This document shows, piece by piece, positions 1-45,295 of a stretch of DNA of 45,295 nucleotides. How positions within the stretch are numbered: the stretch's first letter is position 1; every line of letters begins with the position of its first letter. The translations under genes and the position numbers were made by a program. Below the pieces are notes generated by a model. The model was not told the DNA's origin. It searched no databases and was given only the letters and a program-made list of their open reading frames with translations. Where the stretch lies: assembly GCF_013036045.1 (NCBI RefSeq), contig NZ_WTPX01000022.1:1-45295 (forward strand), read 5' to 3'. This stretch comes from Alienimonas chondri (GTDB lineage Bacteria; Planctomycetota; Planctomycetia; Planctomycetales; Planctomycetaceae).

Positions 1-821
1 GCGTCGGCGTGGACCCGACCGCCCCCCGCGAGGGCCGCGAGCCGGCCGGCGGCGGCGCGGTCGAACTGATCCGGGCCTACTTCGACGACCGCACCGCCCG
101 TCGTGCGAACGACCCGCCGGTCGACTTCGTCTGCTGCTTGTCCGCGTTTGAACACGTCCCCGAGCCGGCGGCGCTGCTCCGCACGGTGCGGGACATGTCG
201 GGCGATCGGGGGGCGGGGCTGTATTTCGAGGTGTTCGACGCCCGCCGGGCGCTCGGCCGCGGGGAGATCTGGAGCGTGCACTACGAGCAGTGCAACCTGT
301 TCGGGGCGGCGTCGCTGGCGGCGCTGTTCCGACACGCCGGGCTGACCGTGACCGATGCCGGGAACTGTTACGCCGGCGATCAGTACGCCTTCGTCGACGC
401 CGCCGCCGACCCCGCCGCCGCCGACCCGCCGGACGATCTGGAACCGGACGGCCTGCCCCCCGAATTGGCGTCGTTCAGCGCGGCGCACCGGGCGAAGCGG
501 GCGGAGTGGTCCGACCGCTTGGCGGGCTGGCGGTCGGCCGGCAAGACCGCGGCGTTTTGGGGGGCGGCGGGCAAGGGGGTCACGTTCTTGAACTCCCTGC
601 CCCTTGCTGCGCCGGGCGACGGAGTGATCGGCTTCGTGGTCGATTCGAACCCGGACAAACACGGCCGGTTCCTTCCCGGGACCGGTCATCCGATCCTCCC
701 GCCGGCGGCCCTCGCCGAGAACCCGCCGGACGTCGTCATTCTCTCGAACGCCCTGTACGAGCAGGAGATCCGACGACAAGCGGCGGGCCTGGGGTTCGAC
801 GGCGAGTTCGTCATCGCCTGA
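1..821 (+). CDS. SAM-dependent sugar C-methyltransferase, 5' end cut by window
   Basis: The reading frame is open to the left edge. The sequence just before the first possible start (GTG at 9) already reads Val-Gly-Val-Asp-Pro, the end of the second strand of a class I methyltransferase, so the true start lies upstream. The visible part has the acidic/hydrophobic VDFVCCLSAFEHV strand, a YEQCNLF segment equivalent to the YEHxxYF catalytic region of C-methyltransferases, and the C-terminal domain typical of NDP-sugar C-methyltransferases (AFWGAAGKGVTFLN, then VVDSNPDKHGRFLPG). It should transfer a methyl from SAM to carbon of a keto-sugar nucleotide in the cytoplasm. A second, fuller homologue lies at 7060. 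The family call is firm; the sugar position methylated is not known. Confidence 0.85.
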   Translation, partial: VGVDPTAPREGREPAGGGAVELIRAYFDDRTARRANDPPVDFVCCLSAFEHVPEPAALLRTVRDMSGDRGAGLYFEVFDARRALGRGEIWSVHYEQCNLFGAASLAALFRHAGLTVTDAGNCYAGDQYAFVDAAADPAAADPPDDLEPDGLPPELASFSAAHRAKRAEWSDRLAGWRSAGKTAAFWGAAGKGVTFLNSLPLAAPGDGVIGFVVDSNPDKHGRFLPGTGHPILPPAALAENPPDVVILSNALYEQEIRRQAAGLGFDGEFVIA

Positions 822-952
822 CCGCCGCCCGACTACCGCCGCCGCCCGACCGCCGTACGGGCCGCTCTTCGCCGCTTGCCCCGAGCGCCGCAGCCAGCGC
901 TTTTCCAGTCGCCGTTTCCAGCCGCCGTTCCCCCGACCCCCGACGCTGCCGC

Positions 953-1888
953 ATGGCGACGCTCGCGCCGATCACCCCGGACCTGTTCCCGAAGCTCTAC
1001 GATGCGTTCCTGCGCGACGACGACCCGCTCTCCGGGGAGGCGGAGTGGCGGAACGTGTTCGACTACGCCTGGGAGAAGCCGGAGGGCCACGCCGGCTATG
1101 CGCTCTTGGAAGACGGCGAGGCGATCGGCTTTCTCGGCATGATCTTCAGCCGACGGACGGTGGACGGGCGGGAAGAACGGTTCTGCAATCTCCACACCTG
1201 GTGGGTCCGCGAGGACCGCCGCGGGCACAGCCTGGCGTTGCTGCGGCCGATCACGCGGCTGCGCGGTTACACGATCACTCACTTCACGCCGGGCGATCGG
1301 GTCCGCGCGGTGCTGCGACGTTTAGGCTTCGCGGACCTCAGTTCGCAGCTCACAATCCTCCCGCCGCCGGGTCGAATCGGACGGACGCCGGCGGGCGTCA
1401 CGCTGTCGTTCGACGCGGACGAGATTACGAACCGCGTCTCGGACGAGGAACGCCGCCTGCTGACCGATCACCGCCCCTACCCGGTGGAGCCGCTGTTGGT
1501 GGAGGAGGGCGGCGCCCGTTGTCTCGTGCTGCACGGCCACGTTCTGCGACACCGACTGCCCTACGTGCACGTCAGTTATTTCAGCGACCGGGATCTGTTC
1601 CTGAAGCGTGAGCCGGCGATCCGGGCGGCGCTGCTGGACCGGTATCAAGTGCGGTTCGCGGCGGTGGATACGCGGTTGGTTCCGGGCCTGCGGTTCCCTC
1701 GGGGGTTCAAGTTTTGGGCGCCGGCGAACGCGTTGTTCAAGTCGGAGCGCGTCCCGCCGGAGCGGATCGACAACCTGTACTCGGACGTCACGCTGCTGGC
1801 CCTCACGACCCTGCCGGACCTGACCCACGAGATCAGCGAGCGGGTCCGCCGCCTGTTCGGGCTGCCCTCAAACGCGGACCCGGCCTGA
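953..1888 (+). CDS. GNAT-fold acyltransferase, probably modifying the surface glycan
   Basis: This 311-residue protein starts at the ATG at 953; the open frame runs further upstream, but that part overlaps the previous gene and does not look like protein. The N-terminal half has a GNAT pattern: GYALLEDGEAIGFLGMIF (beta 2-3), then NLHTWWVREDRRGHSLAL, an equivalent of the acetyl-CoA-binding motif A, and VRAVLRRLGF. The C-terminal half (about residues 140-311) is unrecognised and may be a second acceptor-binding half, as in Fem-like proteins. Its position between a C-methyltransferase and CDP-glucose 4,6-dehydratase suggests it acylates an amino sugar or another part of the glycan. That role is inferred from context. 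Confidence 0.75.
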   Translation: MATLAPITPDLFPKLYDAFLRDDDPLSGEAEWRNVFDYAWEKPEGHAGYALLEDGEAIGFLGMIFSRRTVDGREERFCNLHTWWVREDRRGHSLALLRPITRLRGYTITHFTPGDRVRAVLRRLGFADLSSQLTILPPPGRIGRTPAGVTLSFDADEITNRVSDEERRLLTDHRPYPVEPLLVEEGGARCLVLHGHVLRHRLPYVHVSYFSDRDLFLKREPAIRAALLDRYQVRFAAVDTRLVPGLRFPRGFKFWAPANALFKSERVPPERIDNLYSDVTLLALTTLPDLTHEISERVRRLFGLPSNADPA

Positions 1889-1990
1889 GACGCCCCGTTC
1901 CGGCCGCCGTCTGGACGAGGGGCGGTCTTCGGGGCAGGATCGCCGTTCGAATCGCCCCTCCCGCCGTTCCCCAGCTTCCGTTTCATCGCG

Positions 1991-3175
1991 ATGTCCGACC
2001 CGTCCCCGCCCGCGCCGTTCGGCGGAGTCTTCGCCGGCCGCCGGGTGTTCGTCACGGGACACACCGGATTTAAGGGGAGCTGGCTCTGCCTGTGGTTGAA
2101 GCGGTTGGGGGCGGAGGCGACCGGGTACGCGTTCGACCCGCCGACCGACCCCAGTCATTTCGCCGCCGCCGGGATCAGCGACACGCTGGCCAGGGATCTC
2201 CGCGGGGACGTCCGCGACCGGGCCGCGCTGGCCGCGGCGATCGACGAGTGCGACCCGGACCTGATCCTGCACCTCGCGGCGCAGTCCGTGGTGCGGACGG
2301 GGTACGAAGAGCCGTTCGAGACGTTCGAGACGAACGTGATGGGCACCGCCGCGGTGCTCGAAGCGGTGCGGACGCGGTCCGCGACGTCCGGCGGGGCGCC
2401 GGTCTCGGTCGTCTGCGTGACCAGCGACAAGTGCTACGAGAACGTGGAACAGGTCTGGGGTTACCGCGAGACCGACCCGATGGGAGACCACGACCCTTAC
2501 GGCGGCAGCAAGGGGGCGGCGGAGTTGGCGATTCGGGCCTATCGGCATTCCTTCTTTCCGACCGAGCGGCTGGGCGAGCACGGCGTGCGGCTGGCGAGCG
2601 TGCGTGCCGGCAACGTGATCGGCGGGGGCGACTGGACCCGCGACGCGTTGATCGTCGATGCCGTCGCCGCCCTCCGCCGCGGGGAGTCGGTGGGGCTCCG
2701 CAGTCCCGGCGCCTACCGCCCTTGGCAGCACGTCCTGCAGGCGCTCGACGGCTATCTGACGAGCGCCGCCGCCCTGTTGACCGCCGACGCGAACGACGCG
2801 GAGCGGCTGTCGGCGGTTTGTTCGGGCTTCAACATCGGCCCGCTGCCCGGCCGCGCTTTGAACGTGCGGGAGGTGGTCGAAACCCTCGCCGCCGAATGGG
2901 GCGCCGGAGGCTGGGAGGACGTCAGCGACGGGAACCACCCGCGGGAGGCCGGCCTGTTGCACCTCTCGATTGACCGGGCGATGTGGGTTCTCGGTTGGAA
3001 GCCGGTCTGGGACGTGGACGAGGCGTTACGACAAACGGCCCGCTGGTACCGGGACTGCTTCTCCCTGGAGGACGCGGCCGGGGGCGACGCCGGCCCCGCG
3101 GCGGTGAGGGCGCTCTCGGAGCGGCAAATCGCCGGCTACGAGGCGGCGCTGGAGAACCGCCCGGCCGCCCGCTGA
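1991..3175 (+). CDS. rfbG: CDP-glucose 4,6-dehydratase
   Basis: This 394-residue extended short-chain dehydrogenase converts CDP-glucose to CDP-4-keto-6-deoxyglucose, the committed step to CDP-linked 6-deoxy and dideoxy hexoses. The NAD-binding motif GHTGFKGSW (residues 23-31) is the variant typical of CDP-glucose dehydratases. TSDKCYEN starts at 144 and the catalytic YxxxK pair is Tyr170/Lys174 in DPYGGSK. Later motifs ASVRAGNVIGGGDW and RPWQHVL also fit the family, and the length is only slightly above the usual 360 or so. It pairs functionally with the cytidylyltransferase at 8290, unusually separated from it by four genes. Confidence 0.95.
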   Translation: MSDPSPPAPFGGVFAGRRVFVTGHTGFKGSWLCLWLKRLGAEATGYAFDPPTDPSHFAAAGISDTLARDLRGDVRDRAALAAAIDECDPDLILHLAAQSVVRTGYEEPFETFETNVMGTAAVLEAVRTRSATSGGAPVSVVCVTSDKCYENVEQVWGYRETDPMGDHDPYGGSKGAAELAIRAYRHSFFPTERLGEHGVRLASVRAGNVIGGGDWTRDALIVDAVAALRRGESVGLRSPGAYRPWQHVLQALDGYLTSAAALLTADANDAERLSAVCSGFNIGPLPGRALNVREVVETLAAEWGAGGWEDVSDGNHPREAGLLHLSIDRAMWVLGWKPVWDVDEALRQTARWYRDCFSLEDAAGGDAGPAAVRALSERQIAGYEAALENRPAAR

Positions 3176-3229
3176 GGCCGCGGCTCGATTTCCGACCGCG
3201 ACGCGGCCTGACCGAATCGCCCGGCGAAA

Positions 3230-3251
3230 CCGACCGATCCCGCACGGTCGG
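3230..3251. promoter_or_regulatory. Inverted repeat after rfbG (hairpin or operator)
   Basis: Perfect 7-bp arms CCGACCG and CGGTCGG flank an 8-nt spacer, 54 nt after the rfbG stop and about 106 nt before the aminotransferase start. This 182-nt gap is the largest inside the glycan locus, so a weak terminator or internal promoter region is plausible. No U-run follows the stem. Confidence 0.3.
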
Positions 3252-3357
3252 CCGGTTCCGCCCGGTTCGCCTCGTTCTCCCAGGCGGCCCGAGCGTTCGA
3301 GGGGCGGATTGGCTCTAAGCTTGCGGACCGTCGCCTCACGCTCCGCAGTTCTACTTT

Positions 3358-4689
3358 ATGCCCGCCGCGTCCCCGCCCCGCCGCGTCTCTCCGGCGACGG
3401 ACGCCTTGCGGGAGCGGGCGCACGAACTGATCCCCGGCGGGTGCCACACCTATGCCAAGGGAGACGATCAGCTCTCCGCAAACGCCCCGCCGTTCATCGT
3501 TCGCGGACAGGGCTGCCACGTCTGGGATGCGGACGGCAACCGCTTTATCGAGTACGGCATGGGTTGCCGGGCCGTCGCGCTGGGGCATGCCTTCCCCGCC
3601 GTGCTGGACGCCGTCCGCAAACACCTGCCGACCGGCACGAACTTCACCCGCCCCCATCCGATCGAGGTGGAGTGCGCCGAAGAGCTGCTGGGCCTGATCG
3701 ACGGGGCGGAGATGGTCAAGTTCTGCAAGGACGGTTCGACCGCCACCACCGGCGCCCTGAAGCTGGCGCGCGCCCAGACCGGCCGGGAGAAAGTCGCCGT
3801 CTGCGGCGATCACCCGTTCTTCGCGATCCACGACTGGTTTATCGGAACCACCCCCTTCGACGCCGGCATCCCGCAGTGCGTCAAGGATCTCTCGCTGACG
3901 TTCCGCTACAACGATCCGGAGAGCCTTCGGGGGCTGTTCGAGGCGCACCCCGGCGAGATCGCCGCGGTCATCCTGGAGCCGGCTAAGTACGACGAGCCGG
4001 CGGACGGCTTTCTGCACAAGGTTCAAGCGTTGTGCCGCGAGCACGGGGCGGTGTTCGTGCTGGACGAGATGATCACCGGGTTCCGCTATCACTTGGGCGG
4101 AGCCCAGGCTCTGTACGGGGTGACGCCGGATCTGTCGACGTTCGGCAAGGCTCTGGCGAACGGGCATTCGGTCTCCGCGCTGGTCGGCAAGCGGAGCCTG
4201 ATGGAATTGGGCGGCCTGCGGCACGACCGGGAGCGGGTGTTCCTGCTCTCCACGACGCACGGGGCCGAGACCCACGCCCTCGCCGCGGCGATCGAGACGA
4301 TGCGCGTCTACCAGCGGGAGCCGGTCATCGAAACGATGGCCGAACGCGGGGCGCAGTTGCGGGACGGGATCGAGGCCGTCGCCCGGGAGCGCGGGCTGTT
4401 CGAGGCGATCCCGCTGTTCGGCCCGCCGTGCAATCTGGTGTTCGGCGCCCGCGACCGGGACGGGAACGCCAGCCAGGAGTTCCGCAGTCTGCTGATTCAG
4501 GAACTGATCCGCCGCGGCGTGCTGGGGCCGTCGCTGGTGATCTCCTATTCCCACAGCGAACGGGACGTGGAGGAGACCGTCGCCGCCTTCGACGGGGCGA
4601 TGGAGGTCTATCTGCGCGCTCTGGAGGACGGCGTGGGCGAATATCTCGTCGGGCCGCCGTCGAAGTCCGTCTATCGGAAGTTTAATTAG
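3358..4689 (+). CDS. Class III PLP aminotransferase, glutamate-1-semialdehyde aminomutase-like
   Basis: This 443-residue fold-type I PLP enzyme belongs to the class III (HemL-like) family. PLP-binding features are GSTATTGALKLAR (near 126-138), the LDEMITGFR segment with Asp236, and the Schiff-base lysine Lys264 in TFGKALANGHS. The C-terminus (GPPSKSVYRKFN) resembles the glycan-locus subgroup rather than heme-pathway HemL. Such enzymes in O-antigen clusters are usually annotated as glutamate-1-semialdehyde 2,1-aminomutase, but here a role in aminating a sugar or making an amino-acid-derived substituent is more likely. It may be the amino-group supplier for the neighbouring acyltransferase. The ATG at 3358 fits the conserved N-terminus. 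The exact substrate is unknown. Confidence 0.88.
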   Translation: MPAASPPRRVSPATDALRERAHELIPGGCHTYAKGDDQLSANAPPFIVRGQGCHVWDADGNRFIEYGMGCRAVALGHAFPAVLDAVRKHLPTGTNFTRPHPIEVECAEELLGLIDGAEMVKFCKDGSTATTGALKLARAQTGREKVAVCGDHPFFAIHDWFIGTTPFDAGIPQCVKDLSLTFRYNDPESLRGLFEAHPGEIAAVILEPAKYDEPADGFLHKVQALCREHGAVFVLDEMITGFRYHLGGAQALYGVTPDLSTFGKALANGHSVSALVGKRSLMELGGLRHDRERVFLLSTTHGAETHALAAAIETMRVYQREPVIETMAERGAQLRDGIEAVARERGLFEAIPLFGPPCNLVFGARDRDGNASQEFRSLLIQELIRRGVLGPSLVISYSHSERDVEETVAAFDGAMEVYLRALEDGVGEYLVGPPSKSVYRKFN

Positions 4690-4693
4690 TCCC

Positions 4694-6091
4694 GTGGCGA
4701 CCGCCCCCCCGCCGCCGATCGACGCCCCGGGCCGCGAGGCCGGCGACCGCATGCTCGCGCTGCTGACGGAACTGTTTCCGATCTGCCGGGCGAAGACGGG
4801 CGCGGGGGTGCGAGAGTCGTTGGCGCTCCTCGCCGACCGTCTGCCGACCGGCGGCGGGGAGTGGACGATGACGGAGGTTCCCACCGGCACGCCGATCCTG
4901 GATTGGGAGGTCCCGCCGGAGTGGAACGTCCGCGACGCGTTCCTCCGCGACCCCGCCGATCCGCCGGGCGTGCGCCTGGTCGACTTCGGCGAATCGAACC
5001 TGCACGTGCTCAGCGGCTCCGCCCCGGTCGACCGTCGCGTCTCGTGGTCCGAACTGCAGGGGCGTCTGCGGACCGCCCCGGGCCGGCCGGCGGACGTGCC
5101 GTTTCGCACCTGCGAACCGGGGGCGGACTGGGGTTTGTGCGTCTCGCAGGAGCAGTACGACGAACTCGCCGCCCGCGGGGAGCGGGAGTACGAACTGCGG
5201 GTCGACGCGACCGTTGCGGACGGTTCCCTCACCTACGCGGAGTTCGTCCTCCCCCCGACCGCACCGGCCCCGGACGGGCCGAACGAGGTGTTGATCTCCA
5301 CGCACGTCTGCCACCCATCGCTGGCCCACGACGGGGTCAGCGGAATCGCCGTGGCGACCGAATTGGCCCGGACCCTCGTCGAGCGTCCGCGGAGGCGGTT
5401 CTCGTACCGATTCCTGTTCGCGCCGGCGACGGTGGGGGCGATCGCCTGGCTGGCGGGGAACCGGGACTGTGCGGACCGGATGTTCGGGGGGCTGACGCTC
5501 GCCTGCTGCGGGGACGACGGGCCGTTCACGCTCCGCCGCAGCCGGCGGGGCGACTCCCCCGTCGACCGGGCCGCGGCGCACGTTTTGAAGACCTCCGGCG
5601 AACCGCACGAGGTGCGGGAGTTCGCGCCCTTCGGGTACGACCAGCGGCAGTTCTGCTCGCCGGGGTTCGACCTGCCGGTCGCCGCGTTGAGTCGCACGCC
5701 CGACGGCGAGTACCCGGAGTATCACACCTCCGCGGACGACCTGTCGCTCGTTTCCGCCGCGGGACTGGCCGGGGCGCTGGGCGTTTGCGCGGCGGTCTTC
5801 GACGTGCTGGAACGGGACCGCACCTGCCGGAACCTCAAGCCGTTCGGCGAGCCGCGTTTGGGGCCGAGCGGGCTGTACGCCGCGTTCGGCGCCGACCCGG
5901 CCGGGGCCGCGGCTCAGCGGGCGGTGCAGTGGGTCTTGAATCTGTCGGACGGGTCGCGGTCGCTGTTGGCGATCGCGGAGCGGTCCGGCCTGCCGTTCGC
6001 CGCCGTCGCCGCCGCCGCCGACGCCCTGCTCGCTCACGGTTTCCTCACGGACGATCGCTCCGCCGACCTATCTCTCGGATCTCACACATGA
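4694..6091 (+). CDS. DUF4910-type aminopeptidase-like protein with C-terminal winged helix
   Basis: This 465-residue protein starts at a GTG four nt after the previous stop. The core resembles M28-type zinc aminopeptidases of the DUF4910/DUF2172 group: a metal-binding ISTHVCHPSLAHDGVSG block (near residues 200-216), and EYPEYHTSADDL further on, which supplies another metal ligand. The last 70 or so residues (from AVQWVLNLSDGSRSLLAIAERSG) look like the small winged-helix domain common in this family. Such proteins recur in surface polysaccharide clusters without a proven reaction; removal of an aminoacyl or N-acyl group from a glycan precursor is one possibility. It overlaps the next gene by ATGA at 6088, so the two are probably translationally coupled. 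Confidence 0.82.
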   Translation: MATAPPPPIDAPGREAGDRMLALLTELFPICRAKTGAGVRESLALLADRLPTGGGEWTMTEVPTGTPILDWEVPPEWNVRDAFLRDPADPPGVRLVDFGESNLHVLSGSAPVDRRVSWSELQGRLRTAPGRPADVPFRTCEPGADWGLCVSQEQYDELAARGEREYELRVDATVADGSLTYAEFVLPPTAPAPDGPNEVLISTHVCHPSLAHDGVSGIAVATELARTLVERPRRRFSYRFLFAPATVGAIAWLAGNRDCADRMFGGLTLACCGDDGPFTLRRSRRGDSPVDRAAAHVLKTSGEPHEVREFAPFGYDQRQFCSPGFDLPVAALSRTPDGEYPEYHTSADDLSLVSAAGLAGALGVCAAVFDVLERDRTCRNLKPFGEPRLGPSGLYAAFGADPAGAAAQRAVQWVLNLSDGSRSLLAIAERSGLPFAAVAAAADALLAHGFLTDDRSADLSLGSHT

Positions 6092-7002
6092 CGGCCGTTT
6101 ATTTTAATGCCGACCACCCGGACGATCGCCGCCGGGAGAACCTCTACGCCGGGGCGATCTACGTCGACGCCGCCAACGCCGCCACGCGGGCGTTCTGCGC
6201 GTTCGCGCGAACGCTGTCCGAAGAGGCGTTCGCCCCGCACGACCCGCGGGACGCCCAGCACGTCCTGTCGGTCGATGAATATAACGCGGTCCTGAAGGAT
6301 CTGAAGCCGAAGTTCATCCACCACCCGGATAGTAAGACCCTCATCCGCGAGGTGCTGGCGGGGGCCGGATGCGACCTCGACCGCACCTACGCCGACGTGC
6401 CCCGGCTGCGGACGGCGACCTCCCACGGGTACCTCACCAGCGGACTGGCGTACGCCTTCAAACCGCACAGGGACACGTGGTACTCCCCGCCGCAGTGCCA
6501 GCTGAACTGGTGGCTGCCGGTGTACGAAATAGAGCCCGGCAACGCGATGGCCTTCCACCCGCATTATTGGGACCGGGCGATCCGAAACTCGTCGGCGGGG
6601 TTCAACTATCAGGACTGGCAGACCGGCGGTCGCAAAGCGGCTCACGACCAGGGAAAAAAGGACACGCGGGTGCAGTCCGAGGCGCTGGAGGAGCTGGAAT
6701 TAGAGCCGGCGTTGAAGCTGGTGCCGGAGCCGGGCGGGCTGATCGTGTTCTCGGCGGCGCATCTGCACTCGACCGTGCCGAACGAGACCGGGCGGACCCG
6801 GTTGAGCATCGACTTTCGTACGGTCCACCGGGACGATCTGGAGGCCGGCCGCGGCGCCCCCAACGTCGACAGCGCCTGCGGGGGGACCACGACGATGGAC
6901 TACCTGAGGGCCGCGGACTTCACGCACCTGCCGGAAGAACTGATCGACCGGTACGCCGAGTCCCGCCCGGACTGGGCCGACGCCCCCGCGGCGTTCGCCT
7001 GA
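6088..7002 (+). CDS. Fe(II)/2-oxoglutarate-dependent dioxygenase-like protein
   Basis: This 304-residue protein starts at the ATG at 6088, which overlaps the upstream TGA. It has the facial-triad pattern of the cupin-type 2OG oxygenases: an HxD in AFKPHRDTWYS (about His128 and Asp130) and a distal His in FSAAHLHSTVPNE (near 225), followed by RTRLSIDFR, whose Arg would bind 2-oxoglutarate. QLNWWLPVYEIEPGNAMAFHP between them resembles phytanoyl-CoA dioxygenase-like strands. It probably hydroxylates a sugar-nucleotide, lipid or ACP-bound intermediate in this locus; the substrate cannot be told from the sequence. The C-terminal tail (PEELIDRYAESRPDWA) is charged and not part of the fold. Confidence 0.8.
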   Translation: MTAVYFNADHPDDRRRENLYAGAIYVDAANAATRAFCAFARTLSEEAFAPHDPRDAQHVLSVDEYNAVLKDLKPKFIHHPDSKTLIREVLAGAGCDLDRTYADVPRLRTATSHGYLTSGLAYAFKPHRDTWYSPPQCQLNWWLPVYEIEPGNAMAFHPHYWDRAIRNSSAGFNYQDWQTGGRKAAHDQGKKDTRVQSEALEELELEPALKLVPEPGGLIVFSAAHLHSTVPNETGRTRLSIDFRTVHRDDLEAGRGAPNVDSACGGTTTMDYLRAADFTHLPEELIDRYAESRPDWADAPAAFA

Positions 7003-7059
7003 TCGCCCGTCGGCCCCGCAAAACCGACAGTCGCCGGCGGGGCCGCGCTGCGACAGCAA

Positions 7060-8247
7060 GTGGTGGACCTCGGCACTTCGCCGCTATGCGAGAACTTCCT
7101 GACGGCGGAAGAACTGAACCGGCCGGAGCCGTTCTACCCGCTGGCGGCGTACGTCTGCGGCGAGTGTTATCTGGTGCAGGTCGAGGAATACGTCAGCGGG
7201 CGGGAGATATTCGGCGGGGAGTACGCGTATTTCAGTTCGTTCAGCGACAGTTGGCTGAAGCACGCTGCCGACTACGCCGACCGGATGACCGACCGGCTCG
7301 GGTTGAACGCAGACAGCTTCGTGTTGGAACTGGCGAGCAACGACGGCTACCTGCTGAAAAACTTCGTGGCGAAGGGCGTACCCTGTCTGGGCGTCGAGCC
7401 GGCCGCGAACTGCGCGGCCGCCGCGGAGGAGCGGGGCGTGCCGACCCGCGTGATGTACTTCGGCGTGGAGGCCGCGCAGGAACTGGCCGCCGAGGGCGTC
7501 TCCGCCGACCTGATGGTCGCGAATAATTGCGCCGCCCACGTGCCCGACCTGAACGACTTTTTCGGCGGGATGCGGCTGCTGCTAAGGCCGGGCGGGGTCG
7601 TCACCGTCGAGGTCGCGCACTGGCTGACGATGCTGGAGGGCAATCAGTTCGATCAGATCTACCAGGAGCACTACTGCTACTTCTCGCTCTTGACGCTCCG
7701 CCGGGTGTGCGCCGCGCACGGGTTGACGCTGTACGACGTGGACGAGATCCCGACGCACGGCGGATCTCTGCGAATCTACGCCCGGCACGAGGCGGACGAT
7801 GCGAAACCCGTCACGTCGGCGGTGACCGACCTGATCGAGCGGGAAAAGGCCGCCGGGCTCACGGAGATGGCGACCTACGCCGCCTTCGGCCGCCGCGTCG
7901 AAGAGACGAAGCGTAAATTGTTGGAGTTCCTCATCGACGCCAAACGGGCCGGCAAGTCGATCGTCGGCTATGGAGCCCCGGGGAAGGGGAACACGCTGTT
8001 GAACTACTGCGGCGTGCGGACGGATTTCCTGGACTACGTCGTGGACCGCAACCCATATAAGCACGGCAAGTTCCTGCCGGGGACGCACATTCCCGTGTAT
8101 CCGACCGAGCGGATCGCGGAGACCAGGCCGGACCTCGTTCTGATCCTGCCTTGGAACTTGAAGGAAGAGATCGCCGCGCAACTGACCTACGTTCGAGAGT
8201 GGGGCGGCGCGTTGGCCGTCCCGATCCCGGAAGCGACCTACATCTAG
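7060..8247 (+). CDS. NDP-sugar C-methyltransferase with truncated N-terminal zinc domain
   Basis: This 395-residue protein belongs to the family of TylC3/NovU-type sugar C-methyltransferases. Order: partial zinc-binding domain (VDLGTSPLCENFL; Cys33/Cys36 in VCGECYLVQ), SAM-binding motif VLELASNDGYLL (from about residue 88), catalytic region YQEHYCYFS (near 200), and the C-terminal domain SIVGYGAPGKGNTLLNY ... VVDRNPYKHGKFLPGTHIP. It likely methylates C-3 (or C-5) of CDP-4-keto-6-deoxyglucose or a derivative. The first CxxC of the zinc site, normally about 20 residues before VDLG, is absent: upstream codons in this frame read KPTVAGGAALRQQ with no cysteine. A GTG at 7060 is the only conventional start after the in-frame stop at 7000. 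Confidence 0.9.
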   Translation: MVDLGTSPLCENFLTAEELNRPEPFYPLAAYVCGECYLVQVEEYVSGREIFGGEYAYFSSFSDSWLKHAADYADRMTDRLGLNADSFVLELASNDGYLLKNFVAKGVPCLGVEPAANCAAAAEERGVPTRVMYFGVEAAQELAAEGVSADLMVANNCAAHVPDLNDFFGGMRLLLRPGGVVTVEVAHWLTMLEGNQFDQIYQEHYCYFSLLTLRRVCAAHGLTLYDVDEIPTHGGSLRIYARHEADDAKPVTSAVTDLIEREKAAGLTEMATYAAFGRRVEETKRKLLEFLIDAKRAGKSIVGYGAPGKGNTLLNYCGVRTDFLDYVVDRNPYKHGKFLPGTHIPVYPTERIAETRPDLVLILPWNLKEEIAAQLTYVREWGGALAVPIPEATYI

Positions 8248-8289
8248 GCGCCCCCGTTTCCCCTCCCCCGCCCCGGTGATCCCGTCGCT

Positions 8290-9171
8290 ATGAAAGTCGT
8301 GCTGTTCTGCGGCGGATTCGGGATGCGCCTGCGGGAGTATTCGGAGTCGATCCCCAAGCCGCTGGTGGAGATCGGCGACCGGCCGATCCTGTGGCATATC
8401 ATGAAATACTATGCCCACTACGGGCATACGGATTTCATCCTCTGCCTCGGCTGGCGGGCGCGGGCGTTCAAGCAGTATTTCCTGGAGTACGACGAGTGCG
8501 TCTCCAATGACTTCACGCTGTCGTTCGGACCCGAACGCCGCGGCGTGGGCGAGCGCCGCGGCGCCGAAACGACGGCCGCGGGCGGTCGGCGGCACAGCCG
8601 CCGGGTGCATCTGGCGGGCCGCGACCTGGAGGATTGGAACATCACGTTCGTGGACACGGGAACGACCGCCTCGATCGGGGAGCGTCTGCGGGCGGTGCGC
8701 CCCCATCTCGACGGCGAAGAAACGTTCCTGGCCAACTACGCCGACGGCCTCGCCGACCTGCACCTTCCGGACCTGGTCCGGTTTCACCGGGAGCGGGAGG
8801 CGACCGCCAGTTTCCTGACGGTCAAGCCCTCTCAGACTTTCCATACCGTGGACATGGACGAACGTGGCCAGGTCCGGGAGTTGAGGGACGTGACTCAGAC
8901 CGACACCTGGATCAACGCCGGATTTTTCGTGCTGGACCAGGCGATCTTCGAGGCGCTGCGGCCGGGCGAGGATCTCGTCGCGGAGCCGCTGGAACGGCTG
9001 GCCCACGCCGGACGGCTCTCCGCGCTGCGGTACGAAGGGTTCTGGGGCTGCATGGACACGTTCAAGGAGAAACAAATGCTGGACGACCTCTACGCCGACG
9101 GAAACGCCCCCTGGGAGGTCTGGCGGCCCCGCGTCCCGGGCCCCGCGGTCCCGACCGCCGGCGGGCGCTGA
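8290..9171 (+). CDS. rfbF: Glucose-1-phosphate cytidylyltransferase
   Basis: This enzyme makes CDP-glucose from CTP and glucose 1-phosphate, feeding the dehydratase at 1991. The 293-residue protein has the nucleotidyltransferase signature FCGGFGMRLREYSESIPKPLVEIG at its N-terminus (shown in part), then PILWHIMKYYAHYGHTDFILCLGW and ANYADGLADL, where the family's metal-binding Asp sits. It is longer than the usual 257 or so residues: there is an Arg/Gly-rich insert near residues 82-106 and a short Pro-rich tail. The FKEKQMLDDLYADGNAPWEVW ending is typical of RfbF. It is followed after four nt by the PIG-L gene. Confidence in the reaction is high; CTP specificity is inferred from the family and the rfbG partner. 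Confidence 0.92.
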   Translation: MKVVLFCGGFGMRLREYSESIPKPLVEIGDRPILWHIMKYYAHYGHTDFILCLGWRARAFKQYFLEYDECVSNDFTLSFGPERRGVGERRGAETTAAGGRRHSRRVHLAGRDLEDWNITFVDTGTTASIGERLRAVRPHLDGEETFLANYADGLADLHLPDLVRFHREREATASFLTVKPSQTFHTVDMDERGQVRELRDVTQTDTWINAGFFVLDQAIFEALRPGEDLVAEPLERLAHAGRLSALRYEGFWGCMDTFKEKQMLDDLYADGNAPWEVWRPRVPGPAVPTAGGR

Positions 9172-9175
9172 TCCG

Positions 9176-9814
9176 GTGTTCCATCCCTCCCTGACGGGCG
9201 TGCGAGAGGTCCTGTGCCTCGGCGCCCACCCCGACGACATCGAGATCGGCTGCGGCGGCACGCTGCTGCGGTTGCTCGCGGAGAACCCCGGCGTGCGCGT
9301 CACCTGGGTCGTGTTCAGCGGCGAAGGGGAGCGCCGCGACGAGGCTCTGCGCGGGGCGGACCTGTTCCTGAACGACGCCGGCGAACGGGCCGTCCACGTC
9401 GAGCGTTTCCGGGACAGTTATTTCCCGTTCGACAGCGGCTTGAAGGATCGCTTCCACGAACTTGCCGCGGGCGTCTCGCCGGACATCGTGTTCACCCATC
9501 GCCGGGACGACGCCCACCAGGATCACCGGGCCGTCGCGGAACTGACTTGGTGCGCCTTCCGGGATCACTTGATCTTCGAGTACGAGATCCCGAAGTACGA
9601 GGGCGACCTCGCCCCGCCCAACCTGTTCGTGCCGCTGGACGCCTCCACCGCCGACCGAAAGATCGCGCAGCTGGCGGAGGCGTTTCCCTCGCAGGCGGCG
9701 CGGCGGTGGTTCACGGCGGACACGTTCCGCGGGCTACTGCGGCTGCGGGGCGTGGAGGCGAACGCCGTCAGCGGGGTGGCCGAGGCGTTTCACTGCCGGA
9801 AACTCGTGCTGTGA
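9176..9814 (+). CDS. PIG-L/LmbE family N-deacetylase
   Basis: This 212-residue protein starts at GTG 9176. It has the PIG-L zinc motif AHPDDIEIGCGG (AHPDD at residues 17-21) and the second metal/catalytic motif RRDDAHQDHRAV, where HxxH follows an Asp, as in MshB and GlcNAc-PI deacetylases. The expected reaction is zinc-dependent hydrolysis of an N-acetyl group on a sugar or sugar nucleotide. Together with the aminotransferase at 3358 and the GNAT at 953 it could swap one N-acyl group for another. It overlaps the next gene by GTGA at 9811. The deacetylase fold is clear; the acceptor is inferred. Confidence 0.88.
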   Translation: MFHPSLTGVREVLCLGAHPDDIEIGCGGTLLRLLAENPGVRVTWVVFSGEGERRDEALRGADLFLNDAGERAVHVERFRDSYFPFDSGLKDRFHELAAGVSPDIVFTHRRDDAHQDHRAVAELTWCAFRDHLIFEYEIPKYEGDLAPPNLFVPLDASTADRKIAQLAEAFPSQAARRWFTADTFRGLLRLRGVEANAVSGVAEAFHCRKLVL

Positions 9815-11148
9815 CGAACGCGTTGCTCGACCCGGCGACCGACCCGGCGACCGACCCGTCCCCGCCGGCGGCCGGCGTGCGGGGCGCGGTGCGGTCGGCG
9901 TGGAGGCGGTCCGCGTCCGATCCGGTCTTGGCGGTGTTGGATCAGGGGCTGGTCAGCGGGACGCGGTTCGTTACCACCGTGGCGGTCGGGCGGGCCGCGG
10001 GGGAGGAGGAGCTGGGCCTCTACTCCTTGGCGATGGCGGGATTGATCCTTGCCGGCGTGGCGCAGGAAGCGGTCGTGACCAAGCCGTACACCGTGCTGCG
10101 GGAGGGCGAGGTCGACTCCGACTACGCCGGCAGCGCACTGCTGCATCACGCCGCGTTGGGCGGGGGACTGGCCGTCGCATTGCTGGCGGCGGCGGGGATC
10201 GCGGCGGCGGCCGGGGCGGGAACCGCTGCGATCGTGCTCGCCGTGACGGCCGCCGCCGTCCCGCTGTCGCTGCTTTGGGAGTTCGCCCGCCGGATGAGCT
10301 TCGCCCATCTACGCCTGCGGTCCGCGTTGGCGGTGGACGGCGGCCTGGCCGCGCTGCAACTCGGGGCGTTGGCGGGATTGTGGGCGACCGGACGCCTGAC
10401 GGCGTTGACGGCGCTGGCGGCGACGGCGGCGGCGGGGCTGATCGCGGGATCGATCTGGCTGGCCCGGTCGCGGACCGTGTTCCGGCTGGGGACTGGCCGC
10501 GTCGGCGCGGACTGGCGGCGGAGCTGGCAGTTCGGTCGCTGGGTTCTGGCGGCGCAGCTGTGCGGCCAGGTGAACGGCAGCGCCCCGCAGTGGGTGCTCG
10601 CGGCGGCGGTCGGAATAGCGGCGACCGGACGGTTCGCGGCGGCGCAGAACGTCGTGCTGCTGTGCAACCCGTTGATTCTGGCCGTGGCGAGCCTGCTGGT
10701 CGCCCAGACCGCCGCCGCCCGCCGCACCGGCGGTCCGACAGCGGTCCGCCGCGTGGCGGTGCGGGCCGCGGTCGCGCTGACGGCCTTCGCCGGGCTGTTC
10801 TGGCTGGGTCTGCTGGTCGCCGCCGGGCCGCTGCTGGGACTGCTGTACGGGACCGAGTTCGCGTCCGCCGCGCCGGTTATCCTGCTGCTGGGGCTGGCGC
10901 CGCTGGCGTGGTCGGTCAGCACCGCGTTTGAGGCGGGGCTCTCCGCGATCGACCGGCCGGAAGTGGGATTCCGGGCGATGCTGGCCGGCCTGCTGACGAC
11001 CGTCGCGGCCGCCGTCCCGCTTTCGGCAATCTACGCCGCGCCGGGGGCCGGGGCGGCCGTTCTGCTGGGCAGCGCCGTCGCCGCGGTTGCCTTGGCCGTC
11101 CCCTTCCTCCGCCTCACCTCCGCAAGCCCCGCCCCCGAGCCCGCATGA
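9811..11148 (+). CDS. Wzx-like polysaccharide flippase (MATE/MVF-type membrane protein)
   Basis: This 445-residue protein starts at the GTG at 9811, overlapping the PIG-L stop, and ends overlapping the ACP start (ATGA). After a 40-residue soluble N-terminus there are roughly a dozen hydrophobic segments rich in Ala/Leu/Gly, with short Arg-rich cytoplasmic loops, matching the size and layout of O-antigen flippases. FGRWVLAAQLCGQVNGSAPQWVLAAAVG and FAAAQNVVLLCNP resemble the helix 7-8 region of this group. The role would be flipping lipid-linked oligosaccharide across the inner membrane. A 12-nt direct repeat at the start encodes DPATDPATDP and has no known role. Confidence 0.85.
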   Translation: MTNALLDPATDPATDPSPPAAGVRGAVRSAWRRSASDPVLAVLDQGLVSGTRFVTTVAVGRAAGEEELGLYSLAMAGLILAGVAQEAVVTKPYTVLREGEVDSDYAGSALLHHAALGGGLAVALLAAAGIAAAAGAGTAAIVLAVTAAAVPLSLLWEFARRMSFAHLRLRSALAVDGGLAALQLGALAGLWATGRLTALTALAATAAAGLIAGSIWLARSRTVFRLGTGRVGADWRRSWQFGRWVLAAQLCGQVNGSAPQWVLAAAVGIAATGRFAAAQNVVLLCNPLILAVASLLVAQTAAARRTGGPTAVRRVAVRAAVALTAFAGLFWLGLLVAAGPLLGLLYGTEFASAAPVILLLGLAPLAWSVSTAFEAGLSAIDRPEVGFRAMLAGLLTTVAAAVPLSAIYAAPGAGAAVLLGSAVAAVALAVPFLRLTSASPAPEPA

Positions 11149-11426
11149 CCGACGCCGCACCCGACCCCGCCGACGCGATCCGCGCATTCGTCCGCGAGCA
11201 GTTCCCTTTAGCCGCGCAGCGCGACCTGTCCGACGACGCCTCCCTGCTGGACAGCGGGGCGGTCGACTCGCTGGGCGTCCTGGACCTGGTCGGTTTTCTG
11301 GAGAGCCGCTTCGAGGTGCACGTCGAGGACGAAGAGGTCGTCGGCGAGCATTTCGAGTCCGTGGCCGCGATGGCCCGCTTCGTCGAGTCGAAGCGCGGCT
11401 CCGGGGCCGGGCGGGCGGAGAACTGA
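11145..11426 (+). CDS. Acyl carrier protein
   Basis: A 93-residue acidic carrier protein with the phosphopantetheine attachment site GAVDSLGVLDLV; Ser42 is the modified residue. Helix 1 (DAIRAFVREQF), the DDASLLDSG loop and the helix 3-4 region (VVGEHFESVAAMARFV) match the ACP/PCP fold. It starts within the flippase stop (ATGA) and is followed eight nt later by an AMP-forming ligase, then a PLP decarboxylase. This order suggests that the ligase charges the carrier and the decarboxylase makes or edits the tethered group, in the manner of DltA/DltC or of the exosortase-A-associated gene set. It is unlikely to be the housekeeping fatty-acid ACP because of the context. Confidence 0.9.
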   Translation: MTDAAPDPADAIRAFVREQFPLAAQRDLSDDASLLDSGAVDSLGVLDLVGFLESRFEVHVEDEEVVGEHFESVAAMARFVESKRGSGAGRAEN

Positions 11427-11434
11427 TCGGCCCG

Positions 11435-13036
11435 ATGGACTACCTCCTGCACCACACGCTGTTCTCCTCCGCCGCCCGCAGGCCTGATGCGGAGGCGCTG
11501 GTCGACAAGGACCGACGGCTGTCGTTCGGGCAGTTCGCCGCGGCGGCGGCCCGTTTGGGCAACGGGCTGCGGGGGTTGGGCGTACGGCGGGGGGACCGGG
11601 TCGCGATTTTTCTGGGACCTTCGCTCGAACTGCCGATCGCGATTTACGGCGTGAGCGCGGCGGGGGCGGCGTTCGTGCCGATCCACCACGGGCTGCGGCC
11701 GTCGCAGGTGGGCCACATCCTGCGGGACTGCGGCGTGCGGGTTCTCGTCACCGCCGCCGACCGACTGGGCGAACTGGCGGAGACGGCGGGCGGCTGCCCC
11801 GATCTGGAGCAGGTCGTTGCCGTCGGCGGGGCGGACGGCGCTCCGGGATTCCCCGCGCCGGTTCGTGACTGGGACGACCTGTGTCGCGCCGCGGACGCGA
11901 CGCCGCCGGCGGACGTCGGCGTGGACCGCGACCTCGGAGCGGTGCTGTACACGTCGGGTTCGACGGGATCGCCGAAGGGCGTGATGCTCTCGCACGCGAA
12001 CTTGCTCGCCGGGGCGTCGATCGTTTCGGACTACCTGTCGATCGTCGCGACCGACCGGCTGCTGGCGGCGCTGCCGTTCAGCTTCGACGCCGGTTTGAAT
12101 CAACTCACGACCGCCGTACGACAGGGGGCGGCGTGCGTGCTGATCCGGTTCGTGCTGCCGCGGGATCTGGTCCGCGTGCTCGGGGCGGAGCGAATCACCG
12201 GTTTAGCCGGCGTGCCGCCGCTCTGGGCGCGGCTGACGGCCCCGGGGGCCGGGCTGGCGGAGGCCGAACTGCCGGCGCTGCGGTACCTTACGAACACCGG
12301 CGGGGCGGTCTCGCGGGCGTTACTGGACAGGCTGCGGGCCGCGGCGCCGGCCGCGGACGTCGTGCTGATGTACGGGCTGACGGAAGCCTTCCGCTCGACC
12401 TACCTGCCGCCCGCCGAGTTGGACCGCCGACCGGATTCGATGGGGAAGGCGATCCCGAACACGGAGATCCTCGTCGTCGCCGAAGACGGTCGCCTCTGCG
12501 GACCCGGCGAGGTCGGCGAGTTGGTGCACCACGGGCCGACCGTCTCCCGCGGCTACTGGGGCCGGCCGGAGCAGACCGCGGCGGTCCTCCGCCCGCACCC
12601 GTTCCCCCCGCCCGGCGGGGCGGAGCCGGACCGGGTCTGCTACTCCGGCGACCTCGTGCGGACGGACGAGGACGGGTTCCTCTACTTCGTCGGCCGGCGG
12701 GACGGGCAGATCAAGACCAGCGGGTTCCGCGTCAGCCCCACCGAAATTGAGGCCGCCGTCGCCGCCGCCGACGGCGTGCGGGAGGCCGCGGTCGTCGGCG
12801 TGCCGGACGAAACGCTCGGCCAGCGGGTGATCGCGTTCGTCGCCCCCGCGGACGTCGACCCCGCCGCCGTCCGGGCCGCCTGCGCCGCGGCCCTGCCGGC
12901 CCACATGGTTCCCGGGGCCGTCGAACCCCGCGACGGTCTGCCTCGCACCGCCAGCGGCAAGACCGACTATCCCGCCCTCCGCACGGAAGCCGCGGCCCTG
13001 CACGGCCCCCCCGAAGAAACCGCCGCCGGTGCCTGA
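11435..13036 (+). CDS. AMP-forming acyl/aminoacyl ligase (exosortase-A-associated type)
   Basis: This 533-residue ANL-superfamily adenylating enzyme starts at ATG 11435. The ATP-binding P-loop YTSGSTGSPKGVMLSH begins at 172; LTNTGGAV and MYGLTEAFRSTYLPP follow (A4/A5), then SGDLVRTDEDGFLYFVGR (A7/A8), IKTSGFRVSPTEIE, and the catalytic lysine Lys509 in TASGKTDYP. It activates a carboxylate as an acyl-AMP and probably loads it on the ACP encoded just upstream. Sequence style and neighbours (ACP before, LysA-like decarboxylase after) match TIGR03098, the ligase class found with exosortase A. It overlaps the decarboxylase start by eight nt. The substrate is not readable from sequence here. Confidence 0.9.
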   Translation: MDYLLHHTLFSSAARRPDAEALVDKDRRLSFGQFAAAAARLGNGLRGLGVRRGDRVAIFLGPSLELPIAIYGVSAAGAAFVPIHHGLRPSQVGHILRDCGVRVLVTAADRLGELAETAGGCPDLEQVVAVGGADGAPGFPAPVRDWDDLCRAADATPPADVGVDRDLGAVLYTSGSTGSPKGVMLSHANLLAGASIVSDYLSIVATDRLLAALPFSFDAGLNQLTTAVRQGAACVLIRFVLPRDLVRVLGAERITGLAGVPPLWARLTAPGAGLAEAELPALRYLTNTGGAVSRALLDRLRAAAPAADVVLMYGLTEAFRSTYLPPAELDRRPDSMGKAIPNTEILVVAEDGRLCGPGEVGELVHHGPTVSRGYWGRPEQTAAVLRPHPFPPPGGAEPDRVCYSGDLVRTDEDGFLYFVGRRDGQIKTSGFRVSPTEIEAAVAAADGVREAAVVGVPDETLGQRVIAFVAPADVDPAAVRAACAAALPAHMVPGAVEPRDGLPRTASGKTDYPALRTEAAALHGPPEETAAGA

Positions 13037-14408
13037 CCCGCTCCCCCCGCACGTCGCCGCGCTGATTGCCCGACGGTTCCCGGACTCGACCGAGGAACTG
13101 GTCGTCGGCGGCGTGCCAGTCGGCGAGCTGGCCGAACGGTTCGGCACCCCGCTGTTCGCCTACGACGGCGGGATTTTGTCGGACGCGGTGCGGTCCGTCC
13201 GCGACACGCTGCCGGCCGGGTGGGAGCTGTTCTACTCGATGAAGGCGAATCCCGCCGCCGCGTTCCTGCGTTTCTTCCTCGGCCGGGGCTGCGGAATCGA
13301 GGTGGCCTCCGCCGGCGAACTGCGGCAGGCTTTGGATGCGGGCTGCGAGGCGAACGAAATCATCTTCGCCGGGCCGGGGAAGACGGATGCGGAACTGAGG
13401 CTCGCCGCGGAGGCGGGCGTCGGCGAGTTGCACCTCGAATCCGTCGGCGAGGCCCGCCGACTGGCCCGAATCGCGGCCGGCTCGCCGCTCCGCACCCGCC
13501 TGGCGGTGCGGGTGAACCCGGACGCCGCGGTGCAGGGCGGGGCGATGCGGATGGGCGGCCGGCCCAGCCCGTTCGGCGTCGACGAGGAGCGCTTCGAAGA
13601 CGCCGTCGACGAGAGCGAAGCCGCGGGATTGCAGGTCGACGGCCTGCATCTGTTCACCGGCACGCAGATCCTCGACGCGGACGTGCTGCTCGCCCAGTAC
13701 CGGCACGGATTCGCCCTCGCCCGCCGGCTCGCCGACCGGACCGGCCGGCCGGTCGGTACGGTGGACCTCGGCGGAGGGTGGGGCGTTCCGTACTTCCCGA
13801 ACGAAACCCCGCTGGACCTCCTCGCCCTTGCCGACGGACTGAGCGAACTCGAAGCCGACCGCGGCGCCGACCCGCGGTTGGCCGAGGCCCGTGTGGTCTT
13901 GGAACCGGGCCGGTTTCTCGCCGCCGAAGCCGGCGTCTACCTGACCCGGGTGACGGACGTGAAGTCCTCCCGCGGCAAGACGTTCGCGGTGCTGGACGGC
14001 GGGATGCACCATCACCTCGCCGCGTCCGGGAACCTCGGCCAGACGATCAAGCGGAATTACCCGCTCGCCGTCGTCAACCGGCTGCGGGAGGCGGCCGACG
14101 CCCCGGCCGAGCTGGTCGGCCCGCTCTGCACGCCGCTGGACATGCTCGGTCGGGCCGCGGCGGTCCCGGCTCCACGGGTCGGCGACCTGGTGGGGGTGTT
14201 TCAATCCGGAGCCTACGCTCGTACCGCCAGTCCGCTGGGCTTCCTCAGCCACGCCGCCCCGCCGGAACTGTGGGTCGAGGCCGGCGCCGCCCGCCTCATC
14301 CGCCGCCGCGGCACGCCCGCGGACCTCCGCGACGACCAGATCGACGCCCCCGACGAACCGCCCGCGGCCGGATCGACCGACGACGCCGAACACGATCCCG
14401 CTGTTTGA
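13029..14408 (+). CDS. PLP-dependent LysA/Orn-family decarboxylase (exosortase-A-associated type)
   Basis: A 459-residue fold-type III PLP enzyme starting at GTG 13029 inside the ligase's 3' end. The PLP lysine is Lys72 in FYSMKANP. GIEVASAGEL, HLFTGTQIL, TVDLGGGWGVPYFPNE (glycine loop for PLP phosphate), VLEPGRFLAAEAG and GPLCTPLDMLGR (catalytic Cys from the second subunit) follow in family order, and YARTASPLGFLSH closes the fold. Diaminopimelate or ornithine/lysine decarboxylases share this fold; position after ACP and ligase fits TIGR03099. It may make a (di)amine or act on an amino acid destined for the ACP. The last 30 residues are Asp/Pro-rich and disordered-looking. This is the last gene of the glycan unit. 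Confidence 0.9.
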   Translation: MPDPLPPHVAALIARRFPDSTEELVVGGVPVGELAERFGTPLFAYDGGILSDAVRSVRDTLPAGWELFYSMKANPAAAFLRFFLGRGCGIEVASAGELRQALDAGCEANEIIFAGPGKTDAELRLAAEAGVGELHLESVGEARRLARIAAGSPLRTRLAVRVNPDAAVQGGAMRMGGRPSPFGVDEERFEDAVDESEAAGLQVDGLHLFTGTQILDADVLLAQYRHGFALARRLADRTGRPVGTVDLGGGWGVPYFPNETPLDLLALADGLSELEADRGADPRLAEARVVLEPGRFLAAEAGVYLTRVTDVKSSRGKTFAVLDGGMHHHLAASGNLGQTIKRNYPLAVVNRLREAADAPAELVGPLCTPLDMLGRAAAVPAPRVGDLVGVFQSGAYARTASPLGFLSHAAPPELWVEAGAARLIRRRGTPADLRDDQIDAPDEPPAAGSTDDAEHDPAV

Positions 14409-14683
14409 GGCTTTGCGTTGCCCGGCAACGCGATCGCGAAATGAAGCCGCCGCCGCCTCGTTCGCTTGGGCCCTCAGCGAAGGTTGAGCGCTCGGCGAAG
14501 GAACGACGGGAAAGTGGAGTTCTGGACGGAGTGAAACCGAGGACTTCGTCCGCAGTCTTCGACGGTTCGCCTCCGCCAGCGACGGTTTCTCCACGCGGAA
14601 GTCCCGCCGGTTGGGGGTTCAAAACTCTTCGGGGTCTCATCGCCGAAGGAGGTGCGGGGGCGGCGGCGGGCGAGAGCCGTTCC
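14409..14683. other. Convergent intergenic region with short repeats
   Basis: This 275-nt stretch separates convergent genes. Near its left end GCGTTG-CCCGG-CAACGC (14415-14431) forms a compact GC-rich hairpin, followed by the palindrome CGCGATCGCG (14429-14438); these may end the + strand glycan transcript, though no T-run follows. Further right are short direct repeats (GCGAAGG twice near 14477-14503, CGACGGTT twice near 14560-14590). An open frame on the - strand crosses it but is Arg/Ser-rich without family resemblance, so no gene is called. Confidence 0.4.
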
Positions 14684-17600
14684 TCAGGGCGAACCTTCCA
14701 GGAACGCGAACAGGTCGGCCATCTGCTGCGGGGTGATCTCGCGTTCGAGTCCCTCCGGCATCAGCGACAGGCCGCTGCTTTGGAGCAGCACGATCTCCTC
14801 CCGGCGGACGGTCAGGTCGGGACCGTCGACGCGGCGGAGCGTCACGCCGGTCGCCGATTGCTCCGCGATCAGGCCCGTGTGCGTCCGGCCGTCCTTGAGC
14901 AGCGCCACGTAACTGAGGTACTCCGGGTTCGCCTCGCGGTTCGGGTCCAGCACGTTGACCAACAGGGTCTCCCGTCCGCGGGCGGTCGCAGCCACGAGGT
15001 TCGGGCCGATCGTCGTTCCGTCCTCCCCCACGCGGTGACAGCTCGCGCAGCGCTTGAGGAAGACCGGCCGGCCGGACTCGGGGTCGCCCGGACGGTCGAG
15101 CGCGGCGCCGTACTCGGCGAGGACATCGTTCCGGTCGCCGACCTCCGTCTTCGCGAGGATCGCGTCGATGCGGGCGGCGGTCTCCGCGTTCACCGCGATT
15201 CGGTGCAGCCGCAGCCGTTCGGGGTTCCAACGAGAGCGGGGCGCCTCGCCGGACTCGATCGCGGTCAGCAGGGCGTCGTTCCACTGGATGCGCGACAGCA
15301 GCGTGTCGAAGACCGCATCCTGCAACTCCGGGCCGAGGCTGGGCCAACGCCGCACCAACTCCCCCCCGATCGAGTCGTCGTTTGTCGCGGAAAGCGTTTC
15401 GAACGCCGCGCGTTGGACCGCCGCCGGCTCCCGCGGGTCGAGGCGGTCGAGCAGCCGCCGGACGTCCTCCGGCGAGGCGCCGGCGGCGAGCGTGCGGATC
15501 GCGGCGACCCGCTCGTCGAGCGGCCGGTCCGGGGCGTCGAGCGTGCCCCGGGCCGTCGCGAGCAGACCTTCGAGGATCCCCGCCAGGCCGTCGCCGGCGG
15601 CGAGTTCGTCCGCGACCGGGTTGCGGGAGTTCTGCAGTCCCCGGGTGAGCTGCGTCAGCACCGTCGCGGCCCGCGAATCGGCTTGCGGCGTGCGGGAGGC
15701 CGCCTGCAATACGGCGGCGACCTCGGCGGGGTCCGCCTGCCGGCCGATCAGTTCGGCCAGCGCCCCGACAGCCCCCTCCGTCCCTTCGCGGGGGGCCGCG
15801 GCGAGCTGCGTTGCAACGACTCGGCCGGCCCCCGTCGACAGGGAGCTGAACGTCGCGAACCGCATCCACGGGTCGTCGCCGAACCGGGTGAGCAGTTCCG
15901 CGGCGATCGGCGCCCGCCAGCCGGTCGGGAACTCGCCGATCGTGAAGGCGAGCTGGAACCGCACGAGCGGATCGGGGTCGTCGACCAACCGCGTCAGTTC
16001 CTCGCGGACCGGCGTCGACCGTGGGAACCGCTCCGCCAGTCGCAGGGCGAACGTGCGGACGCGGGGATGCTCGTCCCGCAGGCCGGCGAGAACCGCCGCC
16101 TCGTCGAGCAGACCGAGACCGTCGATCACCGCGAGCGCGTGCAGCCGGCCGAGCGGGCGGTCGCTCGTTTCCAGCAACGTGCGCAGCGGACCGAACGCGC
16201 GGGGGTTCTGCCGTTCGTACAGCAGTCGGGCGGCGGTCTCGCGGTGCCAGCCGTTGTCGTGGGCCAGCAGGGCGACTAGCTCGTCGGTCGCGGCGCCGGA
16301 GAGCGTCGGTGCCGGCCGGTGCGCGTAGTCGTCGGGAACGATCCGATAGAGCCGTCCCCGGTCGCGGCCGCTGGTGAGATCGAGATGCCGCTTGATGCTG
16401 TCCGGCAGCGACTTCGGGTGCTCGATCGTCTCGCGACTCATGTCGAGGACGTACAGCCCGCCGTCCGGGGCGTTGGCGAACTGCACCGGCCGAAACCAGA
16501 TGTCATCGGAGGCGAGGAACTCGGTCGCTTCGTCGATGCGGCGGGCGATCGGCACGACGCCCTCCCCCTCGAACGTCACCGCCTTGCGATGCACGAGGTT
16601 GCTGCCGACGTCGGCGACGAAGGCCCGCCCGCGTTCGGAGGGCATCGCGTCCCCCCGGTAGATCGTGGCTCCGGTCGCCCCGGTGAAATAGCCGGCCGGC
16701 GTCCCCCCGCCCTCAACCGGGCCGGGGGCGGCGCCGGCGACCCGCAGCCGCGTGCGGAGCGTCCGCCACGGTTCGACCGGGCTACGCCGGAACACCGGCG
16801 CCTGCGGCCCGTCGGCCGCGATGCTGTGCCGCACGCGCGGCGCCGTCAGCTCGGGGAATCGCGCCGCGTACCGCGGTTCATAGACGACGTACTGCAGGTG
16901 GTCGCTGTTGGCGCTGCTGAACTTCCGGCCCCAGTCGTCGAAGCCCATCCCGTGCTGGGCGCCGCCCGGTTCCGCTCGGAGGTCGAGGGTCCGGGGATCG
17001 AACGAGAAATCCCGTCCGTCGAGGGCCACGGGGGTCATGTCGGGCACGTCCGAACGGACGACCGTGCCGCCCGCCGTCCCCGTGGCGCCGTGGATCCGGT
17101 TATCGAGTCCCCAGCGGAGGCTGTTCATCAACCCCTGCACGTTCGAGCGATCAAACCCCTCGAAGACGACCCGCCGCTCGTCCGCCCGGCCGTCGCCGGT
17201 CGTGTCCTTGAGGTAGAGCATCAGCGGCGGCGTCCCCACGAACACGCCCCCGTCGTAGGCGATCACGGCCGTCGGCCAGGAGAGCCCCTCCGCGAACACG
17301 GTCGCCTGATCGAACGTGCCGTCCCGGTCCGTATCTTCCAGCAATCGGATGCGTCCGAGATGGGCCTTGTCCTGCTCGGAATAGTCCCGCATTTCGACGA
17401 CGTAGAGCCGCCCGTCGGCGTCGAAGCTCATCGCCACCGGGTCCGTCACGAGCGGTTCCGCGGCGACCAGATCGACTCGGAATCCCGGCAACGTCTGGAG
17501 GGACTTGAGCCCCTCCGCCGGCGACCGTGGGGGGATGCGGGGGAGCTGGGCTGCGTAGTCGTCGGCCTGTGCCTGTGTGGGCTGTACATCGGCGTCCTGA

Positions 17601-17707
17601 GCCGTGGCCGCTGAGGCGAGGCCGATCGCGGCGCCGAACGTCAGCATCGCCGCGGCGATCCGGGACGGGGGGGCGATCCGTCCCGCATATGTTCGGACCG
17701 GTCGCAT
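14684..17707 (-). CDS. PVC-type heme-binding CxxCH dehydrogenase with beta-propeller and HEAT-like repeats
   Basis: This 1007-residue exported protein has the layout of the large PVC families TIGR02604/TIGR02603. A signal peptide covers about residues 1-36 (ending TAATAQ). A propeller-type 'membrane-bound dehydrogenase' domain follows (GLKSLQTLPGFRVDLVAAEPLV, FDADGRLYVVEMRDY), then a middle region of HEAT-like helical repeats (about 460-800: LHALAVIDGLG, HPRVRTFALRLAERF). A C-terminal heme-c site CASCH lies at 887-891 in FLKRCASCHRVGEDG, with a probable distal Met later (LSLMPEGLEREIT). It probably oxidises a sugar or alcohol in the periplasm and passes electrons to cytochromes. Its ATG shares one base with the upstream stop (TAATG), so it is probably coupled to the ceramidase-like gene. 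Confidence 0.9.
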   Translation of the reverse strand: MRPVRTYAGRIAPPSRIAAAMLTFGAAIGLASAATAQDADVQPTQAQADDYAAQLPRIPPRSPAEGLKSLQTLPGFRVDLVAAEPLVTDPVAMSFDADGRLYVVEMRDYSEQDKAHLGRIRLLEDTDRDGTFDQATVFAEGLSWPTAVIAYDGGVFVGTPPLMLYLKDTTGDGRADERRVVFEGFDRSNVQGLMNSLRWGLDNRIHGATGTAGGTVVRSDVPDMTPVALDGRDFSFDPRTLDLRAEPGGAQHGMGFDDWGRKFSSANSDHLQYVVYEPRYAARFPELTAPRVRHSIAADGPQAPVFRRSPVEPWRTLRTRLRVAGAAPGPVEGGGTPAGYFTGATGATIYRGDAMPSERGRAFVADVGSNLVHRKAVTFEGEGVVPIARRIDEATEFLASDDIWFRPVQFANAPDGGLYVLDMSRETIEHPKSLPDSIKRHLDLTSGRDRGRLYRIVPDDYAHRPAPTLSGAATDELVALLAHDNGWHRETAARLLYERQNPRAFGPLRTLLETSDRPLGRLHALAVIDGLGLLDEAAVLAGLRDEHPRVRTFALRLAERFPRSTPVREELTRLVDDPDPLVRFQLAFTIGEFPTGWRAPIAAELLTRFGDDPWMRFATFSSLSTGAGRVVATQLAAAPREGTEGAVGALAELIGRQADPAEVAAVLQAASRTPQADSRAATVLTQLTRGLQNSRNPVADELAAGDGLAGILEGLLATARGTLDAPDRPLDERVAAIRTLAAGASPEDVRRLLDRLDPREPAAVQRAAFETLSATNDDSIGGELVRRWPSLGPELQDAVFDTLLSRIQWNDALLTAIESGEAPRSRWNPERLRLHRIAVNAETAARIDAILAKTEVGDRNDVLAEYGAALDRPGDPESGRPVFLKRCASCHRVGEDGTTIGPNLVAATARGRETLLVNVLDPNREANPEYLSYVALLKDGRTHTGLIAEQSATGVTLRRVDGPDLTVRREEIVLLQSSGLSLMPEGLEREITPQQMADLFAFLEGSP

Positions 17708-19110
17708 TATTCCTCCGCGGCGGGTGCGCGGTCGGCGGCGGGCGCTTCGAGCAGGTCGCGGATCGCGTCCATCAGGAGTTTCTCCGCCCCGGGGTCGACG
17801 TTCGAGGCCTGCTCGCTCGTTTCGTAGCCGCCTTCGTCATAGGCGACGGCCGTGCCGATATAGCCGGGGCCGTAGTCCCCGTACGCCGCCATTGCGACAT
17901 GCAGGTCGCTCCGCATCGCTTTGGCCGCCAGTTGATATTCCACAAACAACTCCCCCGGCAGGTGCAGGACGCGGGCGTCGCCGACCGTCAGGCAGCTCAC
18001 GTCGATCGTGTGCCCGGATTCAGCGCGGAGCAGCCAGGCGAGTTGATCCGCTTCGGCGATATAGCCGCTCGCCGGCTCCGTCTTGATCGACTCGATCAGC
18101 GCCTCCCGGTTCAGGTGATCCCCGGGCGGCAACGTGACGGGCACGGTTCGCCAGCCGACATCGCCCGCCCGCAGCGGGACTTTCTCGACATCGTCCCAAG
18201 CCCGCTCCATGCCGTCCGCGAGCCGGAGGGCGAGCGTCATGCGGTTCCGCTTGTCGCCGTCGTTGTATTTCCCCGCCCCGATATTGCCGCCGGCCCCGTT
18301 GAAGTGGACGTGCAGCGCCGCCGGGACGGACTGGCCGCGGACGAACCGAGCGATGCCGGGGAAATCGGAGCTAGGCACGCCGGTTCGGTAATAGCTCTGC
18401 GGGTGACAGGCGTAATAACTGAGCACGGCGACCGGCTCGTCTCCGTTCCAAAAGCTCAATAGCGAGACGTCCGGATCGATCACGCCTTCGGGCAAGGCTC
18501 GCAGCACCGGGTCGCGCGTCGTGGTATATCGAACGGCCCGCACCTTCCCGTCCGCACCGAGGATGCGGCGGTTGGAGGCGACCTTCTCGACCGCCGCCTC
18601 GCCCCAGCCGTACGCGGTGATCGGCCGGGCGCTGGGGATCGCCTCGTGGACGGCGGCGGCGACGCGACGGAGCACCTCGCGCGGGAACCGGCTGTCGAAC
18701 CGTCGATAGTTCGTCACGCCGAGGTCCGCGAGGATCCGCTCGGCCGTGAAGTCGGCCCCCGGGGCGTCGTGCTGGTGCAGCGTATGGACGGCGACGCGGT
18801 CCGGCGTCGTGCCCGCCGCGGCGGCTAATTGTTCGCGAAAGGCGTCGTGGGCTCCGTTGGCGATGCCGATCCAGTCCACGGCGCAGAGCACGATCGGCGC
18901 GTCCGCCCCCAGCAGCACGAGGCCGCGACAGCGGAGCGTCAGTTCGTCGACGCGTCGCACCGGGTCGTACGCCATCTGCGCCCCGACCGGCGGCGTGGCG
19001 TCGACGTCGAACGTCGCCAATCGGAACGCCGTCTCCCCGGCTCGGAGCGCCCCGATCGGAGCGGCGACCATCATCCACGTGGCGACGAGCGCGAGGGCGA
19101 AGATCCGCAT
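17707..19110 (-). CDS. Secreted neutral/alkaline ceramidase-like hydrolase
   Basis: This 467-residue protein has an N-terminal signal peptide ([24 protein letters not shown], shown here only as the leader) and resembles the N-terminal catalytic domain of neutral, non-lysosomal ceramidases. Visible family features are [10 protein letters not shown] near the start, VALHT-type strand [13 protein letters not shown] (zinc-binding His pair), [13 protein letters not shown] with another His, and [17 protein letters not shown]. Many planctomycete members carry only this domain and are not proven ceramidases; amidase or related activity on a lipid or glycan is possible. It is first of a two-gene - strand unit with the heme-binding protein. 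Family confidence is good, substrate confidence low. Confidence 0.78.
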
Positions 19111-19381
19111 AACGAGACGCCGCTGAAGTGGATGACTGACCGATCCGCCCGCCCGTTCCTCACGCTAGGTCTCGCGGGGGAACGGCACAACCGCCCGCGG
19201 ATCGCGGCCCGTGGACGACGCGTGCCGCGCCCCGATCGCCTCTCTCCCGGTCTTCTTACTGGTCCACGGGATCAAAACGGGACCGTATCGGCCCTCTCTC
19301 CGCTCGGTCGCGTCGCGGCGGCGGAGGCGATCCAATGGTCCCGCGTCTCCCGCCGGTTTCCTCTCAGCCCGCCCCTCCGCC
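19111..19381. promoter_or_regulatory. Divergent promoter region with long-range inverted repeats
   Basis: This 271-nt gap lies between the divergent ceramidase-like and glycosidase-like genes, so promoters for both must be here or just inside. Two inverted repeats stand out: CCGTTCC (19153-19159) with GGAACGG (19179-19185), and CCCGTGGAC (19208-19216) with GTCCACGGG (19262-19270), 45 nt apart. Either may be a transcript hairpin or paired binding sites. No clear sigma-70 boxes or ribosome-binding site were recognised. Confidence 0.4.
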
Positions 19382-21679
19382 ATGCGCCGTGTTCTGCCGG
19401 TTCTGTTCCTCGCGGCGGTCCTCGGCGGGGGAGCTTCGGCGGCGGGAGACGAGGTCGATCTGCCCCGGGGCGATCAGCCCCCCGCGCTCGCGATCGATCA
19501 CTTCCCCAGCCGATTGCATGCGGTCGTTTGGCGAAACTGGCCGATCCTGCCCGCGGACCGGATTGCCCGCACGGTCGGCGCCGAACCCGCGCAGATTGAA
19601 GCGCTCGCCGCGTCGATGGGTTTGCCGGCGAATCAGCCGATCCCCGATCGCTTTAAACCGTACTTCTACAAGACGGTCCTCCGCCGCAATTGGCACCTGT
19701 TGCCGTACGATCAGTTATTAACGTTGCTGGAGATGGACGCGGAGGAACTGGCCTTCCTGCTGCACGAAGACGACTTCCTCTATAGTAAATTCGGACGTTC
19801 CAAGCCCCTGTGCGAACCGGTTCGCTGGCGGGCGCCGAGCGAGTCGGAGCGGCGCCGGGCCGCGGAGATTCGGGACCTCGTCGCCCAGCGGTTCGGCGAT
19901 CTATCGTCGCCGACCGGCGACGCCCGCTTCGCGTTTATCGACGATCTTGCGGCGCCGGTCGCCGCGACGGGCGCCGGCGATCCGGTCAGTCCCAGTAATT
20001 CGGCGCCGGCGACCGGGGGGCCGCGGTTCCTCTATTCCTATTTCGCCGTCTATGGCGATCCGCTGCTGGACCCGGCGGTCGACCCGTATCCGGAAGGCCT
20101 GCTGCAACGATTGGCGGCCCGGGGGGTGAACGGCGTGTGGCTGCACGTCGTCCTGCGGCAACTGGCGCCGGGCGGCCCGGACTTTCCCGAATTCGGAAAG
20201 GACCATGAGCGTCGGCTGGCGAACCTCCGGCGGCTCATCGAACGGGCGGAGCGGCACGGCATCAAGCTTTATCTCTACCTCAACGAGCCGCGGGCGATGC
20301 CGCTCTCGTTCTTTAATGATCGCCCGGACCTCCGCGGCGTGCAGGAGAATGAGCTGGCGGCGCTGTGCACCAGCGATCCCCGCGTCCGGGACTGGATGCG
20401 GAACGCACTGACCCATGTCTTCCGCGAGGCGCCCGGGCTGGGCGGCGCGTTCACGATCACCGCCAGCGAAAACCTGACCAACTGCGCCTCGCACGGCCGG
20501 CACGCGGACTGTCCGCGTTGCGGCTCGCGGTCCGCCGCGGAGATCATTGGGGAGGTCAACGCCGTCGTCGAACAGGGGGTACACGCGGGCGATCCAGAGG
20601 CCAAGGTGATCGCCTGGGACTGGGGCTGGAACGGGCACGGTCTCGCCCCCGACCACATCGCGCAGCTCCCCCGCGACACGTGGCTGATGTCGGTCAGCGA
20701 GTGGCATCTCCCGATCGAGCGCGGGGGCGTCGAGAGTCGGATCGGCGAGTATTCGGTCTCCGCGGTCGGCCCCGGCCCCCGGGCGACGGAGCAGTGGAAG
20801 ACGGCCCGTGATCGCGGACTGCGGACCGTGGCGAAAGTGCAGGTGAATAATTCCTGGGAGCTGTCCGCGACGCCGTGGCTGCCCGTGCCGGATCTGGTCG
20901 CCGAGCACGCGACCCGGCTGCGAGACGCGGGCGTCGACGGCGTCATGCTGAGCTGGTCCCTCGGGGGCTATCCGTCGCCGAACCTGGAGGTGATGAATCG
21001 CCTGCTGACGGACAAGACCGCGGCGGCCGAGGACGTGCTTCAGCAAATCGCGGTCGATCGTTACGGCGACGCGGCCGCTCCAAACGTGCGGCGGGCCTGG
21101 ACGGCCTTCAGCGAGGCCTTTCAAGAATATCCCTATTCGGGGGCGACGGTGTATCGGGGGCCCCAACAGATGGGCCCGGCGAACCTCCTGCACGCAGCGC
21201 CGACGGGCCGGGCGTCCACGATGATCGGCTTTCCCTATGACGATCTGGACGGCTGGCGCGGCCCCTACCCGCGGGACGTCTTCATTCAACAATTCGACAA
21301 GCTGGCCGCCGGCTGGCAGGTCGGGCTGGACCGCCTCGAAGCGGCGGCGTCCGTTGCGGCGCCGGATCGGCGAGCGGTCGTGGAGGAGGATCTGCGGTTG
21401 GCCCGCGCCGCCCATCTGCATTTCGCCAGCACGGCGGCGCAGGCGCGGTGGATCGCGCTTCGGGATCGGTTGTCGTCGGACGACACGCCGGAGACGCGCG
21501 AGCAAATCGCCGCGACGCTCGACGCCGAAGACGCGTTCGCCCGGCAGCTTTACGACCTGACGCGGGCGGATTCCCGCATCGGCTTCGAGGCTTCGAACGC
21601 CTATTATTATCTTCCGCTCGACCTGGTGGAAAAAACGTTGAACGTCGATTGGATGCGCCGGCGGATCGCGGAGCGGTAA
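19382..21679 (+). CDS. Secreted TIM-barrel glycoside-hydrolase-like protein
   Basis: The chosen ATG at 19382 gives a 765-residue protein with a clean signal peptide (MRRVLPVLFLAAVLGGGASA). The upstream open frame lacks protein character. After an N-terminal helical domain (to about 180), the sequence reads like a (beta/alpha)8 glycosidase barrel: FLYSYFAVYGDPLLD, GVNGVWLHVVLRQL, IKLYLYLNEPRAMP, GGAFTITASENLTNC, AKVIAWDWGWNG, KVQVNNSWEL, GVDGVMLSWSLGGYPSPN. Acidic residues at strand ends (Glu in NEPRAMP and ASENLTN) could be catalytic. A CxxC pair (HADCPRCGSRS) after the fourth strand may bind metal. I cannot assign a numbered GH family; GH20/GH123-like or DUF4838-like enzymes are the nearest in appearance. 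It probably degrades an external polysaccharide. Confidence 0.7.
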   Translation: MRRVLPVLFLAAVLGGGASAAGDEVDLPRGDQPPALAIDHFPSRLHAVVWRNWPILPADRIARTVGAEPAQIEALAASMGLPANQPIPDRFKPYFYKTVLRRNWHLLPYDQLLTLLEMDAEELAFLLHEDDFLYSKFGRSKPLCEPVRWRAPSESERRRAAEIRDLVAQRFGDLSSPTGDARFAFIDDLAAPVAATGAGDPVSPSNSAPATGGPRFLYSYFAVYGDPLLDPAVDPYPEGLLQRLAARGVNGVWLHVVLRQLAPGGPDFPEFGKDHERRLANLRRLIERAERHGIKLYLYLNEPRAMPLSFFNDRPDLRGVQENELAALCTSDPRVRDWMRNALTHVFREAPGLGGAFTITASENLTNCASHGRHADCPRCGSRSAAEIIGEVNAVVEQGVHAGDPEAKVIAWDWGWNGHGLAPDHIAQLPRDTWLMSVSEWHLPIERGGVESRIGEYSVSAVGPGPRATEQWKTARDRGLRTVAKVQVNNSWELSATPWLPVPDLVAEHATRLRDAGVDGVMLSWSLGGYPSPNLEVMNRLLTDKTAAAEDVLQQIAVDRYGDAAAPNVRRAWTAFSEAFQEYPYSGATVYRGPQQMGPANLLHAAPTGRASTMIGFPYDDLDGWRGPYPRDVFIQQFDKLAAGWQVGLDRLEAAASVAAPDRRAVVEEDLRLARAAHLHFASTAAQARWIALRDRLSSDDTPETREQIAATLDAEDAFARQLYDLTRADSRIGFEASNAYYYLPLDLVEKTLNVDWMRRRIAER

Positions 21680-21981
21680 TTCGCTACTTCCGGCCCCCGA
21701 CCAGGGGCGCGTCTCAGGTTCGATGTCGTGTCTCAGGCGGCGTGGGGAGTCCGTGGGTTGCGGCGGACGTCGTCGGACTCCCCAGCGGGGCGCCGGATTT
21801 CTGCGGCCGTTAATTCGTTGTGGATGCAGCCGTTCCCGCTGTCGTGATCCCGCTTCGATCTCCGGCGGCGCCAAGTCCGTGCGAGATCCCCCGATCCCCC
21901 GGGACTTGTCGATCCCCAATATCGGAGCGCTCCGAAGCGTTAGCGTTTCCTGTCCGCCGATTCCCCCCCTGAAAGTCTCCC
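21680..21981 (+). promoter_or_regulatory. 302-nt intergenic region with hairpin and palindrome
   Basis: The region follows the glycosidase-like gene. An 11-bp perfect stem (TGGGGAGTCCG at 21743-21753, CGGACTCCCCA at 21774-21784) encloses a 20-nt loop and may end the upstream transcript, although no T-run follows. A 12-bp perfect palindrome CGGAGCGCTCCG at 21923-21934 sits 47 nt before the DUF442 start and could be a regulator site for the sulfur genes. No additional gene is supported. Confidence 0.45.
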
Positions 21982-22443
21982 ATGCAGAACCTCATGAAAG
22001 TCAACGACGACGTCACGGTCGGTCCGCAGCCGAGCGAAGCGGAACTGGGCGAACTCGCCGGCGAGGGCTTCAAGACCGTCGTCAACTTCCGCACCGACGG
22101 GGAGGAGGATCAACCGCTCTCCCCGTCCGCCGAGGGCGACAAGGTGCGGGCCGAAGGGCTGGAGTACCTCAACGTCCCGGTTTCGATAGACTCCATGGGG
22201 CCGGATTTGGTGGATCAATTCCGCCACAAGTACGCCGATCTGCCCAAGCCGGTCTTCGCCCACTGCAAAAGCGGCAAGCGGGCCGGGGCGATGGTGATGA
22301 TGCACGTCGCCGTCGAACGCGGCATGAGCGGCGAGGAGACGCTGAAGCAGGCCGAGGAGATGGGCTTCGAGTGCGATCAGCCGGAGCTGAAGGACATGGT
22401 CAAGAACTACGTCGACGCCCGCACCGGAAAGGACGGTGAGTGA
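21982..22443 (+). CDS. DUF442/BLH-type tyrosine-phosphatase-like protein
   Basis: This 153-residue protein matches the DUF442 (beta-lactamase-hydrolase-like, TIGR01244) family, related to dual-specificity phosphatases. It starts with the typical KVNDDVTVGPQPSEAEL and has the Cys-based loop FAHCKSGKRAGAM (HCxxGxR-like) where the P-loop Cys lies. In several bacteria this domain is fused to an ETHE1-like persulfide dioxygenase (Blh proteins of Agrobacterium and Xylella); here the two are separate genes overlapping by TGATG, which supports a shared sulfide/persulfide role. Enzymatic activity in these neighbours is not well established. The ATG at 21982 fits the family N-terminus. Confidence 0.85.
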   Translation: MQNLMKVNDDVTVGPQPSEAELGELAGEGFKTVVNFRTDGEEDQPLSPSAEGDKVRAEGLEYLNVPVSIDSMGPDLVDQFRHKYADLPKPVFAHCKSGKRAGAMVMMHVAVERGMSGEETLKQAEEMGFECDQPELKDMVKNYVDARTGKDGE

Positions 22444-23840
22444 TGCTCGTGCTCGAACAGATCAACACCCCCGGTATCGCCCAGCTCTCCTACCTGATCG
22501 GCGACAGCGGCGCCGGGACGGCCGCGGTGATCGACCCGCGGCCGGACTGCGGGATCTATCTGGAACTCGCCCAGCGGCACGGGCTGTCGATCACCCACGC
22601 GATCGAGACCCACATCCACGCCGACTTCCTCAGCGGCAGTCGGGCTCTGCGGGCGCGGCTGGGCGGGAACGTCACGGTCTGCGTCAGCGGCGAGGAGGAC
22701 CCCGACTACGGCGACGAGGTGAAACGCCTGCGGGACGGCGACCGGCTCACCTTCGGCGACGTCACGCTGACCGCCCGCCACACCCCCGGCCATACGCCGG
22801 AGCACCTGGCCTTCGAGGCGGCGGACGGCGAGGACGTCGACGCCCCGTGGGGCGTCTTCAGCGGCGACTCGCTGTTCGTCGGCAGCCTCGGCCGGCCGGA
22901 CCTGCTCGGCGAGGAGGAGACCGAGGAGCTGGCTAAGAAGCTGTTCCGCACGATGCGGGACTACTTCCGCAACCTGGACGACGGCGTGCTGGTCTACCCC
23001 GGCCACGGCACCGGCAGCGCCTGCGGCGCCGACATCGGCGATCGGCCGGTCACCACGATCGGCCGGGAGAAGCGGGAGAACGACGCCCTCAACATCGACG
23101 ACGAGGACGCGTTCCTGGAGTTCGTCAAAGAGGGCGCCCCGCCGGTGCCGGCCCACTACCCCCGGCTGAAAAAGGCGAACCTCCAACCGTACGACCTCGC
23201 CCACGAACCGACCTGCCCGCCGCTGTCGGTCGATGCTTTTCAGCAGCGGAGCGAAGCCGACGACGTGCAGTTGCTCGATACCCGGGACATGCTCGCCTTC
23301 GGCGGCGGGCATATCCCCGGGTCGATCAACATCGGCGACCGCGACGAACTGAGCGTCTGGGCCGGGGACATGCTCGATCCGGACCGGCCGCTGTTGCTCG
23401 TCGCCTACGACGACCGGCAGATTCCGGAGCTGGTCACGCTGATCCACCGCGTCGGCTTCACCGATTTCGCCGGCTATCTCGCCGGCGGGATGACCGCGTG
23501 GAACGGCGACGGCCTGCCGCTGGCGACGGTCCGCGAGCTGAGCGTGAACGAGTTGAACGAGCGCCGCGGCGACGTGCAGGTGCTCGACGTCCGCAACGAC
23601 GGCGAGTGGAACTCCGGCCGCGTGCCCGAGGCCACGCACTTCTACGTCGGCGAGATGCGCGACGGCGACCTGCCGGACCTCGACAAGCAGTGCCCCGTCG
23701 CCTGCTATTGCGGCAGCGGCTACCGGGCCAGCATCGCCGCCAGTCTGCTGAAACGCGGCGGCTTCGCGGACGTCGCCAACGTCCCCGGCAGCTGGGGCGC
23801 TTGGCGGGCCCAGGAACTGCCGGTCGAGGGCGGCGACTAG
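22443..23840 (+). CDS. Persulfide dioxygenase (MBL fold) with two rhodanese domains
   Basis: This 465-residue protein joins an ETHE1/CstB-like metallo-beta-lactamase domain to two rhodanese domains. Metal motifs are ETHIHADFLSG (near 55), HTPGHTPEH, FSGDSLFVGSLGRPDL and YPGHGTGSACG. Rhodanese 1 (about 260-355) has LLDTRDMLAFGGGHIPGSINI but its loop reads LLVAYDDRQIP, without the catalytic Cys; rhodanese 2 (about 365-460) has VACYCGSGYRAS with an intact Cys loop. It should oxidise glutathione- or other low-molecular-weight persulfides to sulfite and/or transfer sulfane sulfur. The ATG at 22443 overlaps the DUF442 stop; an in-frame GTG one codon earlier is an alternative start. Confidence 0.9.
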   Translation: MLVLEQINTPGIAQLSYLIGDSGAGTAAVIDPRPDCGIYLELAQRHGLSITHAIETHIHADFLSGSRALRARLGGNVTVCVSGEEDPDYGDEVKRLRDGDRLTFGDVTLTARHTPGHTPEHLAFEAADGEDVDAPWGVFSGDSLFVGSLGRPDLLGEEETEELAKKLFRTMRDYFRNLDDGVLVYPGHGTGSACGADIGDRPVTTIGREKRENDALNIDDEDAFLEFVKEGAPPVPAHYPRLKKANLQPYDLAHEPTCPPLSVDAFQQRSEADDVQLLDTRDMLAFGGGHIPGSINIGDRDELSVWAGDMLDPDRPLLLVAYDDRQIPELVTLIHRVGFTDFAGYLAGGMTAWNGDGLPLATVRELSVNELNERRGDVQVLDVRNDGEWNSGRVPEATHFYVGEMRDGDLPDLDKQCPVACYCGSGYRASIAASLLKRGGFADVANVPGSWGAWRAQELPVEGGD

Positions 23841-23898
23841 GCCGCGGGGTCTTCTATAACGAAAACCGAGCCGGCGAAGTTCTCTCCGCAGCCCTTCG

Positions 23899-24024
23899 TC
23901 ACAGCACGGCAGCCCCAGATCGACCCTTCAACCGGCGGACCGTTCGGTTCGCGTACTCGCCGATCGCCGCGACGATCTCCGCCTCCCGGCCGGCCAGCGC
24001 CCGTGGCCGCGCCGGGGGGTTCAC
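23899..24024 (-). CDS. Possible 41-residue coupled small protein
   Basis: A GTG at 24024 overlaps the stop of the propeller gene (GTGA on the - strand) and opens a 41-codon frame reading [18 protein letters not shown] then [20 protein letters not shown]. The centre is predicted helical and amphipathic, which is unusual for random high-GC frames. It has no recognised family, lies in a convergent gap and may simply be chance. The overlap geometry is the same as that used by clearly real genes in this window, which is the main reason to list it. Confidence 0.22.
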
Positions 24025-25961
24025 TCTGCTTTCACGTTGTAGCAGAGCAACAATCCCTGATCGCGGACGTATAGCTTTCCGTTCGCCACGACCGGGTGAG
24101 CCCAGGCGGGGAGGGAGGTGCGGTCCGGTTGGTCGAACCGGCCCTTGACGATGAGTTCCTCCCGTGACGGCTCGATCAGAAGCAACTCGCCCCCTTCGGC
24201 CCGCAGGTAGAGCCGCCCGTCTGCCATCACCAACGACCCCTTGGGGGCGTCGCGGTCCCGCCACAGGACGTCGCCGGTGGCGAAATCGAGGCAGGTCAGG
24301 AACCCGCCCTCGTTACCGCCGTTCGCCCCGTACAAGGCGCCGTCGGTCACGATCATGCCGCCGTGGTGGTTCTGCATCTCTCGGGCGAAGTACACCTCCT
24401 CGGCCTTCACGCCGCCGCCCGGCTCCTCGATCAGTTTCGCCGCTCCGCCGCCGTTGCCGTAGGCTGAGGACGCGAACAGGATGCCGTCTCGGTAAATCGG
24501 CGTCGAGATATTAATGCCCATTCGGTTGGCCGGGGCGGCGTACCGCCACAGCAGCTTGCCGTCGGACGCGGCGACGCCGACGAGCGCGTCGGAGGTGAGT
24601 TGCACATATTGCCGCTCCCCCTCGAAGTCGATGGCGATGGGCGAGGAGTAGGCCGCTCCCGAGCGACCGCCGCCGAAGCCGCCGAATCCCCCACGGCCGC
24701 CACGACGCTGGCCGGCTGGGGCGCCGGCGGGAGAGGCGCCGCCGAAGTTCATGGTCCCCGGATTGCCTTGGCCGCCGACGAAACCCTGATCCGCCAGCCA
24801 GACTCGATCTTCGGAATCCGTGAACGGCGTGGTCCGTCCGGCGTTGATGCGAATGGGAGCGACGTTTTCTGCGTCGTCTCCCCGCCGGATGATCTCGATC
24901 GCTTTGATCGCCGGGTTCTCAACCTGACGGGTGAACGTCACGTCGAGCCGACCGTCCATGATTTCGACGGGCACCGATTCGATATACGCCTTATCGCGGC
25001 CCCCGGCCTTCTCCCAGATGTCGAAGTCCTCGAACTCTTTCCCCTCGACATCGAAAGAGAAAACCCGCTCGCCGGAGCCCGTGATGCCCGCGTAGGTTTC
25101 CGCGAAATATAGTTTCACGAGGTAACTTCCGTCGGGAATCTCCTTCTGGAAACCAGTCATCCCCCAGCGTTCGCTCTGGAACAGGGCCGAGTCTTTCGTG
25201 CCGGCGATTTGCGGAGCCGAGTTCCGATCGTCGCCCCGACGATCCGCCGTTTCCGCTTGGGGCGGCCGGCCAGCGTCGCCCCGGCTTTCGCGGCCATCGG
25301 GGGCGGAACGAGGCGAAGCCTCACCGGCCGCCTGATCCGAGGCCGAGGGCGGCGACGTCTTCCAGATCGTCTCGCCCGTGAGCTTGTCCAGCGCCGCCAA
25401 CAATGCCTCCGGTCCCCCGGGCGTGCAAACCACCTTGTCGCCGTCGACCAGCGGGGATTCGCGATAACTCCAAGTCGGGGCGACGCCGCCGAAGTCGTCG
25501 ACCAAGCTGCGCTGCCAGAGAACGTCCCCGCCGTCGACGCTCAGACAGGCTAGCCTCCCGCCCATCCCGAGGACGTACAAACGGTCGCCGTCGACCGTCG
25601 GTGTACACGCCGGCCCTTCCTGGGACTGCGGCACCCGCTGCTCGACCGCGTCGCCCAAGGTCGTAATCCAGATTTCCTCGCCGTCGGCTTCGGACAACGC
25701 CCAAACGATCTCCTTCCCGTCGCGGGCGCTCATCCCGAAGATCCGCCCGTCAGCTACGGCGGGCGCCGAATCGCCGCCGCCGAGTCCTTCGACCCGCCAC
25801 GCCAGCGGCGGGCCGCCCTCGGGCCACTCCTGCAGCAACCCGGTCTCCTGCGAGACTGCGTCGCGGTCCGGCCCCTGCCACTGGGGCCAGTCGAACTTGT
25901 CCGCCCCGACCGCCGGAGCGGCGAGGCAGAGCACGGAGGCGAGGAAAGCGGGCGTTCTCAC
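24021..25961 (-). CDS. Exported PQQ-like beta-propeller with inserted malectin-type domain
   Basis: A GTG at 25961 gives a 646-residue protein with a good signal peptide ([20 protein letters not shown]); the frame extends to a TTG at 26021, but that adds a charged leader. [15 protein letters not shown] opens a PQQ/BamB-like propeller with repeated blade motifs ([56 protein letters not shown]; shown in pieces). Between blades, roughly residues 254-397, lies malectin-like carbohydrate-binding sequence whose two halves are in swapped order. A Gly/Arg-rich linker ([14 protein letters not shown]) follows. It may bind carbohydrate and act in a degradative or surface complex. The AraC gene lies just upstream on the same strand. 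Confidence 0.85.
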
Positions 25962-26017
25962 AGGATCTGTCTCGACGGGGGGATCGGCGGGGGACGAACG
26001 ATTGAACGGAGCCGCGA

Positions 26018-26935
26018 TCAAGCGGCGACGGGGGCGCTCGGTTCGCCGCGCAGGCGGTCGACGTCGCGCTTGGGCGGGAGACCGAACTGGCGTTTATATT
26101 CGCGGTTGAACTGAGAGGCGTCTTCATACCCGACGAGGGAGCCGGCCTCGGCGGCGTCCTTGCTTTCGTCAAGCATCAGCCGGCGTGCCTCCTGGAGCCG
26201 CAGCCGCTTCTGGAACTGCAGCGGACTCATTGCGGTCGCTGCTTTGAAATGGGCATGGAAGCTGGAGGGACTCATGTTCAATTCGCCCGCCACGTCGTCG
26301 ATACGGAGCGTCTCGGCGAAGCGTTCGTTGAGCAGAGCGATCGCCCGGACCATGCGGGGCGACCGACCGCCGACCGTCGTGAGATGTCGCAGCCGCTCCG
26401 CCTGGGCGCCGATCGACAGCCGGAACACGATCTCCCGCATCACCAGCGGGGCGAGCGCCCGGTATTCCCGCGGCCGATCGAGGAGACGCACGAATCGAAC
26501 CACCGCATCGAGCAGATCTTCGTCCAATTCGCTGACGTCGATGCCGCTCGGGATCGGCCCGCCCCGGGCGGGCGGGGCGCCGGACTCCGCCAGCACGGAG
26601 GTGACGAGCGAAGATTCAAGCGGGAGACGCAGGCTGAGGTACGGCTCTGCCGCGGAGGCCTGCACCACCTGCCCGCTGACCGGCAGTTCCATCGTGGTGA
26701 TGAGGTATCGGGCCGGATCGTAGCGAAACTGAGAGTCGCCGAGCCGTACTTCCTTGCTGCCCTGAGCAATCACGCAGAAGCACGGCTGAGCCACGGCGTG
26801 AAAGACTTCGCCGGCGGCGGAGGCGCGATTAAAGAAGACGCCCGGGCCGACTTCCGTGCGGCCGTCCTCGGGCATCGCGTCCCTGATGCGAAACGCGAGT
26901 TCCGCGTGGTGGCGCCGGAGGCGTTCGGAAGACAT
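26018..26935 (-). CDS. AraC-family transcriptional regulator with AraC_N domain
   Basis: Start ATG 26935 yields 305 residues; the open frame upstream begins at a TTG and has no family resemblance. The N-terminal cupin-like AraC_N ligand domain includes [31 protein letters not shown] and [15 protein letters not shown]. The C-terminal double helix-turn-helix is clear: [42 protein letters not shown] (first HTH), then [26 protein letters not shown] (second; both shown in part). It should bind DNA as a pair of HTHs on one face of the helix. It is divergent from the chemosensory operon and co-directional with the propeller gene, so either could be a target; a 21-bp-spaced direct repeat lies in the divergent gap. 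Confidence 0.92.
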
Positions 26936-27024
26936 TAAGCGGCGATTCGGGGGACGTCGGAGACGGCGACAGCGTACGGTACCCGACTCCCCCGAGGCGT
27001 TGAGTCGACTGAACGCTTTGATTG

Positions 27025-27054
27025 GAGGATCGTTCAAGGACCGGAGAGGATCGT
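27025..27054. promoter_or_regulatory. Candidate AraC-type operator: 9-bp direct repeat at 21-bp period
   Basis: GAGGATCGT occurs at 27025-27033 and again at 27046-27054, a centre-to-centre distance of exactly 21 bp, two helical turns. AraC-type regulators such as AraC itself use direct half-sites with this period. It sits about 100 nt from both the AraC-family start (26935) and the cheW start (27152). Confidence 0.45.
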
Positions 27055-27096
27055 CCTATCGTCGGTGATCGCGGCGGCCCGAATGCGTCTCGCCGA

Positions 27097-27120
27097 GCCA
27101 TGAAAACGCTTTCTCATGGC
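27097..27120 (+). promoter_or_regulatory. Inverted repeat upstream of cheW
   Basis: GCCATGA (27097-27103) and TCATGGC (27114-27120) are perfect 7-bp arms around a 10-nt spacer, 31 nt before the cheW ATG. It could be a repressor site over the promoter or a leader hairpin. The inner spacer also has imperfect AAA/TTT symmetry. Confidence 0.35.
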
Positions 27121-27151
27121 GACCCGCCGGTGCGACAGTTAGGCTCGCGAG

Positions 27152-27631
27152 ATGAACGTGCAGCTGCTGCAGTTCCGGGTCGGGGATCATCGGTTCGCTC
27201 TACGCATCGAGGCGGTGCGTGAAGTCTTGCGAGCCGTGGCGTTGACGGAGCCGATCGATCGTTCCCGTCGGATCGAAGGTCTGTTGAATCTGCGGGGCCG
27301 GACGTTGCCGGTGGTCGATCTACGCGGCGCCGTGGGGTTGCCCGAGAAGCCGATGGCGCTGACGGACGCACTGGTCGTCATCGACCATCAAGACGCCTCA
27401 TGGGCGCTGCGGGTGGACGGAGGGCTGACGACGATCGAAGCCGCCGCGGACGCCGTGCAGTCGTGCCGGCACTCGCCGGTGATGTCCGAATCGGTGCAGG
27501 CGGACGGCCGGGTGACGTTCCTGCTGGACCTGAACAAGTTGCGGGCACTGGTCGAATCGAGCGATCCGCTCCGCCGGGATCATGCGGGCGCCGGCCACGC
27601 GGAACCTGCCGCCGCGGGAGTCGTCGAATGA
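27152..27631 (+). CDS. CheW-type coupling protein (WspB-like)
   Basis: A 159-residue CheW-domain protein, first in the chemosensory operon. It opens LLQFRVGDHRFALRIEAVREVLRAV and contains IEGLLNLRGRTLPVVDLR, the classic CheW core that docks receptor tips to CheA. The last 30 residues are an extra Asp/Ala-rich tail. It overlaps the CheR start by ATGA at 27628. The order CheW-CheR-CheW resembles wspB-wspC-wspD in Pseudomonas, which supports a role as one of two scaffold adaptors. No SD-like sequence stands out. Confidence 0.9.
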   Translation: MNVQLLQFRVGDHRFALRIEAVREVLRAVALTEPIDRSRRIEGLLNLRGRTLPVVDLRGAVGLPEKPMALTDALVVIDHQDASWALRVDGGLTTIEAAADAVQSCRHSPVMSESVQADGRVTFLLDLNKLRALVESSDPLRRDHAGAGHAEPAAAGVVE

Positions 27632-29184
27632 ACGGCCTGGACCGTCGAGACGTTCGGGCGTTGCTCTCGGACATCTCGGCGAGAACGGGTCTGGACTTTC
27701 ACGATCGGCACGTCGACCAGTTGCGGGAGACGATCGAACGCGCCATGCGGGAGGCGCAGTGTTCGTCGATCTCGGCCTTTCGACGGACGTTGCAATCGAC
27801 CGTCGGCGCCTTCGACGATCTGGTCGGAAAACTCACCGTCGGGGAAACGTACTTCTTTCGCGATACGCGACAATTCGAGTTCGTCCGCGATCGGATCTTT
27901 CCGGACCTCCTGTCTCGCAAGAGGTCTGGCGGCTCCCCGCGGCTGTGGAGCGCGGGCTGCTCCTCCGGCGAGGAGGCGTATTCCCTGGCGATTCTGCTCC
28001 AGGACGCCGACCCCGCAGGCGAGGGTCGGGTGCTGGCGACCGATCTGTCTCGCCCGGCGCTCCGACGCGCCCGCGAAGCGCGGTATCGGGAGTGGTCGCT
28101 GCGGGGAGAGTGGCGTGCCGTCGCGATGCGCTATTTATCGTTGGAAGACGGAGTCTATGCGCTCGATCCGCGCATCCGACGGCGGGCGGTGTTTGAATAT
28201 CTCAATCTCTCCGCCGATCGATATCCGTCGCTGGCGACGGACACCTGGGGGCTGGATCTGATCTTTTGCCGCAACGTCTTGATCTACTTCGATCGCCAGA
28301 CGACGGCGCGCGTCTGTCGTCAGTTTTATGAGTGCCTGGTCCCGGGCGGCTGGCTGGTTCTGGGAGCGTCGGACCCTCTGGCGGCTGCGTTTGCAGGCTT
28401 TGAAGTGATCGAGGCGCCCGCCGGCCTGGTCTATCGGCGACCGCATATGGCGATCCCCGCGGCGTCGGTTCCGCCGCCGAGGTTTGAGGCACCGGGGCGT
28501 TCGCCGACCGCTGCATGCGAACCGACGGCTCTCAATTCCTCATCGGGAGAATCCGGCTCGACCGAGTTCAAGCACGCCGGTCGGAAGCAGGCCGGGGCGA
28601 CGAAAGGCGGGCGTCGATCCGTCGGAGCGGAGACGCTCCACGCGGCCCGCGCGGCGATGGAAGCCGGCGATTATGCCTCCGCCGTCACGCTCACCCGGGA
28701 GTATCTGGCGGATGGGCCTGCGGCCCCGGAGCGCCCGGACGCCGTCGAGGCCGGCGTGCTGCATGTTCGCGCGTTGACCTTCCAATCGATCGAAGAGGCC
28801 GAGCAGGCCTGTTCGGCGTTGGTCAGGCAGCATCGCCTGTCGCAGGAACTGCTCTATCTGCACGCGATCCTATTCATCGACCTCGGTCGCAGCGCCGAGG
28901 CCCTGGAGCAATTACGCCGAGCGCTCTTTCTGGACCGCTCCGCGGCGATCGCCCACTTCACGCAGGGCGCGGTGTTCCGCCGGCTGGGGAGGGCGGAGGA
29001 GGCGCGCCGCGCCTTCCGAAACGCCCAGCGTTACGCGGCCGCTCTGCCGGCGGACGAGACGCTCCCGCTCGGCGACGGCGAAACGGCCGGACGGCTGCTG
29101 GAGTCGGCTCATCAGCAATTGCGGTTGCTGGGCGAGACGGGGGCGGGCGAGACGGCGGCGGGCGAGGCGGGGGCGGTGAAATGA
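27628..29184 (+). CDS. CheR methyltransferase with C-terminal TPR region (WspC-like)
   Basis: This 518-residue protein methylates glutamates on the MCP using SAM. N-terminal CheR helices precede LVGKLTVGETYFFRD (66-79) and the SAM-binding WSAGCSSGEEAYSLA (107-121); LDLIFCRNVLIYFD supplies the family's NVLIYF motif, and GGWLVLGASD follows. After a Ser/Pro-rich linker, residues about 340-500 form TPR-like helical pairs (ALEQLRRALFLDRSAAIAHFTQG). CheR-TPR fusions are typical of Wsp/alternative-function chemosensory systems and probably locate the enzyme on its receptor, which lacks a pentapeptide tether here. The start is coupled to CheW (ATGA). Confidence 0.93.
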   Translation: MNGLDRRDVRALLSDISARTGLDFHDRHVDQLRETIERAMREAQCSSISAFRRTLQSTVGAFDDLVGKLTVGETYFFRDTRQFEFVRDRIFPDLLSRKRSGGSPRLWSAGCSSGEEAYSLAILLQDADPAGEGRVLATDLSRPALRRAREARYREWSLRGEWRAVAMRYLSLEDGVYALDPRIRRRAVFEYLNLSADRYPSLATDTWGLDLIFCRNVLIYFDRQTTARVCRQFYECLVPGGWLVLGASDPLAAAFAGFEVIEAPAGLVYRRPHMAIPAASVPPPRFEAPGRSPTAACEPTALNSSSGESGSTEFKHAGRKQAGATKGGRRSVGAETLHAARAAMEAGDYASAVTLTREYLADGPAAPERPDAVEAGVLHVRALTFQSIEEAEQACSALVRQHRLSQELLYLHAILFIDLGRSAEALEQLRRALFLDRSAAIAHFTQGAVFRRLGRAEEARRAFRNAQRYAAALPADETLPLGDGETAGRLLESAHQQLRLLGETGAGETAAGEAGAVK

Positions 29185-29213
29185 GACGTCGGCCGACGCC
29201 GAGGCTCATGAGG

Positions 29214-29239
29214 GGCGCCGACGGGCGGTCGCCCGGCGC
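29214..29239 (+). promoter_or_regulatory. Intercistronic hairpin between CheR and second CheW
   Basis: GCGCC (29214-29218) pairs with GGCGC (29235-29239), enclosing GGGCG/CGCCC (29223-29234) with a small bulge. It lies in the 170-nt gap, the longest in the operon, and may pause or process the transcript. The remaining gap holds no gene. Confidence 0.3.
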
Positions 29240-29354
29240 GATGGGCGGGAAGGCCACGCGAATTTTGATTTGTTCCCGGTCCCCGCTGGCTCTCGGCCTC
29301 GGGAGGGCTGACAATGAGCGCCGACAAGGGTGAACCTCCCTCGGCTCCCGTTCC

Positions 29355-29954
29355 ATGATCCCGACCGACGCCGCGTCTGCGTCCAAGCTCGAGGGGCCGC
29401 CGCCCCGGGATCCGCAGGGTCAGGCGACCGGGTTGGCGGCTTCTCGGGAGGTCGAAGCGATTCTTGCCGAGCGGGCGAGAATACTGGCCAGGCCGGCGGA
29501 CGATTCCTCGGAATCGGAAGCGACGCGGGACGTGATCCCGTTTCAGTTCTCCGACGAACGATACGCGATCGAAGCGGAGTTGGTGCGGGAGGTGATCCGG
29601 CATCCGGCCGTCACGCCGATTCCCAACACGCCCGATTTTCTAAGAGGGATCTATAATCTGCGGGGCGAGATTCTGGCGGCGATGGACCTGCGGACGTTCC
29701 TGAACGTGTCCGCCGACAGGCCGATCGGCGAATGGCTGATCGTGTGCGGCCGCGATCGCAACGAGTTCGGCATCCTGGCCGACGTCGTGCTTGAAGTGCG
29801 GGCGCTGCCGCTCTCCGCCGTGATGAAGCCGCGCGCCGCGACCGCGGTCGGCGAGGGTTTGATTCGGGGGGTGACCGCGGACGCTTTGTCGCTGTTGGAC
29901 GGCGACGCCTTGATGCGGGATCAGCGCCTTTACGTCACCGGGGCAGAACGATGA
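29355..29954 (+). CDS. Second CheW-type coupling protein (WspD-like)
   Basis: A 199-residue CheW-domain protein with a 60-residue N-terminal extension containing the helix EVEAILAERARILARP, which is typical of WspD-like adaptors. The domain proper starts VIPFQFSDERYAIEAELVREVIR and includes FLRGIYNLRGEILAAMDLR. It probably forms part of the same receptor-kinase array as the first CheW, with different binding preference. A 58-nt gap with a hairpin and a strong SD-like GAAGGGGG precede the next gene (MCP), so stoichiometry may be tuned there. It is shorter than WspD of Pseudomonas by about 30 residues. Confidence 0.9.
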   Translation: MIPTDAASASKLEGPPPRDPQGQATGLAASREVEAILAERARILARPADDSSESEATRDVIPFQFSDERYAIEAELVREVIRHPAVTPIPNTPDFLRGIYNLRGEILAAMDLRTFLNVSADRPIGEWLIVCGRDRNEFGILADVVLEVRALPLSAVMKPRAATAVGEGLIRGVTADALSLLDGDALMRDQRLYVTGAER

Positions 29955-29955
29955 A

Positions 29956-29985
29956 CGGCGCCGACCGACCCAAAGCGAGGCGCCG
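29956..29985 (+). promoter_or_regulatory. Inverted repeat ahead of the MCP gene
   Basis: CGGCGCC (29956-29962) and GGCGCCG (29979-29985) are perfect 7-bp arms, 16 nt apart, directly after the CheW stop codon. The MCP ribosome-binding site (AAGGGGG near 29999) is just downstream and left free. It may stabilise the upstream mRNA end. Confidence 0.3.
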
Positions 29986-30012
29986 CGAACATGACTTGAA
30001 GGGGGACCGACC

Positions 30013-32472
30013 ATGACGCCCGCCGTCCCGCGCAGCAGCGTCATCCAGCGATTCGCCGGCCTGTCGCTGCGGTGGCAGATCGGCTTGTTCACCCTGACGC
30101 TGCTGGTCCTGTCGTTGATGGGATTCGGATATGCCGCCTGGGCGGAAAGCCGCGCCGTCGTCACCGAGATCACGCTTAATAAACTGGCCAAAGAGACGAG
30201 TCGGGCGGCGAAATCGATCGGTCGCCAACTCACGACGGCCGGCTCGATCGCCTTGCAGGTCCGGGACTTCCCGCCCATCCCGGGAATTTATCGGAGCCTC
30301 GACAACGACGGGACCGATTTGGAGCAGGTCGGCTCGACGACCGAGATCTGGATCGATCGGCTGGCGACGATCGTCGCTTCGCAGATGAACGCTCATCCTG
30401 AATACCGCAGCGGGATGTTATTGGGGGGGGCGGGCGAGCCGATGCTCCACGTCACCCGGAACGCCAACGGCGAGCCGGAAGTCGCCACGCAATCGACCCC
30501 GGCCGGCGGCAAGCGGGAGACCTTCTCCGGGACGGCGGCATTGCCCAGCGGCGCCGTATACGTCTCGCCCGTCCACCGGGCTTCGAGGACGCTGACCATC
30601 GACGTGGCGACGCCCTGCTTTGATACGACCGGCGAGTTTCGCGGCGTCTTTTTATTCGTCGTGGACGCCGAGACGATCTTCCACGAAGCCGCGGACACCA
30701 TCGAGTCCGGATATCTGGACGTGGTGGACGATCGGGGGCTGTACGTCTATTCGGGAGAAGATCCTCAGTACGTCATTTCGAACAGAGAGTATCGAAAGGA
30801 CAAGCCGGTCCGGGGGAAATTGCTGTTGGAGCCGGACGGTCCGGACGCCGTTCAACGGGTGGTCGCCGAGGACGAGCGCGACGGAACGGCGCTGATCGCC
30901 TGTTACGAGAAACTCTACTTTATGCCGCAGGAGCCGAGCCGATTCCTGGCCGTGGCGCCCAGCATCGACGCCGACGTCGCTCTGGCGCCGATTACCGATC
31001 TGGCCGTCCGGATCCCGCTGGCGGGGCTGTTGGTCGGCTCCGTCGGGGGGCTGTTGGTGTGGTGGTTCTCCGGGCGAATCACCCAGGCGTTGCATCAACT
31101 GGCCCTGTCGTCCGACCGCATCGCCGCGGGCGATTTGGACGCCGACGTGCCGACGATCCACGCCATGGGCGAGGTTCGGACGTTGGCGGATTCGTTCCGC
31201 CGGATGACGGGCACGCTGCGGCAGTCGATCACGGAAGCGGAATCCGAACAGCGGCGGACCCGGGCCATTCTCGACTCCACCGCGGACGGCATTATCACCG
31301 TCGACGCCGACGGTCGGATCGTGAATATCAACCAGCCCGCCCTGCAATTGTTCGATTATCCCGTCGAGGAGATCCGCGGGCAGGACGCCGGCCGGTTGGT
31401 GTCGGCGCTCGCCCGCCAGATGGTCGAGCGCGATCGTTCCCCGCTGAAGGAAGGGGAGGTGCGCCGACTCGGCGCGGAGGTCGAAGTGACCGGCCGGAAC
31501 CGTAGGGGCGACGAATTTCCGATCGCGCTGCGCGTCACTCAGATCGATCACAAAGGCGACCGGCTGTATATCGCCACGCTTCAGGACATCGCGGACCGCA
31601 AAGAGGCGGAAGCGGAGCGGGATCGCCTGTTCCAAGGCATCCGCGAGGCCGTTCGCCATCTCGCGACTTCCAGCGCTCAGATCCTGTCCACCACGGCCGA
31701 GCAGGCCCGCAGCGCCCAGGAGCAGGCCTCCAGCGTGACGGAGACGGCGACGACCGTCGAGGAATTGACCCAGACCGCGGAACAGGCGCGCGGACGCGCC
31801 GAAGAGGTGGCCCAATCGTCTCGTCAGGCGGACGAGGTCAGTCAATCCGGTCGCGACGCGGTCGAACAGACGTTCTCGGCGATGGAGCACGTCCGGGAAC
31901 AGGTGGAATCGACCGCGGAAAATATACTGGCGCTCGCGGAGCGGGCCCAGGCGATCAGCAAGATTATCTCCACCGTCGACGACCTTGCCGATCAAACGAA
32001 CCTGCTGGCGATCAACGCCTCGATCGAAGCCTCCCGGGCCGGCGAGCACGGCAAAGGCTTCTCCGTCGTGGCGACGGAGATTAAAGCCTTGGCGGAGCAG
32101 TCCAAAAAGGCGACGAACCAGGTCCGCGAGATCCTCGGCGAGATTCAACAGGCGACCAATAAAGCCGTGATCTCCACGGAGCAGGGCACGCGGACCATGC
32201 ATGAGGCGCGGCAGGTCGTCAAACGGGCGGAGGAAACCATCGAAAAATTGGCCGGTACCATCAGCGTCGCCGCCCGGTCCGCGTCGCAGATCGTGGCGTC
32301 CTCCGGTCAACAGGCCGGCGCGATGCAACAGATCAACGAGGCGATGTCTCATATCGATCAGGCCACCAAGCAGACCCTCGCGGCCACCCAGCAGGCGGAG
32401 CAGTCCGCCGCCGACCTGAACGACCTGGGCCAGCGGCTGCGCGATCTCATCGACCGCGAGGGGCAGGCATAA
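30013..32472 (+). CDS. Methyl-accepting chemotaxis protein with periplasmic sensor, HAMP and PAS domains (WspA-like)
   Basis: An 819-residue transmembrane receptor. TM1 lies around residues 22-44 and TM2 around 328-350, bounding a ~280-residue periplasmic region that looks like a double-Cache sensor ([32 protein letters not shown]). A HAMP domain (~350-402) leads to a PAS domain (~415-530: [22 protein letters not shown]). The MCP signalling helix pair fills the rest, with the conserved tip [20 protein letters not shown] near 658-677 and [17 protein letters not shown]. There is no C-terminal CheR-binding pentapeptide; the last residues are DREGQA. The extra PAS between HAMP and the signalling domain is not in Pseudomonas WspA and may add a cytoplasmic input. 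Confidence 0.94.
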
Positions 32473-32474
32473 CG

Positions 32475-34859
32475 ATGGATAAGGCCCGGCTCCTCGAACG
32501 ATTAATGGCGACGTTCCTCGACGAATTGGTCGGGCACGTGCGGACCATCAATGACGAAGTGATCGCCTTGGAAGCCGACCCGGTCGGCGACGATCGCGAG
32601 GAGCGGCTGACGCGGTTGTTTCGAGCGGCGCACAGCTTGAAGGGAGCCGCCCGAGCCGTCGATCAGCCGAGCATCGAGCAAGTCTGCCATCGTATGGAGA
32701 ACGTCTTCAGCGGCCTGCGCGACGAGCGGTTGCAGCCCACGCCGAAGGTGTGCGGTTTATTACTGGACGTCGCCGATGCGATTGAGTCGGCCGGCATGCA
32801 ACTCCGCGAGCAGGCCGGCGTCGATCGGGCCGTCCTCGACGGCCTCATGCAGCGAATCGACGAAGTCGGGGGGCACAAATCGGCGGGCCGACCTGGCGCG
32901 CAGGTCGCCGCCGCGCCGCCGACGCTCCATGAATCGGAGCCCACGCCGCCGGCCGAACCGGCCCCGCCGCCGACTGCGCCGCCGGCCCCAGAATCGCGCG
33001 TCCCACAGCCGTCCCGGGCAGCCGAGTCGGTCTCCCCGCCGGCGAAGGAGCCGCCGAAGGACGCGAGTTCACCGAGCCGGTCGTTGCCGACGACGATTCG
33101 CGTCGCCGAGGAGAAACTCGACTCGCTTCTGGCTCAATCCGGCGAGTTGCTCGTCGCTCGCCAACGGGTGGAGGCGCGGCCGGGGGATCTCGAAGGGCTA
33201 ATCGAGGGTCTGCATTCCTGGCGAGCCGAGTGGCGGGGCATCGTCGGCACGCTCCGTCAGTTGGTGCAGCGGGACGGCGTCGATCCGCTCGTTCAACGGT
33301 CGTCGCGACTCAAGGAACGAGCCGCCCGCGCGGTCGACGAGACGGAGGACCGGATCGCTCGGGTCGAGGAGCGGCTGGAACGCCTGGCCCGCGAGATGAC
33401 GGCGGATGCACGCCAATTAAAACTCGCCAGCGCCGCGCTGCAGGAGGACGTGCATCGCATTCGCATGCTCCCGTTTGCCGAGGCGTGCAGCGGTCTGGCC
33501 CGGGCGGTGCACGACGTCTGCCGCACGGAGGAGAAAGACGCCGAGCTGGTGATCGAGGGGGGAGAGATTGAAGTCGACCGGAGCGTCCTCGAGGGACTCG
33601 GCGATCCGCTGCTGCATCTGGTTCGCAACGCCGTCGATCACGGCCTCGAATCGCCGGAGGACCGGCGGCGGGCCGGCAAGCCCGAGACGGCCACGGTCAC
33701 GGTCAGCGCCGCGATTCAGGGCGCGGAAGTCAACGTCACCGTGTCGGACGACGGCCGGGGACTGGATCTCGCGAAGATTCGCCAGCGGGTCCGCGCTCTC
33801 GGCCTGCCGGAGCCGATCGACGATCAGGAACTGGCCCATTGCATCTTCCTGCCCGGGTTTTCCACGGCGGACGTCGTCACCGACGTCTCCGGGCGCGGCG
33901 TGGGCATGGACGTGGTGAAGAGTCGGATCGAATCGCTCCACGGGCGGATCGAGATCGTCACGGAGCCGGGCCGGGGCGCCCGATTTACGCTGTCCGTCCC
34001 GCTGACGTTGACGACGGTGTCGGCGCTGTTCGTCCGCTGCGGGGAACGCACGCTGGCGTTCCCCACCAGCACAGTCGCCCGGCTGGTTCGGTTCGATCCG
34101 TCCGCGTTGAAACGGCAGCAGGGACGGACGGTTCTCCCGCTGGGCGGCGTGCCCGTCCGGGTGGCGTCGCTCGCGAACGTGCTGGAAATGTCCGCCTCGG
34201 AACCCGCCGGCGGGTTGCAAACGGGCGTCCTGCTCAGCGTCGGCGACCGGCAATTACTCATGCTCGTCGATCAGGCGCTCTCCGAGCGGGAAGCGGTCAT
34301 CAAGACGTTGGGGCCGCGCATCCTGTCCGTCCCCTATGTGTCCGGCGCCGTCACGCTCGGGTCCGGGGAGTTGGCGTTGCTCCTCAATACATATAACCTC
34401 CTCCGGTCCGTGGAGTCGGGCGGCGCGGGCACGAACGTCCGTCGCGCCCTGCCCGACCTTCCTAGAACCCGCGAGGACAAGCGGCCGTGCCCCCGCGTGC
34501 TGGTGGTCGACGATTCGCTCACGACGCGGACGCTTCTAAAAAGCATCTTGGAGACCGCCGGATACGACGTCATCGGGTCTCCGGACGGTCAGGACGCCTG
34601 GGAGCGTTTACAGAGCGAGGCGATCGACCTCGTCGTCTCCGATGTCGATATGCCCCGGGTGGACGGCTTCGAACTGACCGAGTTGATTCGTAATTCCCCG
34701 ACTCAGGGACAGCTGCCGATCATTCTGGTGACCTCCCGAGACAGCGACGCCGACAAACGACGGGGCGTGGACGTGGGCGCCGACGCGTATCTCGTGAAAA
34801 GCGCCTTCGATCAGACGGAAGTGCTGGAGACCGTGGAGCAGTTTATTCAGTTTCCTTGA
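32475..34859 (+). CDS. Hybrid CheA histidine kinase with C-terminal receiver (WspE-like)
   Basis: A 794-residue kinase starting two nt after the MCP stop. HPt domain: phosphoacceptor His53 in RAAHSLKGAAR. Residues ~145-200 are a Pro/Ala-rich linker in place of the CheY/CheB-binding P2 domain. Dimerisation helices precede the HATPase: N box HLVRNAVDHG (381-390), G1 DDGRGL (425-430), G2 GRGVGMDVV (473-481). CheW-like domain 515-645. The receiver at 673-794 has DD at 679-680, phospho-site Asp723, and Lys775. It senses receptor state via CheW and phosphorylates the CheB and REC-HATPase proteins downstream, and perhaps its own receiver as a phosphate sink. The domain order equals WspE. Confidence 0.95.
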   Translation: MDKARLLERLMATFLDELVGHVRTINDEVIALEADPVGDDREERLTRLFRAAHSLKGAARAVDQPSIEQVCHRMENVFSGLRDERLQPTPKVCGLLLDVADAIESAGMQLREQAGVDRAVLDGLMQRIDEVGGHKSAGRPGAQVAAAPPTLHESEPTPPAEPAPPPTAPPAPESRVPQPSRAAESVSPPAKEPPKDASSPSRSLPTTIRVAEEKLDSLLAQSGELLVARQRVEARPGDLEGLIEGLHSWRAEWRGIVGTLRQLVQRDGVDPLVQRSSRLKERAARAVDETEDRIARVEERLERLAREMTADARQLKLASAALQEDVHRIRMLPFAEACSGLARAVHDVCRTEEKDAELVIEGGEIEVDRSVLEGLGDPLLHLVRNAVDHGLESPEDRRRAGKPETATVTVSAAIQGAEVNVTVSDDGRGLDLAKIRQRVRALGLPEPIDDQELAHCIFLPGFSTADVVTDVSGRGVGMDVVKSRIESLHGRIEIVTEPGRGARFTLSVPLTLTTVSALFVRCGERTLAFPTSTVARLVRFDPSALKRQQGRTVLPLGGVPVRVASLANVLEMSASEPAGGLQTGVLLSVGDRQLLMLVDQALSEREAVIKTLGPRILSVPYVSGAVTLGSGELALLLNTYNLLRSVESGGAGTNVRRALPDLPRTREDKRPCPRVLVVDDSLTTRTLLKSILETAGYDVIGSPDGQDAWERLQSEAIDLVVSDVDMPRVDGFELTELIRNSPTQGQLPIILVTSRDSDADKRRGVDVGADAYLVKSAFDQTEVLETVEQFIQFP

Positions 34860-34883
34860 TGAAATCTCTTCGAGGCCCGAGCG

Positions 34884-35918
34884 TTGTTACGCGTGCTCAT
34901 CATCGATGATTCTCAGGTCGCCCTCGATCTGTTAACGGCGATTCTTGAGCACGAGTCGGATATCGAGGTGGTCGGGACGGCTCGCGACGGGGTCGAAGGC
35001 GTGGAGCTGGTGGAGCGGCTGCGGCCGGACGTCGTGTCGATGGACGTGCAGATGCCCCGCATGGACGGGTTCGCCGCCACACGTGCGATCATGTCGACCC
35101 ATCCGACGCCGATCGTCATCGTCAGCGGCAGTATGGAGAGTCCGAACGTGGAGAAGTCGATCCTGTCGCTGCGGGCGGGAGCGTTGGCGGTGATCGGCAA
35201 ACCGGGGGCGCCGACGTCGCCCCGCTTTGACCGATCCCGGCGAACGCTCGTGGACACGCTGCGGACGATGGCCGACGTCAAAGTGGTTCGCATCCGTCCG
35301 GCGCCGCTTCGTCCGGCCGCTCCGCCGAAAGTCGACGTCGACCACCGGATTCCCGGCGTGATCGCGATCGCCGCTTCGACGGGCGGCCCCGTGGCGCTCG
35401 ATCAACTGCTGTCGGCGCTGCCTGACGATTTTCCGGCCCCGATTCTGCTCGTGCAGCACATCAGTACGGGATTTCTCGACGGATTCGTCGCCTGGTTAAA
35501 CGATACGATCGCGTTGAAGGCGGTGACCGCCGAGCATGGACAACGAATTCGGCCGGGCGTCGTGTATGTCGGTCCGGAGGGGCGCCACCTGTGCCTCGGT
35601 TCCAAAGGGAGGCTGACGCTCACGGACGATCCGCCGCTGGGCGGGTTCCGCCCGGCGGCTTCGGCGTTATTCGAGTCGACGGGTCGGGTCTATGGAGCGG
35701 AGGGCGTTGCCTGTATCATGTCCGGGATGGGATGCGACGGCGTCGACGGACTCCGAGCCGTTCGGCAAGCGGGCGGTCTCGTCCTGGCCCAAAGCAAGGA
35801 GACGTGCGTGGTCTATGGGATGCCCAGAGCGGCCGCGGAGGCCGGGCTCGTCGACCACTCCGAATCGCCGCAACGCATGGCGGCGCGCCTGTTAAAACTC
35901 ACTAACGTCAATCCCTGA
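34884..35918 (+). CDS. cheB: CheB chemoreceptor methylesterase (WspF-like)
   Basis: A 344-residue response regulator-methylesterase. The receiver has acidic pocket residues near 8-9 and phospho-site Asp54 in SMDVQMPRMDG. The esterase domain begins at ~155: catalytic Ser165 in AASTGGP, His192 in VQHIS, and the Asp in GMGCDGVDGL near 286. It removes methyl groups added by the CheR upstream, giving adaptation. A TTG at 34884 is the best start, with GAGG at 34872-34875 at suitable spacing; no ATG or GTG in this frame keeps the receiver's first strand. It is followed 13 nt later by the output regulator. Confidence 0.93.
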   Translation: MLRVLIIDDSQVALDLLTAILEHESDIEVVGTARDGVEGVELVERLRPDVVSMDVQMPRMDGFAATRAIMSTHPTPIVIVSGSMESPNVEKSILSLRAGALAVIGKPGAPTSPRFDRSRRTLVDTLRTMADVKVVRIRPAPLRPAAPPKVDVDHRIPGVIAIAASTGGPVALDQLLSALPDDFPAPILLVQHISTGFLDGFVAWLNDTIALKAVTAEHGQRIRPGVVYVGPEGRHLCLGSKGRLTLTDDPPLGGFRPAASALFESTGRVYGAEGVACIMSGMGCDGVDGLRAVRQAGGLVLAQSKETCVVYGMPRAAAEAGLVDHSESPQRMAARLLKLTNVNP

Positions 35919-35931
35919 CCAGGTCGATCCG

Positions 35932-36834
35932 ATGTCGCGCATTCTCGTCGTCGAAGACAGCCCGACCCAGGCGGTTCAGGTCGAGATGATGCTCGCCGAC
36001 GCCGATTATGAAACGGAGTCCGCCGCCGACGGCGTGGAGGCGTTGAAGGCCATCGAGCGGCGACCGCCCGATCTGGTGCTGACGGACTTGCACATGCCGA
36101 ACATGAACGGACTCGAACTGGTCGAAGCCGTCCGTCAGCAGTACGAACGCATCCCCGTCATTTTAATGACGGCCGACGGCACGGAAACGATCGCGGTCGA
36201 GGCGCTGCAGAAAGGCGCCGCCAGTTATATTCCCAAGCGGCTGCTTGAACGGATCCTGCATTCGACGCTCAGCGACATCTTCGGCGTCATGCGGAAGGAA
36301 CGGTCCCGGGAGCACGTGTCTCGCTCCCTGGTCGAGTGCAACGCCCGATTCGTGTTCGGCCACGATCCGGAGATCGTCACCGGCATGGTCCAGCGCTTCG
36401 AAGAAGAGCTGCGGGGCATGCAATATCTGGACGAGACCGGCCTGCTGAGAATCACGTTGGCCCTCCGGGAGGCGCTGGTCAACGCCGTCGATCACGGCAA
36501 TTTGGAACTCGATTCCGCTTTGCGCGACGACCGCCCGGGCGAATACGCCCAGATGGGGGCCGACCGACGGACGCAGTCGCCCTACCAGGAGCGGCAGGTC
36601 ACGCTGACGGCGCAGATCGTTCCCGAACAGGTGACGTTCGTGATCCGCGACGAAGGGCCGGGGTTCGATCCATCGAAAATTCCCGACCCGACCGACCCGG
36701 AGAACTTGATTCGCGCCCACGGCCGCGGACTCATGCTCATCCAGAACTTCATGGACGAGGTGCGACACAACGAGACCGGCAACGAGATCACGCTGATCAA
36801 ACGTCGCGAGCCGTTGAAAAGCGTGGCTGCCTGA
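35932..36834 (+). CDS. Response regulator fused to RsbW/SpoIIAB-like ATPase (output of the Wsp-like system)
   Basis: A 300-residue protein with an N-terminal receiver (Asp52 in VLTDLHMPNMNG; VILMTADG; Lys102 in YIPKRLL) and a C-terminal GHKL ATPase of the anti-sigma/serine-kinase type. ATPase motifs are LREALVNAVDHGN (N box, Asn184), VIRDEGPGFDPS (G1 box, 238-248) and HGRGLMLI (G2, 263-270). No histidine-kinase dimerisation helix is present, so it is not a sensor kinase. RsbW-like domains bind sigma factors or phosphorylate an anti-anti-sigma (STAS) partner; no STAS gene lies nearby in this window. It occupies the place of WspR, a diguanylate cyclase, and is the likely output. No GGDEF sequence is present. 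Confidence 0.92.
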   Translation: MSRILVVEDSPTQAVQVEMMLADADYETESAADGVEALKAIERRPPDLVLTDLHMPNMNGLELVEAVRQQYERIPVILMTADGTETIAVEALQKGAASYIPKRLLERILHSTLSDIFGVMRKERSREHVSRSLVECNARFVFGHDPEIVTGMVQRFEEELRGMQYLDETGLLRITLALREALVNAVDHGNLELDSALRDDRPGEYAQMGADRRTQSPYQERQVTLTAQIVPEQVTFVIRDEGPGFDPSKIPDPTDPENLIRAHGRGLMLIQNFMDEVRHNETGNEITLIKRREPLKSVAA

Positions 36835-36885
36835 GCGCTCGCGCGCCCGCCTTCGTCAGTAAATCAAAGCGCCGTGGATGCGATG

Positions 36886-36910
36886 AGACCGGAGCTTGCG
36901 CTCCGGTTTC
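36886..36910. terminator. Bidirectional hairpin terminator after the chemosensory operon
   Basis: ACCGGAGC (36888-36895) and GCTCCGGT (36900-36907) form a perfect 8-bp stem with a TTGC loop, extendable by a G-U and an A-T pair, with TTT just after on the + strand and AAA/GT context on the other. It lies in the 113-nt gap between convergent genes and could serve both. Confidence 0.6.
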
Positions 36911-36947
36911 ACGGAAGAGAAACGCGAACCCCGCGGGAGGGCGCTGA

Positions 36948-38660
36948 TCACTCGTCCTCGACCGCCGCCTGTCGCGTGACGATCGGCACATAGCCGATCT
37001 CGAATCCCTTCGGCGGCGTCACGATCAGGGCGGGGTCGATTTCGGCCAGCGAGCCGGATTCCGGCGGCGGGAGATAATCCCGGTCCGGCGTCCAGTTCCG
37101 GTGGAGCAGTTCGACGCGGGATTGAAGCCGTTCCCGCTCTTCGTCCGACAGACCGGCTTTGAGAACCGCCGGTTGATCGGCGAAGCGATACCAGGAGTAC
37201 GTGACCTCGCTGCCGTCGCCGGGCCGGGCGGTGAACGGGCCGGCGACCGGGCCGGGCGCGTTCCACACGCTGTCGGGGTCGTCCGGCGTGATATAAGGAC
37301 CGTGCTGGTCGGCGCCGGGCGTGGTCAGCTTGGATTCGTCGAATTGCACGGAGGAGGGAACAGCCGACTCGGCGATCGGCTTCCAGAGAGGTTGCCCCCG
37401 CTGATCCTCGCCCAGCCGGTAGTACTCCGGCAGCAGGACGCAGGCCTTGCCGTCCACTTCCACCTGCCGAGTCAGTTCGGGATTCCAGCGGAGCCCGTAG
37501 GTGTCCTCGGAGAAGGCGGTCGGCGTGGCGATCGCATCCCAATCGAGCCGAATGCGATCCTCCCGCTGCGCCCCACGCTCGGCGATGCGCCACGTCGATC
37601 CGCCGCGGCCCGGGAAGGGGTGGAGGGCGGCTTGCTCCGCGTCGATCCGGCCGCTCGCCGGGGCGCCGCCGTCGAACCAGCGCTCGACGTCATCCCACAG
37701 GGCCGCTCGGCGATAAGAAGTCACCTTATGCACCGTGACCGAGGCGACTTCCCCCTCCTGCGGCTCGCCCTTCGGGGCTTCCGCTGGCCCCTGGCGATTG
37801 GCGGGGAACAACGTGCGGGCGACGCGGGCGTAGCGGGTTCCGTCCTCCGCCGTCGCCAGCACGGCGGGGATGAATTGCGTTTCCATCTGCAACGCCCGAT
37901 TCGCCTTGGAGGGCCGGGCGTCGAGAAACATGCCCGCCAGGTCCGGCCGCTCGACGGTCGGCCGGGACCAGAAGGAGGGGGCGAAGAAGACGATCGGTCC
38001 CTTCAGGTTGTCCGTGTTGAGGAACAGCGTCCAGGACTGTCCGCCGGTGGGGACGGGCGCGCCGTCGGTCGTGGGTTGCGGGTCGATCAGCGGCAGCGGC
38101 AGCCAGCCGTAGCCGAACAGCTCGCCGTTGGTTCCCTGTTTCAGGTTCAAACCGTCGGGCGGCCAAAGAACCCGGGGACTTAATTGCACGACGGCGTACT
38201 TGCCGCGTGGGTTGTCCCAATCCCGCCCCTTGCCGGCGCCGGGGCCGTTCGCCCAGGCGGAGAAATTCAGCGCGACCCCGCCGGTGATGAACTTTGGCGT
38301 CTCCGTCGCGAAGCGGGTGTCCCGCCACCAGCCGAGTCCGCCTTCGATGGTGTTATAAAGCTTCTCCTCGGACTTCGTCTCGTGATACGGGTGCATCCAG
38401 GTGCCGAACAGGCCGGATTGGAACTCTTGACCGGGGTAGGTCTGCAGCATCGGCCACGCGGCGACGTACATGGAGAAGCCGGCGTCGAACTCCTGCGAGA
38501 CCGGGCCGTTGGGGACCAGCAGATAGCCGTTCTTCGTCCCCGGCTCGCCGCCGCTGGGCGATTGCGCCCCGGCCGGCGACGCCCACATCGACAATGCGAG
38601 CGCAGCCAACGAAAGGCACAGGCGACGCAGCAGTCGGCGACGCGATCCGAGGGCGGGCAT
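36948..38660 (-). CDS. Secreted protein of unknown function
   Basis: Start ATG 38660 is preceded by a good ribosome-binding site (AGGAA about 7 nt away) and gives 570 residues with a twin-Arg-rich leader and hydrophobic core (LLRRLCLSLAALALSMWASPAGAQ). The rest has many aromatic-rich beta-like segments (FQSGLFGTWMHPYHETKSEEKLYNTIEGGLGWW, in part; VALNFSAWANGPGAGKGRDWDNPRGKYAVVQL) and no recognised domain or catalytic motif. The longer upstream frame (to 38888) is Arg-rich and lacks protein character. It lies downstream of a sulfatase and M1 peptidase gene, so a surface or degradative role is possible. No function is assigned. Confidence 0.65.
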   Translation of the reverse strand: MPALGSRRRLLRRLCLSLAALALSMWASPAGAQSPSGGEPGTKNGYLLVPNGPVSQEFDAGFSMYVAAWPMLQTYPGQEFQSGLFGTWMHPYHETKSEEKLYNTIEGGLGWWRDTRFATETPKFITGGVALNFSAWANGPGAGKGRDWDNPRGKYAVVQLSPRVLWPPDGLNLKQGTNGELFGYGWLPLPLIDPQPTTDGAPVPTGGQSWTLFLNTDNLKGPIVFFAPSFWSRPTVERPDLAGMFLDARPSKANRALQMETQFIPAVLATAEDGTRYARVARTLFPANRQGPAEAPKGEPQEGEVASVTVHKVTSYRRAALWDDVERWFDGGAPASGRIDAEQAALHPFPGRGGSTWRIAERGAQREDRIRLDWDAIATPTAFSEDTYGLRWNPELTRQVEVDGKACVLLPEYYRLGEDQRGQPLWKPIAESAVPSSVQFDESKLTTPGADQHGPYITPDDPDSVWNAPGPVAGPFTARPGDGSEVTYSWYRFADQPAVLKAGLSDEERERLQSRVELLHRNWTPDRDYLPPPESGSLAEIDPALIVTPPKGFEIGYVPIVTRQAAVEDE

Positions 38661-38686
38661 GAGGATTTCCTGCGTGTCATTTCGGC

Positions 38687-38705
38687 CGGAGCCTCGGCGG
38701 CTCCG
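38687..38705 (-). promoter_or_regulatory. Hairpin between the sulfatase and the downstream secreted-protein gene
   Basis: CGGAGCC (38687-38693) and GGCTCCG (38699-38705) form a perfect 7-bp stem with a 5-nt loop, within the 115-nt gap. No T-run follows on the - strand, so it may attenuate rather than end transcription. Confidence 0.3.
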
Positions 38706-38775
38706 CGGAGCGACCAACGTACCGGCATCGGTGACGCGTGACGAACAACCCCATCGCCGCCCCCGGCGCTTCCTC

Positions 38776-40269
38776 TCATCGCGAAGCCGGGCGATTCGGC
38801 CGGTTCGATCGGCTGTTTGCGGGCCGTGCGGATGAGGGGGCGTCCTCGGGACGCACGAGGGACGCCGTGGGGCGTCGGTTCGCTTCAATCTCGCGGACGT
38901 GCTCGTCGTAGGCCGTTTGCAACCGTTGGACGACCTCCGGGTGCGAGGCGGCCACGTTCCGGGTTTCGCCGATGTCCGCGACGGTGTCGTATAACTGCAC
39001 GGGGAACTCCGACGGTTTGACGCCCGGACGGCGACCGCGACGATCCTGCCCCTCGGGCCAGGGGTAGAACTTCCATTGTCCGCTGCGGACCGTGCCCGGG
39101 CCGTGCATCAAGACGTACGCCTCGTGCGGACTGCGGGCGTTCTCTTCGCCGCTCATCAACGGCCAGATGTTTTTGCCGTCGATCTTGCGGGTCGGCAACT
39201 GCCCGCCGCTGAGGTGTGCGAGCGTCGGCATCAGATCGATCGACGCCGCGACCTCTCGGCAGACGGCGCCGGCGGGAATCGCGCCGGTCCACCGCATCAC
39301 GGTCGGTTCCCGGATCCCGCCGTCATACACGCTGCCTTTCTTAGCCCGCAGCGGCAGCGACGATCCGACCGCCGCGCCGTTGTCGCTGGTGAAGATGATC
39401 AACGTGTTCTCCCCGAGGCCCGCCGCGTCGATCGCGTCGGCGATCTGGCCGACCGACCAGTCGACCTCCTCGATCGCGTTGGTGATCAACGTCTTATCCG
39501 GATCGTCGAAGGCTTCGGAGACCGCCAACGGCAAATGCACCATCGTGTGCGGCAGATAGAGAAAGAACGGCTCCTCTTTGTGCTCTTGAATGAACCGGAC
39601 GGACTCTTCCGTATAACGCTTCGTGAGGGTGGACTGATCGGCGGGGTATTCGACGACTTCGTCGTCTTTGAAGATCGGGACGGCGTTCTTTCGCTTCTGT
39701 CCCGCTTTAAGGTCCGCGACGGTCACTCCGTCCCGCAGGAGCACGTCCTCCGCGATTTTGTTGGCCGGGTCGATCCACATATCGTTGCTGTACGGGATGC
39801 CCCAGTAGCTCTCGAACCCCTGATCCGTCGGCAGGCAGGGATGAAGGTGCCCGAGATGCCACTTGCCGACGCAGGCGGTGCGATAGCCGGCGTCTTTGAG
39901 CATGTCCGCGAGGGTCGTTTCGTCGGGATGCAGTCCCTCGGAACTGTTCGGAAACAGCACCGGCTTCATGCCGACCCGCTGATAATGACAGCCCGTCAAC
40001 AGCGCCGCCCGCGAGCCGGAGCAGACCGCGCAGCCGACGTAGAAGTCCGTAAACTTCATCCCCTCGGCCGCCAGACGATCGAGGTTCGGCGTTTGGGGAA
40101 CGACGGCGCCGTTGAACCCGACGTCGCCGTACCCCATATCGTCGATAAAGATCAGGACGACGTTGGGACGCGGCGTTTCGTCGGCCGCTGCATCGGCCGC
40201 GAGGAGCGGGGAAGCGACGCCCAGCAGGGAGGCGATGCTGAGGAGGCTGGCGAGCGATTGCGGCGTCAT
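38776..40269 (-). CDS. Exported arylsulfatase-type sulfatase
   Basis: Start ATG 40269 gives 497 residues with a signal peptide (MTPQSLASLLSIASLLGVAS, then PLLAA). RPNVVLIFIDDMGYGD carries the metal-binding Asp43/Asp44. The formylglycine site reads CSGSRAALLTG with Cys83, a CxGSR variant of CxPSR; an anaerobic or FGE-type maturase should still recognise C-x-x-x-R. GKWHLGH and TMVHLPL, IIFTSDNGAAVG and GGIREPTVMRW complete the family's ordered motifs. It should release sulfate from an external sulfated polysaccharide or aryl sulfate. The upstream frame to 40410 is not protein-like. Confidence 0.93.
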   Translation of the reverse strand: MTPQSLASLLSIASLLGVASPLLAADAAADETPRPNVVLIFIDDMGYGDVGFNGAVVPQTPNLDRLAAEGMKFTDFYVGCAVCSGSRAALLTGCHYQRVGMKPVLFPNSSEGLHPDETTLADMLKDAGYRTACVGKWHLGHLHPCLPTDQGFESYWGIPYSNDMWIDPANKIAEDVLLRDGVTVADLKAGQKRKNAVPIFKDDEVVEYPADQSTLTKRYTEESVRFIQEHKEEPFFLYLPHTMVHLPLAVSEAFDDPDKTLITNAIEEVDWSVGQIADAIDAAGLGENTLIIFTSDNGAAVGSSLPLRAKKGSVYDGGIREPTVMRWTGAIPAGAVCREVAASIDLMPTLAHLSGGQLPTRKIDGKNIWPLMSGEENARSPHEAYVLMHGPGTVRSGQWKFYPWPEGQDRRGRRPGVKPSEFPVQLYDTVADIGETRNVAASHPEVVQRLQTAYDEHVREIEANRRPTASLVRPEDAPSSARPANSRSNRPNRPASR

Positions 40270-40416
40270 CTCGATGCTTTCTAAGGCCGAATGCCGCTCC
40301 GAAGAGGGGCGGCGCGGGACGGAACGGTCGCCCGGGAGTCGACCATACACATCGGCGGCCGCCGATCGCACCCACCCGGCCCCCGGCGCCGAGGACTGTC
40401 CCGGAAACATTCGAGA

Positions 40417-40457
40417 CCCAAACGAAAACGAGGGCGCCCGCTACGCGGACGCCCTCG
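40417..40457 (-). terminator. Intrinsic terminator of the M1 peptidase gene
   Basis: On the - strand CGAGGGCG (40457-40450) pairs with CGCCCTCG (40436-40429), with an inner CCGC/GCGG stem and a 3-nt loop after one mismatch, followed by TTTTCGTTT. It starts 27 nt after the M1 stop at 40484. This is the clearest rho-independent terminator in the window. Confidence 0.8.
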
Positions 40458-40483
40458 CGATCGCTCCGGGGGAGGCGATTCCG

Positions 40484-43012
40484 TTAGTTCTCAGACCGCG
40501 GCGCCTCGGCTTCGGCCTTTTCCTCCGCGGCTTCGTCGGGGGACTCCGTGTCCGTCTTCGCCTCGGCGGCGGCTTTGGCGGCCGCTTTCTCTTTCGCGGC
40601 CTTCTCCTTCGCCGCTCGCTCCGCTTCTTTCCGGGCCTCCTGCATCGGGTTGGACTCCGTCTTCTTCTTAAACAGTTTGAAGCGGCTTTCCACGATCTCG
40701 CGGGGCAGCATGTTGTCGCTGCGGTCCACGTCGGCGGTCTCGCGGTTCGGGTCGAGTTCGACCTTTTCGACGGCTTTCTTCCGCATCAACACCTTGGTGA
40801 CCTTCTGAATGTTCGCCCGCCAGATCTCCGCGGGGATCCGCACTTCCTCGGTCGAACCGTCCGCGTAGGTCAGCTTCAGAATCACCGGCATCGGCAGGCC
40901 GCCGTCGTTGGTGATGTCGACCATGTAGAACTTCGCGTCGTTCTTGAGCAGCCGGAGTTGCTCTTCGTCGAGCTTTTCGAGGAACTCTTTGTAAGACCTG
41001 ATCGACTTGTTGGTCGCCTTGAGTTCGTCGTAGCTGTTATAGAAGTCCGCCAGCTCGGGGAACTCCGCGAGGCGCTTGGGGAGATCTTTATTGAGCCGGT
41101 CGGACAGCGTCTCCGGCTCCTCCTGCTCCTCGGCCCGCTCGCGGTTCTCCTTGTCCACCGGATCGCCGGCGTCCACGGTATAGACACGCAAATTGGAGAC
41201 GCCCAAGTCCACATGTTGGGTGGTGTAGAACCAGCCCCGCCAGAACCAGTCGAGATCCCGACCGCTGGCGTCCTCCATCGTGCGGAAGAAGTCGGCGGGC
41301 TCCGGATGCTTGAACTTCCACCGGCGGGCGTAGGTTTTGAACGCTTTGTCGAACAGGTCGCGGCCGAGGATCGTCTCCCGCAGGATGTTCAGCGCCGTCG
41401 CCGGCTTGGCGTAGGCATTGGAGCCGAACTGCAGCAGCGATTCGGAGTTCGTCATGATCGGCACCTGCGTGGTGCTTTTCATATAGGAGGCGATGTCCTC
41501 CGGCCGCCCGCGGCGGGAGGGGTACTCGTCCTCCCATTCCTGTTCCGCCAGGTACTGCAGGAAGGTGTTCAGGCCCTCGTCCATCCAGGTCCAACGGCGT
41601 TCGTCGCTGTTGACGATCATCGGGAACCAGTTGTGGCCGACTTCGTGGATCACCACGGAGATCAGGAAGTATTTCGTGCGGGCGGTGTAGGTGCCGTCCT
41701 CCTCCGGCTTCGGACCGTTCCAACAGATCATCGGGTATTCCATCCCGCCCCCGACGACTCCGTACACGCTGATCGCGTTCGGGTACGGGTAGGGGAAGGT
41801 GAACTTGCTATACACTTCCACGCAATGCGCGATCGCCTGGGTGCTGTATTGGCTCCACAGCGGTTCGCACTCGCTGGGATACAGGCTCTGGCACATCACG
41901 AAGTGCTCGCCGCTTTTGGAATCTTCGTCCGGGATCGTGCGGCCCCAGGCGTCCCAGATGAACGCCCGGCTGGCGGTGAAGGCGAAGTCGCGGACGTTTT
42001 TGGCTTTCCACTGCCAGCTCTTCGTCTTGCCGCCTTCGTTGCGGGTCTTGCGGGCCTCGTCAGATTCGGCCTGCGTGACGACGAACACCGGCGTCTCGGA
42101 GGTCTTCGCCGACTCCAGACGCTCACGGTGCGTTTCGGTGAGGCACTCGCCGGGGTTCTGCAGCACGCCGGTCGCGGAGACGATGAGGTCTGCGGGGCAG
42201 GTGATCGTGACGTCGTAGTCGCCCAGTTCGAGGGCGAATTCGCCGCGGCCGTAATATTGTTTGTGCTGCCAGCCGACGGCGTCGCCGTAGACGCACATGC
42301 GGGGGAACCACTGGGCGATGCAGAACAGATCGTTGCCGTCGTCCAGCGGCTCGTAGCCGGTCCGGCCGCCGATCTCGTCCACGTTGTTAATATTGTAGTG
42401 CCAGCTTACGTTGAACGTATAACTCGCCCCCGGTTCGAGCGGCTTGGGCAGATCGACCCGCATCATGGTGTCGACGATGGCGTGCGGCAGGTCCGGGCCG
42501 TCCGCGTCCTTGGAGCCGGCGGCGACCTTGTCGATCTTGAATCCGCCGTCGAACGTCTCCGCGGCGAGCATCGCTTTCAGGGCGTCGAACGACATATCGT
42601 TCATTTCGCTCGGCCCGGAAGCCGTGCGGCGGGCGAGGCTGTCCGGGGTGAACAGGTTCGCGTCGAGCTGCATCCACAGATATTCCAGCCGGTCCGGGCT
42701 GTTGTTGTGGTAGACGACGGTCTCGGCGCCGGTGAGGGTGTGTTCGTCCTCGTTCAGCGTGACGTCGATCGTGTAGTCGGCCCGCTGCTGCCAATATTCG
42801 TGCCCCGGGGCGCCGCTGGCCGTGCGGTAGGCGTTGGGGGTGGGCAGGATCTCCGTCAATTCGCGGAAGACGTCGGCTTGGCCGTACTTCGCGTTGTCAG
42901 GGATCGGGCCGTTGTCTTTCATCGGCGAGAGCTGTGCGAACGCCGGACTCGCGGCGAGCGCGACGGCGGCTGTCAGCCACAGAAACCGGGAGAGCAGCAG
43001 GGAACGGGTCAT
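40484..43012 (-). CDS. M1-family (aminopeptidase N-like) exported zinc metallopeptidase
   Basis: Start ATG 43012 gives 842 residues with a signal peptide (TRSLLLSRFLWLTAAVALAA, cleaved near AFAQ). The zinc motif is HEVGHNWFP at 456-464, with the third ligand Glu479 in WMDEGLNTF (HExxH-x18-E). GGGMEYPMI at 421-429 corresponds to the GAMEN exopeptidase loop, altered as in other bacterial M1 relatives. The N-terminal M1 beta-domain is present (YTIDVTLNEDEHTLTGAETVVYHNNSP, in part). The C-terminus (~785-842) is a Lys/Glu/Ala-rich, probably unstructured tail. It should trim peptides outside the inner membrane. A strong terminator follows. Confidence 0.92.
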   Translation of the reverse strand: MTRSLLLSRFLWLTAAVALAASPAFAQLSPMKDNGPIPDNAKYGQADVFRELTEILPTPNAYRTASGAPGHEYWQQRADYTIDVTLNEDEHTLTGAETVVYHNNSPDRLEYLWMQLDANLFTPDSLARRTASGPSEMNDMSFDALKAMLAAETFDGGFKIDKVAAGSKDADGPDLPHAIVDTMMRVDLPKPLEPGASYTFNVSWHYNINNVDEIGGRTGYEPLDDGNDLFCIAQWFPRMCVYGDAVGWQHKQYYGRGEFALELGDYDVTITCPADLIVSATGVLQNPGECLTETHRERLESAKTSETPVFVVTQAESDEARKTRNEGGKTKSWQWKAKNVRDFAFTASRAFIWDAWGRTIPDEDSKSGEHFVMCQSLYPSECEPLWSQYSTQAIAHCVEVYSKFTFPYPYPNAISVYGVVGGGMEYPMICWNGPKPEEDGTYTARTKYFLISVVIHEVGHNWFPMIVNSDERRWTWMDEGLNTFLQYLAEQEWEDEYPSRRGRPEDIASYMKSTTQVPIMTNSESLLQFGSNAYAKPATALNILRETILGRDLFDKAFKTYARRWKFKHPEPADFFRTMEDASGRDLDWFWRGWFYTTQHVDLGVSNLRVYTVDAGDPVDKENRERAEEQEEPETLSDRLNKDLPKRLAEFPELADFYNSYDELKATNKSIRSYKEFLEKLDEEQLRLLKNDAKFYMVDITNDGGLPMPVILKLTYADGSTEEVRIPAEIWRANIQKVTKVLMRKKAVEKVELDPNRETADVDRSDNMLPREIVESRFKLFKKKTESNPMQEARKEAERAAKEKAAKEKAAAKAAAEAKTDTESPDEAAEEKAEAEAPRSEN

Positions 43013-43079
43013 CGGCGGTCGCTTCGGGCGTTGGTAGGTCGACGGAGCGGGCGGGCGGCGCCCCGGCGCACGCATGGCG

Positions 43080-43100
43080 GGTACAGTGAGAGACTGTACC
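43080..43100. promoter_or_regulatory. Perfect palindrome in divergent gap before M1 peptidase
   Basis: GGTACAGT (43080-43087) and ACTGTACC (43093-43100) are perfect 8-bp inverted arms around GAGAG. It is one of the few AT-balanced motifs in a very GC-rich region and lies between divergent starts at 43012 (-) and 43213 (+), so a transcription-factor site or leader hairpin is likely. The rest of the gap shows no gene. Confidence 0.45.
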
Positions 43101-43212
43101 GATCAGGGTAGCCGGGGCGACCGGGCCGACTCAACCGGGCCGGGCGTCGCAGGCCGCCCCCCGCGATCGCGTCGGGGTTAGAATCCGTTCCCCCCTCGTC
43201 CCCGCCGAACCC

Positions 43213-43530
43213 ATGCTGATCTTCACTGGATACGGCTGGACGGTCCCGGCAATCTCGTTCGGCTGCTGTCTGGCTTGCGAGTACGTCGTCGAGCGAGCGA
43301 CCGGCGACGATCTGTTTTATCAGCGGGAACTCTGGCCCCTGCCGGCCGCCCTGTGCGCGTCGGCGGTGATCCTGACCGCGATCGACCTGGCGATCCGGCG
43401 ACGCGACTTGCAGAACGGCGCCGTCCCCGCGTGGTTCCGCATTCAAGATTCGTTTTTCTTCCTGCCGCTCAACGTGTGGCCGCCGATCCTGCTGATCTGC
43501 GCGGCGGGGTCCGTCGCGGGACTCTGGTAG
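43213..43530 (+). CDS. Small three-helix membrane protein of unknown function
   Basis: A 105-residue protein with three hydrophobic segments (about residues 8-24, 43-61 and 83-105) joined by short charged loops including RRRDLQNG. It lacks a recognised family. It stands alone on the + strand between two - strand genes, starting 200 nt from the M1 start and ending 12 nt before the DUF1080 stop. The hydrophobic layout and typical third-position GC support it being real. Confidence 0.65.
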   Translation: MLIFTGYGWTVPAISFGCCLACEYVVERATGDDLFYQRELWPLPAALCASAVILTAIDLAIRRRDLQNGAVPAWFRIQDSFFFLPLNVWPPILLICAAGSVAGLW

Positions 43531-43542
43531 CGGTCGGCCCGC

Positions 43543-44208
43543 TCAGTCTGCCAGCGGCGTCAGGACGATGTCCTTGTATTCAATCGGCGCCCCTTCGCTT
43601 TGCAGGCAGACGCTGCCTTCGGTCACGGTGCTGTCGAAGCCGTAGTTCACCAGCTTGCCGTTCACCAGCACGGTGATCGTCGCGTCGCGGCAGATGACGG
43701 TCATCTCGTTCCACTCGCCGACGGGGTTCTCGGCGCCGTCGACGAAGTTCAAATGGCGGCGACCCTGCACCATCTTCTCATAGCCGGGCACGCCTTCGAG
43801 CGGAATTTTAATCTCGCTGCCGATCACCCAGAAATCGCCCGCGTTGCCGTTCATCAACTGCACCTCCTGGCACATCGGCCAGACGTTCAAAGCGTTCGGC
43901 GTGGTCGCGTGCACCAACACGCCGTTGTTGCCGGGCTTGCCGGTCCAGCGCCACTTGACCGACAGCGAATAGTTCTTGAATTGCCGATCGGTCTTGATAT
44001 AGCCCTTGGGCCGACCGGTGCACCTCAGCAGGCCGTCTTCGACGCTCCAGACCGTCTTCGGATCGGTGTCGTCGGCGAGCACCGCCGTCCAGCCGTCGAG
44101 GCTCTTGCCGTCGAACAACACGATCGGCTCGCCCGCCTTGGCGTCGCCTTCGTGGTGATCGGCGAAGCCGGGGGCGCAGAGCAGAACGAGCGTGAACGCG
44201 GCGGACAT
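43543..44208 (-). CDS. DUF1080 / 3-keto-disaccharide hydrolase domain protein
   Basis: A 221-residue exported protein with a signal peptide (MSAAFTLVLLCAPGFADHH) and a single DUF1080 jelly-roll domain: IVLFDGKSLDGWTAV at the start, WSVEDGLLRCTGRPKGYIKT, FKNYSLSVKWRW, GNNGVLVH, CQEVQLMNGNAGDFW, and a closing GSVCLQSEGAPIEYKDIVL. Domains of this class, many copies of which occur in planctomycetes, bind or hydrolyse sugars; the 3-keto-disaccharide hydrolase activity is shown for some members only. It lies downstream of a lipoprotein gene on the same strand. Confidence 0.88.
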   Translation of the reverse strand: MSAAFTLVLLCAPGFADHHEGDAKAGEPIVLFDGKSLDGWTAVLADDTDPKTVWSVEDGLLRCTGRPKGYIKTDRQFKNYSLSVKWRWTGKPGNNGVLVHATTPNALNVWPMCQEVQLMNGNAGDFWVIGSEIKIPLEGVPGYEKMVQGRRHLNFVDGAENPVGEWNEMTVICRDATITVLVNGKLVNYGFDSTVTEGSVCLQSEGAPIEYKDIVLTPLAD

Positions 44209-44225
44209 CGGGCGACCGGAGCAGG

Positions 44226-44246
44226 GGGGCGAGAAAACGTCGCCCC
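44226..44246 (-). promoter_or_regulatory. Hairpin just before the DUF1080 start
   Basis: GGGGCGA (44226-44232) and TCGCCCC (44240-44246) pair perfectly across a 7-nt loop, ending 17 nt before the ATG on the - strand. It would cover or abut the ribosome-binding site if formed in mRNA. Alternatively it is the terminator of the lipoprotein gene, without a usable T-run. Confidence 0.35.
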
Positions 44247-44318
44247 GCAGTGAACCGGCCGTGCGCCGACGGCGTCAAGCGGCGCCGGGCCGTCCACCGG
44301 CCGTCGCCGAGCCGGCGT

Positions 44319-45295
44319 TTACTTTGTCGGCTCGGGCTTCGGGTCGGGCTTGGGCGGAGGGGCGTCGGCGACGGGTTGGGGTTTCGCCGCGTCCTCCTTC
44401 TTCTCCGCCGGTTTCTTCTCCGCGGGCTTCTTCTCCGCCGGTTTCTCGTCCGTGGATTTCTCGGCGGAGGCCAGTTGCACCTCGCCGCCGGCCGCGGGCG
44501 GGACCGGCTCCGGCGGGGGCGGGGCCGGATCGAGGCCGTACACCCGAGGTTCGTTGTAGTTCTCAAGCGAAGCGATCGGGTCGTGCGCCACGGGCTCTTT
44601 CTTACGGAGCCACTTCGGAACGATGCTCAGCTTGTCGCCGGCGAAGCGGGGGCCGTCGTAGATCTGGCCTTTCTCGAACGGGCCGGCGCCCAGCAGCCAG
44701 GTGTGCGAGGCGCGCGAGTTGGCGCTCGCGTCGCCGCTTTGCCAGACGATCTCCCGGCGCTCCCGGTGGTAGGCGAACAGACGCAGTTTGGTCGCCGCGT
44801 GCTCTTGGGCCTGCTTGGCGACGGACAGTTCCGGGATCACCGGCAGCGGCGGGCTGTTCGGCACGAAGCTGGCCGCGGAGGACAGCAACGAGTTCGCCGG
44901 CATCCCGTACGTCACCTCGTGCGAGTCGCTGCCCACCGCCCCGGCCCGCGCTTCGACGATGAACTCCGCGTCAGTCGCCTTGTCCTCCAGCTTGGCCCCG
45001 GCGGCCATCAGCTGTTGGCGGAGCGACCCGATCAGATAGTTCTGCGCGCCGATGCCGACGGCGTCGAGCTTCTTGTGTTCCAGTAACTCGGTGTCGAGGT
45101 ACACCGACCGGTCTGCGAAGGGGGACAGGTCCAGTTCCGCGACGGCCCGGTCGATGCTGTCCGCGGTGAGGAGCTGCTGGGTCGCTTCGTGGGAGATCGT
45201 TTTCCCGCACCCCGAAGCGCCGCAGACCGCCGCCGCGGCGCACAGCAGAGCTGCGATGCGAAGGGGCCGGCGCGGGGACGTAACGGGGCGGATGG
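44319..45295 (-). CDS. Lipoprotein with PAEKK repeats, 5' end cut by window
   Basis: The frame is open to the right edge: upstream of a GTG at 45104 it reads RRPLRIAALLCAAAAVCG then ASGCGKTISHEATQQLL, which looks like a lipoprotein signal with lipobox near VCGASGC, so the true start lies beyond the window. The body has YLDTELLEHKKLDAVGIGAQNY and a lipoprotein-like beta region (DAEFIVEARAGAVGSDSHEVTYGMPAN), which resembles planctomycete lipoproteins grouped as DUF6655 (tentative). The C-terminal 70 residues are Pro/Lys/Glu-rich with three KPAEK repeats. Function is unknown; an outer-membrane-associated location is inferred. Confidence 0.75.
   Translation of the reverse strand, partial: IRPVTSPRRPLRIAALLCAAAAVCGASGCGKTISHEATQQLLTADSIDRAVAELDLSPFADRSVYLDTELLEHKKLDAVGIGAQNYLIGSLRQQLMAAGAKLEDKATDAEFIVEARAGAVGSDSHEVTYGMPANSLLSSAASFVPNSPPLPVIPELSVAKQAQEHAATKLRLFAYHRERREIVWQSGDASANSRASHTWLLGAGPFEKGQIYDGPRFAGDKLSIVPKWLRKKEPVAHDPIASLENYNEPRVYGLDPAPPPPEPVPPAAGGEVQLASAEKSTDEKPAEKKPAEKKPAEKKEDAAKPQPVADAPPPKPDPKPEPTK
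44398..44442 (-). repeat. Three 15-nt tandem repeats encoding PAEKK
   Basis: TTCTTCTCCGCCGGT occurs three times in a row with two substitutions in the middle copy, giving a KPAEKKPAEKKPAEK tail inside the lipoprotein. Such tracts change length by slippage and often span cell-wall space. Confidence 0.8.

Follow-up and report, generated by a model that had tools for sequence, protein, structure and literature searches.

Amino acids that are activated, tethered to an acyl carrier protein (ACP) and decarboxylated on the carrier have been described in several biosynthetic pathways. Three examples are the VinN/VinL/VinO enzymes of vicenistatin biosynthesis (PMC11284099), the AfcQ/AfcK/AfcP enzymes of the lipopeptide AFC-BC11, for which the conversion of L-aspartate to beta-alanine on the carrier has been reconstituted in vitro (PMC12186527), and the butirosin decarboxylase BtrK, which works on an ACP thioester (PMC7756342). 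Adjacent ligase and decarboxylase genes are also represented in NCBIfam by TIGR03098 (ligase_PEP_1) and TIGR03099 (dCO2ase_PEP1), two hypothetical equivalogs whose "exosortase A" label now sits on many genes without a function, among them genes of the symbiont Sinorhizobium meliloti. No published function for genes of these two families was found in the openly licensed literature; one may exist in print.

The window considered here is the whole 45,295-nucleotide stretch of Alienimonas chondri contig NZ_WTPX01000022.1 that was analysed. It contains a genuine trio of ACP, ligase and decarboxylase genes within a CDP-sugar locus (Table 1). The trio, the CDP-sugar genes and the flippase-like gene form one tightly packed operon-like run, in which the flippase-like gene and the ACP gene overlap by 4 bp, the ACP and ligase genes are separated by 8 bp and the ligase and decarboxylase genes overlap by 8 bp. 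The trio looks like a variant of chemistry already known from antibiotic biosynthesis, in which aspartate is loaded onto a carrier and trimmed to beta-alanine. Beta-alanyl-ACP, intended for a surface glycan, is its most probable product, and an earlier reading of the sequence, which had proposed an ACP-tethered group meant for the glycan, is probably right on this point.

Table 1. Genes of the locus in the window, with the evidence for each assignment.
Feature	Position	Strand	Evidence
Tandem-GNAT acyltransferase; possible transferase for the beta-aminoacyl group on the ACP	953..1888	+	Linkage to trio elsewhere, AlphaFold2 model, GNAT fold
CDP-glucose 4,6-dehydratase (RfbG)	1991..3175	+	TIGR02622 408.3 bits, cut-off 278.45
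Aminotransferase, glutamate-1-semialdehyde aminomutase type; possible sugar-amine source (putative role)	3358..4689	+	NF004856 676.4 bits, cut-off 486
DUF4910/DUF2172/HTH_47 protein	4694..6091	+	PF16254 295.1 bits
2OG-Fe(II) oxygenase-like protein, weak	6088..7002	+	PF13759 23.6 bits, below cut-off 27
Sugar C-methyltransferase	7060..8247	+	PF08484 228.8 bits; PF08421, PF13489
Glucose-1-phosphate cytidylyltransferase-like (RfbF), apparent insertion	8290..9171	+	TIGR02623 222.5 bits, below cut-off 300.25
PIG-L family deacetylase	9176..9814	+	PF02585 63.0 bits
MOP-type polysaccharide flippase-like protein, weak	9787..11148	+	PF01943 26.3 bits, just below cut-off 28.2
Acyl carrier protein, 93 aa, DSL phosphopantetheine site	11145..11426	+	PF00550 29.1 bits, cut-off 20.8
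AMP-forming VinN-type amino-acid:ACP ligase	11435..13036 (ATG 11435, stop 13036)	+	TIGR03098 622.1 bits, VinN pocket match
PLP decarboxylase, LysA fold, BtrK-like	13029..14408 (GTG 13029)	+	BtrK match, TIGR03099, tree

The ligase passes the TIGR03098 cut-off of 592.35 bits and does not score as a generic CoA ligase, the next family, which is reached with 314 bits as against 622 and below its own cut-off. Among solved structures, VinN (3wv4/3wvn) is the sole match to the A4-A5 pocket segment at E<=1e-9, and residues D218, T288 and R320 of the ligase align with VinN D230, S299 and R331, with a Ser to Thr exchange at position 288; the roles of these VinN residues in the pocket have been described (PMC7756342). 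When the whole ligase is compared as a single sequence, VinN (207 bits) is outscored by an NRPS domain from linear gramicidin synthase (293 bits), and a family profile run against whole chains again ranks the NRPS domain first of the two, so that VinN leads only within the pocket segment and when stand-alone enzymes alone are compared. Wherever ligase relatives cover the site, the pocket Arg is kept in 74/74, an N[ST]GG motif in 73/73 and the A4 Asp in 69/71, the other two not being matched by the pattern. Three other AMP ligases of the same genome were inspected, two of which lack Arg at the pocket site and one of which gave no motif. The residue after the A4 Asp varies (Tyr in 42/71 relatives), and substrates may therefore differ among family members. 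A Burkholderia ligase (L179) reaches 600.1 bits on TIGR03098, above the cut-off despite a missing N-terminus, and shares the FDAG, NTGG and TEAFR motifs with the window ligase; judged by residue spacing only, it would be the AfcQ orthologue. The Agrobacterium and Methylobacterium ligases tested stay under the cut-off (565.5 and 528.7 bits). The earlier statement that the chemistry is not established for any member is thus probably out of date, given the putative AfcQ orthologue above the TIGR03098 cut-off and the reconstitution of AfcQ in vitro (PMC12186527).

For the decarboxylase, TIGR03099 is the best family, though at 449.6 bits it remains below the cut-off of 478.45; the relationship to the TIGR03098/TIGR03099 pair proposed in the earlier reading is right, with the correction that the decarboxylase misses its family cut-off. 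The cut-off of the lysA model TIGR01048 (297.9 bits) is not reached either (258.7 bits). The best solved structures are those of BtrK (7ru7/2j66, 284 bits), followed by a diaminopimelate decarboxylase at 157 bits. Where LysA has GP[IV]CES, the window enzyme reads GPLCTPLD, with CES replaced by CTP, and GPLCTP recurs in 79/80 loci of a genome scan. The motif is not universal, the decarboxylases of S. meliloti, L177 and L161 and the AfcP-like decarboxylases having no match to the G[SP]xC pattern. A 35-row tree, in which the BtrK and Aquifex LysA rows are aligned stretches and not full sequences, places the window decarboxylase apart from 11 LysA-type rows (clade support 100/99) and in a group with BtrK (support 89/94), inside which the placement of BtrK is weak (83/77). 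Four planctomycete rows with GPLCTSLD belong to neither the LysA nor the BtrK group. The AfcP-like protein of L179 shares 33% identity with the window decarboxylase, sits on a very long branch and has no NCBIfam match at 1e-60. By analogy with BtrK, the window decarboxylase would act on an ACP-bound amino acid. It is not the only lysA-like gene of the genome, since a separate one on another contig (C334) scores 273.5 bits on TIGR01048, also under the cut-off.

The ACP contains its phosphopantetheine Ser in the motif GAVDSLG, and its best NCBIfam model is ACP_for_OlsHI (45.4 bits, cut-off 130). The genome scan, which was seeded with the decarboxylase, found the ligase gene directly before the decarboxylase gene in 77/80 loci and an ACP gene nearby in 68/80; such an arrangement is not due to chance.

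A fourth gene, overlooked in the sequence-only reading, encodes a tandem GNAT and lies 9 kb away from the ACP gene. A tandem GNAT of the same type is present in 31/80 loci, another GNAT type in 15/80 and neither near the trio in 34/80; in S. meliloti and Aureimonas the tandem-GNAT gene adjoins the ligase gene. Fold comparison was used for this protein because a sequence profile gave nothing convincing among solved structures (the top match, with an unrelated protein, had E 0.014). The AlphaFold2 model (mean pLDDT 88.6) has a GNAT as its best Foldseek match (E 2.1e-9) and a best VIA-align result of Z 14.9, rmsd 4.6 and 252 aligned residues; the match to a glucosamine N-acetyltransferase (Z 14.0, rmsd 4.4, 253 aligned) is tied with other GNAT folds. 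On PF00583 the protein is only at the cut-off, with 20.7 bits, when a later start is taken.

In the pathway that we propose, the ligase would adenylate L-aspartate at the side-chain (beta-) carboxylate and load it onto the ACP arm, as suggested by its pocket and close relatives, and the PLP decarboxylase would strip the alpha-carboxylate of the ACP-bound aspartate to yield beta-alanyl-S-ACP, as BtrK, VinO and AfcP would lead one to expect. On the sequence evidence, it is likely that these two steps occur with an amino dicarboxylic acid and give a beta-aminoacyl-ACP, and L-aspartate is, with rather less assurance, the favoured substrate over L-glutamate or a substituted aspartate. The tandem GNAT could then transfer the beta-alanyl group to an amine, a step to which linkage and fold point and for which the chances seem about even. 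The acceptor would probably be the amine of an amino sugar supplied by the CDP-glucose and aminotransferase genes, and the transfer would precede export of the glycan by the flippase.

The same enzymes could in principle handle L-glutamate, with gamma-glutamyl-ACP being converted to 4-aminobutyryl (GABA)-ACP as in butirosin and GABA placed on the glycan. BtrK, the closest solved decarboxylase, works on glutamyl-ACP, and the Ala that follows the A4 Asp in the window ligase, where VinN has Phe, could leave room for one extra carbon. This version is nevertheless unlikely: the pocket motifs, including this Ala, equal those of L179, the presumed orthologue of the L-aspartate enzyme AfcQ, and VinN, the closest pocket match, uses 3-methylaspartate. 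Ordinary metabolism, with a diaminopimelate decarboxylase next to a fatty acyl-CoA ligase, would account for the LysA fold and for membership in the AMP-ligase superfamily, but is hardly credible in view of the scores under the lysA and CoA-ligase cut-offs, the lead of BtrK over diaminopimelate decarboxylase, the CTP in place of CES, the amino-acid-binding Asp and Arg of the ligase pocket and the distinct lysA-like gene elsewhere. If a beta-aminoacyl-ACP is formed, it might be destined for a lipid, a peptide or a small metabolite, the genes merely sitting in this locus. The same enzyme types feed lipopeptides in Burkholderia, at a locus on a Streptomyces plasmid the decarboxylase and an ACP are encoded next to an NRPS and a KAS III-type gene, and the trio, as read by eye, seems to stand alone in several Methylobacterium loci. 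Such a destination appears improbable for the window, where the trio is part of the operon-like run; several of its CDP-sugar and flippase-like neighbours are repeated at two other loci (L097 and L113) and the region of the S. meliloti copy also contains glycosyltransferases and a gene for an O-antigen ligase. Matches to any of 15 neighbour-gene seeds were found in 15/80 scan loci only, a count that neither supports nor excludes a glycan context at the other loci because the seeds are few and specific; for most of the 80 loci, a glycan acceptor is therefore conjectural.

The NCBIfam names of both families would make the trio accessory to a PEP-CTERM/exosortase sorting system, and a PF09721 search detected an exosortase in 12/15 chosen planctomycete genomes and in 19/50 carrier genomes (one weak, at 28 bits); the carrier genomes, of assembly completeness not given, are those behind 50/80 scan loci. 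Against this, 31/50 carriers had no match, including all 24 alphaproteobacterial genomes, and neither had G050, the genome that scores highest on TIGR03098 in the phylum sample. Within flanks of up to 10 kb a side, a home-made profile, which also recovered the exosortase of the A. chondri genome, found an exosortase at 2/80 loci only. In A. chondri itself, the sequence-only reading had noted no exosortase in view, which is borne out by the genome search: none was found on the trio's contig, and the single PF09721 match is on C324. The suggestion to look elsewhere in the genome thus led to one exosortase, of type XrtU (114.1 bits, cut-off 40) and not XrtA (85.0 bits, cut-off 208); XrtA was not found in this assembly, which is 97.35% complete. 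An exosortase requirement of the module was rejected on the basis of the 31 carriers without a match and of the XrtU-only genome, and an accessory role of the trio in protein sorting is very improbable. Given these 31 genomes, the "exosortase A" label is misleading.

A link to beta-aminoacyl-ACP would detach the TIGR03098/TIGR03099 genes from exosortase and offer a testable function for a widespread pair. We tentatively suggest, as something a little short of an even chance, that the pair forms the donor in a four-gene module of wide distribution (tandem GNAT, ACP, VinN-type ligase and BtrK-type decarboxylase). In many phyla, this module would attach beta-alanyl groups, or perhaps short chains of beta-alanine like those made by AfcQ, to the amino sugars of surface polysaccharides; it would parallel the Dlt system, using a beta-amino acid that is positively charged and formed on the carrier. 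If true, a cationic beta-alanyl decoration is predicted on bacterial polysaccharides.

The AfcQ/AfcK/AfcP system of Burkholderia (PMC12186527) resembles the trio in its stand-alone VinN-type ligase, free ACP and PLP decarboxylase and differs in its lipopeptide context with KAS III and FAAL partners; AfcQ also chains several Asp/beta-Ala units, which the window ligase is not known to do. Between the L179 protein that resembles AfcP and the window decarboxylase, the relationship is distant. VinN/VinL/VinO likewise combine a stand-alone adenylation enzyme and a free ACP with decarboxylation on the ACP, but use 3-methylaspartate for a product that primes a polyketide synthase (PMC11284099). The A5 motif reads TECKR in VinN and TEAFR in the window ligase. 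BtrK, named L-glutamyl-[BtrI ACP] decarboxylase after its ACP BtrI, is the closest solved relative of the decarboxylase and differs in converting Glu to GABA; its loading enzyme BtrJ is presumably another type of ligase than that of the window. TIGR03098 and TIGR03099, the "exosortase A system-associated" families, score best and are encoded by adjacent genes as in the window, from which they differ by a decarboxylase under the cut-off, by the XrtA not found and by the many relatives' genomes without an exosortase match. D-alanylation by DltA/DltC, the analogy first drawn for this locus, supplies an ACP-tethered amino acid for an envelope polymer, as proposed for the trio, with no decarboxylation step and with transfer by DltB instead of a GNAT. 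The analogy holds for the tethered amino acid, but VinN/VinL/VinO, AfcQ/AfcK/AfcP and BtrK are closer precedents, as systems in which decarboxylation takes place on the carrier.

The ACP, ligase and decarboxylase genes close an operon-like run on the forward strand of the window, which spans contig C135 from its start to base 45,295, in a 5.3 Mb assembly of 97.35% completeness. Separated by -28 to 182 bp, the genes encode in order a tandem GNAT, a CDP-glucose dehydratase, an aminotransferase, a DUF4910 protein, an oxygenase-like protein, a sugar C-methyltransferase, a cytidylyltransferase-like protein, a PIG-L deacetylase, a flippase-like protein and the trio. The cytidylyltransferase-like, oxygenase-like and flippase-like proteins miss the curated cut-offs. 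A chemotaxis-type cluster lies further along the window.

Coordinates of the window features and of the loci discussed
Feature	Location	Strand	Content
Operon-like run	window 953-14408	+	
Tandem GNAT	window 953-1888	+	
ACP	window 11145-11426	+	
AMP-forming ligase	window 11435-13036	+	
PLP decarboxylase	window 13029-14408	+	
Chemotaxis-type cluster	window 27400-35915		CheR with TPR, MCP with PAS and HAMP, CheA/CheW/receiver hybrid, CheB
Exosortase, own genome (contig C324)	L092:5063-7240		XrtU type
Other planctomycete ligase	L091:9672-11501		TECKR motif
Myxococcales locus	L161:8684-11299		GNAT, ACP, decarboxylase in a row
S. meliloti, 1.66 Mb replicon	L176:16917-20947		GNAT, ligase, decarboxylase, ACP
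Streptomyces decoyicus plasmid	L180:3594-7616		BtrK-like decarboxylase and ACP adjoining NRPS and KAS III-type gene

The sequence-only reading had matched ligase and decarboxylase to the exosortase A-associated families TIGR03098 and TIGR03099. The ligase passes its family cut-off (622.1 bits, cut-off 592.35; second-best family 314.1); for the decarboxylase TIGR03099 is the best family, at a score under the cut-off (449.6 against 478.45 bits). Among 294 genomes of the phylum, own genome counted in, the ligase cut-off is passed in six and the decarboxylase cut-off in none. Decarboxylase scores in the phylum fall into two groups, nine places at 330-450 bits and the rest of the listed places at 273 or below. 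Since the other 16 genomes of the family gave no decarboxylase match above 245 bits among the matches listed, the trio is sporadic within its own family. Both cut-offs are passed by a second Burkholderia locus (L177), S. meliloti and Roseateles (L172), while the ligases of Agrobacterium L143 (565.5) and Methylobacterium L129 (528.7) are under that of TIGR03098.

Several comparisons set the decarboxylase apart from LysA. Against solved structures, BtrK entries rank first at 284 bits and diaminopimelate decarboxylase follows at 157. The window protein and BtrK have a GPLCTP motif in common, found in 79 of 80 scan loci, whereas of ten planctomycete LysA-type rows inspected, nine carry GP[IV]CES and the remaining one, a protein of the same genome on contig C334, GSLCEN. 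The LysA-type rows make up a clade of their own in a 35-row tree (support 100/99), and the window protein groups elsewhere with BtrK (89/94), whose exact position inside is weak (83/77). Neither group takes in the AfcP-like row or four rows that carry GPLCTSLD, and the AfcP-like and C334 rows have long branches. The lysA model gives about 258.7 bits (258.6-258.7) for the window protein, under the cut-off of 297.9. The C334 protein, itself under this cut-off, reaches 273.5 against 258.6, and the window gene is therefore not the sole lysA-like gene, a case that would have counted against the first reading had it been so.

Bacterial and archaeal genomes were scanned once with an alignment of the decarboxylase, and the best 80 of a larger number of loci were retained. 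Their record titles name Planctomycetota, Acidobacteria, Nitrospira, Gemmatimonadetes, Rokubacteria, Actinomycetes, Cyanobacteria, Proteobacteria and Myxococcales; metagenome bins supply many of the loci, and Methylobacterium and Agrobacterium are over-represented. The ligase lies directly 5' of the decarboxylase in 77/80, an ACP is nearby in 68/80 and one of two GNAT types occurs in 46/80 (window type 31, other type 15), the ACP and GNAT profiles being partly built from the loci they counted. Restricting the count to the 59 loci with 4 kb or more of upstream and 2.5 kb or more of downstream sequence gave 57 with the ligase, 56 with an ACP and 36 with a GNAT. No ligase was found within the Myxococcales locus, which may rely on a different kind of loading enzyme or on one encoded elsewhere. 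The S. meliloti module sits in a polysaccharide region of this model symbiont, its genes annotated 'exosortase A' and 'hypothetical'.

An exosortase was found inside the fetched flanks of 2/80 loci and in 19 of 50 scan-locus genomes (one match weak), with none in the 24 alphaproteobacterial genomes among them, all assemblies of unstated completeness. A search for an exosortase elsewhere in the genome, as the sequence-only reading had proposed, gave a single match, of XrtU type; by eye, a gene resembling a NusG-type antiterminator lies nearby. An exosortase link is not supported as a general one.

Compared at full length with solved chains, the ligase scores highest against subunit A of linear gramicidin synthase (293 bits), followed by another peptide synthetase (253) and then by VinN (207), which leads the stand-alone enzymes; a 23-row profile ranks the whole chains in the same order. 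For the A4-A5 pocket segment, VinN chains are the sole matches at E<=1e-9, and D218, T288 and R320 align with VinN D230, S299 and R331 (VinN chain numbers are 16 higher). Among relatives covering each site, the Arg is present in 74/74, N[ST]GG in 73/73 and the A4 Asp in 69/71; among three further AMP ligases taken from the genome, the Arg is missing in two and no motif was obtained for the third. Because the residue following the A4 Asp varies (Tyr 42, Ala 26, Val 1; n=71), substrates may differ between subgroups. VinN's own motif, TECKR, occurs in ligases of other planctomycetes (L091, L015-L018, L013, L021, L026). By eye, L091 has an ACP-like gene directly 5' of the ligase, an asparagine-synthetase-like gene upstream and no BtrK-like decarboxylase in its surroundings; such loci are possibly a related system without decarboxylation.

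Homologues of the tandem GNAT closely follow the decarboxylase in L113, L097, L094, L111, L093 and L105; in further loci they precede the ACP. The 'hypothetical protein' adjoining the ligase in S. meliloti and Aureimonas belongs to its family (E 1.1e-56 and 3.8e-51), and an alphaproteobacterial gene near the trio is a more distant homologue (E 1e-22, window protein against the cluster-3 profile). The fold of the model (mean pLDDT 88.6) is tandem-GNAT-like, the best Foldseek match having an E of 2.1e-9. It resembles a region of a glucosamine N-acetyltransferase from a fungus (Z 14.9, rmsd 4.6, 252 aligned) and a glucosamine N-acetyltransferase from Clostridium (Z 14.0, rmsd 4.4, 253 aligned), with which N-myristoyltransferases tie. 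The predicted fold alone would not fix the acceptor.

The most economical reading is that L-Asp would be loaded as beta-aspartyl-ACP and decarboxylated to beta-alanyl-ACP, as the pocket residues and characterized relatives suggest, and that beta-alanine would then pass to a sugar amine, to which gene linkage and fold point. Less probably, Glu/GABA would take the place of Asp/beta-Ala, or the acceptor would be something other than the glycan.

AfcQ loads L-Asp onto AfcK, where AfcP decarboxylates it to beta-Ala, and AfcQ has 192 residues between Arg311 and Lys503 (PMC12186527). The same distance separates pocket Arg and catalytic Lys in the ligase of a Burkholderia arboris replicon (L179), which is for this reason a putative AfcQ orthologue; its partial sequence scores 600.1 bits against TIGR03098 (cut-off 592.35). 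Its AfcP-like neighbor has no NCBIfam family match at 1e-60 and shares just 33% identity with the window decarboxylase. The arrangement on the Streptomyces decoyicus plasmid resembles bolagladin/AFC logic.
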